A DNA stretch of 64,000 nucleotides from Paratrimastix pyriformis (taxonomy: Eukaryota; Preaxostyla; Paratrimastigidae): positions 62,001 to 126,000 of the forward strand of contig JAPMOS010000089.1 of NCBI GenBank assembly GCA_027972325.1, read 5' to 3'. Below, in pieces: positions 1 through 64,000 of the stretch. The notes beneath the pieces were generated by a model, which saw only the letters and a list, made by a program, of their open reading frames with translations, was not told where the DNA came from and did no database searches. The translations under genes were made by a program, and so were the position numbers. Position 1 is the first letter of the stretch; each line of letters opens with the position of its first letter.

Positions 1-2360
1 GGCGCCGGCCTTCAAGTTGGAGGACCTCACCACGCTGGCGCCTCTGCTGCGCGACGGGGACTACATCTCGACGGCGGACCTCTCGGCGATTTGTCCATCG
101 ACGGAGCAGTGCCGCGCCCTCGAGGACGACCTGGCCCGGTACGCCTCCGCATGGCTCACGGGTCGCCCACTGAGGACCGACAAACGCTTCTTCCCGGGTG
201 TCCCGCGCGACTTCCTCTTCCTGGCCGGCCAAGGCCCGGGCCTCCCGAGGATCGAGGCCTCCCTGCGCCAAGCCCACCTCTGCCTGATCGCCCGGCTCCT
301 CACCCCGCCCCCCAACGGCCAGTTCATCGCCCAGTGGGAGCGCCCCAACGCCATGGCCCGGGCCCTGGCGGCCGCCGCCCGACCCACGATACCCCCGCAA
401 CCCGCCCGCCGCCGCCCCCACCAGAAGGGGCCCGTGGCGCCCCCACCCCCGCGCAGCCTCTGGCAGTGGCTGGCCGAGGCGCAGACACGTCACTCGTTCA
501 CTCTGGCGCGGGGCCAGGGCGGGTGGCTGCTGACCAGCCACCTGATCCGGGGTGGCCGACTGTTCCCCGCTGCCGGGGCAGTGACCCCGAGCCCGTGCGC
601 CGCAAGGAGCTGCGCCTGATGAAAGTTGTCGATGTCCTCCGCGCCATGCCCGCCGATGCCATCCAGGTCTACACCGACGGGTCCTTCGAGTGCGGCCCTG
701 AGGGCCAGCTCCGCGGGGGCGCCGCCGCGGTCCTGATCCACCCCGACGGCCGCGCACTGTCGTTGCGCCGCACCCTCCAGTGGCCCACAAGCAACGCCCA
801 GGCCGAGATCGAGGCCATCCGGCTGGCCATCGACCTCCTCGGCCGGGAGCGGGTCGGCCGAGACCGGTGCGTGCTGCTGCTGTCGGACAGCGAGTACGCC
901 CTCGGTGCCCTGTGCCGCGCCACCTGCCTGACCCAGTCGCAGCAGGAGGTCCTCCGACTCCGGGACGAGCTGGTCTCCCGGTGGCCGCGCCTCCTCTGCC
1001 ATCACGTGCCCTCCCACGTGGACGCGGTGGCCCCGGCTGCCCCCACCTGTGGGGCAATTTGCAGGCCGACCGGCTGGCCGGCGAGGCCGCGGCAGCCCTG
1101 CCCCCCACCGACAAGGCCGGCCCGCCACCCCCATCCAACAGGGCTTGGCCTGCCCGCCGGAGATGCCCTTCCGCCCCTCGGGCCCCAAGGACGCCCCGTT
1201 GCCGTACCCCACCCGACCCTTCACGCTCGCGGTGGCCCGGGGATTCTGCCAGGCCCTCCAGTGCGAGGAGGAGGCCCGCGGCTGGGCCCCGGCGCAGCCG
1301 ATTCTCCTCGGGGTCACCCTGGACGGCCTCGAGCAAAGCTGGCCGCGCCCGCCTGGCGCCAGCAGGCCGCCCCGACTGGAAGGTGCGCCGGCTCGTCTGG
1401 CTGCTGTTCGGCACCTTCCCCACCCTGCAAACCATTCGGTGCCGATACGCGCGGAAGGCCTCAGCATCTGCCGGCGACGCCCCCCGGTGGGGGTCACCTG
1501 CCCACTCTGCCACGGCGGCCCCGAGACCATGTCCCACCTGCTGTCCGGCTGCGGCAGGTACCACGACTTCTACACGGCCCGCCACGACCGTGTGGTCCGC
1601 CGACTCTGGGCCTGGTTCGGCGGGCAACGCGACTGGGTCACGCGGCATTATATGGGCGTGTCGGCAACCAACTGTGCGCCCGCCTTCCCACCCACCCTGC
1701 TGGCCAAGCTCCCCGCCGCCCTCCGCGACGTGCACCCCGACCTGGTGTTGCAGTCCCGTGGCTCTGACGGCACCTGGTGGCTGCTCGACGTGGCCATCAC
1801 TGGCCAGACCCACGACTGGCCGGCGCGGGCGGCGGCCAAGGCGGCCCACTACGTCGCCCTCTGCCAGGCCGTCACGGAGGCCACCGGGCAGCCCTGCCGC
1901 GCGGTGCCGGTGATCTTGTCGGCCCGAGGGACCGTGCCCCGGGCCACATGCCAGGCCCTGTCGCGGCTGACACCGGCCGACCCCCCTGCCGCGCGAACCG
2001 ACCTCCAGCGGGCCCTCTCCTCCGTCTCGACCCTTCTGGTTCGGGACGCCCTCGCGCTCATGACCATGCGCAACGGCGCAGCTGCCGCGGCGGGCCCCGC
2101 GCCCTGGCCACGCCGTAGCGGCCGCCCAGGGCCCACGACCCGCCCCACCCGCCCCTGAGCACCCCTCCCCATCACCCACACCCATCACTGGGCGGCCCCG
2201 CCACCAGGCGGGCCCCCGGCCGGGAGGAGCCACCATACGGGTCATTTGGCCCGGCCCCCCCCGGAGTGTAACGCATGGCGCGAAGGCGCGAGTAACCTTT
2301 CTTCTTGAACTTGTCGCCTGCGCCCTCGCAAATACACAGCATGTTCTCTCTCTCTCTCCG
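1..2360 (+). mobile_element. LINE-A: 3' part of a non-LTR retrotransposon (RNase H, CCHC, restriction-like endonuclease)
   Basis: This is the 3' end of a LINE whose 5' part lies outside the window. After the coding remnant come about 180 bp of untranslated sequence and a tail ending in TCTCTC repeats near 2345-2360. The tail motif GCAAATACACAGCATGTTC recurs almost unchanged at 39,340-39,360 and 47,560-47,590, which identifies it as the element's 3' end. The domain order matches LINE-B downstream, so the two belong to related lineages. The tail abuts the DIRS-like frame at about 2362, so this copy probably inserted into that older element. Confidence 0.8.
17..2158 (+). pseudogene. LINE-A ORF2 C-terminal half, frameshifted
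   Basis: The remnant carries the end of the reverse transcriptase polyprotein. A post-RT segment lies at 17-619. An RNase H domain starts near 620: YTDGSF at about 669 gives the first Asp, AQAEIEA the Glu, LSDSEY at about 880 the second Asp, and HVPSHVD the His region. A CCHC knuckle (CPLCHGG, then H and C) sits at 1500-1553. A PD-(D/E)xK restriction-like endonuclease core follows, HPDLVL then LLDVAITG at about 1735-1803. These parts lie in three reading frames, with shifts near 600-620, near 1040-1100 and around 1400-1490, so this copy cannot make a single protein. The frame is intact from about 1490 to the stop at 2158. Confidence 0.8.
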
Positions 2361-2361
2361 A

Positions 2362-3886
2362 GGGCTACCATCACCTGCGCATTCACCCCGACGACCAGCA
2401 GCTCTTGGGGTTCGCCTGGCGGGGCCGCTACTACGTCTACACGGTTCTCCCGTTCGGCCTCTCCTGTGCGCCGTGGGCCTTCACCAAGTTCCTGCGGCCC
2501 CTCTGCGAGTACCTCCGGGGCCCCTCGTGCGGCCTGCGGATGCTCTCCTACATCGACGACTTCATCGTGGCCAGTCGGCCGGCCGAGGCCGATCGCGAGT
2601 GGGCGCGCTTCGTGGCCGTGATGGAGCAGGCGGGCATGAACCTCAAGCTGGAGAAGTGCCATGCGCCCGCCCCGCGGCAGCAGTTCCTGGGGTACGAGGT
2701 CGAGACCGCTCCCCAGGTGCGCTACTGCGTGCCCGCCGAGAAGCGGCGCACCATCCGGCACGAGATCGCCCGGCTGCTGCGCTGCTCGCGGCCCCACGTG
2801 CGCCGGGTGGCCCACGTGGCGGGCCTCTGTCTGTCCGTCTCGCGGGCCGTGGCGCCCGCCAAGTTTCTCCTGCGCAACGTCTACCGCGTGGTCGCAGCGG
2901 CCCCCAACTGGCACTGCGGCGTGACGCTGGACGAGCCGGCCCGGGGGGACCTCCGCTGGTGGCTGGAGGGCCTCGAGGGCTGGAACGGGGCCTGTCCGCT
3001 CCCGGCGCCGGCCGATCTGACCTGCGCTACAGACGCCTCGGACATCGGCTGGGGGGCCTGCTGGATCGAGCGCAACGAGACAGCCCAGGGCCCCTGGACG
3101 GGCGTCATGCGCGAGACCCCCATCAACCAGCGCGAGAGCATGGCCGTGCTCAACGCCCTGCGCATCTGGGCCGCGACGCCGGCCTGGCAGGGCCGCACGG
3201 TGCTCTTCCAGGTCGACAACGCGACGACGGTGGCCCACCTCAACGGGTTTGGCCGCCTCAACCAGGCCCTGGACGGGATCGCCCGGGCCATCCACGCCCT
3301 TGCAGCACGCCACGGGATCACCCTGCAGGCCGAGCACGTGGCGGGCGTGACGAATACCACGGCGGACCAGCTCTCGCGGGACTTCGACCGCAGCGACTGG
3401 ATGCTGCACCCAGCGCTGTTCCGCTCGCTGGACCGGCTCTGGGGCCCGCACTCGATCGACCGCATGGCCACCTTCGCGACGCGCCAGGTGCCCCGCTACG
3501 AGAGCCGCCACCGCGATGTGCAGTCCCTGCGCGCCGACACTTTTTCGGCCCGGTGGGAGCCCGGCGAGAACAGCTGGGTCAACCCCCCATTTTCACAGGT
3601 CCACCGCGTACTGCGCCACCTGCAGGACTCTGGGCCCGGGGTCGAGTGCACCCTGCTGGCCCCGGTCTGGCCGAGCCAGCCCTGGTGGCCCCTGCTGCTG
3701 GCCCTGACGGTGGACTGGCCCGTGCTCCTGCCGCAGGACCCGCGGGCCTTCCGCCCGGCTGCTTCCGGCCACTCGGAGCCGACGAAGAACCTCAGCTGGC
3801 GCGTCTGCGCCTTCAGGATTTCTGGGCGGCCGGAGCGGCCCATTGGAGCGCCCAAGGTCGCCAGCTACTTGTCTCGGCTGCTGTAA
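2362..3886 (+). mobile_element. Fossil DIRS-like retroelement fragment (RT, RNase H, methylase-like domain)
   Basis: An open frame of nearly 500 codons reads as a DIRS/Ngaro-type polyprotein. It has a reverse transcriptase core with SYIDDF at about 2548, an RNase H domain (TDASDIGW and FQVDNAT regions), and a C-terminal domain with an NPPF motif near 3585, like the methylase-like domain of DIRS elements. The element is incomplete: its 5' side ends at the LINE-A tail and no tyrosine recombinase is recognisable nearby. The retained frame is not visibly decayed, which suggests a moderate age. The inverted repeats at 4175-4821 could belong to it, but this is unproven. Confidence 0.75.
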
Positions 3887-4008
3887 AGCCCACCACCGAG
3901 AAGAGCCTCACCAACCGGCTGCGTGCCTGGCCCGGTTCAAGGCGTTTTTGTCTGTCTTTTTCTGTGTTCTGCCGCCGGCCGACTAGATGCTGGTTTGGCA
4001 TGTCTGTT

Positions 4009-4058
4009 GGGAATTTTTGCGGCCAGCCGATTCGGGAATTTTTGCGGCCAGCCGATTC
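4009..4058 (+). repeat. 25-bp direct repeat, two copies
   Basis: The unit GGGAATTTTTGCGGCCAGCC plus GATTC occurs twice in perfect tandem at 4009-4033 and 4034-4058, just downstream of the DIRS-like fragment. It may be part of that element's terminal region. Confidence 0.85.
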
Positions 4059-4174
4059 GATGCTGTGCTGCTTTGGGGTTTTGTTTCCTTTTTTTCCCCC
4101 TCTCTGCATGTGATAGCACCTAGACTGCCGAAGACGGAGGCTGTCGCCTGCTATCCTGAGTCTACGATGGATAG

Positions 4175-4821
4175 TGAGTCGACAGCCGAAGTCGAGGCAG
4201 GATAGGTGCTACCCACCCGTTTCTCCCTCATTTGTCTGCTCCTTTCTCGCTTTCGGGCCCACCCGCACCTTGTCCTGCTGCTACTGTCGGGGTTCGTACG
4301 CCATCCAACCGACCGCCTCTGCCACGGAGAACACCACTCCAAAACGAAGGCACTGTGCTGGTCCGGGGCGCCCCCTTAAGTACTCGGAATTGGGCGGGAA
4401 CGGTCCGACCGCACTTTTTCATCTTTTTCCCTGTTGTGTTTTCGCCTCCGCTCTTTTTACCACCCCCTTTCGGACCTCTTCCGAAGCCCAAAGTGGGGTC
4501 ACTTCACGGTTCGATCATGGACCGTTGACCCGGAACACTCCGAACGGTTTTCGGAGATTCGGATGCGCAACGCATCTGGCCGTTCACGCGCATCTCACCC
4601 CCTTCCTGTGCGTGTTTAATTTTTTGGCTTCGGCCAAAGTTCCAGACTCCCTTTGACCTCTCTCTCCTATTTTTGTGATGATTTATGGACACGTATTGGA
4701 CACGCTGCCCGTCGTGACCATACGACTTTTTGTGATTGAGTTTTTCTGCATTGTGTGGTGTTTATCATGAAGAACAAGGAGTCATAGCACCTATCCTGCC
4801 TCGACTTCGGCTGTCGACTCA
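4175..4821. repeat. Perfect 37-bp inverted repeats flanking 573 bp
   Basis: The left arm at 4175-4211 begins TGAGTCGACAGCCGAAG and ends GATAGGTGCTA. The right arm at 4785-4821 is its exact reverse complement over 37 bases. A third, degenerate version of the right-arm motif (TAGCACCTAGACTGCCGAAG) starts at 4115, so 4115-4211 can also fold into an imperfect hairpin. I found no target-site duplication. No protein is recognisable inside. It could be a non-autonomous DNA element or the terminal repeat region of the adjacent DIRS-like fossil. Confidence 0.8.
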
Positions 4822-5030
<209 letters not shown>

Positions 5031-5079
5031 AAAAAAAACCCACAATATTTTTCCCTTCCCATCGAATTCCTATTCATCT

Positions 5080-5435
5080 CCGCACCACCTCGCTCCTCTC
5101 GTCCCCCTCCGCCCCCAACCAGCCCTTTACCCGCCGCCCGGCCGTCACCAACCGCGCGGAACCTCCATAATAAGCCACCCTCACATCTCGTCCCCCGCTC
5201 CACATCCACAGCCCTTTACCCGACCGCAGAACACCCCCGGAAAACAATTTTTTTATTCTCACATCGACCTCACTCTCTCGTCCCCCGCTCCACATCCACA
5301 GCCCTTCACCCGACCGCAGAACACCCCCGTAAAAACAATTTTTGTATTCTCACATCGACCTCACTCTCTCGGCCCCCTCTCCGTCCCCAACCAGCCCTTC
5401 ACTCGCCGCCCGGCCGTCACCAACCGCGCGGAGGC
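5080..5435. repeat. Tandem imperfect repeats of about 85 bp
   Basis: A block containing CCCCGCTCCACATCCACAGC, ACCCGACCGCAGAACACCCC and an A/T-rich end occurs twice, at about 5190-5270 and 5278-5357. It is bracketed by two copies of an ACCAGCCCTT...CGCCCGGCCGTCACC block (about 5115-5160 and 5385-5430). No gene is recognised. A possible short exon ends near 5610 (donor GTGAGG), but it cannot be supported further. Confidence 0.6.
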
Positions 5436-5694
5436 CTTCGCCGAGCCCCTGGCCTCGCTTCCCCCTCGTCCCCCATCCCTCCCGCGCCCGCCCAGCCTGC
5501 CCCAGCCCCGTGTTCCTCGGCCCTTGTCCCATACACGCGATCGGGGTGATTTGTCGACCCCGGCCACAGTTCGCAGCCTGCTCTCGCGGGCCGGCAGCGC
5601 CGCCAGTGGAGGTGAGGTGGATGATGGCGGTGAGATGATGATGGCTGATGATGGGGTCATTATGCCGTTGGCTGCGCCGGCCAGTCAGCGATGG

Positions 5695-5992
5695 TCTGGT
5701 GGGCCTGCCCTGCCTTGCCCTGCCTTGCTCTGCACTGTACTGCTTACCTGCCCTGCCTTGCCCTGCCTTGCTCTGCACTGCGCTGTCGACCTGCTTATCT
5801 GCACTGCCTTGCCCTGCCTTGCTCTGCACTGCGCTGTCGACCTGCTTACCTGCGCTGCGCTGCACTGCATTGCACTGTCGACCTGCTTACCTGCCTTGTC
5901 CTGCCTGACCAAGTGGATGTTTCTCATTGAAGTGCCCCATTCTGCATCCATCCATCCATCCATCCATCCATCCATCCATCCATCCATCCCCT
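5695..5992. repeat. TGCCTTGCCC minisatellite and (ATCC)n microsatellite
   Basis: 5695-5905 holds imperfect repeats of CTGCCTTGCCCTGCCTTGC and CTGTCGACCTGCTTACCTGC. 5943-5990 is a nearly pure ATCC run. Both lie upstream of the exon at 6110 and are probably intronic. Confidence 0.85.
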
Positions 5993-6109
5993 CCCCCCTT
6001 CCTCCCTCAGTTTCAAAGACTCTGCTTTCACACGTCCAGAAAATTCTCACACAATTTTCGCCCCAATGTCTCATTCTCTATACTCCCCATCCCTCCCTCC
6101 CTCCCTCAG

Positions 6110-6785
6110 GAGTGCCCGCTCTCGTGTTCCCATCCCGCCTCCCGTCCCAGAGGTCAACGAGGCTGTCTCACCCCAGCCCACCCCACTCAACCCCCTCCGC
6201 CGCACCGGCTCCTCCCGTCGCGCTCTGATCACCACTCCCGCGACTGGCGGTGCTGCTGCTGATGATGATATGCCCACATTGGTCCCTTCCGGCTACCTTC
6301 TCCCACCCGAGCCCTCCAACGACCTCAGCTCATCATCAGCCGCCGATAGCAGTTTCGCCTCGTCCCGGCAGAACTCCTCGCGCGGGTCCCTGGCGGCGCG
6401 CGGTCGCTCCGGGTCCGACAGCGGCGCAGTGGCCCTGGACATCCGTGCGAGCACAACCAGCATTCCAGGGAGCAGCAGGGGTCTTCCGCCCACCCCCACC
6501 GGCTCGGCGCTCCTGCGGCCAGGACCCACCCCGCGCCCCACCAGCCCGTCGTACTTCGAACAGCAACCACAGCAGCAGAATGACGACGGCCCGCGGGTCA
6601 CCGTCGAGGTCATCCCGGCCCTGGCCGCTGCTGGGGGGGTGCCGATGCCGATGGTGGAACAGCCCCAACTGCTTCGTGTCCCCGTGGAGGTTGTGGCCCC
6701 GGTGTCACCCAGCGAGAGCTATGAGGAGATGATGCGACGGCAGGACACCTACCGGGTGCAGCCGCCGGGAAGCGCACTTCGGTAA
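6110..6785 (+). CDS. 3'-terminal exon of an unidentified host gene (Ser/Pro-rich C-terminus)
   Basis: A frame of about 225 codons ends in TAA at 6783-6785. It is preceded by a pyrimidine-rich tract and CAG at 6107-6109, a good splice acceptor. The protein is rich in Ser, Pro, Arg and Thr, with short clusters such as SSSSAADSSFASSRQNSS, a PTPTGSALL stretch and an acidic YEEMMRRQD near the end. This is typical of a disordered cytoplasmic tail and I recognise no domain. Upstream exons are not identified; repeats and transposons fill the space. It is more credible than other frames here because its composition is not repeat-driven and it stays open to a sensible C-terminus, but it could still be chance. 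Confidence 0.4.
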
Positions 6786-7964
6786 ACGTGTCCCATTCGC
6801 ATCATCGCATCATCGCCCTCATCATGAAGTCATGCCTGCCTGGTGATGATCGGATTTGGGTGCTGTGCTGGTGCCCGTTCGGCTGGACCTGTGCCTCTGT
6901 GTGCTGATCTGTCACTCTGTCTCTCCCTGTGTCTCACTGTCTCTGCCTCTGTCTCTCCCTGTGTCTCACTGTCTCTGTCTCTGTGTCTCTGTGTCTCTGC
7001 CTCTGTCACTCTGTCTCTCCCTGTGTCTCACTGTCTCTGTCTCTGTGTCTCTGTGTCTCTGTGCAACCTTTTTTTGAGGCGGCGTTTTTTAAACGCCCTG
7101 CGCGTTGTGTGTCTGTGTGTCTGTGTCGCTGTTTTGTGTCTGTGTGTCGTGTTGTGTCGTGTTGTGTCGCTATGTGTCGCTATGAGTCGCTATGAGTCGC
7201 TATGAGTCGCTATGAGTCGCTATGTGTCTCTGCGTGTCCGTCTTCCCTTCCTTCTGTTGACAAGAGAGGACTCTGTCCCCCCTTCTTCCAGGCCCCCCCC
7301 CCCCCCCCCCACTCTCTTTCTAACCCACCCATCCATTCATCATCATTTGTTTGCTCTCTGCTCTCTGCTTCTGACATCCACTCCTCGTCTTCGTCTTCTC
7401 CGGGGCCTTTCGAAGACCCATCCCATTCCTTGCTTTTGCATGCTTTGACTGCTGCTTCTGCCTTGACATCCTCCCCGTCTTCGGCTTCTCTGCCTCCCTC
7501 GAAGATCATCTCATCATCTGTTTCACTGCTTGCATGCTCTGGTCGCTGCTTCTGACATCGTCATCACGCCTCCAATCCCCCCTAGCCGCCATCCTTCCCA
7601 GCCTCCAGACCCCCCCCCCCCCCCCCCCCCTCCCTCCCTCCCTCCGCCCTCCGCTGCTGCTGCTGCGCTGGCCGCCTTCTACCCATCGTGTGGTGGGCGC
7701 GCTCTCATCCTCCCCTGTGGTTTTTGTTTTTGTTGTTGTTTTTGCCCCGTTTTTTTTGCTTTGCTTGTTGTTAATTTCGTGTGCGGCGTCTCCCCTGTCC
7801 TGATGTCTGCCTCACCCCCGGTCGGCTCCTCCCCTGAACTTGAACTTGATGTGTGTTGACCCACGCACACAAGCGTGCTGCTCATGCTCCTCAGCAGTTC
7901 CCCGTCTCGACCACCCCCCTTTCGTTGTGTTGTTGTTTTTGAGAGAAATGTCTGGCGTGACGGA
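6786..7964. other. Repeat-rich spacer, probably partly the 5' leader of LINE-B
   Basis: Contains CTGTCTCT/CTGTGTCT runs (6908-7070), TGTGTCGCTATGAGTCGC runs (7105-7225), poly-C tracts at 7289-7310 and 7610-7630, and two copies of a TGCTTTGACTGCTGCTTCTG/TGCATGCTCTGGTCGCTGC-like block. I see no gene. The 5' boundary of LINE-B must lie here or just upstream, but no second copy exists in the window to define it. Confidence 0.6.
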
Positions 7965-12368
<4,404 letters not shown>

Positions 12369-15300
12369 AATGGCGGGCGGAAGGCCTGAGGACCCCCCCA
12401 ACGGGGGCCGTCGAGTGGGGGGAGAGGCCTGTGGTGGTGCTGGCGGACGATGAGGAGGACCGAGCTGTGGGGGCGATCGCCCACGGCCACGTGGTCTACC
12501 TGCTGGAGGGGCGCAGGCGGCGCGTCTACGTCGGTAGCACCAAGAACGTGGTGCGGCGGATGTTGCAGCACAACGGCAAAGAGACCGGAGGGGCCCAGCG
12601 AACGGAGAAGGACAGGCCATGGCGCCTCCGGGCCGTGCTGTCGGGTTTCGAGTCCAACGAGGAGGCCCTGAGGGCGGAGGAGCAGGTGCGGCACCCGCGG
12701 AAGAGGGGCCTTCGACGGATCCTCACGGCGGCGGGGACGGTGCGCGTCATGGCGGACTTCACCCGGAAGAAGGGGAGCGGCCTCCACCTCTGGTGCGCCT
12801 CGGCGGCCCTGGCCCAGTCGCTGGCCCGGAGCGAGCATGTGACGATCAGCCACGGGAGCCTCGTGCACCTGCAACAGGAGGAGGCCCGGGAGGGCCCCCT
12901 GCGGCAATGGGAGGAGGCCAATGAGGGTCGGCTCACCACCCTGGAGGCCATAGCGGACCTGCTGACGAGCGCCCGCAGAGGAACGGAGCGAAGGCGACCG
13001 CGCCAAGGCGAAGGGCGCGAGCAGGGGGGTGACGCTCGGCCGAGACCGAGACAGACGCGGGTGCAGCGGCTGAAGGCGATGCTGAGGAGGAAGCATCTGA
13101 GCGTGAGGCGCCCCCCGGCCCCGTATCGAGTGCAGCTGGCCCGGGCAGCGAAGATGGACCGGGAAACCCGGAACGCCGCCCAGAGGGCCATGAAGGCGGC
13201 CAAGGCCGGGAAGCACCTGCACCTCTTCTTCACGGCCCGCAGAAGGCTTCACCGAGCGCTGATGGGCAAGCGACGGGCAGCCTGTGCAGTGCCCAAGGCG
13301 GAACTCCTCGAGCACCACCGCCGCGAGGCGGGGAGAAGGCAGGAGACGGGGGGTGACGCCCTAGAACGGTGGCTGCGAGGCCTGCCGAAGCCAGGAGGAG
13401 GGGAGCGGGAGGCCTCCGAGATGTGCGCCGAGGTGAAGACGGAGGAGGTGGTCCACGTGATCAGCCGGGCCCCGCGTGGAGTGGCCCCGGGCGACGACGA
13501 CGCGGACACCGAGTTCCTGCGGAGAGTGGCGACAACATTGGGGGAAGAGTCGAGGCTGATGAGAGGCCTGGCGCGCCAATTCACGAGCCTCATGAGGGGG
13601 GAACGGGAGCCCCCGACCGGCTGGTCCCTCTCGGCCGCAACGCTCCTCCCAAAGCCCGGGGCGGACCTCACCAAGGCGAAGGCCTGGCGACACGTGACCC
13701 TGGGGGATACCCTCTCGAGGGTCTACGGCGGAGTACTGGCCGACCGCTTGACGAACTTCATGGTGCCGGGGAGGCTGGCCCGAGCGCAACGCGGCTTCGT
13801 GGCCGACGGGCGGGTCCACGTGTGGACGCTCACCGAGATGCTGCGCAAGGCCAAGAGGAAGGAGGCGTCAGTGGCGGCGGTGTGGATCGACCTGGCCAAT
13901 GCGTACGGACGAGTGGACCGGGAGCTGGCCGATCGGATCCTGGACCATTACGGGGTGCCCCGGGCGTTCCGCGAGGCGGTGGACCAGCTGTACCGGAACC
14001 CGGAGATGTACTTCAGGGGCCTGAGCGAGCGAGAGGACCCCGACGGGCACGTGCACCTCGAGCGAGGCCTGAGGCAGGGGTGCCCCCTGTCGCCAATGTT
14101 GTTCAACTGCCTGCTCAATCCCCTGCTTGAGCGCCTCGAGAGGGCGGCAGGAGGCTTCAAGTGGGGAGACGGGTCGCGGACGGCAGCCATGGCCTATGCG
14201 GACGACCTCCTCCTGACGGCCAATACCCCCGAGGAGGCAGAGCAGCTCTTGCGAACGGCCGAGGAGTACTTCGCCATCGTGGGGCTGGAGCTGAACCCCG
14301 CCAAGTGCATGGCGGCATGGATGAGCGCCGGAGAGCCGCAGCAATGGGGCCTACAGACCAGGACTGGGGCGCCGATCCCTCTGATGGAAGCCGGAGGGGA
14401 GTACAAGTACCTGGGGTTCGTGATCAACCTGCGGCTGGACTGGGGGCCGGCCAGGGAACGGGCAAGGGCCACGCTGGAGGAGCGGCTTGCTGCAATTGAT
14501 GAGTCGGAGCTACCGCCCATGGCCAAGATCCAGACCGCCAACTGCTGGGCCGTCCCGGTGCTGAGCTACCTCTTCCCCATCGCGGACTTCCCCCTGAAGT
14601 GGCTGGGGAAGATGGAGAAGGCCTTGGAACACAGGTGCGTGGCCTGGCTGCGGAACGAGCGAGGCAAGGGGCTCCCGGGCATCCCGCATCGCTTCTTCTT
14701 CGAGCCCATCCGAAAGCGCGGGCTGGGCCTGCGGGGACTGAAGGCGGCCTACGAGAGAGATCGCCTCGCCTTTGCGGCCCGGCTCCTGGCCCACGAGGGG
14801 CAAGAGATCTCCCAGAGGGCCTGGGCCTGCAACGAGGAGCGTCGGGCGGCAGCGGACGGACTCTGGGGATGGGTACGCCACGCCGGCATCGAGCGACGCT
14901 TCGCCTTCAAGCGTGGAGGAGAGGAGAAGATGCTGTTGGAGTACCGCCGGGTCCACGCGCATAAGCTGTTCTCCCCCAAGAGGCCCAGCGGCATGACACC
15001 AGAGGTCAAGCGGGCCCTCGAAGCGGCAGACCTGATGGAATACCTCGGACAGGCACCAGCCGACGCGGTGCTGGTCTGGACGGACGGGTCGATGGTCCGC
15101 AGCGCGGCCAGGCAGGATGGCGGCAGCGGCGCTGATCGTCGGCCTACCCCGAGGGACGGGCGGGGGTCGACCCTCGGCGCGGCGATGGGCCTCCCGGGCT
15201 GCGGATCGAACGGCCTGGCGGAACTGATGGGGGTGAGCATGGCCCTGAGACTGCTGGAGGAGGAGCAGGCAGACCGGCGGGCGAACTACATCCTCCTCAG

Positions 15301-16639
15301 CGATTCGCAGTACACCCTGGGGGCCATTGCGGGCGTGGCCCGCGTGGAGCGCTACCGGGACGTAGTTGGCGAGATCAGGCGAGAGCTGCTGAAGTATCCC
15401 CGGCTGGTGCTGCGCTACTGCCCGGCCCACCTCGACGAGGTGGCGCTCCCGGCACCCCGCCTGCCGGCGAACCAGTGGGTCGATCGACAGGCCAGAGCAG
15501 CGGCGGAGGCGGCGAGGGGGAAGCCGCCCATGCCGCTCGGCTTCTTGGACCGGACACCCACCACGGGCCTGCAGGTCGCGCTCCAGATGATCACCGTCGA
15601 GGCGGAGACCCCGGTGGGACCGAGGGCGAGCGGGCCGCCCGCGGGGGACCTGCCCTTCTGCTACAGACTGCTGAGTGAGGCGGCGGCCAAGCGGACCGCC
15701 GAATGGTGGAACGAGGAGGACATTGCGGAGGAATGGCTGAAGGCGCCCACGGGGTGGTGGCACACCCTGGACCCTCTGGAGGGGAAGCTCTCGTCGGGCT
15801 GGGCTGGCAAGATCACGCGCCCGGTCCAGCAGCTCCGGAACATCTGCTTCGGGTTTTTCCATGCCTTCCCGGGCGTGAAGGCCGTGTCGGCCCGGTTCGG
15901 CGGCGGAGGAGACCGCTGGTGCCCCTTTGGATGCGGGGCCCCCGAGACGCAGAGCCACCTGCTGGGAGGATGCGGCAGGAAGTTCGGAGACTACTACGTC
16001 AAGAGGAGTGACGCCATCACGGACCGGGTCTTCAGGTTCCTGGCCCAGAGGGTCCCGCACAAGTTCGGATACCACGGGGTGGCCAGAACCAACAAGCAGG
16101 CAGCCTTCCCGGAAGAAGTCCTTGCCACGGTGCCGGAGGCCAGGGACCAGCACCCGGACATCGTCTTGGAACGGCCGGACGGCGGGATGGAGGTCCTGGA
16201 GATCCAGGTCACCTCGAACTTTGAGAAGGCGTTCCAGGCCAAAAGCGCGAAGTACGGGCCCCTCTGCGAGGCCATCGCCAGGAGCGGGCGAGCGTGCCGG
16301 TACCGCATCCTCCTCTTCGGGAGCACAGGCATTGTGCCGCGCCTGACGTACCAGGAGCTCCTCGAGCTGTCACTGAGCCCGCTGGGAGCGCCGCAGAGGA
16401 AGGGCAGAGAGCCACGACCGCCGGAGAATGCGGAGGCCAGGAAAAGGCGCCTGGAGACGAGGGGCAAGGCCAGGCTGGATGTACAAAGCCTCTGCCGGCG
16501 CATCGGGACGCAACTGGTGGAGAGCATGCTCGCCCTGTTCGGCATGAGGTGCGCGGCAACCATGAGCGGCGGCATGAGGAAGACCGACGGCAGACCGGCG
16601 AGAGCGGGGAGCCGCGCCCCCCCAGGTCGCGCCGCCTAG
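12369..16639 (+). CDS. LINE-B ORF2: GIY-YIG nuclease, reverse transcriptase, RNase H, CCHC, restriction-like endonuclease
   Basis: About 1420 residues follow the end of ORF1. The GIY-YIG domain (12,486-12,720) has VVYLLEG, RVYVGSTKN, an Arg pair, QHNGKETGGAQRT, a PW motif and an ALRAEEQ Glu, close to the SLX1 type. The RT (about 13,640-14,450) has LLPKPGADLTKAKAWRHV, VWIDLANAYG, GLRQGCPLSPMLFN and AYADDLLL (YADD at 14,194). RNase H (15,060-15,520) has VWTDGS, LSDSQYTL and CPAHLDE. A CCHC knuckle (WCPFGCG, then H and C) lies at 15,920-15,975. The restriction-like core (HPDIVL, EVLEIQV) is at 16,150-16,215. No ATG lies early in the frame; it is -1 relative to ORF1 and already open upstream, so frameshifting from ORF1 or an unseen start is needed. 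Target-primed reverse transcription is the expected role. Confidence 0.85.
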
Positions 16640-17003
16640 AGCGACGGACGGATCGCACACACGACGCACCACCCCGACACCATCACCAGCCCCATCTTGC
16701 CCGATCGAAGCGATCGCAGCAACGAGGTCCTATTGCCGTCGATCAGGAGTGACGACGACGAGAACGAACGAGACCCATGAAGAGCACGACGAAGAAGAAG
16801 TCGGAAGTCAGCGACCATTGACTATCTCCACCGAGCGCTCCCACGGAATTCGAGGGAGGCAATGCGGATCTGCGATTCGCACGCTTAGTGGACGCGTGTG
16901 ACATGCGAGGACTCAGGAGATTGACAGACTTGAATGTAATAATTTGAGTTTGAATTTCAACTTAGTCTGCATGCCGTTGAGGTTGAACACGCTATCTCTC
17001 TCT

Positions 17004-17488
17004 CTGGCAGCATTGGATTTTCGGCGGGTATGGAAAAAGGCCGTTTTTTCTCTCCCTCCGGCTTCCGGGACTCGCCCAGGCCCAACAAGCCATGATCGGA
17101 GGTCCGTTTTTTTTTTGTTGGAAAGCCAACAGCACAGCGCTTCAGTGGCGAAAAGTTCAGGGCTCTGCGGCAGAGGACCGTTGACGTGCGATGCCGGCGA
17201 TATCGTCAAGGTGGTTCTCGCCGAAAACTCGTCCGGGAACCACGAAAATCGCAGGGACTACTTTTCTTTGTGTCTTAAGAGGCGTCTCCACATCCAAACT
17301 GACCGCAGACCGAACATTGGGCCACCACACGATGCCGACATGTGGTCTGCAACCTTCAACCTGGGGACTGATTCCTCACCACCCCGTTCACCACTAGTCA
17401 TTTTCCTGCAATATCTTCTGTTGTATGGTCTCTTTCTTCGGCATTACCTCGGCCGCCCATGTCGATGTTGCCTCCCGGGCCAGTCCAC
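17004..17488. other. Spacer between the LINE-B tail and the hAT-like gene
   Basis: No gene is recognised. It is less GC-rich than its surroundings and probably holds the 3' untranslated region of the hAT-like gene on the minus strand. I saw no terminal inverted repeat. Confidence 0.4.
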
Positions 17489-20155
17489 TCACGGTCTGTG
17501 CGGCGACCACCCTTGCGGCAAGGTTGGGTGGAATTGGTAGACGTAGAAGGGGGGCGGTGGTGATGGAGGGTAATACCCGACCAGAGGAGGGGCTGGATAC
17601 GGGAATGCGCTGGGGGCGATCGGCACCGAAAGTGGTGGTGGCCGAAGGACTGAGAATGTGTTGGCTGGGATCGAGTAGAGAGGAGCTGTTTGGGTGATGA
17701 TGGGGGTGATGGGGGTGGTGATGGGGGTGGTGATGGGGGTGGTGATGGGGGTGGTGATGATGGGGGTGATGGGGGTGGTGATGGGGGTGGTGATGGGGGT
17801 GATGGGGGTGGTGATGGGGGTGGTGATGGGGGTGGTGATGATGGGGGTGATGATGGGGGTGATGGGGGTGGTGATGGGGGTGGTGATGGGGGTGGTGATG
17901 GGGGTGGTGATGGGGGTGGTGATGGGGGTGGGGGCGGAGGACGGCTGTGGGGAAGGAGGCAATGGCGCAGAGAGCACCACCTGGTCGTCGTCGTCGTCCT
18001 CGATGATGCTCATTCGCGGTTTCTTTCTTTCCTTCTCGGCTCCTTTCAGGCGTCTTAGCCGCGCTGACTGGCGCTCCGTGGCTGCCTCACGCTGGCGTCG
18101 GACTTTTGCGAGGTAGTCTCGCCTCGCCTTGCGCCACTCCCAGGCCGTCACGGGCAGGTCGACGTTTCTGAGGAACCGAAACAACACCTGAGGCGTTTCG
18201 CCTCTGAGTTGGCGCTGGTCAAGATTCTTCAAGGTCTGCACCGCTTTCTCCGATTCCACGTTGCTCACTGGCATGCAATCGTAGATCGCGTGGAGCACGC
18301 ACTCAAGTGCCGGGAAGGTGGCGAGTGGCTTGCCTTGGGACAACGCGAGAAGCTACGACGCGAACACATTCTCAGTATGACTGGGGCGGTGCGACGGACC
18401 ATGTTTGGCCAGACAGGCGAGCGGAGAAGTTGATGAACTGGGTGCTGGTGCTGGCACTGTTCCAGATTGCTGCAAAAGACCGCAGTGTCCATCCCCAGTG
18501 CCTGCGCAGCATATTGCCACCAAATGTCCCTGTTTTGGTAGAGCTGCTTGGCCACGTCCTTGCATTCACGGCGATCGCACAGAGCTGCCAGCACGTATGG
18601 TGGATTGAGATAACGCTGGAACTTCTCCTCGTGGCCCGCGAGCAAGACACCAGCGGCAGCCTCGCATATCTTTTTGGCGTCTCCACGCGCAACGATCCCG
18701 GCGTCAACGCAACGGAAGGTCTGCGGGAAGTGGCGTTCGGGGTGGTCGTGGGCCTCCTTAAGGATCCTTTGAGTCTCCTTGATCCTGTGGCAGAGGAGAA
18801 TGCTCCTGCGAGGCATGTGGGGTGCATGTGTGTTGGAGTGGGGTGCATGTGTGTTGGAGTGGGGTGCATGTGCGTGCGTGTGCGTGTGCGTGCGTGTGCG
18901 TGTGCGTGCGTGCGTGTGCGTGCGCGTGCGTGCGTGCGTGCGTGTTCAAACCTGTTCTGGCTGCTCATCGACCAAATGATGTCCCGTCGCAGGCGTTGGG
19001 TGGCCTCCAAGAAGACCAGCATGCGGATGACCACCTGCGGCTTTTGGAACTGAGTGATGAGGATCTGAAGATCTTTCCGCGAAGTGTCTTCCTTCCTCCG
19101 GGGCTGTCGGGTCTGTTCGGTGCCTTCCTCGGGCTCGGGCGGTGTGGCCGGCTGTCGTGCGCGGAGGTGGTATGGAGACGTGGCTGCGGGCTTGGCTGCT
19201 GTGGGCTTGGCTGCTGTGGGCTTGGCTGCTGTGGCCTTGCCTTTCTTTCGCTTGCGTTCCTTCTGTTCCTCGACACGCCTCGTTTCGGCGTCATCACAGT
19301 CACGCTGGTAGGCCTTGAGGATAGGAAGGGCGTCCCGGAGCCTGTTGTTCGTGAGGTCCACTGTGGGGTGTGACGGGGGCCCCCTCGAGATGAGGAACTC
19401 GTCTGTATCGATGTAGAGATTGAACCTACGACGAATTGTTTTCAGTGCCCATAACTTCATCCAGACCTCGAGTCGACCCCGTTGGGCATTTCACAGCCCC
19501 ACTTCGCCTTGAGCAGTTCGTGCAAGGTGGGGTCCCGCCTGATTGTGTTTGACATCAGCTCCAACAGCATTGGAATCACACCCTTGTCTGCTTCTGGCCA
19601 AATGCATTTTGCTTCGTCCTTCTCCTCTCTGCTGTTGAGGAGGGACCTAAAAAGCGGTGTGTATCTCCGGGGTGCGGGGAGGGTATCAACAGACTTGACA
19701 ATATTGTCCGATGAATGGGTCGTGCAGACAAGGGGATACGGAAAGTAGCCCTGTGCCCTCAACAATGCCCAAAGCCCATTCCAACTTCCCGTGTTTGTTG
19801 CTGCCCCGTCCGACATCCCCCACAGGACGCCGTGGCGGCCCACCGGCTCAAGCACCTTGGCCACCCCTTCGGTGATGGTGCCCGCGTCGTCGCGATGGGT
19901 GAAACGCGCTTCTGCTGACCAGGTCTGCACTCTTGGATAGGCCTGGACGTTGGGAATGTTCTCCGTCACTTCTTCATCTTCTTTCCGGTCATCTCTTGGG
20001 GGTGTCGGCAGCTTGGGTGGGGTGGGGATCTGGCCACTCGTCATCTGGTCGAGACAGAGTGTGGCTGCCTTGGCAAGGTCTGGCTCGGTAAACATGAGCT
20101 CGGTGACCATGAAGCCTATGCCTGTGTGTGTGTGTGTGTGGTGTGTGGTGTGTGT

Positions 20156-20244
<89 letters not shown>

Positions 20245-21294
20245 GGTTTGGGGGGGGGGATGGAGGCGGACCTGTCCTCATTGTTTGTCGTGCGATGTAG
20301 GTACCTGAGTCCGTAAGGACGCAGCAAAAGCCACCACCGATGAGCGCGTAGTACTTCGTCGTCTGGAGATTGTCCATTATCAAATCGTTCAATCGGATGG
20401 TGGTTGCTCCTGGATGGGGAGGCAGTGATTCGCCGCCCTCTTCCACCAGGAGTTCTTTTGCTGCTTCGATGGTGGCGGCTGTGCGCCCCCAGGGAAGGAG
20501 GGCTTTTCTTCTGTATCGACGGACGGCCATCACGCACTTGATCGCGAACTCGATGTTCTTGACGTCGCGGGCCAAGGTTTGTCGAAACCGAATGCCCCGG
20601 GGCGACGGGGGTTTTTTCCTGCCTGGATTGGCCGGCAGCCCCCGGAGAAAGTCGAGGCTCACCTTCTTCGACCGTATGATCTGGAGCCTCTTTGGATCAT
20701 ACTCCCCAATGATGTCGCGCAGCCGGATTGAAGGCGGGGCCTGCTGCTGGACTGCCGGTTGCTGCTGGACTGGTTGCTGCTGGACTGTAGGAGGTTGCTG
20801 CTGGACTGTTGGAGGCCAAAGGTGTTCCGCAAGAGTTTCCCCGTCCTTCAACTGTCCCTTTTTTCGGAACTGAAAGCACGCAAGCACAACAACCAACGAA
20901 ATCACCATGAATGCAAGGAACATGCCGAATCAAAACTCCCCAACAATGAGCGGATTATATAACCTACCTTTTGGACGATGGCACGAGCATTTTTTCTTGT
21001 GTAAGAGGTACGGCGCACTCGATAGTATCGTGCGATAATGGCATCCTCGGTGGAGGGGCGGGGTTCGGCGAACTTGTTGTGAAACGCTGCTAATATATTT
21101 TCTTTTGAACCCCCTATTTCAGGATCCAAACAAAACTCGGTCAGAGCAGCGGAGACCCACCCTCTCCTCCATCCAGCTAACAGCCCATCAGTGTATACTC
21201 CCCAGGTAACAGAGACACTAAAACTCACCAAACTTCCACGCCCATTTTGCCAACCGATGGCATGATTCCAGCCTGGTTCTTTGTATCTTAACAT
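17489..21294 (-). CDS. hAT-like transposase gene, six exons (autonomous or domesticated)
   Basis: Predicted exons on the minus strand are 21294-20968, 20869-20305, 20121-19467, 19425-18952, 18805-18400 and 18352-17489. All junctions are GT-AG and keep the frame. Exon 1 has a basic N-terminal segment (RYYRVRRTSYTRKNARA). Exon 2 has VQQQP repeats, then a PYYALIG-like region (KYYALIGGGFCCVLTDS). Exon 3 has MSDGAATNTGSWNGLWALL and CTTHSSDNIVKSVD, matching the D-containing and C-H blocks of hAT transposases. Exon 6 opens with FPALECVLHAIYDCMPVSN, VESEK, which resembles the hAT C-terminal dimerisation region. The tail is low complexity (PITTP repeats, Pro-rich). Two introns contain CA/GT repeats and three are shorter than 100 nt. 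I found no terminal inverted repeats. Exon boundaries are inferred by eye. Confidence 0.7.
17694..17935. repeat. 12-bp minisatellite (GGTGATGGGGGT)n
   Basis: About 20 imperfect units, some shortened to GATGGGGGT. On the minus strand it encodes the Pro-Ile-Thr-Thr repeats in the last exon of the hAT-like gene. Confidence 0.95.
18827..18950. repeat. GTGTTGGAGTGGGGTGCAT triplet and (GTGCGT)n in an intron
   Basis: Three copies of a 20-bp unit are followed by GTGCGTGC-type repeats, lying inside the fourth intron of the hAT-like gene (18,806-18,951). Confidence 0.9.
20121..20242. repeat. (GT)n microsatellite in an intron
   Basis: A nearly pure GT run. On the minus strand it is CA and runs directly into the splice acceptor at 20,122. 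It fills most of the second intron (20,122-20,304) of the hAT-like gene. Confidence 0.95.
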
Positions 21295-22451
21295 TCTCCA
21301 GCGAGTTCTCTCCCAAGATCGCGTGTCACTCGCAGAAAAGGCAAGACCCCCGCTGCGCTGTGCCTAAAAGAAGCAAAATCCTCCCTCAAAAAAATCACTA
21401 TTTTTGAGCCCATGACAAGCGGGGCCCTGTTTTTGACCCAGTGACACGCGTTTCTGTTCGCTGAGACAGACTCCAATAGACCCCCGGCACTTTTGAGCCA
21501 GCAACTCCAACCACCATCGGCAAAATGTGCATTTTCGATCTCCACTGACTCACCCAGAGTTGAGGGTCGGCTCTTTCACGAATGATTGGACCCTCTACAC
21601 ACTTCATTTCTGGGTAAAACCGGCATTATTGCTTGTCTCCTTGGTCTCTGCCGGCAACAAACTGAAAAACAGGTGTGGGAGACTTTTCCCCGTTGCTGCC
21701 GAAAATCCAAGCAGCACAGAAAGAAACCGCCACCCAGGTGCGAAAAATGCCGATAAAAGCAGCTGTATCACAAGTCCCCCCTTGGGATAAGGGGACAGAA
21801 AATTGAAAAAGCCGTTTTGTATCCCTCAACAGGGTTCGCGCAACCTTTTTTCATGTGGTCTCAGTTTCAGAGGGGGACCGTTGGAAGATATTGCCTTGTA
21901 ATTTCGAGTTTTACAAAATGTTCCGCTCACTTATGTCATGAATTGTCACCAGATCCGAAGGAGATGAGCGTTGCAAAGGCACTGACCGATCGATGTCCTT
22001 ACTCCGACCCGGAATCTTTAAACATTTGGCTGAATGAAGCTTTCCAGCTCAGTATGCATGTTTGGGCAAGATCTCACCGATTCCTCACAGGTCTGTGCCA
22101 CGTAAATAGCCATTGTCACTCAAACGCTCATCCATGAGCGGATCCCCGTGGAGTCCTTGTTCACTGAAGTTCGGATGATTCGACAAGACATTTCAACGGG
22201 TCGAAAGGGAGGCCAAAGTCGGGAGGGGATGGTGTCCTGGGCAATACATCTCCTCAGGGGCTGGGCTTCGATTGCCCAAATTTAAACTAATCTTCTTGGT
22301 ACCCCGTGATTACCGCATTGGAGCGCCATGGAAAATGCCCGGAGCTGACGCGACGTGCAGCAATCACTCAAGGTAGCCTGCATGCCCCATCAGGTCAAAC
22401 ACACACATGCAACATGTGAGGCTAGCTAGCCTTGAGCGCCGCCGGACCGGG
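21295..22451. other. AT-richer intergenic region
   Basis: Between the divergent hAT-like gene and the LRR gene. Base composition is clearly lower in GC than the coding DNA around it. I see no convincing exon. It probably contains the promoters of both flanking genes, but no defined motif can be supported. Confidence 0.5.
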
Positions 22452-24668
22452 ATGACATCCACAACGAAGAAAGCGAAAGTCTCCGAAAATGTCGGTCCAT
22501 TTCTCTTTTCCCCATATTTCACGCACTCTACTCACTCACAGGATGAGCCGCCCGTGGTGTTCGCTGATCTGTTGGCGCGCCTCCCTCCCGAACTTCTGCA
22601 GGCCATTGTGGAGGCATCTAGCGACCAGCTCAAAACATACACACAGCTGCTTAGCCTATCGCACGCCATTCGGACGCGGTTCCGAGGCACACCCCGTGCG
22701 ATGTCCTTTGATCGCGAACCTTGTTATTGGTGTCGCATTCCCACCGTCGATGCCCTGGCCGCTCTCGTGGGCCCCTGCAAGAACCTCACGAAGCTTACAT
22801 TTCCGCAAGATCTCTACGGGTGTGGCTGCTCCGAGGCCGCCCGTGCCGGATGGGTGAGGGAGACCTTCGGCGGACATCACCACCTGACCACGCTGATCTT
22901 CCCCTACTCGACATCCTTCGCGCCGGAGGTTATCGAGCAAATCCTCAGCCACCTGCCCGGGCTCGCGGAGCTCCACCTCAACGGGGTCGTCATCATCACC
23001 CGCCTGCTGGCAGCCCTGGCCCGGTCCTGCCCCCACCTCCAGGTGCTGCGAATTGAGGGCGGGTGGCTCGGCAAGCCGGATTTCTCTGTCCTGGCGCCAC
23101 TGGCTGGGTCCCTCCAGCAGCTGATTGTGCGGATTGACGAGGACGAGGCGGACCTCTTCCAATCAGATGTCAGCGTCCCCGACCCCGCCTTCTTGCCCAC
23201 CCTCACAGCCTTACAACGGCTTGACGTGTGCAACCTCTGCTTTCCGCCTGCCGCCATCGTGCCGCTTGCCTCTCAGCTGACACACTTCGAGCTGCTTGGC
23301 GATATGGCTGTCCCCCAGCTGCCCATCCCTTGGCTCTGCCGACTAGAGCGCCTCGTCCTGCTCTGCCCCAACGTCGACTCCGCCTCGGTGCTCCGGGTGC
23401 TGGAGGCCAACCGGGCCACCCTGTGCCGCGCCTCGCTGGATGTGACTGCGATGGCCGCTGCTGAGCTGGCCGCCATCACGGACTCGCTCGCCGCCATGCC
23501 CCTGCTGATCCGGCTGAAACTGCACTCCTACTCCCACGAGAAGCAAGTGGGCTTGCTGCCGCTCATCCCGCCAGCCGGGCTGCTCAGTCGGCTGGAGCGC
23601 TTCACGATGCGCCGCGGCACCACCGTGACTGTGACGGAGTCGCACCATGTCCGCATCGTCAGCTCGCGGCTGCGGCGGTTCGACCTCCAGGCGACCATCG
23701 ACCCCCAATGCACCTTCCGGCTCTCGTTGGACTGCCCCGCCCTCGAGGACTTGATGCTACCCAAGGAGGTGACCATCCGTCAGCTGGGTGTGATCCGATG
23801 CCCCCGGTTGCGCCGGATTATGGGCTTGCCGGACAATTTTCACGGATTTCAACGCCCGATGCCCGATCTGACGTTTGTCGACTGCTCCAAGGCTCATCCC
23901 GCCTGGGCGGCCCACCTGCTGGTGGAATCACCGCGGCTGCAATTTCTGGACGTTCGCGAGTTGCCCCCGCCCGATCTCCTGGCCCAGGCATGCGCCACGT
24001 CGCTCACGGTCCTCTTTCTGAGCCCCACCTATTGGCCGGCCAACCCGTTCATCATCCAGCTGCCCGGACAGCTTGAGAAGTTCTCGCTGCACGGGCCCGA
24101 CGGGTGCTTTCCCCTCACAACACGATGCATGCAGGATCTGCACGTGGAAGGCGCCGGGTTGCGGTACTTTCGGATCGTCGGTGAAGATGGCGTGCGGCTG
24201 CTCAGGCTGAACTGCCCCGCGCTGGAATTCCTCGCGCTTGACGCTCGCTGTGTCCACCTGGAACTGGCGGAGGGCACAGAGCCCCTCGAACTCCAAGTGC
24301 AGGCCGGGCCGACCCCCGATTTGGAGACCCTGTTCACCCAGCGCGGGGCCCGCCTGCGTCGTGTCTCGATGCACCTCTGCCACGCGTGGCTGACCCGCAA
24401 GGTGACCAGCGCCCTCTGCGGGCTGCCGCGGCTGTCCAGCCTCAGCCTGGAGTTCATCACGGTGCCCGCCCGCCTCAAGCTGGCCTGCCCCCAGCTGCGG
24501 GTCTTCGAGCTTTCGGGCCGTGAGAAATGGGCCGACCGCACACTGGAGTTGACCTGCCCGCTCCTGGAGCGAGTCAAGGTCCCCGAATCGCGTGGTCCTC
24601 TGCTCAAGTTTGCCGTGCGCGCCCCGAACCTGGTCATGCCTGCTGTAACGAAGAAGAAGAAGGCATGA
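22452..24668 (+). CDS. Leucine-rich-repeat protein with an F-box-like N-terminus
   Basis: I choose ATG 22,452 (MTSTTKKAKVSEN); an in-frame ATG also exists at 22,407. A likely 51-nt intron at 22,491-22,541 (GTCGGT...CTCACAG) has a length divisible by three, so reading through it also stays open. The protein of about 720 residues starts with an F-box-like segment (DLLARLPPELLQAIVEASSD...LLSLSHAIRTRF). The rest is irregular LRRs throughout (LAELHLNGV, LQVLRIEGG, LQRLDVCNL, LRRFDLQAT, LRVFELSG). It ends in a basic TKKKKA tail. Such proteins are usually SCF ubiquitin-ligase substrate receptors in nucleus or cytoplasm; that role is inferred from architecture only. A poly-C tract of about 22 bases follows the stop codon. 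Confidence 0.75.
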   Translation: MTSTTKKAKVSENVGPFLFSPYFTHSTHSQDEPPVVFADLLARLPPELLQAIVEASSDQLKTYTQLLSLSHAIRTRFRGTPRAMSFDREPCYWCRIPTVDALAALVGPCKNLTKLTFPQDLYGCGCSEAARAGWVRETFGGHHHLTTLIFPYSTSFAPEVIEQILSHLPGLAELHLNGVVIITRLLAALARSCPHLQVLRIEGGWLGKPDFSVLAPLAGSLQQLIVRIDEDEADLFQSDVSVPDPAFLPTLTALQRLDVCNLCFPPAAIVPLASQLTHFELLGDMAVPQLPIPWLCRLERLVLLCPNVDSASVLRVLEANRATLCRASLDVTAMAAAELAAITDSLAAMPLLIRLKLHSYSHEKQVGLLPLIPPAGLLSRLERFTMRRGTTVTVTESHHVRIVSSRLRRFDLQATIDPQCTFRLSLDCPALEDLMLPKEVTIRQLGVIRCPRLRRIMGLPDNFHGFQRPMPDLTFVDCSKAHPAWAAHLLVESPRLQFLDVRELPPPDLLAQACATSLTVLFLSPTYWPANPFIIQLPGQLEKFSLHGPDGCFPLTTRCMQDLHVEGAGLRYFRIVGEDGVRLLRLNCPALEFLALDARCVHLELAEGTEPLELQVQAGPTPDLETLFTQRGARLRRVSMHLCHAWLTRKVTSALCGLPRLSSLSLEFITVPARLKLACPQLRVFELSGREKWADRTLELTCPLLERVKVPESRGPLLKFAVRAPNLVMPAVTKKKKA

Positions 24669-24680
24669 GGCTGTCTCCCC

Positions 24681-25060
24681 CCCCCCCCCCCCCCCCCCCC
24701 TCGATCACCTTTGTTGTTCCTTTTCGAACTGAGTCTCCTTTTCGTCCTCTCTTCCGTGTCACCGCGATTCTTTCTTCCCTGTCCACCCCGGCAATATCGC
24801 CCAGGCCAATACGTTTCCCCCTCTCAATCTCTGCACGAATGCATTTCCAATGTCCCAACTCCGGCGGATGCGGATCCTCGGTGAGATGAAAAATCCGTTA
24901 ATTTCGTTCACTCTCGGAAGGATCTCGCGTCTCGTGATGCCTGAGTGGGGAGAGGAAAAAAATAAGCGCATTCATCCGTGAACGGCAGGCTGCCAGAGCA
25001 GGCTGGAGGAGAACCTCAACACCACGAACAGAACAATCTCGAGAACAGTCAAAATCTCCA
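24681..25060. other. Intergenic spacer with poly-C tract
   Basis: Poly-C at about 24,679-24,700, then AT-richer DNA up to the next ATG at 25,061. No gene seen. Confidence 0.5.
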
Positions 25061-26413
25061 ATGGGCGATGAATACCGTGCCGGCACCGCCCAGCGTGTCG
25101 GGGGCGCTGTTCTTTGGGCAGGTGCGGCCAAGACGCTCCTGCATTCGGTCGCTAGAGTTTCTTCTTACCAAAGACCGTATGCGGACCTGAGCAGCGATGT
25201 GCTTGGCCTCATCTTCCTGCGGCTCAACCCGAGCGAACTGGCTGCGGTTTCTCGGGTTAGCCGCCAATTTCACGATGTTGCCCAACAAGACTTCATCTAC
25301 AAGCGCCTCTTCGAGGAGGTCATGCTGCCCGCGATTCCCGACGAAGATGTCGGCGATGCCCTCACAAAGACTCGCCAGCTCTGGGAGGCCGGGGGCTGGT
25401 CGTACAAGGACCGGTGCAAGTCCTGTGCGGGCATGATCCGCAAGACAAAGAGCGCCGCCAAGCGTGAATACGTGAGCTACGAGTTGCACCACAGCTACGC
25501 GCTCGTCTCGCGCCCGGTCATGTTGGGGCTGCTGTACAGCGGCTTCTACGCGCTGATCTGCAAGGCCGATGGGGTGGTGCCCTTCTGGATACCCCGGCGG
25601 CTCCTGACGGGGTCCTGGCTGCTTGCGGGCACGCCCTGCCTGCTGGGTGCTGGCGTACTGCTGCCCTGGTGCCTGAACGCTCTCCGGTCCCCGTCGCTGG
25701 CCTGCTACCGGCTCTTCGGGCTGACCTGGCTGTCCCTGATGGCCAGCACGGCCCTGTCGCTGGCCCGCCTGGACGGGCTGCTCCGCGTCTCCATCACCCG
25801 GGCCTGGCTGCCCGCCCTGACCGTCTCGACGGTGTGCGCCGTGCGGTCGAGGACGCGCGCCCGCCGGTACCTCGAGCGGACCTGGGACCAGTGGACCGTT
25901 TGTGTGTGCGTGGCCCTGTGGCTCGTTCTGCTGCCCCGAATGACGAGCGCCAATCCAGCATGGTGGTTTGTCCTGTCGCCGCTAGCCCTGCCTGCTCTTG
26001 TGCTCGCCTGGTTCCTGGGCCGCCAACGCAACCTTGGGATCTCGATCATCACATGGGTGCCGTGGTTAGGTCCGTTGGTTGCGGGGTCGCGTATTTCCGA
26101 TTGGTTCCGCCCTTTTCCTTTTATTGGGGCCGTTTTTTCTTGTCCGACCCTGGCACTCTTGCCTAGTTACAGCTCTCTCATCCCCTCTGTTCCGCCCGCC
26201 TGCGTCCCCCGCATAGCTGAATACGCCGGCCTCTGCATGCGGCTGGGCGGGCGGCCGGTTGCCCTGCGCGGGCTCTTCGTCGTGCCCTTAGTCCTCTCGT
26301 TCCTCATGATCGCCTTTGTTCTGTTGCCGCTCCGGGAGCGCGTGGCACACTACAATCCCCCGGGCATGCAACGGCTGGGCATGTCCGTACACACCACACG
26401 CACGCACACCTGA
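25061..26413 (+). CDS. F-box protein with multiple predicted membrane segments
   Basis: A protein of 450 residues from ATG 25,061. Residues about 40-85 form an F-box (YADLSSDVLGLIFLRLNPSE, then LAAVSRVSRQFHDVA, then IYKRLFEEV). A basic Cys-containing segment follows (DRCKSCAGMIRKTKSAAK). From about residue 155 onward there are six or seven hydrophobic stretches, including the LLTGSWLLAGTPCLLGAGVL, VCVCVALWLVLLP, WWFVLSPLALPALVLAWFLG and VVPLVLSFLMIAFVLLPL regions. This suggests a membrane-anchored ubiquitin-ligase adaptor, an uncommon arrangement. A splice donor at 26,387 (TCC|GTACAC) may join this frame to a downstream exon near 26,637-26,844, in which case the stop at 26,411-26,413 is intronic. 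A further intron between about 26,050 and 26,190 is possible. Confidence 0.65.
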   Translation: MGDEYRAGTAQRVGGAVLWAGAAKTLLHSVARVSSYQRPYADLSSDVLGLIFLRLNPSELAAVSRVSRQFHDVAQQDFIYKRLFEEVMLPAIPDEDVGDALTKTRQLWEAGGWSYKDRCKSCAGMIRKTKSAAKREYVSYELHHSYALVSRPVMLGLLYSGFYALICKADGVVPFWIPRRLLTGSWLLAGTPCLLGAGVLLPWCLNALRSPSLACYRLFGLTWLSLMASTALSLARLDGLLRVSITRAWLPALTVSTVCAVRSRTRARRYLERTWDQWTVCVCVALWLVLLPRMTSANPAWWFVLSPLALPALVLAWFLGRQRNLGISIITWVPWLGPLVAGSRISDWFRPFPFIGAVFSCPTLALLPSYSSLIPSVPPACVPRIAEYAGLCMRLGGRPVALRGLFVVPLVLSFLMIAFVLLPLRERVAHYNPPGMQRLGMSVHTTRTHT

Positions 26414-26568
26414 GTCACACCCCATTGACCCCCCCCCCCCACACACACACACACGTCTTTTGCGTCAGTGTGCGAGTTTTGTGAACAAGCGCTCGAACTC
26501 CTCGATCATCTCCCCACTTTCGCTAAACTGCAGAGAGACTTCTTGTTCGATTGATCAGTCCCTTTGCT

Positions 26569-26570
<2 letters not shown>

Positions 26571-26630
<60 letters not shown>
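26571..26630. repeat. (CA)n microsatellite
   Basis: A pure CA run just upstream of the putative splice acceptor at 26,636, probably intronic. A smaller C/CA run lies at 26,431-26,453. Confidence 0.95.
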
Positions 26631-26632
<2 letters not shown>

Positions 26633-26636
26633 TCAG

Positions 26637-26844
26637 GTCGCGTCGGAGCATCACGATCCGCCGCCGGCTGTGGGCCGTCTTCCGAGGGTCCACCCATGCG
26701 GCCGTCTGGTGCCACTGCATCTTCCTGATCGCCCTGCCCTGCGCCTGGGTGGCACTGCGGTCTCTCTGGCGCCACCGCTGGCGGACGGGGGCTGCGTATC
26801 TGGCGGTTGTCGTCTTTCACTTCGTGGTGGGTCGTATGCTCTGA
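26637..26844 (+). CDS. Possible 3' exon of the F-box membrane protein gene
   Basis: Follows a CA-repeat tract and a TGTCAG acceptor at 26,631-26,636. The frame encodes SRRSITIRRRLWAVFRG, HCIFLIALPCAWVALRSLW and TGAAYLAVVVFHFVVGRML, ending in TGA: two more hydrophobic segments with flanking basic residues, in keeping with the upstream protein. The phase does not match the donor at 26,387 for this frame, so the exact junction is unresolved. It could also be an independent small ORF. Confidence 0.4.
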
Positions 26845-27505
26845 GGTGGGGGAGTGGGGGGGTCCCCCCCTCAGGGTGGGGATTGTATTCTTTTGTTACC
26901 TTCGGTTCTCAGTCCGTATGTTTATCCGATCTCTGTCCAGTCGTCTTACAGAAGGATTTTTCCCCCCTCGTCATTTGTTGTTATTTTGGTGTGTTGTTGT
27001 CATACGTATGCGTCTTTTTTTGGGTCAGCGGATGATGAAGACAGTCGCGACAAAGGGAAAGAACGAAAAATGGTGAGCATCAACGGCAAAAGGGGGAATT
27101 GCATCCTGTACAAAAAATGATGAACAAGCGGAAAGACGGGAGGAAGACGAGAGTCCGAATAAACATCCGAGATTGACATGCCATCGAGCCATCGGGACTC
27201 GACAGACAACAAGGGGGGGGGGGGGGGGGGGGGGGGGCAGATCAGTTGAAGCGGAAGAGAAGAAGACCCACCCTCGCCACCCCCGCAAAAACATCTATAA
27301 CATCGAGATATACACCACATTGAGAGAAAGAAAAGAAGACAAGGCAGCACAGGAAGACACAAGGCGCACGACGGAAGACAAGGCAGAGCGACGTTCTGAG
27401 ACACAGCCCGGTGTTCAGAAATCGAATGATGTTCGTCTGAAGAGACCTCACAGCTGTCAAAGCGACACTCATCCAGACACATCCAGAAGTGGCGGCTGTG
27501 GGGGG

Positions 27506-29565
<2,060 letters not shown>

Positions 29566-30860
29566 CGATGGAAAATGCTGAAAACTGGAAAGCTAGTCTT
29601 CCGCGCCTCGGGACAAGTTGGGCTGCCGGCGTGCGGTTCTGCAGCAGCAAACTTGAGGCTTAGGTGTCGCACGTGATATGGAAAGCTGAGGTAGCAAGCC
29701 GGACAGGTCCGGGTCAAATGGTCTCAGGAAGAGGGTGTTCGCAGCGGATGATATTTCTTCCGTTGTCCGGATTATCAAACCTGCCGAGCGCCAGGTCAGT
29801 AGGAAGAGCCTGGGTTATATTTCATCCCCGAGAAAAACCACAAGAATCGTACATGTTATCCAACAAGAACCAACCCGGGATGTGGCAGGAAGAGGGCGGC
29901 CTCAGTCGGCGGGCGAGCATCCGCCACCACGGGGCGGGGTGGTCATGGCCATGGTCATGGCCGGGGCAGCAACGGGCACGACCAAAAGAAGCGAGCTTCC
30001 ACGTTGGGCATCATCGCCGCCGCAGGGTGAGGGACAAGCGATGAAATGGCCGCCTGCAAGGGTCGGCGGCATCATCTTGGGGGCGGGACGTGGGCAGGCA
30101 CGGCCGGGGGGGCACTGGTCCCGCGGGGTGGCCGGCCTCCTGGGGCGTATGGCCAGGGGCAGCGGGAGGTCGCCCAAGGGGATCCGCACCTCGACGCGCC
30201 TGGTGATGGAGGACACGCGCGGACAGGGCCCCGCCGACGGGTGATAGGGCTGGCGATGGGGTGGGCACCGCGGGGGCGGGGTGTGAATCGAGGAGGGAGG
30301 GGATGGCGCGGGGCAACCTGCGAGGGGGATGATGTGTGTGGGGAGCAAAGACAGTACGGATGAGCGCATGCGAGAAGAAGAAGGGGTAAAAGGGGGTGGT
30401 GGGAAGGTGATGATGGCGGGGTGATGATGCCGGGGTGATGATGCCGGGGTGATGATGGCGGGGCGGGGTGATGTGGCGGGGTGATGATGGCGGGGCGGGG
30501 TGATGATGCCGGGGTGATGATGCCGGGGTGATGAATGATGATGGCGGGAGATGATGGCGGGATGGCGGGGGTGATGATGGCTGGGGTGATGATGGCGGGG
30601 TGATGATGGCGGGGTGATGACGGCGGGGTGGTGATGACGAGGTGATGACGGCGGGGTGGTGATGACGGGGGTGGTGATGGCAGGGTGATGGTGATGATGG
30701 CGGGGTGATGATGGCGGGTGACGATGGCTGATGTCACACATGGGGGGTGATGATGGCATGGGGTGTGATGATGCCATGTGACATGGGCGGCGATGGTGAC
30801 ATGGGGGGTGATCATGACATGGGCATGGGCTCCTGGATTCTGGGGTCGACAGGGGTTACT
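29566..30860. other. Spacer and minisatellite upstream of the Rho gene and downstream of X1
   Basis: 29,566-30,400 holds no gene I can support, although minus-strand frames around 30,000-30,240 (RVEVRIPLGDLPLPLAIRP) could be a 3' exon of X1. 30,405-30,760 is a (GATGATGGCGGGGT)n minisatellite with GGTGATGACGGCGGGG variants. Confidence 0.5.
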
Positions 30861-32108
30861 GCTGGCTCATGCTGCCCGCGGCCTCATCCCCCGAGGTTGC
30901 GCTGGCCGCGCAGCGAACCTGGGGGCACAGCTGGGTGATGGGCTGGCCGGGTTCGGGCAGGGCGGGGGTGGCCATGGCCGCGTGGCGGGCAGGGGGACTT
31001 TGGCCTCGAGGCCCTCGGCCCCGGGGGGGCTGGGCGGGGTTGGGCAGCCTGGCGCCACGCCTGAGCAGCATCGGGGCCGTCAACTCGGGCGCCCAGAGAT
31101 TCGGGCGCTCGGGGGAGACGAAGGACTGGTCGGCGGAGATGAGCTGGGCAGAGGGGGGTGGGTCGGGGTCGGGGAGGGGAGGGGAGGGGAGGGGAGGGTG
31201 AGTGGGGAAGTCAGGCGGGCGGGCGAGTGAAGATGCAGCTGACGATGCTGATGATGCTGATGCTTGGATGACGACGCCGATCGGATGATCGGATGCGAGA
31301 ATGATGAAGATGCCGATTGGATGCCGATGAAGATGCCGATGCCGACCGATTGGATGACGGTGATGCCGATGCCGATGACGATTGGGTGACCGACCTCAGC
31401 GACGAACTCGCTTGTGTAAGCGAAGCGGCGCTCGGGGTACTGCTGCCCGTTGAGGGACAGCTCCCGCGAAATGGTCGGGGTGCCGAGATCCGCCACCAGG
31501 GGCAGCGCCACCCGGAAGCCGGCAGGCCAGCCCGCCGGAAGCCGGCAGAAGGGAGCGAGCGGGGTCGCCTCGAGGACACGAAGCTTGCCGGGGCTGCCGA
31601 TGGACAGGCGGCACGGGGCCCGCCCACTCTGGCGGCGACCTGACGGATTGCCGGCCTGGCGGTGTTGCCTGGCGCCTGCAGCGCGCCGCCGACTCGATCT
31701 GGAGGCTTCGCTCATGCAATACGAGGGAGGCCTGGTCGGCCATCGGCCTGCCGCCGGCGCGCTTCCATTCGATGATGGGCGGGATCTGGCAATGCACGCT
31801 GGACGACGATGCCCCCGACCACAGCCACGCCGCGTTCTTCCTCAAGCGTTTCGTCGGCCAGGTGCCGTCGTGGCTGCTCGCCGATCTGTCATCGGCCAGT
31901 TGCGGGTACGGGCTGGGCGGCATCGCCAGCGACCAGACGAGCTCTCCGTCAGCGGGCTCCCCGTCGTCGGGGGGTCTGGAGAGGGGAGGGTGTGGCACAG
32001 GGTGGGTATGAGGAGGGATCGAGGGGGTGGGGGTGGGTGGGGAGGGATAGCCACCATCCGCGGACCGGCGAGGCGCTCGGGGAACCAGCGGAGGGACTCG
32101 TGGTCGGT
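30860..32108 (-). CDS. X1: unknown multi-exon gene, divergent from kinase/LRR gene A
   Basis: Exons conserved with X2 are about 32108-32055 (DHESLRWFPERLAGPRM), 31143-30999 (LISADQSFVSPERPNLWAPE, then LTAPMLLRRG) and 30918-about 30862 (VRCAASATSGDEAAGSMSQ). Between the first two, X1 has about 900 bp missing from X2, with further coding-like frames: GKLRVLEATPLAPFCRLPA and LPLVADLGTPTISRELSLNG, YPERRFAYTSEFVAE with a GTCGGT donor near 31,397. I do not recognise the product and no known domain is evident. The donor ATG|GTGGC and acceptors CCCAG fit GT-AG introns. It shares a spacer of about 1.4 kb with gene A and so may share regulation. Confidence 0.4.
31150..31395. repeat. GGGGA and GATGCCGATGCC repeats
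   Basis: (GGGGA)n at 31,172-31,198 and imperfect GATGCCGAT/GATGATGCT repeats at 31,235-31,385, lying in an X1 intron. Confidence 0.8.
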
Positions 32109-33480
32109 CTGATTTCCCCGTCAAGTAAGGAGCCAGGGAGGGAGGCGCCGGCAGAATTCGAGCGAGCTTAGGGCGGGGGTCACCGTTGGGGGGTTGTTGA
32201 GTAAATTTTCCAGCAGGTTCCCTTCCCGCCCGGGCCTTCCAGGACCCGGTCTGACACCAGGCTCACCCGGGCCCGGGGGTGTGTTTTGGCATCAGATAAT
32301 CTGGTGCGGCAAGGGGCCAGGGCCGGGCATAGACGATGGGTCCCATCGCCGGCTCGGCCTCACCGAGGGGGGTGCTTCAGGGCGGGCAACCCGACCATTC
32401 GATGGCTTTTACAAGACCTCGCCCAAATTCGCAAAATTTCTGCTCGTTGAACAAAAATTTATTGAAGATCTAATCGACCGAGTCACGGGTGCCAAATCCA
32501 AATGGCTGCTGCCTCGCTTCACCAATAAAACACCCCCCATAACCGGCATCGGAAAACAGCATTGAAACGGAGTCCACGCCTGCGCGGCATGGCCGAGCTT
32601 GAGGTCATCCTGTTGGGACAGTGTGCGGAAATCAAGGAACAGACATAATGTATTGATATATCCCTCGGCGTGGTTCATCGGCAGGTTGGCAAATGGGCGA
32701 CATGGCTAATGCAGAAGGTTGAACGTCACATCTTTGACGCAGCATACAATGAATTTTAGAAAAGCAGTGCGGATGGTATGTGATCGATACCACCATGACG
32801 TTGACTCGATGAGCAGGCAATTGCTGATGCTGCAGAAGCGGGATCGGCTTGAAGAATCTACCCAACTTCGGCGCAAGGTCGAAGCAGCGATAGCCCTATT
32901 ATGGTTTGGTTCACGGTTCGAGCGTGTCAGCCGAAAACTTGATCAACGGGACCCCTGGTGCAGCTGGGTGAGCTGGGTGGAGCACGCTCGAGTTTGAGTG
33001 ATCATTGATCGATGCTCAACGCCTACAGGGTCGTGATTGAATACTCTGGCCCCGGGTCCGGGGGCTCCAAGCGGAAAACTATTGTGATTGCGGCATGTCT
33101 GTGGGATGAGGCGTTCTATTTTTTGATTGTGCTTCTTTTGCCACCATTTTCTGCGTGGTGGTGTTTTCTCTTTCTTCCCCGGTCACGCTGTAGTTGAACC
33201 GGACACCCCGGGCAATGCTTTGGTTGAGATCACGACCCCGCGCCGAGAAGGGCGCATTCCGCGCTCCCGTCTCGGGGACGTGCCCAAAGAGGATGGTGCT
33301 CGCTATCTCAAAGAGTACTTGGTCTGCTTTGTTTTTTTGTGTTTGTTTGATATCACTTTTGCATCTCGGGTGGGACCTCATGTTTGATGTTTTTTTGTTC
33401 TTGTCTATGACCTCATGATGATCGATCAAAGGCTCTCAAACAGCAGAGCTGGGTTTTGACAGAACGAAACACGGGGCTGC
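32109..33480. promoter_or_regulatory. Divergent intergenic region between X1 and gene A
   Basis: Lower GC than the exons and duplicated, inverted, at 51,240-52,700. The location implies promoters for both genes, though no specific motif can be assigned. A conserved open stretch on the minus strand (33,429-33,079; FEIASTILFGHVPET) has a counterpart on the plus strand at 51,337-51,560, with a 9-nt length difference that keeps the frame. Confidence 0.4.
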
Positions 33481-33630
33481 GCTGAACGAGAACTGGAATC
33501 AGAAAAATCCCACCTTTAGCAGCCCCCTCTTGCCTGTTTTGTCCTCCGTGGTCTCACCTCCTCCCCCTCCCCCCCCCCCCCCCCCCCCCCCCAACACTCG
33601 CACGCACGCTCGCACGCACCGGGATTCGCA

Positions 33631-34220
33631 TTGCAATCCGATTCTGATGGAAGCGCCAGCCCATCGAGGGCCCCACCGCCCTCTCCCTCGCCGTGCGGTG
33701 ACCATCCGCGGCTGTTCGTGGCCAGCCAGGGCGGGAGGAAGTCCACCATGGACACAGAGGCCTTCCTCAGGGGGGGCGGGAAGCTGACGCTGATTCCGGT
33801 GCTGGGCGACCCGCCCCTCTACCGGCACCTGCCCGGGCCCAGCCTGCAGAAGAAGGCGCGGCCCGAGGACCCCGACATCATCGACCCGTACCACGTGCTG
33901 GGCGTGGGGGCCTTCGGGATCTCGTTCAAGCTGGGCGACACTCGGAAGGGCCAGGAAGACGTGGCCCTGAAGGCCACCGCGGCCCCCCAGACGGACCTGG
34001 AGCGGATGATGATCAACAACGAGAGCTACATCCCCGCCGCCGTGCACCATCCCAACGTCCTGCCCGCCGCGGGGCCATCCATGGAGGTGCGGGTCTGGTC
34101 TTGCCCTCTCTCGTGCCTGGCACCCACCCGGCTGGCGCACGCCTGCCACACACTTCATCATCATCTCATCCAATCATCATCCAATCATCATCATCCTGAC
34201 GAGGTGTGCTTGGGCGATGA

Positions 34221-34254
<34 letters not shown>

Positions 34255-35132
34255 GGATGATGATGCTGATGATTGGATGAGGGCCTTGTTGGGAATCTGG
34301 GAAGTCCGACGGCATGAGGACTAAAAATACCAACTGCCTTTGGTGGAGAGCTGGGATTTGACACCCTCTGTTCCTTCCACCGAAAAATCGTCCCAGTTTT
34401 TCGGTTTTGATGATGATGATTGGATGATGATTGGATGATGATTGGATGATGATTGGATGATGATTGGATGATGATTGGATGATGATTGGATGATGATTGG
34501 ATGATGATTGGATGATGATGATTGGCTTCTGATGATTGGCTTGATGATGATTGGCTTATGATGGTTGGATGACTGTGATGATGATTGGATGATGATGATG
34601 ATTGGCTGATTGGATGATGATGATGATTGGATGGTGTTGATGTTGTTGATGTTGGTGTTGATGTTGATGATGGTGATTAGATGGTGTTGATGTTGTTGAT
34701 GATTGGATGGTGTTGATGATTGGATGGTGATGATGTTGATGATGATGTTGATGTTGATGATGTTGATGTTGATGATGTTGATGTTGATGTTGATGTTGAT
34801 GATGTTGATGACCGGATGTTGATGACCGGATGTTGATGACCGGATGTTGATGACCGGATGTTGATGACCGGATGTTGATGACCAGATGTTGATGACCGGA
34901 TGTTGATGACCGGATGTTGATGACCGGATGTTGATGACCGGATGTTGATGACCGGATGCTGATGATTGGATGATGATGATGATGATGATTGGACGATGAT
35001 GAGAGGATGAGAGGATGATGATGAGATGATGATTGGAATGATCGGATGATGATCGGATGATGATGATGATGGTTGATGATGATGGTTGATGATGATGGTT
35101 GATGATGATGGTTGATGATGATGGTTGATGAT

Positions 35133-35171
<39 letters not shown>

Positions 35172-37973
35172 TGATGATTGGATGATGATTGGATGATGAT
35201 TGGATGATTGGATGATGATTGGATGATTGGATATCGGATCCATGCAGAGCTCATCGCCCATGCCCACATCGCCGAGAGATTGCGTTGTTCACCCACCCAT
35301 CCCCGTCCCGCAGCTTGAGCCGGGCGGGCCGGTGCTGCGGTGTCTGTTGACGCCCTTCTGCGAGGGGGGCGACCTGGACAAGGTCATCCGGCGCCACCTG
35401 CGCAGCCCCTCGGCCGACCCGGACGCCGACCGGGAGGAGCGCTGGTGGCTGCTGGTGGACATGGTGCGCGGGCTGGCCTACCTGCACGGCAAGCCCTTCG
35501 AGCAGAACGACCGCCGGGTGCTGCACAACGACATCAAGCCGGCCAACGTGCTGCTGCGCCGCGACCCGGCCACGGGCCGACTGATGGCCCTGATGGCCGA
35601 CCTGGGCATGGCCTGCGAGTACACGGGCGGCTCGGCCAACTACGGGCTGCTCATCCGGGGCACGCCCGGCTTCATGGCGCCCGAGCTCTACGCGGGCACG
35701 GCCGAGGGACAGGCCCTGCTGGAGGCCTCGGGGATGCGGCCGGGCAACACGCCCGCGACGGACGTCTACGCGATGGGTGTGACGCTGTTCTGCCTGTACA
35801 CCCAGACGGACACGGCCCACAAGACCGAGGAGCGGCCCTCGGAGGAGGAGCTGCGTGAGGCCTTCGCCGAGGTGGGCGAACTGGAGGCAGCGGCCGGCTT
35901 CCAGCCGGCGGTGGGGCTGGTGGGGCTGCTGGTGCGCATGTGCAGCGAGAACCCCACTGGCCGCCCCGACATGGCCCGCATCCGGGAGGCCGTCGAGCCC
36001 GTCGCCGCGGTCCGCACCCCCCGCCAGCCCCGGGGTTTTGTGGGATGGGACCGCTGGATGTCCAGACTGTCTTGTCTGTTCGTCTGTGCTGGCTGTTGAT
36101 CTGTCTCTTTGTGGTCGCTGGCTGGGCTGGGCTGTCTGGCTCGAGGTGTGGTGGCGGTTTTGGTTCGGACGCCGCGCTGGTTGGCCCAATGTCCAACGTT
36201 TGCTCCTTCCCCCAGGCCCTCGAGGAGGCGGCCCGCCGCAGGGCAGCCGAAGAGGAGGCAGCCCGTCGTAGGGCAGCAGCCGAAGAGGAGGCAGCCCGCC
36301 GCAAGGCCGTCGAGGAGGCAGACCGCAGGGCAGCCGAAGAGGAGGCAGCCCGCCGCAAGGCAGCCGAAGAGGAGGCAGCCCGCCGCAAGGCAGCCGAAGA
36401 GGAGGCAGCCCGCCGCAAGGCCGTCGAGGAGGCAGCCCGCCGCAAGGCCGTCGAGGAGGCAGCCCGCAGGGCAGCCGAAGAGGAGGCAGCCCGCCGCAAG
36501 AGGAGGCAGCCCGCCGCAGCCCAGCGGAGGCGGAGGTCTGCTGGATGTGGGGGCTGGGTGGCGGAGCGAAGGCGCCTTGGCGAGGGCAACGTCGTGCCCG
36601 TTGTTCACACACGGCGTTCACTTGGCATCACTCCCTCCCCCCCAGCGAGCGGCGACCTTGGAATTGGAACGGACCCTGACGGAGGGCGAGCGAGCCGCCC
36701 TCGATTTGGCCCGCCGCTGCACAGAGACGGAGGTCTGCCCTGTGGTGGCTGGTGGCTGGTGGCTGGCGCCGCGGGCAGTGGGGAGGGCGTGAAGGCGAGT
36801 GACGCTCATCGACGGGGGTGGCGGCGTCTGCTGATGGGATCGGGGCGGCCCCAGCTGGACCTCGGGAGGTGAGGGGGGCGCGCCAAGTTCATGGTGTGCC
36901 TGGCGGCCTGGCTGAAGACCAACCGCACCGTCACCAAGGTCTGCCTGCTGGCGACCGGCTCTCGCCCTTCGATATGGCTGCAGCAGGGTCCCGCCTTGCA
37001 ACGCACTGGGCGGGCAGATGACCGCCTTGGGCAAGACAGGAGAGGCAGGTGACTTGGGCCTCGCCTTCTTCGTTGTGGCACCCCACTCTGCTTTCCGCTC
37101 GCCCTCACCTCCACCATTGCTCGCACCACCCACTCGGTTTCGGCATCTCGGCCGCTCATCGGCTGCTGCTCTGCGGCCGTGGCACGGACGCTCCGCACCC
37201 GACCGGTGGTCATCGCCCATCTCAGCTCAACCTCCGCGGCAACGAGATTGGCGCCGAGGGGGCGCGTGTCCTTGCTGGGGCGCTGGAGCACAACACCAGC
37301 CTCCAAATGGCCCAGCCCAGGGAGGAGCGCGGACGAAGGGGCCCACCCAGCATGACACCCCACACCCCGCCGACCACACCAGCCCCAACCCTGCCCCCGG
37401 TGTGGAGGTTGCCCCGTCGTTGTCGGCCCTTCGTTGTTGTTGCAGCCCCCACCGCCCGCCCGCCCGCCCGGCCACCCCACTCTGCTTTCCGTTCGCCCTC
37501 ACCTCCATCATCGCTCGCACCACCCATTCGGTTTCGGCCTCGGTCACTCCTCTGCTGCTTTGTGGCCATGGCACGGACGCTCCGCGCATGGCCGCCCCGG
37601 TGGTCATCGCCCATCTCTCAGCTCAACCTCATCTACAACCGGATTGGCGACGAGGGGGCGCGTGCCCTTGCGGGGGCGCTGGAGCACAACACCAGCCTCC
37701 AGCAGGTCTGCTGGCCCAGCCCAGGGAGGAGCGCGGACGAAAGGGGCCCACCGCACACCCCACACCCCGCCGACCACACCACCCAGCCACCAGCCCCAGC
37801 CCCGCCCTGCCCCTGGCATGCCGCATCTCCGGCATCCGCCTCACCTTTTCGTCTTCCCCTTGCCCTTCCCCCCCGCTCCTCTTCATCTCATCCCGCAGCT
37901 TGACCTGTACCCAAAAATTGCAGATCCAATCCAGCGCCTCTTCCCGCCCACCCGTGTGCGCTTCTTGCACTAA
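33631..37973 (+). pseudogene. Kinase/coiled-coil/LRR gene A, decayed copy
   Basis: Exons by comparison with C: kinase N-lobe (about 33,631-34,086; LGVGAFGISFK, VALKAT), kinase C-lobe (35,314-36,009; VLHNDIKPANVLL, ADLGMA, GTPGFMAPE), coiled coil (36,216-about 36,537), helix exon (36,646-36,732), LRR cap (about 36,863-36,942), two LRR exons (37,226-37,309 and 37,622-37,705) and a terminal exon (37,899-37,973; IQRLFPPTRVRFLH). Relative to B and C it lacks 8 nt across the acceptor of the first kinase exon (GCATTGCAATCC), lacks 8 nt in the coiled coil near 36,500, has an in-frame TGA in the cap exon, and has lost the donor of LRR1 (CTCCAAATGGCC). It therefore looks like a pseudogene, although the kinase C-lobe frame is intact. 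It has only two LRR exons against about eleven in C. Confidence 0.75.
34140..35235. repeat. GATGATTGG/GATGTTGATGACCG repeats in the gene A kinase intron
   Basis: The intron 34,087-35,313 between the kinase lobes is filled with GATGATTGGAT repeats, GTTGATGTT repeats (34,625-34,810) and eleven or so TGATGACCGGATGT units (34,800-34,960). The orthologous introns in B and C carry related ATC/GAT repeats. Confidence 0.93.
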
Positions 37974-38206
37974 TCCCCTTGTGTCTTCCGCCCCACCTGT
38001 TTCCCCCTTCCTCTCCATCCTCTCCATTCACCTCGCCCACCTTGAAAATTCCTGCCTTTGGCCCGATTGCTCTTCTTCGCCCAATCGGACCGCAGGGGGA
38101 GGGAGTGAACTGGGGAGGCCGTGAGCTGGGGAGGCCGAGGCCAGGGGGCTGGAACATGTCGACCTCCCCGGCTCCGTGACCCGGCGTTCGGAGATTGATC
38201 GCTTGT

Positions 38207-39240
38207 ATGGTCTACATTCTATCTCGTGCTCGTGATCATGCACCTACGTAGAAGTCTTGTAGTATAAGTGATTCATCTTGGAACCAGACGACGCTCGATC
38301 GAACGCTGGAACATCGGCTCGAGCGCATGTCCGATCGGGGGGAGACCGGACGACCGGAATGTGTGGTGGCTGACATGGGTCGATGAGGTGTATCAGCCAG
38401 GACGGGGAAGCAATGACGTCAGATGAGCCGACTCCGCCAAAATTCGAATTACCCCAGACACGGCCAAGGTCACGGGTTCTAATCCAAGCGCTTCCAGATT
38501 ATTTTCTGAAGGGAGAAAAACGCACCCGCTCGACGTTCAAAAACAGCTCGCTGTATTTATAAAGAAGAGGAAAGAACAGCGACGGGGGGGGGGGAATTAC
38601 TGTTTGGCGCGTGCAGGCCCTCACGTTGTTGCGAGGCGGCCCGTCTGAGGATGGGGGGGGGGGGGGGGGGGGGGCTGAGTGGTCGAAGACGGGCTGTGAG
38701 GCGAGCAGACGAGGGATGAGGGGTGCAGGGTGAAGGGAGGGGCGCAGGGGCGCAGGGGCGCAGGGGCGCAGGGGCGCAGGGGCGCAGGGGCGCAGGGGCG
38801 CAGGGGCGCAGGGGCGCAGGGCGCAGGGGCGCAGGGCGCAGGGGCGCAGGGGTGGAGAAGGTGGAGAATGTGGAGGGGTGGGGTGGAGGGGCTGCGGAAG
38901 GGATGAGGGGATGCTACCCCACGCCCACTGAGCCTGACATCGAGAGCGGATCCTGAGCATCTGCCCGGCTTGGTGGAGATCACGGGCAGCCCGAGTTTCC
39001 CCATGAGCGGTTGCCCTGGCCTCTGCCCCCGGCCCTCCAGGTGCTGCGATGGGAACCCAACCCAGACATGCTGTGTATTTGTGTGTCTTCCCCACTGGTC
39101 GAGAACATGCTGTGTAGCGTGAGGAATGAACAGAGATCGGAGGGGTGGGTGGATGGGTGGGTGGGTGGGTGGATGGATGGGTGGATGGGTGGGTGGGTGG
39201 TGGGGGTTACGCGTGCAGGCGCTCACGTTGCGAGCGGGCC
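38207..39240. other. Spacer with G-runs and GGGGCGCA minisatellite
   Basis: 38,207-38,560 is unique, lower-GC sequence in which I see no gene. 38,586-38,598 and 38,651-38,674 are G-runs. 38,742-38,858 is a (GGGGCGCA)n minisatellite. 39,140-39,205 is (GGTGGATG)n. None encodes a recognisable product. Confidence 0.6.
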
Positions 39241-39242
39241 CG

Positions 39243-39366
39243 TCTGAGAGGATGGGGGGCTGAGTGGTCGAAGGGGGGATGTCCCCCGGAGTGGCGAAGG
39301 CGCGAGTCATCTTTCTTCTTGAACTTGTCGCCTGCGCCCTCGCAAATACACAGCATGTTCTCTCTG
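39243..39366 (+). mobile_element. LINE-A 3' tail fragment
   Basis: Contains CGAAGGCGCGAGTCATCTTT, CTTGAACTTGTCGCCTGCGC and GCAAATACACAGCATGTTC followed by TCTCTC, nearly identical to 2280-2350. Only the last 120 bp or so of the element are present, the normal result of strong 5' truncation on insertion. Confidence 0.8.
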
Positions 39367-39604
39367 AGGCGCGCGACAGACGGGCGGAGGGATGCGGGGG
39401 GCGCAGGGTGCCTGGCGAAAGGATGGACGAAGGGATGCCGAGATGAGAGTGAAGAGGGGAAGGCCTGGCGAATGGATGGACGAAGGGATCATCCAGTCTC
39501 TCTGAGGCGCACGACAGACGGGCGGAGGGATGCGGGGGGCGCAGGGTGCCTGGCGAAAGGATGGACGAAGGGATGCCGAGATGAGAGTGAAGAGGGGAAG
39601 GCCA
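39359..39604. repeat. Two direct repeats of about 105 bp, 140 bp apart
   Basis: TCTCTCTGAGGCGCGCGACA through GAAGAGGGGAAGGCC at 39,359-39,465 recurs at 39,499-39,604 with one or two changes. The first copy begins in the LINE-A tail, so that tail end was duplicated with its flank. Confidence 0.85.
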
Positions 39605-39797
39605 AGAAAGAGGGGAAGAGGGTTGTGAGGCGGAGGCACTGGAATGTGTGAGGGGCGGCGAGCAGGATGAGTGGCGAGAGGAATGAGGGATGAGGGCGGA
39701 GGGGCGGAGAGGGACGAGGGGCGATGGGCGGAGAGGGATGGTGGTGGTGATGATTGGATGATGATGGTGACTGGATGATGCTCTCTGCCCCTCGTCC

Positions 39798-40096
39798 AGT
39801 GGTGGGTGGTGGGTGGTGGGTGGTGGGTGGTGGGTGGTGGGTGGTGGGTGGTGGTTGGTGGTGGTGGTGGTTGGTGGTGGTGGGTGGTTGGTGGTGGTGG
39901 GTGGTGGGTGGTGGGTGGTTGGTGGTGTGTGTGTGTGGAGACCTCGTGGCTGCCGCGGAGCAGGAAGATCCGGTGCGGCGGAGCCACAGCCACAGCCACA
40001 GCCACAGCCACAGCACAGCACAGCACAGCACAGCACAGCACAGCACAGCACAGCCACAGCACAGCACAGCAGCCACAGCACAGCACAGCACAGCAC
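39798..40096. repeat. (GGTGGGTGGT)n and (CACAGC)n/(ACAGC)n repeats
   Basis: 39,798-39,930 is GGTGGTGGGT-type repeat. 39,983-40,096 is CACAGC and ACAGC repeat, ending just before the last sushi-like exon's donor. Confidence 0.93.
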
Positions 40097-40104
40097 TCAC
40101 GGAC

Positions 40105-41792
40105 GGGTGCATGTCAAGGTACCCCCGGTGTAGCTGGCCCTTCCCAGGCCCGTCGGGGCACACGGGTACGACCCGTTCCCCTGCGGCACGAAGCCTGCCG
40201 CACAGCCCAGCTGGCAGGGGGACCCCTGGGGCCCGTTGGCCAGACAGCCCGACAGGACGACCTTGGGGGCGGTGGGATGCAGGGCCGGGCAGGTGGCCGC
40301 TGGATCAGGGAAGAGGGGCGTGGTTGGTAAGTAAGTAAGGCACCGTTTAAGAAAAACTCTGATGATGGGATTACGTCATCGTTCTTCAGAAAAGTGCACA
40401 TCATAACAATGGGCTGACCTGCATCTGCCCCCTCATAAAAACTTTTGACGTCATTTCAGAAATATCCTCGTCAGGAATTCATTGATGACGTGAAATTTCC
40501 ATCCAGGACTTACTGACTCTGACTCGGGTGTGGTGTGCGTGTAGCAGAAGAGCCGTGGTGCGTTCTTGGATGTGGTGGTCGCCGTTGTGAGCAGAGCGAG
40601 GGGTTAAAGAGGAGAACGTCATCGAGTCTGGGAGATAAGCGTTTTAAAATTATTGAAATCGTATAGATTTTCAGAGACCACTTTTTTTCAGTGACCCATA
40701 ATTTTTCCGGCCACCCCGCCACCCCAAAAAAACCGGCCAGACGGATAGCCGGATGCAGAACAGCCAGCCCCTTTGAGGTTGTAGAAGGAAGGCTCTCCCG
40801 TTTCGGAGCGCGCAACGGGCGGTTTGGAAGGCCCTCCCCCCCCCCCCCCCCCCGTCAAATTGGATTTGATTGTTAAGATGACCACACAGACCCATAAATT
40901 TTTTTTATCTTGATTATGTTTTTTTCCCGACCCCATGATGTTTCCTCGCCAGATTGATTGATTAAAAAAATTGGCCAAGTTTTTGGGTGTCTGATGTGTT
41001 TTTTTCTGATTCCGTTCATGTTCTTTTTTCCCCAAATCCAATTTTCCTCCTTTTCTGAGTGCGTTTGATCAAACATGAGGTCCCACCCGTGATTTTCCAA
41101 CCCCGATTTTTTTTTTTCGGTGACCCATAATTTTTCCGGCCACCCACCACCCCAAAAAAGCGCCGCGGGGCAGGTCAGGTTGCCCCCTCGATAGGCTCGA
41201 TAGGCGGCCGTCCCAGGCCCCGTTTTTTGTTTTTCCAGAGACCCATAATTATTTTCTCGTTTCGCCCCCACGATTGCCCCAGGCCCATTTCAGACGCTCG
41301 GAATTCGATTCACCCGCCGTTAAGGGTCCTGTATATATAACGAATTGCTTGTGATTTCCCAACCCCGATTTTTTTTTTTTTTCGGTGACCCATAATTTTT
41401 CGGGCCACCCCACCACCCCAAAAAAAGCGCCGCGGGACAGACGGATGCAGGTCAGGTTGCCCCCTCGATAGGCGGCCGCCCCAGGCCCCGTCCCGGTGCA
41501 CGGGTAGCTGCCGTTGCCGGTGGCCACGTACCCGGCTGCGTAGCGGACGAGACAGGACGACCCCAGGGCACCGCCGGCCTCGCAGCCCGCAAGGACCACC
41601 TCCGAGGAGAGCGGCAGGCGGGCCGGGCAGGTGACCGCTGTGACAGCGAACAGAAAAATTCGCGCATGCGAAAAAAGTGACGCGCGATGATGTTAAAAAC
41701 TGAGGTGAAAACCTCCAGGCGTGCCGTAAAAAGGGTTCATCGGAGGAAGAAAGACAGCAAGAAATGGGAACCCTGTCCACCAGACCACCATG

Positions 41793-41840
<48 letters not shown>

Positions 41841-41927
41841 ATCATCATCCAATCATCATCCAATCATCATCCAATCATCATCCAATCATCATCCAATCAT
41901 CACCCAATCATCATCCAATCATCATCC

Positions 41928-41960
<33 letters not shown>

Positions 41961-42018
41961 ATCATCATCCAATCATCATCCAATCATCATCATCATCATC
42001 ATCCAATCATCATCATCC

Positions 42019-42051
<33 letters not shown>

Positions 42052-43076
42052 ATCAGCATCATCCAATCATCAACAGACGTGAGCAAGCCAGCGAGCCGCC
42101 CGTATATGCGGCGCTTGCGGCCCCAGTGGCCTGGCACGGGTATGACGCGTCGCCCGAGGCGGCATAACCCCAGGGGCACTTGAGTGTGCACCCCGAGCCG
42201 AGCGGGGCACCCACCACGCACCCCGTGGCCACACTGGCCGAGGCGGGCAGCGAGGGGGCGTCGCACGTGTAGGCTGAGGGCGGCGGGGGAGTGGTGATAA
42301 TGAGTGGAGGCTGTGCGGGTGGGCGGCGAGAGGTGAAGTGATGATGAGGAGAATGAGCAAAGCGACTGAGGGAGGAGACCACAACAGAAGCCGGTGAAGA
42401 GGAGGATATTGCGGCTTGGCTGGGCAGAAAAGGTTTGTGCTGTGCTGCTTTTGTTGTGCTTCTTGGGGGGCGAGGAGACGTTGATAAGGTTGGGGACCCT
42501 CCAACAATATTATGGGTCCCTCAAAAAAAATATTTCGGAGGAGCACCCGGGCCTCTCAAAAACTACAACCACAGACCGTCGCAGTGGAGGTTGATCTGGT
42601 CAGGGGCCCGCCCAAAAAAAACAGCCAAATTAATTCTGGGTCCTCCGTCCCATAGTTTTTCGGTGTCCCCCAACTCCTCAAAACCCCAACAAGCAGACCG
42701 TCGCAGTGGATGTTGATATGGTCGGGGACCCTCAAACAAAATTATGGGTCCTCCATCCCATATTTTTTCGGTGTCCCCCAAATCCTCAAAAAGCGCAACA
42801 AGCAGACCGTCACAGTGGAGGTTGATGGTCGGGTACCCTGCCGTGCCCACGTCCGTCTGGGTGCACTGGCCCGTGCCCTGGGAGGCCCCGGGGGCGGGAT
42901 AGTAGCCCCAGGCACAGCCGAGCGTGCAGGTGGACCCGACAGCCGCGTTAGCCCCGCAGCCCGAGAGGACCACTTGGCCGGTTGACAGAACGGGCGCAGG
43001 GCAGGTGGTGGCTGGGGGATGACGGGGAAACAATGATGAGAATTGACGGTGATGGTTTGATGATGATGATGATGAT

Positions 43077-43157
<81 letters not shown>

Positions 43158-43424
43158 GGATGATTGGATGATGATGATTGGATGATGATGATGATTGGAT
43201 GATGATGATGATTGGATGATGATGATGATTGGATGATGATTGGATGATGAAGACAGCGTCGCCACGGCAATCGAGTACTCGCCCCAATCCATATAGTCAT
43301 GCCACCCCCCACACACACACCACAGAAAACAGAGAGGATCTTGGTGAAGGCGATTCGCGACGTCCAGCGCCCACCAGATTCCGACGCCGGACAACAACAA
43401 CAACACAAGAGCAGCCATCATCAT
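40105..43424 (-). CDS. Secreted or surface protein with four sushi-like Cys-rich modules
   Basis: A likely first exon (about 43,424-43,340) encodes a signal peptide (MMMAALVLLLLSGVGIWWA). Four module exons follow: 43,011-42,808, 42,273-42,079, 41,637-41,443 and 40,299-40,105. Each encodes about 65 residues with six Cys in most: TCPAP, then a GC pair, GSTCTLGCAWGYY, a GQC or YPC motif, and a final HC or TC. The spacing resembles sushi/CCP domains. All four module exons start and end in phase 1, so they are symmetric. The 41.6 kb module has Tyr where another has Cys (LVRYAAGY). No transmembrane or terminal exon was identified downstream of 40,105, so the C-terminus is unknown. Introns contain ATC/GAT runs and partial exon copies. 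Adhesion or recognition at the cell surface is the likely role, by analogy. Confidence 0.65.
40685..41440. repeat. Repeated intron blocks and a truncated exon copy in the sushi-like gene
   Basis: GTGACCCATAATTTTTCCGG followed by CCACCCCAAAAAA occurs at 40,692-40,730, 41,121-41,158 and 41,389-41,427. At 41,160-41,222 the 3' part of the 41.6 kb exon (GGTCAGGTTGCCCCCTCGAT...) is repeated without the rest of the module. A poly-C run lies at 40,838-40,853. Confidence 0.8.
41790..42066. repeat. (ATC)n/(ATCCAATC)n microsatellite
   Basis: Lies in the intron between the second and third modules and runs almost to the donor of exon 42,273-42,079. Confidence 0.95.
42490..42807. repeat. Three copies of an exon-end/donor block in the sushi-like gene
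   Basis: GCAGACCGTCGCAGTGGAGG (or a close variant) occurs near 42,576, 42,691 and 42,802. It is the end of the first module exon plus its splice donor. Each copy is followed by a TATGGGTCCTCCATCCCAT/TTTTTCGGTGTCCCCCAA block. Only the copy at 42,808 belongs to a full exon. Confidence 0.8.
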
Positions 43425-43480
43425 CCAATCATCATCATCCAATCATCATCATCATCATCATCATCATCATTCAAGCATCT
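43055..43480. repeat. GAT and ATC microsatellites around the signal-peptide exon
   Basis: GATGATTGG repeats at 43,058-43,250 in the first intron, and ATC repeats at 43,415-43,480 immediately upstream of and touching the first coding codons. Confidence 0.9.
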
Positions 43481-43639
43481 AAGCATCATCCAGTCTCATC
43501 AGCATCGCCCAATCACCACCGTCCAATCCTCACCATGATGGCCTGCTCCCCCCACACACACACACACACCCAACCTTCGCAGGACCCGGCACAGACCTAG
43601 GCGGCAGATGGGCCATCTTGGACATCGGAACTTGTAACG

Positions 43640-43720
43640 CGCGACACGAAGGCGGGAGTAACGTTGTTCCTCATCGCCTGCGTCCGAGCAAAGACCCAAC
43701 AGCATGTTGTCTCTCGCTGG
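43640..43720 (+). mobile_element. Divergent LINE 3' tail fragment
   Basis: ACGAAGGCGGGAGTAACGTT, a CGCCTGCG block and CAACAGCATGTTGTCTCTC follow the order of the LINE-A tail (CGAAGGCGCGAGTAACC...CAGCATGTTCTCTC) with many changes. Probably an older or related family. Confidence 0.55.
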
Positions 43721-43824
43721 GCGAGTCGGGGAATCCCTTGGGGGGAAGATCGTCCACCAAAGGGCCGGCGGCGAGGAGCACTCGATCTGGCGGAAGCTCT
43801 CGTCAGGCCAGGATGAACTTGGGG

Positions 43825-44030
43825 TGATGATGGCGGGGGGTGATGATGACGGGGTGATGATGGCGGGGTGATGGAGGCGGGGGTGATGATGGCGGTGATG
43901 AGTGGCGGGGGTGATGATGGCGGGGTGATGATGGTGATGATGGCGGGTGGTGGAGGCGGGGGTGGTGGAGGCGGGGGTGGTGGAGGCGGGGGTGATGATG
44001 GCGGGGTGATGGAGGCGGGGGTGGCCGCCT
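43825..44030. repeat. (GGTGATGATGGCGGGG)n minisatellite
   Basis: Imperfect repeats of GATGATGGCGGGGT and GGTGGAGGCGGGGGT. Same type as at 30,405-30,760. Confidence 0.9.
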
Positions 44031-44049
44031 GCACAACTTTGCCGCAGGT

Positions 44050-44247
44050 GCCATGGGGGTATAGACGCGAAGATGGTGCCGAATGCCGGATCTGGAAGGG
44101 CGTCCACACGAAGCATCAGCACTGGCTGGTGATGTGGGTTCAGGCAGGGCCAGAAAGGAGCGAATCACGAGCCGCCCACCCATGCTGTGCGAAATCAGGG
44201 CGAGCTTCTGTCGGCCGCCACGCGATTCGTATGCCTCCGACGTCCGA
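44050..44247 (-). pseudogene. Alpha/beta-hydrolase (lipase-like) exon fragment
   Basis: After a good acceptor (TTTTGTTCGGGCAG) at 44,248 the minus strand encodes TSEAYESRGGRQ, then KLALISHSMGGRLVIRSF and LALPEP. SHSMGG is a nucleophile-elbow motif (GxSxG-like, with Ser in the first position) on a typical beta-strand/helix, as in lipases and PGAP1-like hydrolases. No catalytic Asp or His region is visible around it: downstream is a minisatellite, and LINE tails lie on both sides (43,640-43,720 and 44,566-44,845). It is probably the remnant of a gene broken up by insertions, but an exon with distant neighbours is possible. Confidence 0.45.
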
Positions 44248-44565
44248 CTGCCCGAACAAAACACCGGCGTGTGTGTGATCAGTACGGAGATGCCCTCTGG
44301 AGGTGACGGATGGGTGGAATGGGTGGGGCGGGGGGTGGGATAAAAACCTTTTGAGATTCTCCTCTTGTAATTTTCAGTTAGCCTCCCACGAGGCGATAGA
44401 AAGACAGGCGAAAATCGGAGGGATATGCAATAGAACAAGTCACGAAAGCGATGATGCAGTCAACCAGGAGAGTAGACATCCCCTTAAGCTGACCCGTTCT
44501 TGAGGAACTCGATGAGGGCAAAGGAGTAACCCGTGAATTGGCGGGCAAAGCATTCCGGGAACAAG

Positions 44566-44845
44566 AGAGATAGCGTGTTCAACCTCAAGGGCACGCAGAC
44601 TGCAGCAGTAATTCAAACTCAATCCGTTCAAGCCTGTCAATCACCTGAGTCCTCGCATGCCACACGCGTCCACAGAGTATGCGTGCGAATCGCGGATCCG
44701 GAGTCTCCATCGAATTTCGTGGAGATAGTCGCTGACTTCCCAGTTCTTCGTCGTGCTCTTCGAGGGTCTCGTTTTTCTCGCCGCTGTCAACTCCTGATTG
44801 GCGGCAATATACGACGTTGTTGCCCTTGATCGCTTGGACGCAATG
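44566..44845 (-). mobile_element. LINE-B 3' tail, 5'-truncated insertion
   Basis: Read on the minus strand it matches 16,690-17,003 (CTGAGTCCTCGCATG, GCGAATCGC..GATCCG, GGTTGAACACGCTATCTCTC) with scattered differences and small indels. It ends at the same CTATCTCTCT as LINE-B, which fixes the element's 3' end. It carries no coding sequence. Confidence 0.82.
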
Positions 44846-45093
44846 TGAAGGAAAATCCTGCATGCTTGCGAGATGATTTCGGTAAACCACCGGGCAACAA
44901 CATGATCGTCTGTCGTCTGGAGCAAAAAACCCTCAATGTCAGGGGTGACATTTTGATTGGCACAGATGTACTGTTCAATGGTCTTGTTGGCTCCCCGGAT
45001 GATGGCCAAGTAATGTGCCCGCCCATGATCAACAATCCTGCCGAATGGTTCATGAAGCATCACAGGGGCTTGACCGAGACTGAGTAAACGCAC
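44846..45093 (-). CDS. Small unidentified ORF
   Basis: An open frame of about 80 codons with balanced composition (HEPFGRIVDHGRAHYLAII, then RGANKTIEQYICANQ and FTEIISQACRIFLHIASKR). It runs into the LINE-B tail insertion on its 3' side. Composition is less GC-biased than nearby repeats, which makes it more gene-like than most. I do not recognise it. It may be a fragment of a gene or transposon interrupted by the LINE. Confidence 0.3.
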
Positions 45094-45149
45094 AGCATGT
45101 CTCTCTGCCGCGGTTGGATCCCCATTTCTATAACGATCCCTGACCTGCC

Positions 45150-45395
45150 CATCCCCGCTCCGACGGAGTGCCCTGCTGTTCCCCGCTCGACACCTCCAGC
45201 TCGGCTCGCCGATGTCTGACTCACCCTCACCTTACCCCAAGGCTCACTCGTGGACGTGGCCATCACAGGAGGAGGCAGTCAGCAACCCTGGCAGCAGGGA
45301 AGGCCAGCGGTACGCCGAGCTTTGCCGGGCCATTCTCGAAGGTCACCGTGGGCAGCCCTCGGTTTTGTCCTCTCGGCACAGGAAGGGGGGGCGCA
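45150..45395 (+). mobile_element. Fragment of a LINE restriction-like endonuclease region
   Basis: VDVAITGG near 45,250, then EGQRYAELCRAILEGHRGQP in another frame at 45,297-45,360 and VLSSRH, follow the same order as LLDVAITG, AAHYVALCQAVTEATGQPC and VILSAR in LINE-A. It is short, frameshifted and clearly a relic, adjacent to the end of duplication arm 2. Confidence 0.5.
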
Positions 45396-46990
45396 CTGCA
45401 GACGATCAATCTGCCCGAAGGCCGGGTCACGGAGCCAGGGATGTCGACATGTCCCAGCCCCTGGCCGCGGCCTCCCCAGCACACTCACTCCCCCTGCGGT
45501 CCGATTGGGGCCAAGAAGAGCAATCGGGCCAAAGGAAGGAATTTCAAGGTGGGTGAAGTGGAGGGAAAGAGGAAGAGGGAGAGGAAGGGGAAAACAGGTG
45601 GGGCGGAAGGGCTCAAGGGGATTAAAAGTCGGAGAAGCGCTGAATCGGTTTTGCCAACGCTGAGGACAGGACAAGCTGCGGGATGAGATGAGGAGCGGGA
45701 GAAGGGCAAGGGGAAGAGGAAAGGTGAGGCGGGCAGGGCGGGGCTGGGGCTGGTGGCCAGGTGGTGTGGTCGGCGGCGGGGTGTTGTGTGGTGTGGTGGG
45801 CCCCTTCGTCCGCGCTCCTCCCTGGGCTGGGCCAGCAGACCTGCTGGAGGCTGGTGTTGTGCTCCAGCGCCCCCGCAAGGGCACGCGCCCCCTCGGCGCC
45901 AATATCGTTGTTGTCGAGGTAGAGCTGAGATGGGCGATGACCAGGCGGCCAGGTGCGGAGCGTCCGTGCCAGGGCCGCAGACCAGCAGCCGAGGAGCGAC
46001 CGAGGTGCCGAAAGCGAGTGAGTGCGAGCGATGATGGAGGTGAGCTCGAGCGGAAAGCAGTGTGCGAGTGGCCGGGCGGGTGGGCGGTGGGGCCTGCAAC
46101 AACGACAACGATGGGGCAAGGCAAGGCGGCCTCGGCTGGTGGCCGGGTGCTGTGGTCGGCGGGTGTGTGTGTGGTGGTCCCCTTCCTCCGCGCTCCTCCC
46201 TGGGCTGGGCCAGCAGACCTGCTGGAGGCTGGTGTTGTGCTCCAGCGCCCCCGCAAAGGCACGCGCCCCCTCGGCGCCAATCCCGTTGCCGCCGAGGTCG
46301 AGCTGAGATGGGCGATGACCAGCGGGGCGGCCAGGTGCGGAGCGTCCGTGCCAGGGCCGCAGAGCAGCAGCCGAGGAGCGACCGATCGAGGTGCCGAAAC
46401 CGAGTGGGTGCGAGCGATGATGGAGGTGAGCTCGAGCGGAAAGCAGTGTGCGGGTGGCCGGGCGGGCGGGCAGTGGGGCCTGCAACAACGATAACGACGG
46501 GGCAAGGCAAGGCGGCCTCCACCAGGCGGGGCTGGTGGCCGGGTGCTGTGGTCGGCGGGGTGTGGGGTGTGGTGTGGTGGGCCCCTTCCTCCGCGCTCCT
46601 CCCTGGGCTGGGCCAGCAGACCTGCTGGAGGCTGGGGTTGTGCTCCAGCGCCCCCGCAAGGGCACGCGCCCCCTCGGCGCCAATCTGGTTGCGGCTGATG
46701 TCGAGCTGAGATGGGCGATGACCAGCGGGGCGGCCAGGTGCGGAGCGTCCGTGCCAGGGCCGCAGAGCAGCAGCCGAGGAGCGACCGAGGTGCCGAAACC
46801 GAGTGGGTGCGAGCGATGATGGAGGTGAGCGCGAGCGGAAAGCAATGTGCGGGTGGCCGGGTGGGCGGGCGGTGGGGCCTGCAACAACGACAACGACGGG
46901 GCAAGGCAAGGCGGCCTCCATGGAAGGCAGCAGGCCGGGCTGGTGGCCGGGTGCTAGTAAGAACTACTGGTGCTGTGGTCGGCGGGGTGT

Positions 46991-47590
46991 GGGCACGGCC
47001 CGCCACGACCGGATGGTCCGCCGACTCTGGGCGTGGTTCGGCGGTCAACGTAATGGGTCACGCGACACTACATGGGCGTGTCGGCAACCAACACTGCGCC
47101 CGCCCTCCCACCCTCCCTGCTGGCCAAGCTGCCCGCCACCCTCCGCAATGTGCACCAAGACTTGGTGCTGCAATCCCGCGGGGCGGAGGGCGCCTGGTGG
47201 CTCCTCGACGTGGCCGTCACGGGGCAGACGCACGACTGGCCGATATTAGCAGCGGGCAAGGCGGCCCCCACAGGGCAGCCCTGCCAGGCTGTCCCAGTCG
47301 TCTTCTCCGCCCAGGAGACCGTGCCGCGGGCCACATGTCAGGCCCTCATGCGGCTGACACCGGCGACCCCGCAACCGTGCGGACCGGCCTCCAGCGGGCC
47401 CTCTCCTCGGTCTCGACTCTGCTGGTCCACGACGCCCTCGCACTCATGACCACGCGCAACGGCGCCGCTGCCGCTGCCGTGGCGGCCACCGCGGGCCCGT
47501 CGGGTGGGCCACGCCGGGGTCGTGCTCCGGCACGCCACCAGTGAGCCCCCCCCCCTCCCTCGCAAATACACCGCTTGTCTCTCTGGGGCG
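46991..47590 (+). mobile_element. LINE-A fragment inserted in an LRR intron of gene B
   Basis: From GCACGGCCCGCCACGACCGG onward it matches 1575-2150: GVSATNTAPALPPSLLAKLP, LLDVAVTGQTHDW, GPASSGPSPRSR/LVHDALALMTTRNGA in shifted frames. It ends in GCAAATACACCGCTTGTCTC, the LINE-A tail. It breaks the intron sequence GGTCGGCGGGGTGTGG, which resumes as GGCGTGTGTGTGGTGGTCCC. It is 5'-truncated and opposite in orientation to gene B. Confidence 0.85.
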
Positions 47591-49879
47591 TGTGTGTGGT
47601 GGTCCCCTTCGTGCTCCTCCCTGGGCTGGGCCAGCAGACCTGATGGAGGCTGGGGTTGTGCTCCAGCGCCCCCGCAAGGGCACGCGCCCCCTCGTCCCCA
47701 ATCTTGTTGGAGCTGAGGTCGAGCTGAGATGGGCGATGACCAGCGGGGGTCCGTGCCAGGGCCGCAGAGCAGCAGCCGAGGAGCGACCGAGGTGCCGAAA
47801 GCGAGTGAGTGCGAGCGATGATGGAGGTGAGCGCGAGCGGAAAGCAGTGTGCGGGTGGCCGGGCGGGCGGGCGGTGGGGCCTGCAACAACGACAACGATG
47901 GGGCAAGGCAAGGCGGCCTCCACCAGGCGGGGCTGGTGGCCGGGTGCTGTGGTCGGCGGGGTGTGGGGTGTGTGTGTGGTGGTCCCCTTCCTCCGCGCTC
48001 CTCCCTGGGCTGGGCCAGCAGACCTGCTGGAGGCTGGGGTTGTGCTCCAGCGCCCCCGCAAGGGCACGCGCCCCCTCGGCGCCAATCCGGTTCTCGGAGA
48101 GGTTGAGCTGAGATGGGCGATGACCAGCGGGGCGGCCAGGTGGGGAGCGTAGGTGCCACGGCCGCAGAGCAGCAGCCCGAGGAGCGACCGAGATGCCGAA
48201 ACCGAGTGGGTGCGAGCCACAACGAAGGCGAGGCTCACGAGTCACCTGCCTCTCGTGTCTTGCCCAAGACTGATCCCAATGCGATCGATTTGCCCGCCCA
48301 GTGCATTGCAAGGCGGGACCCTGCTGCAGCCATCGAAGGGCGAGAGCTGCTCGCCAGCAGGCAGACCTTGGTGACGGTGCGGTTGGTTTGCAGCCAGGCC
48401 GCCAGGCACACCATGAACTCGGCGCGCCCGCCGCAGATGAGCTCCAGCTGGGGCCGCCCCGATCCCATCGGCAGACGCCGCCCCCGTCAGACCAGCGATG
48501 ATGATGATGAACGTCAATCGCCTTCCCGCCCTCCCCACAGCCGGGGCGCAGCCACCAGCCACACAGGGCAGACCTTCGTCTCCGTGCAGCGGCGGGCCTT
48601 ATCGAGGGCGGCTCGCTCGCGCCCCGTCAGGCTCCGTTCCAGTTCCAAGGCGGCCGCTCGCTGGGGGGGAGGGAGCGAAGCCAAATGAATGCCGAGTATG
48701 AACAACGACGATGGAGCCCACCGCAGGGGTAGCCAAGACGCCTTCGCTCCGCCAGACCTCCGCCTCGGCTGCCCTGCGACGGGCTGCCTCCTCGACGGCT
48801 GCCTTGCGGCGGGCTGCCTCCTCTTCGGCTGCCCTGCGACGGGCTGCCTCCTCGACGGATGTCTTGAGGCGGGCTGCCTCCTTTTCGGCTGCCCTGCGGC
48901 GGGCTGCCTCCTCGAGGGCCTGGGGGAAGGAGCAAACGTTGAACATTGGCCAACCAGCGCGGCGTTCGAACCAAAACCGCCACCACACCTCGAGCCAGAC
49001 AGCTCGCCAACACACAGCCAGCCAGCACAGCCACAGACAACAGACAGTCTGTACATCCAGCGGTCCCATCCCACAAAACACAAACCCAGGGCTGGGCGCT
49101 GGCGGGGGGTCCGGACCGCAGCGACGGCCTCGACGGCCCCCCGGATGCGGGCCATGTCGGGGCGGCCAGTGGGGTTCTCGCTGCACATGCGCACCAGCAG
49201 CTCCACCAGCCCCACCTTGCAGCCGGCCGCTGCCTCCAGGTCGCCCACCTCGGCGAAGGCCTCCCGCAGCTCCTCCTCCGAGGGCCGCTCCTCGGTCTTG
49301 TGGTCCGAGTCTGTCTGGGTGTACAGGCAGAACAGCGTCACACCCATCGAGTAGACGTCCGTCGCGGGCGTGTTGCCGGGCCGCATCCCCGAGGCCGCCA
49401 TTGCCCGCGTAGAGCTCGGGCGCCATGAAGCCGGGCGTGCCCCGGATCAGCCCGTAGTTGGCCGAGCCGCCCGTGTACTCGCAGGCCAGGCCCAGGTCGG
49501 CCAGCAGGGCCATCAGACGGCCCGTGGCCCGGTCGGGGCGCAGCAGCACGTTGGCCGGCTTGATGTCGTTGTGCAGCACCCGGCGGTCGTTCTGCTCGAA
49601 GGGCTTGCCGTGCAGGTAGGCCAGCCCGCGCACCATGTCCACCAGCAGCCACCAGCGCTCCTCCCGGTCGGCGTCCGGGTCGGCCGAGGGGCTGCGCAGG
49701 TGGCGCCGGATGACCTTGTCCAGGTCGCCCCCCTCGCAGAAGGGCGTCAACAGACACCGCAGCACCGGCCCGCCCGGCTCGAGCTGCGCGGGGGGGACGG
49801 GGGGGATGGGGACGCGGGGACGGGGATGGGTGGGAGTGAACAACGCAATCACTCGACGAGGCGATCGCATCATCCGATC

Positions 49880-50510
<631 letters not shown>

Positions 50511-51048
50511 GGCGTGTGCCAGCTATGGGTGCCAGGCACGAGAGAAGGCAAGACCAGACCTGCACCTCCAGGGGGGGCCCCGCCGCGGGCAGGACGTTGG
50601 GGTGGTGCACGGCGGCGGGGATGTAGCCCTCGTTGTTGATCATCATTCGCTCCAAGTCAGTCTCGGGGGCCGCGGTGGCCTTCAGGGCCACGTCTTCCTG
50701 GCCCTTCCGAGTGTCGCCCAGCTTGAAGGAGATCCCGAAGGCCCCCACGCCCAGCACGTGGTACGGGTCGATGATGTCGGGGTCCTCGGGCCGCGCCTTC
50801 TCCTGCAGGCTGGGCCCGGGCAGGTGCCGGTAGAGGGGGGGGTCGCCCAGCACCGGGATCAGCGTCAGCTTCCCGCCCCCCTTGATGAAGGCCACCGTCT
50901 CCAGGGTGGACTTCCTCCCGGCCACGAACAGGCGCGGATGGTCACCGTACGGCGCCGGTAGGCTTGTCGCCGGCGAGGGAGAGGGCGGGGGCGGTGGGGC
51001 CGATGGGGCCGATGGGCTGGGGCTTCCGCCAGAATCGGATTGGGTCTC

Positions 51049-52742
51049 CTGCAATGCGAATCCCGGTGTGTGAGTGTGTGCGAGCGTGTGTGAGGTGCGA
51101 GTGTGTGTTGGGAGGGGAGGAGGTCGGTGAGACCACGGAGGACAAAACGGGCAACAGGGGGCTGCCAAAGGTGGGACTTTCTGATTCCAGTTCTAGCCTC
51201 GTCGTGCGGTCTCTGCTGTTTGTGAGAGCCTTTGATCGATCATCGTGAGGTCATAAACAAGAACCAAAAAACAACCGAATGAGGGCCTGCCTGTTTGTCT
51301 TGATCTCGCGGGAATTCAAATGCAAATCCACTCATTTTGATCAAACATGAGGTGAATGCAAAACTGATCTCAACCAAACGCAACAAAGCAGACCCAGTAT
51401 TCTTTGAGATAGCGAGCATCATCCTCTTTGGGCACGGCCCCGAGACGTACGCGCGGAATGCGCCCTTCTCGGCGAGGTTGTCTCAGGGTAGTGATCTCAA
51501 CCAAAGCATTGTCCGGGGTGTCAGGTTCAACTACAGCGGGACCGGGGTGAAAGAAAAACACAAAATGGTGGCGCACAATCAAAAAATCGAAAGCCCATCC
51601 CACAGACATGCCGCAATCACAATTGTTTTCCGATTGAACGGTGAGCCCCCGGACCCGGGGCCAGAGTATTCCAACATGACCCTGTCGGCGTGCATCGATC
51701 AAGAGTTGAGTTCGATTCGAGAGAGCGCTCAACCTCGCGTGCCCCTGGACGTGCAGGCTGCACCAGCACCTGCTCGCCTCGGTCTCGTTTCTTTCTGTTT
51801 GTGCACTGCGGTGACGCTCTGCGAGACCACCATGACCAACTTCGGCAAGGAAGAAGCAGCGATAGCCCGATTTTGGTTTGGTGGGTTGCTCTGACGACTT
51901 GCCCCGTTGAACGAATGACGTTCAACCTTACGTATGGGGGAAAAACGTGTTGGCCCGGAGACGTTGCCGGAGAAGAACGACGAAGGAGGTGGAGGAAGAA
52001 ACGTATGGATGAGTCATGTCGCCGATTTTGCCAACGGGCCGGATGAATGAGCCGCGTAGGAGAATCATACATTATGTTTTGAGTCTGTTCTGTCGAGATC
52101 ACTGTTTTCCTCACACAGAGTTCGGCCATGCCGCCAGGCGTGGACCCCGTTTCGATGCTTCCGATGCAGGTTATGGGGGTGTTTTATTGGTGAAGCGAGG
52201 CAGCCGATTTGAGGGCACCCGTGACTCGGTCGATTAGATCTTCAATAGACTTTTGTTCAACGAGCAGAACTTTTTCGGATCACCTGGGCGAGGTTCTTTG
52301 TAAAAAGCCATCGAATGGTCGGGTTTCCATTCCTGAAGCACCCCCCTCGGTGAGACCGTGCCGGCGATGGGACCACGCCCCCTGGCCCGGGTGAGCCCTG
52401 GGCGTCAGACCGGGTCCTGGAAGGCCTGGGCGGGAAGGGAACCTTAACCTTCTGGAAAATTTTCTCAACAACCCAACGGTGACCACCTCGCCCTGACTCG
52501 ATCGCAAGCTCGCTCAAATTCCGTGAGTCTTGATCACCGGGGCATTTTTCCCTGCGAACCATTTTATGTGGGGCGGTGGTGTGTGGCACGGCCCTGATCT
52601 TGGGGGGAGGGCGGGGAGGGCGGGGAGGGATCATGCCTGCCGGGTGGGCTTCTTCCCCAGCCCAGACCCTGATCCGTCGCGTCGTCGTGGTCTTACCATC
52701 CCTCTCTCCCCTCTCCCCAACCTCTGCCGGCGCTTCCCTCAG
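51049..52742. promoter_or_regulatory. Divergent intergenic region between gene B and X2
   Basis: Inverted copy of 32,109-33,480. The first part (51,060-51,140) holds GTGTGAG/GTGCGAG repeats just upstream of the kinase exon acceptor, so an N-terminal exon of gene B may lie between about 51,100 and 51,240, but no ATG-started exon is convincing. An open stretch at 51,337-51,560 (+) is conserved with arm 1. Confidence 0.4.
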
Positions 52743-54640
52743 ACCACGAGTCCCTCCGCTGGTTCCCCGAGCGCCTCGCCGGTCCGCGGATGGTGGCTAC
52801 CCCTCCCCCCTCTGCCCAGCTCATCTCCGCCGACCCGTCCATCGTCTACCCCGAGAGCGGCGCGCCCGAATCTCTGGTCACCCAAGCTGACGGCCCCGAT
52901 GCTGCTCGGGAGTGGCGGCCAAGCTGCCCAACCCTGCCCAGCGCCCCCGGGGCCAAGGGTCGAGGCCAAAGTCCCCCTGCCCGCCAGCCCCCCAGCTGTG
53001 CCCCCAGGTTCGCTACGCGGCCAGCGCAACCTCGGTGGACGAGGCCGCGGGCAGCATGAGCCAGCATCCAGGAGCCCATGCCCATGTCGTCATGATCACC
53101 CCCCATGTCATTATCGCCCCCCATGTCATGATCACCCCCCATGTCATCATCACCCCCCATGTCATGATCACATCACATGCCTCATCGGATCGCTGCCCCC
53201 TTGGGGCTCGGCCGTCAGCCCGACCAAAGTCGAGCGGATCATCGACGAGGGCCAGTCTCATCCCGGCCGGGGGCGAGGGGCCACTCTTTCCCCGAGATCG
53301 CGGCCCTGGGGGGAATCATACCGCCCCGGACGTGCAACCCCCAGCCGAGGAGCACCTTCGGGGGGCGTCACGTGCGTCATCGGGCTGGAGATGGCGTGGG
53401 CCGCTCTGCCCCCCGGGGCTGGTCCGTACTCACCATGTCACCATCACCCTCCATGTCATCATCACCCCCCTTGTCATCTCCCCCTGTCCATCACCCCCAC
53501 CCCCCATGCCATCATCACCTCCCATGTCATCATCACCCTCCTTGGCTTCGTCACCCCCATGCCACTATCACCCCATGTCATTATCACCCCCACCTCCATG
53601 TCGGCATCACCCCCCATGCCATCATCACCCCCCCATGTCCATGTCATTACCCCATGTCATCATCTCATCCATCCATCATCATCACATCCATTCACATCAT
53701 CACATCATCACCCATGCCATCATCATCCATCATCACACTCATCATGTCATCATCACCCCATCATCATCATCCACATCATGTCACCACCACCCCACGTCGT
53801 CATCACCTCTGTTCCATCACCCCATCCATCCCACGCCGTCATCACCGCTCATGTCATCTTCCTCCGCTGTCTTCATCATCCCCATGTCATCATCCCCCCC
53901 CCCCCATGTCATCATCAACCCCATCACCCCCATGTCATCATCACCCCCCCATGTCATCATCCCCTCCACCTGGCCTGTCTGGCATGTTCCACCCCACCCA
54001 TCCATCCCCATTACAAACCCATCCCCCCCACCCATCCCCCCCTGACCCAGAGCCGGCCCCGGGACCTGGTGCCCTCGATCCAGGGGTTCGGGCTGGGCCC
54101 CAGCATGGCCGCCGAGGGGCTGTGGCCCTCTCGGAGCCCGCGCGCCACCCGCACCGGCCGGAGCTCTGATGCAGTGGGACCATCGCGGGGCATCTGTCGT
54201 CGGGCCCCTTCGGGTGGCGCTTTGGTCAAGCGGGGTCCCCTGCCCGTGCGGCTGGCCTACGCCACGGCCCCGACCGAGCTCGGCCCCGGTGAGGCCGCCC
54301 CGCAAGGCCCGCGCCTCGCAACGGTGTTTCGTCTCCCGCCAACCAGCCATTCTGGATTTGAATTGGACTTCGGGCCGCCCACCCACCCTGGCCACCCGTG
54401 CTCGGCGCTTCTCTTTTCTCCCGTCGTGCCCTCGCACCCACGGAGAAGGCGCCGTCGGCCTGTTGGAACTTGTCGTTGTCCAGGGCCCCCGACGGGGCAC
54501 GGCGTCGTGCAGGTCGGCAACCGGCACCGGCCTCGATGGAGAGACCTGCAGGGAGGCGGCTGGATGCCCTCGGCCTGGCGGTTGGCGATCATTGTATGCG
54601 AGGCCCTCGGTGCCCGAGAAAGACCGCCCCACTCGAGTCC
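52743..54640 (+). pseudogene. X2: shortened paralog of unknown gene X1
   Basis: Exon-like blocks shared with X1: 52,743-52,792 (HESLRWFPERLAGPRM), 52,820-52,970 (LISADPSIVYPESG, then a frame change, RPNLWSPKLTAPMLL) and 53,008-about 53,060. The intron between the first two is only 27 nt (GTGGCTACC...CTGCCCAG), because about 900 bp containing further X1 exons is gone. Seven extra bases in the second block shift its frame relative to X1. Further coding-like blocks at 53,190-53,420 (VSPTKVERIIDEGQS, VTCVIGLEMAWAALPP) and 54,060-54,600 have no clear counterpart in X1. Product unknown. A Tc1-type transposon follows at 54,756. Confidence 0.35.
53085..53990. repeat. (CATGTCATCATCACCCCC)n minisatellite
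   Basis: Imperfect 12-18 bp units at 53,085-53,172 and 53,430-53,990, around a coding-like block at 53,190-53,420. Related ATGACATGGGGGGTGAT units occur in X1 at 30,735-30,830. Confidence 0.9.
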
Positions 54641-54755
54641 CAGGCACCCTGCACAAACGCAACGACAAAAATTTACGTTTTTCTTTCTCCTTCCTTTTTC
54701 TTTCTCCACTTCTTTCGCCTTTTTTTACAACTTTCGTGCAGAGATCGTCGATGTA

Positions 54756-56036
54756 CAGTATGTCCAACAATAAACGAGCCACTCCTTTTCATGTCAGAGC
54801 GAGTGCACCAAGAGGGAGCCGGGGATTTTTCTGAGTGCCACGCATGCACAACACCACAAGGACTCCACCCATCCACTTAGTATTTGGTGTGGCCACCGTG
54901 GGCCCGAATGACGGCACGAAGTCGGTCGGGCATCGAGTTGGCCAACTTTTCAGGGAGGTCGGCGTCCATGGTGGCCCACTCGGCCTTGAGCACCCGGATC
55001 AATCCAGCGAGCGTTTCGGGGTGGCGTTCAAGCAGCTTCCTCTTGAGGAGTGCCCACACGTTTTCCATCGGGTTGAGGTCGGGGCTCTGTGGGGGTAGCC
55101 CGATGTCGGTCAAGTTCTCCTCGGCGACCCGGTCCGTCACCAAGTGGGACCGGTACTTGGGATCGTTGTCATGCAGCAGCACCCGGCCCTCGGGGCCCTC
55201 AACACACACCTCGAGGGCAGAGGGCACAAGCTCATCAGTCACAATCCGGGCCATGAGGGGGCAGCGAGGTTCTCCTGGAAGGGAACAGACGTCCCCATCC
55301 ACCCTGACCGAAGCAACCGTGGAGGTTAATCTTGGCCGGATGCTTCACAGTGAGGACAGGCTTGCGCTTCCCAGGGTAGCCCCAACTCTTCGTGGCTTGT
55401 GCATGCAGGCGGGCGGTGCACTCGTCAGAAAACAGCACGCAGCTCCAGTCACGGTGCAGGTTGGCACGGGCAAAGGCGAGCCGTTTCTTCATGATGGCCG
55501 GGGTGAGGGTGGGTTTCTTCGGATTGCCCCCAGCGCAGGCCCACGGTGAAGAGGCGCGAGCGAACAGTCTCATGGGAGGTGAGTGCCCTTCGTAGTCTTC
55601 ACTTGTGCAGCAATGGACCGCAGGGAGGGCTTGGCCGGGGACATGGAGAGGGAAATCATCTTCCGGTCAGTGGGCGGGGTGGTGGCCCTTGTCCGACCAA
55701 GATGAGCCTTGTCCGCCAACGGTTGGCCGGCGCCAACCCGCACCGCCCAGCGTGAGACAGTGTGCCGGTTCACTCCCAATTCGGCTGCCACCGAGGTGCG
55801 GGTGCGCCCCTGCTGCACAAAAACCGCGACTCGGGCTCGATCGAGGGCAGAAAGTCGAGGCATGAAAAAAATCAATCCTGTGCTCGGTGTGGGTAGGCGT
55901 TTGGGGGGAGCTGGATGGCAGACCTGAGGCACGGCGGAGCACTGAGCATAATGCAAGGGGCCCCCCGGAGCCCGGGACCCCTCTTGCCCGGGGAACCAAA
56001 AAATTATGGGTGGCTAGTTTATTGTTGGACATACTG
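54756..56036. mobile_element. Tc1-type DNA transposon with terminal inverted repeats
   Basis: Inverted repeats of at least 20 bp: CAGTATGTCCAACAATAAAC at 54,756-54,775 and its reverse complement at 56,017-56,036, extending imperfectly through AGCCAC. Both ends are flanked by TA (54,754-54,755 and 56,037-56,038), the Tc1/mariner target duplication. Total length of 1281 bp is normal for the family. It carries one transposase gene on the minus strand. Confidence 0.93.
54877..55863 (-). pseudogene. Tc1-family transposase (DD34E), frameshifted
   Basis: From ATG 55,863 the first part encodes an N-terminal helix-turn-helix (RTSVAAELGVNRHTVSRWAV) and ends at a stop at 55,570. The middle (about 55,573-55,300) is in another frame and has RDWSCVLFSDECTARL, with the first catalytic Asp. 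The last (to TAG/TAA at 54,877) has LLHDNDPKY with the second Asp and SPDLNPMENVW with the Glu, spaced by 34 residues. All catalytic residues are present, but at least two frame changes (near 55,570-55,600 and 55,270-55,300) separate the parts, so this copy is probably inactive in cis. Confidence 0.85.
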
Positions 56037-56087
56037 TATTCTGGCTCTACCCGCAGGCACAGGCAAAACGAGATTACTCGGCCAGGC

Positions 56088-56630
56088 CTACTTTACGTGA
56101 CTGGGTTCCTCTGCCGTGAAGTCGGCAATGGCATCCTGAGTGAGCGGGTCCAGCGGGTCCTTGTTGGGGTCGTTGTTGAACTCGTCGGAAGGAGGAAGCC
56201 GATCCGGCTCCGAGAGAAGCGAATGAGGCTGGTCATCTTCTGGGTCGGGGGATGAGGGGGCCTCTTGGTCTTCTTGAAGCTCGGTGGCCTGCTCTTCTTG
56301 TTGCTCGGCCTGCTCGGTGGCCTGCTCTTCTTGTTGCTCGGCCTGCTCGGTGGCCTGCTCTTCTTGTTGCTCGGCCTGCTCGGCGGCCTGCTCTTCTTGT
56401 TGCTCGGCCTGCTCGGCGGCCTGCTCTTCTTGTTGCTCGGCCTGCTCGGTGGCCTGCTCTTCTTGTTGCTCGGCCTGCTCGGTGGCCTGCTCTTCTTGTT
56501 GCTCGGCCTGCTCGGTGGCCTGCTCTTCTTGTTGCTCGGCCTGCTCGGCGGCCTGCTCTTCTTGTTGCGCGGGGGCAGGTTCGGCGGCATGCGCGGAGGA
56601 GATCATGGTGCCGGTCCCAGCCGTCGGCAA
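56088..56630 (-). CDS. Unknown acidic protein with 11-residue Glu/Gln repeats
   Basis: A 180-residue frame from ATG 56,630. After a short Ala-rich start it has about nine copies of an 11-residue unit ([11 protein letters not shown] or [11 protein letters not shown]), then an acidic Pro-rich tail ([20 protein letters not shown]) ending TAEEPSHVK. The repeats are strongly helical and may form a coiled coil. Upstream exons are possible, since the codon before the ATG is also open. No family recognised. The stop lies 52 bp from the Tc1 element, so the original 3' end may have been displaced. Confidence 0.4.
56270..56570. repeat. 33-bp coding minisatellite
   Basis: Units of GGCCTGCTCTTCTTGTTGCT plus CGGCCTGCTCGGT, about nine copies, alternating between GGTGGCC and GGCGGCC. 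Perfect 33-bp spacing keeps the minus-strand frame. Confidence 0.95.
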
Positions 56631-56987
56631 GGACGTTGCCAGCCCCGGCTCCGCGGCTCCGAGGGCGGGTTCAAATCACCTGAGGCACGTGGCCGATCAT
56701 GAGGCTCATCACCGGTGGGTCCCGAAGACGGCGTCATCCCACTCTTTGGGGGGGTCCACAGGGAGGCCGACATGCTCCCCCGCCCCCGCCCCCTGGCCGC
56801 CCCCAGACCCTGCCATCGCGGAGACTTCAAGAGAAACTGAGTTGCGGTCCGATTGATTGGGCCAAGAAGATCAACAGGACCAAAGACAGTGGACAAGACA
56901 TGGGAAGGAATTTACAAGGTGGGCAGAAGGGGAGGGAAGATGGAGAGGAACAGGAAAACAGGTTCGGGCGGAAGGGCACAAGGTGAT

Positions 56988-59900
56988 TTACAACGAGAAT
57001 ACCAAGCGGCTGGACATGAAGAGGCGCTGAATTGACTGTGGCAATGGGCCCAGGTCAAGCTGCGGGAGGAGAGGCGGAGCGGGGGGAAGGGCAAGGTGAA
57101 GACGAAAAGGTGAGCCATGACAGAGGCAAGGGCCTGTATGACGACAGGCATGGCGGGGCTGGTGGTGGCGGGGCTGGTGGCGGCGGGGCGGGAGTGTGTC
57201 TGTGTGTGGGGCCTCTTCCTCTCCTCCCTGGGCTGGGCCAGCAGACCTGCTGGAGGCTGGTGTTGTGCCCCAGCGCCCCCGCAAGGACACGCGCCCCCTC
57301 GGCGCCAATCTCGTTGTTGGAGAAGACGAACTGAGATGGGCGATGACCACCGGGCGGCGGCCAGGTGCGGAGCGTCCGTGCCACGGTCGCAGAGCAGCAG
57401 CCGAGGAGCGACCGATCGAGATGCCGAAACCGAGTGGGTGCGAGCGATGATGGAGGTGAGGGCGAGCGGAAAGGAGGCAGAGTGGTGCTGGCCGGGCGGG
57501 CGGGCGGTGGGGGCTGCAACAACAACAGGGCAAGCACGCCAGGCGAGGCGAGGCGAGGCGAGGCGGAGGCGGAGGCGGAGGCGGGGCTGATGGCCGGGTG
57601 GTGTCGGTGAGGTGTCGGTGAGGTGTCGGTGTGTGTGTGGTGGGCCCCCCTTACTCTCCTCCCTGGGCTGGGCCAGCAGACCTGCTTGAGGCTGGTGTTG
57701 TACTTCAGCGCCACCCCAAGGGCACGCGCCCCCTCGTCGCCAATGTTGTTGGAGCTGAGGTCGAGCTGGGATGGGCGATGACCACCGGGCGGCCAGGTGC
57801 CGTAGAGCAGCAGCCGAGGAGCGACCGAGATGCCGAACCGAGGGGGTGGTGCGAGCAGCGATGATGGAGGTGAGGGCGAGCGGAAAGAGGCGGTGGGGGG
57901 CTGCAACAACGACGGGGCAAGCATGCGGCCTCCATGACAGGCAGGGCAGGGCTAGTGGCCGGGAGGTGTCGGTGTCGGCGGGTGTGTCTGTGTCTGGGCC
58001 AGCAGACCTGCCGGAGGCTGGTGTGCTCCAGCGCCCCCGCAAGGGCACGCGCCCCCTCGGCGCCAAACCGGTTTTTGCCGAGGTTGAGCTGAGATGGGCG
58101 ATGACCACCGGGCGGCCAGGTGCGGAGCGACCGTGCCACGGCCGCAGAGCAGCAGCCGAGGAGCGACCGAGATGCCGAAACCGAACCGAGGTGCGTGCGA
58201 GCGAGGATGGAGGTGAGGGCGAGCGGAAACAGGCAGAGTGGGGCTGGCCGCAGCAGGGCAAGGCAGAGTGGGGCTGGCCGCAGCAGGGCTGGCCGCAGCA
58301 GGGCAGGGCAGGGCAGGGCAGGGCAGGGCAGGGCAGGGCAGGGCAGGGCAGGGCAGGGCAGGGCAGGGCAGGGCAGGGCAGGGCAGGGCAGGTGTGTGTC
58401 TGTGGGCCTGGGCTGGGCCAGCAGACCTGCTGGAGGCTGGTGTTGTGCCCCAGCGCCCCCGCAACGGCACGCGCCCCCTCGGCGCCAATCTCGTTCCAGC
58501 TGAGGGTGAGCTGAGATGGGCCGGGCGGCCAGGGGTGGAGCGTCCCGCAGAGCAGCAGCCGAGGAACCGAGTGGGTGGTGTGAGCGATGATGGAGGTGAG
58601 GGCGAGCGGAAAGCAGAGTGGGGCTGGCAGGGCTGCGACAACGACGGGGCAAGCATGCGGGTTCCATGCTAGGCAGGGAGGGGCTGGTGGCCGGGTGGTG
58701 TCAGCGGCATATGTGTCATCAGCGGCAAATGGGAATATGTGTCATCAGCTGCATGCCTCAAATGGCCCCTTCCTCTCCTCCCTGGGCTGGGCCAGCAGAC
58801 CTGCTGGAGGCTGGTGTTGTGCTCCAGCGCCCCCGCAAAGGCCCGCGCCCCCTCGTCGCCAATACCGTTCGCGCCGAGGTCGAGCTGAGATGGGCGATGA
58901 CCACCGGGCGGCCAGGTGCGGAGCGTCCGTGCCACGGCCGCAGAGCACCAGCCGAGGAGCGACCGATCGAGATGCCGAAACCGAGTGGGTGGTGCGAGCG
59001 ATGGTGGAGGTGAGGGCGAGCGGAAACAGGCAGAGTGGGGCGGGCGGGCGGGCGGGCGGGCGGGCGTCTGTGTGTGTGGTGGGCCCCCCTTCCTCTCCTC
59101 CCCGGGCTGGGCCAGCAGACCTGCTGGAGGCTGGTGTTGTGCTCCAGCGCCCCCGCAAGGGCACGCGCCCCCTCGGCCTTAATCCCGTTCCGGTTGAGGT
59201 CGAGCTGATGAGATGGGCGATGACCACCGGGCGGCCAGGTGCGTCCGAGCCACGGCCGCAGAGTAGCAGCCGAGGAGCCGAAACCGAGTGGGCGCGAGCG
59301 ATGATGAGGTGAGGGCGAGCGGAAGGGGCAGAGTGGGGCTCCTTCCTCTCCTCCTGGGCTGGGCTGGGCCAGCAGACCTGCCGGAGGCTGGTGCTGTGCT
59401 CCAGCGCCATCGCAACGGCACGCGCCCCCTCGTCGCCAATCTGGTTGCTGCCGAGGTTGAGCTGTGATGGGCGATGACCACCGGGCGGTCAGGTGCGGAG
59501 CGTCCGTGCCACGGCCGCAGAGCAGCAGCCGAGGAGCGACCGATCGAGATGCCGAAATCGAGTGGGTGCGAGGTGAGGGCGGGCGGGCGGGCGCGCGGTG
59601 GGGCTGCAACAACGAAGGCCTGCAACAACGACGGGGCATGCGGCCTCCATGCCAGGCAGGGCGGGGCTGGGGCGGGGCTGGCGTGTGGTGGACCCCTCTC
59701 CTTCCTCTCCTCCCTGGGCTGGGCCAGCAGACCTGCTGGAGGCTGGTGTTGTGCTCCAGCGCCCCCGCAACGGCACGCGCCCCCTCGGCGCCAATCCCGT
59801 TCCGGTTGAGGTCGAGCTGATGAGATGGGCGATGACCACCGGGCGGCCAGGGGTGGAGCGTCCGTACCACGGCCGCAGAGCAGCAGCCGAGGAGCGCCGC

Positions 59901-62900
59901 AGAAACCGAGTGGGTGGTGTGAGCGATGATGGAGGTGAGGGCGAGCGGAAAGAGGCAGTGGGGCTGGCCGGGCGGGCGGGCGGGCGGGCGGGCGGTGGGG
60001 GCTGCAACAACGAAGGCCTGGGGGCAAGCATGCGGCCTCTTCATGCCAGACAAGGCGGGGCTGGTGGCCGGGTGTCGGCGGCGGGTGTGTGTGTGTGTGT
60101 GTGTGGTGGGCCCCTTCCTCTCCTCCCTGGGCTGGGCCAGCAGACCTGCTGGAGGCTGGTGTTGTGCTCCAGCGCCCCCGCAAAGGCCCGCGCCCCCTCG
60201 TCGCCAATACCGTTGCAGCTGAGGTCGAGCTGAGATGGGCGATGACCACCGGGGCGGCCAGGTAGACGGGATGCCGACACCGAGTGGGTGGTGCGAGCGA
60301 TGATGGAGGTGAGGGCGAGCGGAAAGGGGCAGAGTGGGGCGGGCGGGCGGGCGGGCGGGCGGGCGGGCGGGCGGGCGGTGGGGCTGCAACAACGAAGGCC
60401 TGCAACAACGACGGGGCAAGCGGGGCTGGTGGCCGGGTGGTGTCGGCGGCGGGTGTCTGGTGGGACCCCCTTCCTCTCCTCTCTGGGCAGACCTGCTGGA
60501 GGCTGGTGTTGTGCTCCAGCGCCCCGCAGGCACGCGCCCCTCGGCGCCAATCCGGTTCTCGCAGAGGTTGAGCTGAGATGGGCGATGACCACCGACCGGG
60601 GCGGCCAGAGGTGCGGAGCGTCCGTGCCACGGCCGCAGAGCAGCAGCCGAGGAGCGACCGAGATGCCGAAACCGAGTGGGTGGTGCGAGCGATGATGGAG
60701 GTGAGGGCGAGCGGAAAGAGGCGGTGGGGGGCTGCAACAATGAAGGGGGGCAAGCATGCAGCTTCCATGCCAGGGGCAGGGCGGGGCTGGTGGCCGGGTG
60801 GTGTCGGCGGGTGTCTGTGTGTGTGGTGGGCCCCTTCCTCTCCTCTCTGGGCAGACCTGCTGGAGGCTGGTGTTGTGCTCCAGCGCCCCCGCAAGGGCAC
60901 GCGCCCCCTCGGCGTCAATATTGCAATCACAGAGGCGGAGCTGAGATGGGCGATGACCACCGGCGTGCCAGGGCCGCAGAGCGGAGCGACCGAGATGCCG
61001 AAACACCGTGTGGGTGCGAGTGATGATGGTGATGAGCACGGAAGGCAGAGCGGGGGCTGCTCAGTGCGTTGCAAGGCGGGACCCTGCCGCAGCCAGCGAA
61101 GGGCGTGAGCCGGTCGCCAGCAGGCAGACCTTGGTGACGGTGCGGTTGGTCTGCAGCCAGGCCGCCAGGCACACCATGAACTTGGCGCGTCCATTCCTGA
61201 GCCGCAGCTGGGGCCGCCCCGATCCCATCAGCAGACGCCGCCACCCCCGTCGGATCAGCGATGATGATGATGATGATGATGATGATGAGCGTCACTCGCC
61301 TTCCCTCCCACTGCCCGGGGCGCCAGCACCAGTCACCACAGGGCAGACCTCCGTCTCCGTGCAGCGGCGGGCCAAATCGAGGGCGGCTCGCTCGTCCTCC
61401 CTCAGGCTCCGTTCCAGTTCCACTTGCTGGGGGGGGGGGGTGGGGGGGGCGAGTGTGGGAACCAACGGGCACGACGTTGCCCCACCCACCGCGGAGGCCT
61501 CGCCAAGGCCGCCTTCGCTCCGCCACCCCAGCCCGCACATCCCATCCCCCAGACCTCCGGCTCGGCTGGCCTGCGGAGGGCTGCCTCCACTTCGGCTGCC
61601 CTGCGACGGGCTGCCTCCTCTTCGGCTGCCTTGCGGCGGGCTGCCTCCTCTTCACGTGCCTTCATGCGGGCTGCCTCCGCTTCACATGCCTTTCCCCAGA
61701 CTTCCCTCTCGACGTACTGGGGGAAGGAGAGCAAACGTTGAACATTGGGCCAACCAACGAGAGACGTCCGAACCAAAACCGTCACCACACCGCGAGCCAG
61801 ACAGCTCGACAACCCAACCCAGCCCAACCCAGCCCAGCCCAGCCCAGCCCAGCCCAGCCAGCACAAACTGATCGACAGACTCGACAGACAGACTCGACAG
61901 ACAGACTCGACAGACAGACCCGACAGACAGACCCGACAGACAGACAGACACGACAGACAGACTCGACAGACAGCCAGCCAGCCAACACAGCCAGACAGTC
62001 AGTACATCCAGGTGTCCCATCCCAAAAAAGCGGGGCTGGCGGGGGCTGCGGACCTGGTTGAAGTTCAGGACGGCCTTCTGGATGCGGGCCATGTCGGGGC
62101 GGTCGGTGGGCTTCTCGCTGCACATGCGCACCAGCAGCTCCACCACCTCCGCTGCCGCCGCCGCCGCCATCTGGCCGCCGCACAGCTTGCCCACCTCGGC
62201 GAAGGCCTCACGCAGCTCCTCCTCCGAGGGCCGCTCCTCGGTCTTGTGGGCCGAGTCCGTCTGGCTGTACAGGCAGAACAGCGTCACACCCATCGCGTAG
62301 ACGTCCGTCGCGGGCGTGTTGCCGAGCGGCACCCCCGAGGCCTCCAGCAGGGCCTGACCCTCGGCCGTGCAAGCCGAGGCCAGCTCGGGCGCCATGAAGC
62401 CGGGCGTGCCCCGGATGAGCGGCTCGTTGGACGAGCCGTCCGTGCACTCGCAGGCCATGCCCAGGTCGGCCAGCAGGGCCCTCAGCCGCGGCGGCTGCGT
62501 GTCCGGGGCGGGGCGCAGCAGCACGTTGGCCGGCTTGATGTCGTTGTGCAGCACCTGGCGGTCGTTCTGCTCGAAGGGCTTGCCGTGCAGGTAGGCCAGC
62601 CCGCGCACCATGTCCACCAGCAGCCACCAGCGCTCCTCCCGGTCGGCGTCCGGGTCGGCCGAGGGGCTGCGCAGGTGGCGCCGGATGACCTTGTCCAGGT
62701 CGCCCCCCTCGCAGAAGGGCGTCAACAGACACCGCAGCACCGGCCCGCCCGGCTCGAGCTGCGCGGGGGGGACGGGGGGGACGGGGGGGACGGGGACATG
62801 GACGGGGATGGGTGGGGGTGAACAACGCAATCACTCGACGAGGTGTGCATGGGCCATCATCATCATCATCATCATCATCCAATCTCAATCATCATCCAAT

Positions 62901-63921
62901 TCATCACGCCAATCATCATCACAACATCAATTATCACGGCATCAATTATCATCATCCTATCATCATCATCATCATCATCACCCAATCATCATCATCATCC
63001 GATCATCCTCATCATCACCCAATCATCGTCCACTCTCCATCCATTCATCAGTCATCACCCAGTCATCATCCAATCATCAACATCATCATTCTGACGAGGT
63101 GTGTATGGGCTACAGCTGGGTGGTGTGCATGGGTGTCAGGCACGAGGAGGGCAAGACCAGACCTGCACCTCCAGGGGGGGGCCCGCGGCGGGCAGGACGT
63201 TGGGGTGGTGCACGGCGGCGGGGATGTAGCCCTCGTTGTTGATCATGGCCCGCTCCAGGTCCGTCTCGGGGGCCGCGGTGGCCTTCAGGGCCACGTTTTG
63301 CTGGCCCATCCGAGCGTCGCCCATCTTGAAGGAGATCCCGAAGGCCCCCACGCCCAGCACGTGGTACGGGTCGATGATGTCGGGGTCCTCGGGCCGCGCC
63401 TTCTTCTGCAGGCTGGGCCCGGGCAGGTGCCGGTAAAGGGGGGGGTCGCCCACCACCGGGATCAGCGTCAGCTTCCCGCCCCCCCGGAGGAAGGCCTCGG
63501 TGTCCATGGTGGACTTCCTCCCGCCCTGGCTGGCCACGAACAGGCGCGCACCGCACGGCGGCGCCGGTTGGCTTGTTGCCGGCGAGGGAGAGGGCGGGGG
63601 CGGTGGGGGCGGTGGGGCCGATGGGCTGGTGCTTCCGCCACCGCACGGCGCCAACGGTGCTTGTGGGTCACCCAACGGTGCTTGTGGGTCACCCAACGGT
63701 GCTTGTGGGTCACCCAACGGTGCTTGTGGGTCACCCAACGGTGCTTGTGGGTCACCCAACGGTGCTTGTTGGCCACCCAACGGTGCTTGTGGGTCGCCGC
63801 ACGGCGCTTGTTGGCCAACGCACGGCGCTTGGCTTGCTGCCGGCGAGGGAGAGGGCGGGGGCGGTTGGGCCGATGGGGCCGATGGGTTGGTGCTTCCTTC
63901 TTCGGAATCCGATTGGGTCTC
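56988..63921 (-). CDS. Kinase/coiled-coil/LRR gene C, best-preserved family member
   Basis: Phase-0 exons: 63921-63169 (N-terminal low complexity, then N-lobe YHVLGVGAFGISFK, VALKAT), 62758-62054 (C-lobe: VLHNDIKPANVLL, ADLGMA for DFG, GTPGFMAPE), 61716-61555 (coiled coil, EEEAARRKAA units), 61426-61349 (ERAALDLARRCTETE), 61207-61130 (LRR cap, AKFMVCLAAWLQTNRTVTK), LRR exons 60940-60857, 60572-60493, 60229-60146, 59816-59733, 59461-59378, 59204-59121, 58884-58801, 58510-58427, 58088-58008, 57765-57682 and 57330-57247, and terminal exon 57059-56988 (IQRLFMSSRLVFSL). The second LRR exon is 80 nt and breaks frame unless skipped; 58088-58008 is 81 nt. The rest are 84 nt. The kinase keeps Lys, catalytic Asp, Asn and the DLG Asp. 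The N-terminal start exon was not found. Likely a cytoplasmic signalling kinase with an LRR recognition array; no signal peptide or transmembrane segment is seen. Confidence 0.82.
58250..58392. repeat. (GGGCA)n repeat in an LRR intron
   Basis: About twenty GGGCA units preceded by two GGGGCTGGCCGCAGCA units, within the intron between LRR exons 58510-58427 and 58088-58008 of gene C. Intron length therefore varies between otherwise similar units. Confidence 0.93.
61800..61990. repeat. (CCCAG)n and (GACAGACTC)n repeats
   Basis: AGCCC/AGCCCA repeats at 61,812-61,860 and GACAGACTCGACAGACAGA repeats at 61,870-61,975, in the intron between the kinase C-lobe and coiled-coil exons of gene C. Confidence 0.9.
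62845..63100. repeat. (ATC)n microsatellite in the gene C kinase intron
   Basis: Imperfect ATC/ATCCAATC repeats in the intron 62,759-63,168, the same position as in genes A and B. Confidence 0.9.
63650..63815 (-). repeat. 21-bp coding repeat in the N-terminus of gene C
   Basis: About eight units of ACCCAACGGTGCTTGTGGGT(C) encode a heptapeptide repeat on the minus strand (GDPQAPL/GGQQAPL). The region is absent from A and B, so it expanded in C only. Confidence 0.92.
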
Positions 63922-64000
63922 CTGCAATGCGAATCCCGGTGTGTGTGGTGTGTTGAGGGGAGGAGGTCGGTGAGACGGCGTTTGAATCGATCATCATCAC

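What the first reader, a model, noticed from the sequence alone, without database searches (positions are those of the whole stretch)
56988..61207. One-exon-per-LRR array with variation concentrated on the recognition strand
In genes A, B and C each LRR is one phase-0 exon of 84 nt. Across about 18 repeats the second part (GAEGARALAGALEHNTSLQQ) is nearly constant, while the positions around LxLxxN differ almost every time: LNLSEN, LDISRN, LYLDNN, LRLCDC, LTLSWN, FVFSNN. In LRR folds these residues lie on the concave ligand-binding face. Constant framework plus variable face plus exon modularity is what one expects of a repertoire-building receptor, here fused to a protein kinase. Repeat numbers also differ: 2, 5 and 11.
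Basis: partly seen in the sequence, partly recalled or inferred. Interest (0 to 1): 0.88.

Follow-up and report, generated by a model that had tools for sequence, protein, structure and literature searches.

The report
Kinase-linked LRR arrays with variable faces
A free-living protist carries protein-kinase genes followed by recognition repeats that are near-copies down to their introns but differ at a few surface amino acids, which looks like natural selection building many binding specificities on one scaffold.

Summary
The window is from Paratrimastix pyriformis (Metamonada). Genes B, A and C carry 2, 5 and 11 ribonuclease-inhibitor-type LRR exons; 15 of 18 are exactly 84 nt, phase 0, AG|GT.

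Of 76 such exons on five contigs, 54 canonical ones vary chiefly at codons 2, 4, 5 and 7 (LxLxxNx), the top four in each of six arrays. Within arrays pN there is 0.50, against 0.05 in other codons and 0.055 at synonymous sites of codons lying between them; introns differ by 0.05 (pairwise) to 0.32 (multiple alignment). A sampled second family (C49, C176) shows the same at codons 2, 4, 5, 27, 28.

Best reading: kinase / coiled-coil / LRR proteins whose repeats are duplicated and homogenised while diversifying selection acts on the strand face, as in PRDM9 zinc fingers and brown-algal LRR-ROCO genes. Ligand and immune role are inferred. An inverted copy of gene C kept all 44 exposed codons, so fast ongoing hypermutation is not supported; some exons are frameshifted in the assembly. 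New variant of a known kind.

The parts
63163..63471 (-). Gene C kinase exon 1 (N-lobe), matched part LTLIPVV...PPLEVQ; the exon may start further upstream
   Evidence: tblastn of annotated PAPYR_9050, 99% identity; open frame
62054..62758 (-). Gene C kinase exon 2 (LEPGG...LNFNQ; HND, DLG, APE motifs)
   Evidence: open, phase 0; Pkinase PF00069 71.8 bits on the annotated model P0001
61555..61716 (-). Coiled-coil-like exon of charged 15-residue repeats
   Evidence: the same segment is in P0001; coiled coil judged by eye
61349..61426 (-). Exon QVELERSLREDERAALDLARRCTETE (26 codons)
   Evidence: a counterpart is in annotated P0002, while P0001 skips it
61130..61207 (-). LRR cap exon LRLRNGRAKFMVCLAAWLQTNRTVTK (26 codons, phase 0)
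   Evidence: published models PAPYR_9050 and PAPYR_9045 end by reading on from this exon into the following intron
60857..60940 (-). Gene C LRR 1 (LRLCDCN)
60493..60572 (-). Gene C LRR 2, 80 nt, frameshifted in this assembly; the corresponding exon of the inverted copy is 84 nt and open
60146..60229 (-). Gene C LRR 3 (in the inverted copy this exon is the frameshifted one, 83 nt)
59733..59816 (-). Gene C LRR 4
59378..59461 (-). Gene C LRR 5
59121..59204 (-). Gene C LRR 6
58801..58884 (-). Gene C LRR 7
58427..58510 (-). Gene C LRR 8
58008..58088 (-). Gene C LRR 9 (81 nt, in frame)
57682..57765 (-). Gene C LRR 10
57247..57330 (-). Gene C LRR 11 (FVFSNN)
56988..57059 (-). Gene C last exon LDLGPLPQSIQRLFMSSRLVFSL and stop
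45841..48107 (-). Gene A: five LRR exons (48107, 47723, 46705, 46302, 45924), each 84 nt
49105..51048 (-). Gene A kinase exons (annotated PAPYR_9045)
   Evidence: tblastn of P0003 and P0002
37226..37705 (+). Gene B: two LRR exons; the first lacks its GT donor
33634..36048 (+). Gene B kinase exons
   Evidence: tblastn of P0002
56703..63631 (-). Window arm of a near-identical inverted repeat; the other arm is contig C484:130316-137307, outside the window
   Evidence: blastn 97.6% over 7027 columns, 33 mismatches, 43 gap openings; by MAFFT 58 mismatches in 6894 aligned sites, 25 gap events

Best explanation
These are members of a large P. pyriformis family of soluble, probably intracellular proteins: N-terminal domain, protein kinase, coiled coil, then a C-terminal ribonuclease-inhibitor-type LRR solenoid with one 84-nt phase-0 exon per repeat. 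Because every exon is symmetric and the introns are near-copies, units can be duplicated, deleted or converted by recombination without breaking the frame or the fold. Turnover keeps introns and helix-coding sequence nearly identical, while diversifying selection keeps and adds amino-acid differences at the exposed strand-side codons (2, 4, 5, 7 in one exon family; 2, 4, 5, 27, 28 in another). The result is a germline repertoire of different binding faces on one scaffold coupled to kinase signalling. Shown: exon anatomy, concentration of variation, its amino-acid-level nature, replication in a second family. Inferred: splicing of these particular arrays, recombination as the turnover step, ligand binding, that the ligands are non-self (bacterial prey, pathogens or other cells), and signalling through the kinase.
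For: 54 canonical exons (six arrays plus one gene B exon): codons 2, 4, 5, 7 are the most variable in each of six arrays, with ties in two. Within arrays pN variable 0.498 (0.441-0.556), pN codons 9-28 0.054, pS of interleaved codons 1, 3, 6, 8 0.055 (0.009-0.108); ratio of pN variable to pS interleaved 9.5 (4.4-56). Pairwise intron substitutions 0.053 (0.041-0.067), ratio 9.4 (7.5-12.2). Codon 8 is ATT in 52 of 54 although third positions in two gene C kinase exons are about 97% G or C, and codon 1 is CTG in 0 of 54: the interleaved synonymous sites look young. Of 15 same-array pairs with at most 2 flank substitutions, 8 differ at 4 of 4 variable codons and 2 at 3. C178:14436/17921 has 0 substitutions at 185 aligned flank sites (about 100 nt each side, indels not counted), 0 of 24 framework codons changed, 4 of 4 variable codons changed; a few substitutions appear further upstream. 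52 distinct four-residue sets in 62 exons. Second family, 15 exons: 15 distinct five-residue sets, pN 0.507 variable against 0.014 in codons 9-25 and pS 0.033 interleaved. LRR_6 142.5 bits, ribonuclease inhibitor 1dfj E 1.4e-41. Model of a related LRR protein: strand at codons 28-2, helix at 9-22. Published gene models P0137 and P0138 of P. pyriformis paralogues join kinase and LRR.
Against: No transcript data were available to me; the published models for gene A and for the inverted gene C copy end before the LRR exons. Each of the two gene C copies has one frameshifted LRR exon in the assembly. By multiple alignment intron diversity is 0.05-0.08 upstream and 0.12-0.32 downstream, so the margin of the variable codons over introns is about 6-10-fold upstream and only 1.4-4-fold downstream. 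No variable codon changed between gene C and its inverted copy. Synonymous divergence inside the variable codons is also raised (0.26). In a toy simulation a 15-fold rate boost under ordinary turnover undershot the data (p at variable sites 0.28; 21 of 128 flank-identical pairs with at least 3 codons changed, against 10 of 15 observed); a 50-fold boost or a boost plus rejection of homogenisation came nearer. No ligand, expression or population data.
Confidence: 0.68

Rival explanations
1. A localised diversification process (short templated conversion of a roughly 20-nt cassette between LRR units, or targeted mutagenesis) creates the variation, with selection only filtering it.
For: Variable-codon differences are uncorrelated with intron distance (r 0.04, p 0.24) although upstream and downstream intron distances correlate with each other (r 0.285, p 0.010); among 10 codon pairs tested, codons 4 and 5 are linked (0 of 500 shuffles), three other pairs weakly (p 0.012-0.036), and one cassette, YLDNND, is shared letter for letter by arrays on C179 and C484; pS is raised inside the variable codons.
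Against: Interleaved synonymous sites a few nt away are not raised; third positions of codons 2 and 4 are far less variable than first positions; 0 of 44 variable codons changed between gene C and its inverted copy while 58 other mismatches accumulated, 54 of them outside the LRR, kinase and coiled-coil/cap exons. Of 8 cassettes seen more than once, only 1 is shared between contigs.
Confidence: 0.12
2. No diversification: the exposed codons are simply unconstrained and old, and the rest of each unit was homogenised by gene conversion that stops at the mismatched cluster.
For: The older arrays C399 and C1:214-216 kb also vary most at these positions, though other codons vary there too; x positions of LRRs are generally tolerant (recalled).
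Against: The conserved codons lying inside the window (1, 3, 6, 8) have intron-like synonymous divergence, 0.055 against pN 0.50 at their neighbours; in a toy simulation, rejecting conversion over the window without a raised rate lifts interleaved sites as much as variable ones (0.114 and 0.097), unlike the data.
Confidence: 0.08
3. Same molecules, different job: the solenoids bind internal partners (cytoskeleton, scaffold, RanGAP-like) or serve self/non-self recognition between cells, not sensing of microbes.
For: No membrane span in P0001 and P0003, which lack the LRR arrays; solved RI-type relatives include RanGAP and axonemal proteins; nothing here ties the genes to infection.
Against: 92 kinase-family stretches in the genome, several per gene, and amino-acid sets that seldom repeat (52 distinct in 62) are hard to reconcile with one fixed partner.
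Confidence: 0.3
4. Assembly artefact or decaying gene cluster: short-read polishing over-homogenised the introns, or the arrays are pseudogenes.
For: Frameshifted LRR exons (80, 80, 82, 83 nt) are 4 of 76 core exons, and a few more lack a splice border; the assembly combined long reads with Pilon polishing (PMC10703272, passages seen), which is weak in repeats (recalled).
Against: The two copies of gene C are frameshifted in different exons, as errors would be; 55 of 62 AG|GT exons are exactly 84 nt, while gap openings per site are 2 to 5 times commoner in introns than in exons; a second family on other contigs shows the same pattern.
Confidence: 0.07

Closest known systems
Brown-algal LRR-ROCO genes (PMC11378527; Zambounis 2012 known only through citations, not held)
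   Same: One LRR per exon, exon shuffling, positive selection reported at four sites on the concave face, candidate immune repertoire (abstract and two sections read)
   Different: There 72-bp phase-2 exons of 23-residue LRRs on a ROC-COR GTPase; here 84-nt phase-0 exons of 28-residue RI-type LRRs next to a protein kinase, in a metamonad, with near-identical introns as an internal reference
Tetrahymena 90-bp LRR exon arrays (PMC6564038)
   Same: Arrays of equal symmetric LRR exons, variable copy number, ectopic recombination, some fused to protein kinases, possible bacterial recognition (passages)
   Different: 90 bp, phase 2; its main text has no occurrence of 'positive selection' or 'concave'
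Human NOD/NLRC LRR domains (PMC6642158)
   Same: RI-type LRR, one 28-residue LRR per exon in most NOD and NLRC genes (passages)
   Different: NACHT proteins without this kinase; I saw no report there of recently homogenised arrays (passages only)
PRDM9 zinc-finger array (PMC3890296)
   Same: 28-codon repeats, nearly all variation at the ligand-contact codons, concerted evolution plus inferred selection (abstract and passages)
   Different: Tandem zinc fingers binding DNA; here LRRs separated by introns

Membership tests
Ribonuclease-inhibitor-type LRR | 28-29 residue repeats matching LRR_6 and RI structures | tested here: met
   LRR_6 142.5 bits, cut-off 23.4, on a composite of the cap and gene A LRRs; 1dfj E 1.4e-41
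Ribonuclease-inhibitor-type LRR | Strand then helix in each repeat, with the variable positions on the strand side | tested here: met
   Model of the related protein P0015 (mean pLDDT 79; block means 88-98 for residues 21-190): strand at codons 28, 1, 2 and helix from codon 9. Sequence of the window itself was not folded; that the strand face is concave is recalled.
Eukaryotic protein kinase | Pkinase profile above cut-off with catalytic motifs | tested here: met
   PF00069 71.8 bits, cut-off 31.7, on P0001; HND, DLG, APE read. HND rather than HRD makes it non-RD (class recalled).
Kinase-LRR fusion | Kinase and LRR in one transcript | tested here: inconclusive
   Same strand, compatible phase-0 exons; published models P0137 and P0138 of paralogues join them; models for gene A and the gene C copy stop before the LRRs
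Brown-algal LRR-ROCO system | One LRR per exon with selection on concave sites | tested here: met
Brown-algal LRR-ROCO system | ROC-COR domain | tested here: not met
   Pfam on P0001-P0004 finds kinase matches and, in P0002, a below-cut-off Paralemmin match; no ROC or COR
Plant-type LRR receptor kinase | Extracellular LRR, membrane span, intracellular kinase | tested here: not met
   Best 19-residue hydropathy 1.03 and 1.36 in P0001 and P0003, which do not include the LRR arrays; LRR exons lie 3' of the kinase exons
NLR | NACHT or NB-ARC domain | tested here: not met
   None in P0001-P0004 or the LRR composite
PRDM9-type hypervariable repeat | Homogenised repeats with variation at contact codons | tested here: met
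   works like it, not a member: no zinc finger in the scans. That the codons contact a ligand is inferred.
Somatically diversified receptor | Variation generated within one organism | not testable with these tools
   One consensus assembly, no reads

The most novel reading that the evidence does not exclude
P. pyriformis has an active, dedicated way of re-writing a roughly 20-nt recognition cassette inside each LRR exon (templated short-tract conversion or targeted mutation), making a protist kinase-LRR repertoire that diversifies at contact codons faster than selection on ordinary mutation could.
Probability: 0.1. Interest if true: 0.92.

Novelty: new variant of a known kind. Interest (0 to 1): 0.64.

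Why it matters
It places a contact-codon-diversified LRR repertoire in a free-living metamonad, far from plants, animals, brown algae and ciliates, and next to a kinase. The near-identical introns give a built-in neutral reference, so the idea that protists evolve recognition repertoires by exon turnover plus selection on the binding face can be tested directly with long reads and cultures. Because the published models of at least two of these genes end before the LRR arrays, such repertoires may be hidden in other protist genomes too.

Tried and rejected
DGR-like adenine mutagenesis was considered because codons 2 and 4 are mostly NNC. Rejected as unneeded: two kinase exons of gene C are also about 97% G or C at third positions, codon 6 stays AAC in 49 of 54, and codon 7 is mostly NNG. 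No search for such an enzyme was made. Site-model dN/dS (PAML) is not among the tools, and a passage of PMC3890296 says it cannot be applied to PRDM9 repeats because of concerted evolution; I used pairwise Nei-Gojobori proportions with bootstrap over units instead. The pairwise intron reference allows gaps freely and understates divergence; the MAFFT reference probably overstates it in low-complexity introns; both are reported. Rows dropped before the 54-exon counts: 11 inverted-copy exons and 11 with other lengths or borders, of 76; the two further C1 exons were not in those counts. The simulation is a toy with chosen parameters, for illustration only. One search found exons but its second half failed; redid it. 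In one search some loci were joined in the wrong orientation; redid this and only one search is used. The C449 stretch gave no LRR exon and the C481 stretch three. The protein searches scored only the 8000 candidates sharing most words and list at most 120. A search for papers holding both Paratrimastix and leucine-rich repeat returned none, one for hypervariable concave LRRs with introns none, and the genome paper's main text has no occurrence of LRR or leucine-rich; literature outside this library was not searched.


Full report
WHAT IT IS. A protein search with the kinase region next to the finding returned four Paratrimastix pyriformis proteins (94%, 82%, 76%, 70% identity) and then ten weak kinase matches, the best at E 5.8e-6 (8000 candidates scored). 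PAPYR_9050 and PAPYR_9045 lie on a contig of 161379 bases, the length of the window's contig C484. P. pyriformis is a free-living flagellate of the Preaxostyla (PMC10703272: abstract start in the listing, passages); that it is anaerobic is recalled.

THE OBSERVATION. nhmmer finds 18 LRR exons in the window: 2 in gene B, 5 in gene A, 11 in gene C. 15 of 18 are 84 nt, phase 0, AG|GT. One gene C exon is 80 nt and frameshifted, one is 81 nt, and one gene B exon lacks its donor. The reading of gene C runs kinase, charged coiled-coil-like exon, a 26-codon exon, a 26-codon LRR cap, 11 LRRs and a short last exon ending in a stop. The given interval is exactly cap exon to stop.

HOW FAR IT EXTENDS. The framework 39-mer occurs 76 times in the genome with up to 3 mismatches, reversed control 0; a 35-place pattern of the exon start occurs 112 times, reversed control 0. 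In the fetched stretches 76 core exons lie on C484, C178, C179, C113 and C1 (two more on C1). P0001 finds 92 matching stretches in the genome, exon by exon, so several per gene; 86 of 158 candidates were scored. Gene C has a near-identical inverted copy whose arm starts 4.7 kb beyond the first. Arrays with more diverged frameworks lie on C399, C481 and C1:214-216 kb.

WHERE THE VARIATION IS. In 54 canonical exons, codons 2, 4, 5 and 7 carry 9, 10, 13 and 10 different amino acids; the next most variable codons are 10 (A/D), 18 and 16. In each of six arrays taken alone codons 2, 4, 5, 7 are the top four, with ties in two. Within arrays pN at these codons is 0.498 and 0.051 in the other 24; pairwise intron substitution is 0.053. 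MAFFT alignments give upstream intron diversity 0.05-0.08 and downstream 0.12-0.32, against 0.40-0.54 for the variable codons; the downstream figure includes low-complexity sequence.

SELECTION OR MUTATION. Conserved codons 1, 3, 6 and 8 sit between or beside the variable ones and share their history; their synonymous divergence is 0.055 (0.009-0.108). Codon 8 stays ATT in 52 of 54 although T-ending codons are rare in the two kinase exons counted (7 of 339). So the neighbourhood looks young and the amino-acid-changing sites are saturated. This favours selection at the protein level over a plain mutation hotspot or an old unconstrained window. Against this reading, pS inside the variable codons is also raised (0.26), and a toy simulation needed a boost well above 15-fold, or rejection of homogenisation over the face, to approach the data. 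Of 15 same-array pairs with at most 2 flank substitutions, 8 differ at all four variable codons, 2 at three, 2 at two, 1 at one and 2 at none. Intron distance does not predict variable-codon distance (r 0.04), nor framework distance (r -0.002); framework and variable distances do correlate (r 0.19, p 0.002), so exons may also move as units.

NOT SEEN RUNNING. Gene C and its inverted copy differ at 58 of 6894 aligned sites by MAFFT (33 by blastn), 54 of the 58 outside the LRR, kinase and coiled-coil/cap exons, yet at none of 44 exposed codons, and exon order is the same. Conversion between the arms could hide change, but no fast ongoing process is seen.

REPLICATION. Exons on C49 and C176, with other introns and spacing of about 0.5-1.4 kb, vary at codons 2, 4, 5, 27 and 28: pN 0.507 against 0.014 in codons 9-25, interleaved pS 0.033, 15 of 15 residue sets distinct. 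Base differences are 0.457 at the variable codons, 0.092 in flanks and 0.016 in the framework; one pair has 1 substitution in 256 flank sites, 9 of 15 variable bases changed and 2 framework bases changed. The five codons were chosen after looking at this set, codon 7 being left out of both groups. Three 6-kb stretches were sampled, not the whole contigs.

STRUCTURE. The LRR part matches LRR_6 and ribonuclease inhibitors. A model of a related metagenomic LRR protein (P0015) puts the strand at codons 28-2 and the helix at 9-22. The variable codons lie in the strand or the loops beside it; that this is the concave face is established knowledge of RI, recalled.

FUNCTION. Kinase motifs HND, DLG and APE are present; the title linking non-RD kinases to pathogen receptors was seen only in a reference list. 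No membrane span was found in P0001 and P0003, which lack the LRR arrays. I therefore read these as intracellular sensors or adaptors that turn a bound ligand into kinase signalling. That is inference; microbial ligands, prey recognition and self-recognition are all open.

KNOWN RELATIVES. Exon-per-LRR arrays with selection on concave sites (brown algae, PMC11378527, two sections read), 90-bp LRR exons in Tetrahymena (PMC6564038, passages), one-LRR exons in NOD/NLRC (PMC6642158, passages) and contact-codon variation in homogenised 28-codon repeats (PRDM9, PMC3890296, passages) cover each element. New here, as far as these searches show, are the lineage, the kinase partner with the phase-0 84-nt unit, and the intron-controlled contrast. 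I file it as a new variant of a known kind.

Noticed in passing
contigs C49 (22-52 kb), C176, C213, C475 (whole genome): A second set of LRR-exon arrays with different acceptor (CAACGCAG); in the sampled C49 and C176 exons codons 2, 4, 5, 27, 28 vary. None of the kinase matches listed is on these contigs, but only 86 of 158 candidates were scored.
   Followed up: partly
window 11405-16636, + strand: 1744-codon open frame with reverse transcriptase and GIY-YIG domains, the combination of Penelope-like retroelements (class recalled), overlapping an 83-copy CAG repeat at 11493-11742.
   Followed up: no
window 24938-26410 and 22377-24665, + strand: Open frames with an F-box match and a below-cut-off LRR match.
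   Followed up: no
window 8421-10258: Tandem array of a 186-bp unit, 9.9 copies at 96% match, length divisible by three.
   Followed up: no
window 56279-56572, - strand: 33-bp repeat reading as glutamate/glutamine/alanine-rich, 8.9 copies at 98%, just downstream of gene C.
   Followed up: no
window about 55240-55900, - strand: Sequence that reads like a Tc1/mariner-type transposase relic (by eye, not searched).
   Followed up: no
L075 (C399) and L078 (C481): Near-identical paralogous stretches (3404 columns, 4 mismatches, 26 gap openings) sharing three LRR exons; C399 continues with seven more hits and the C481 stretch shows none.
   Followed up: partly
contig C484:110301-110459 and 132712-132888: Published models PAPYR_9045 and PAPYR_9050 read through the intron after the cap exon and so miss the LRR arrays.
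   Followed up: partly
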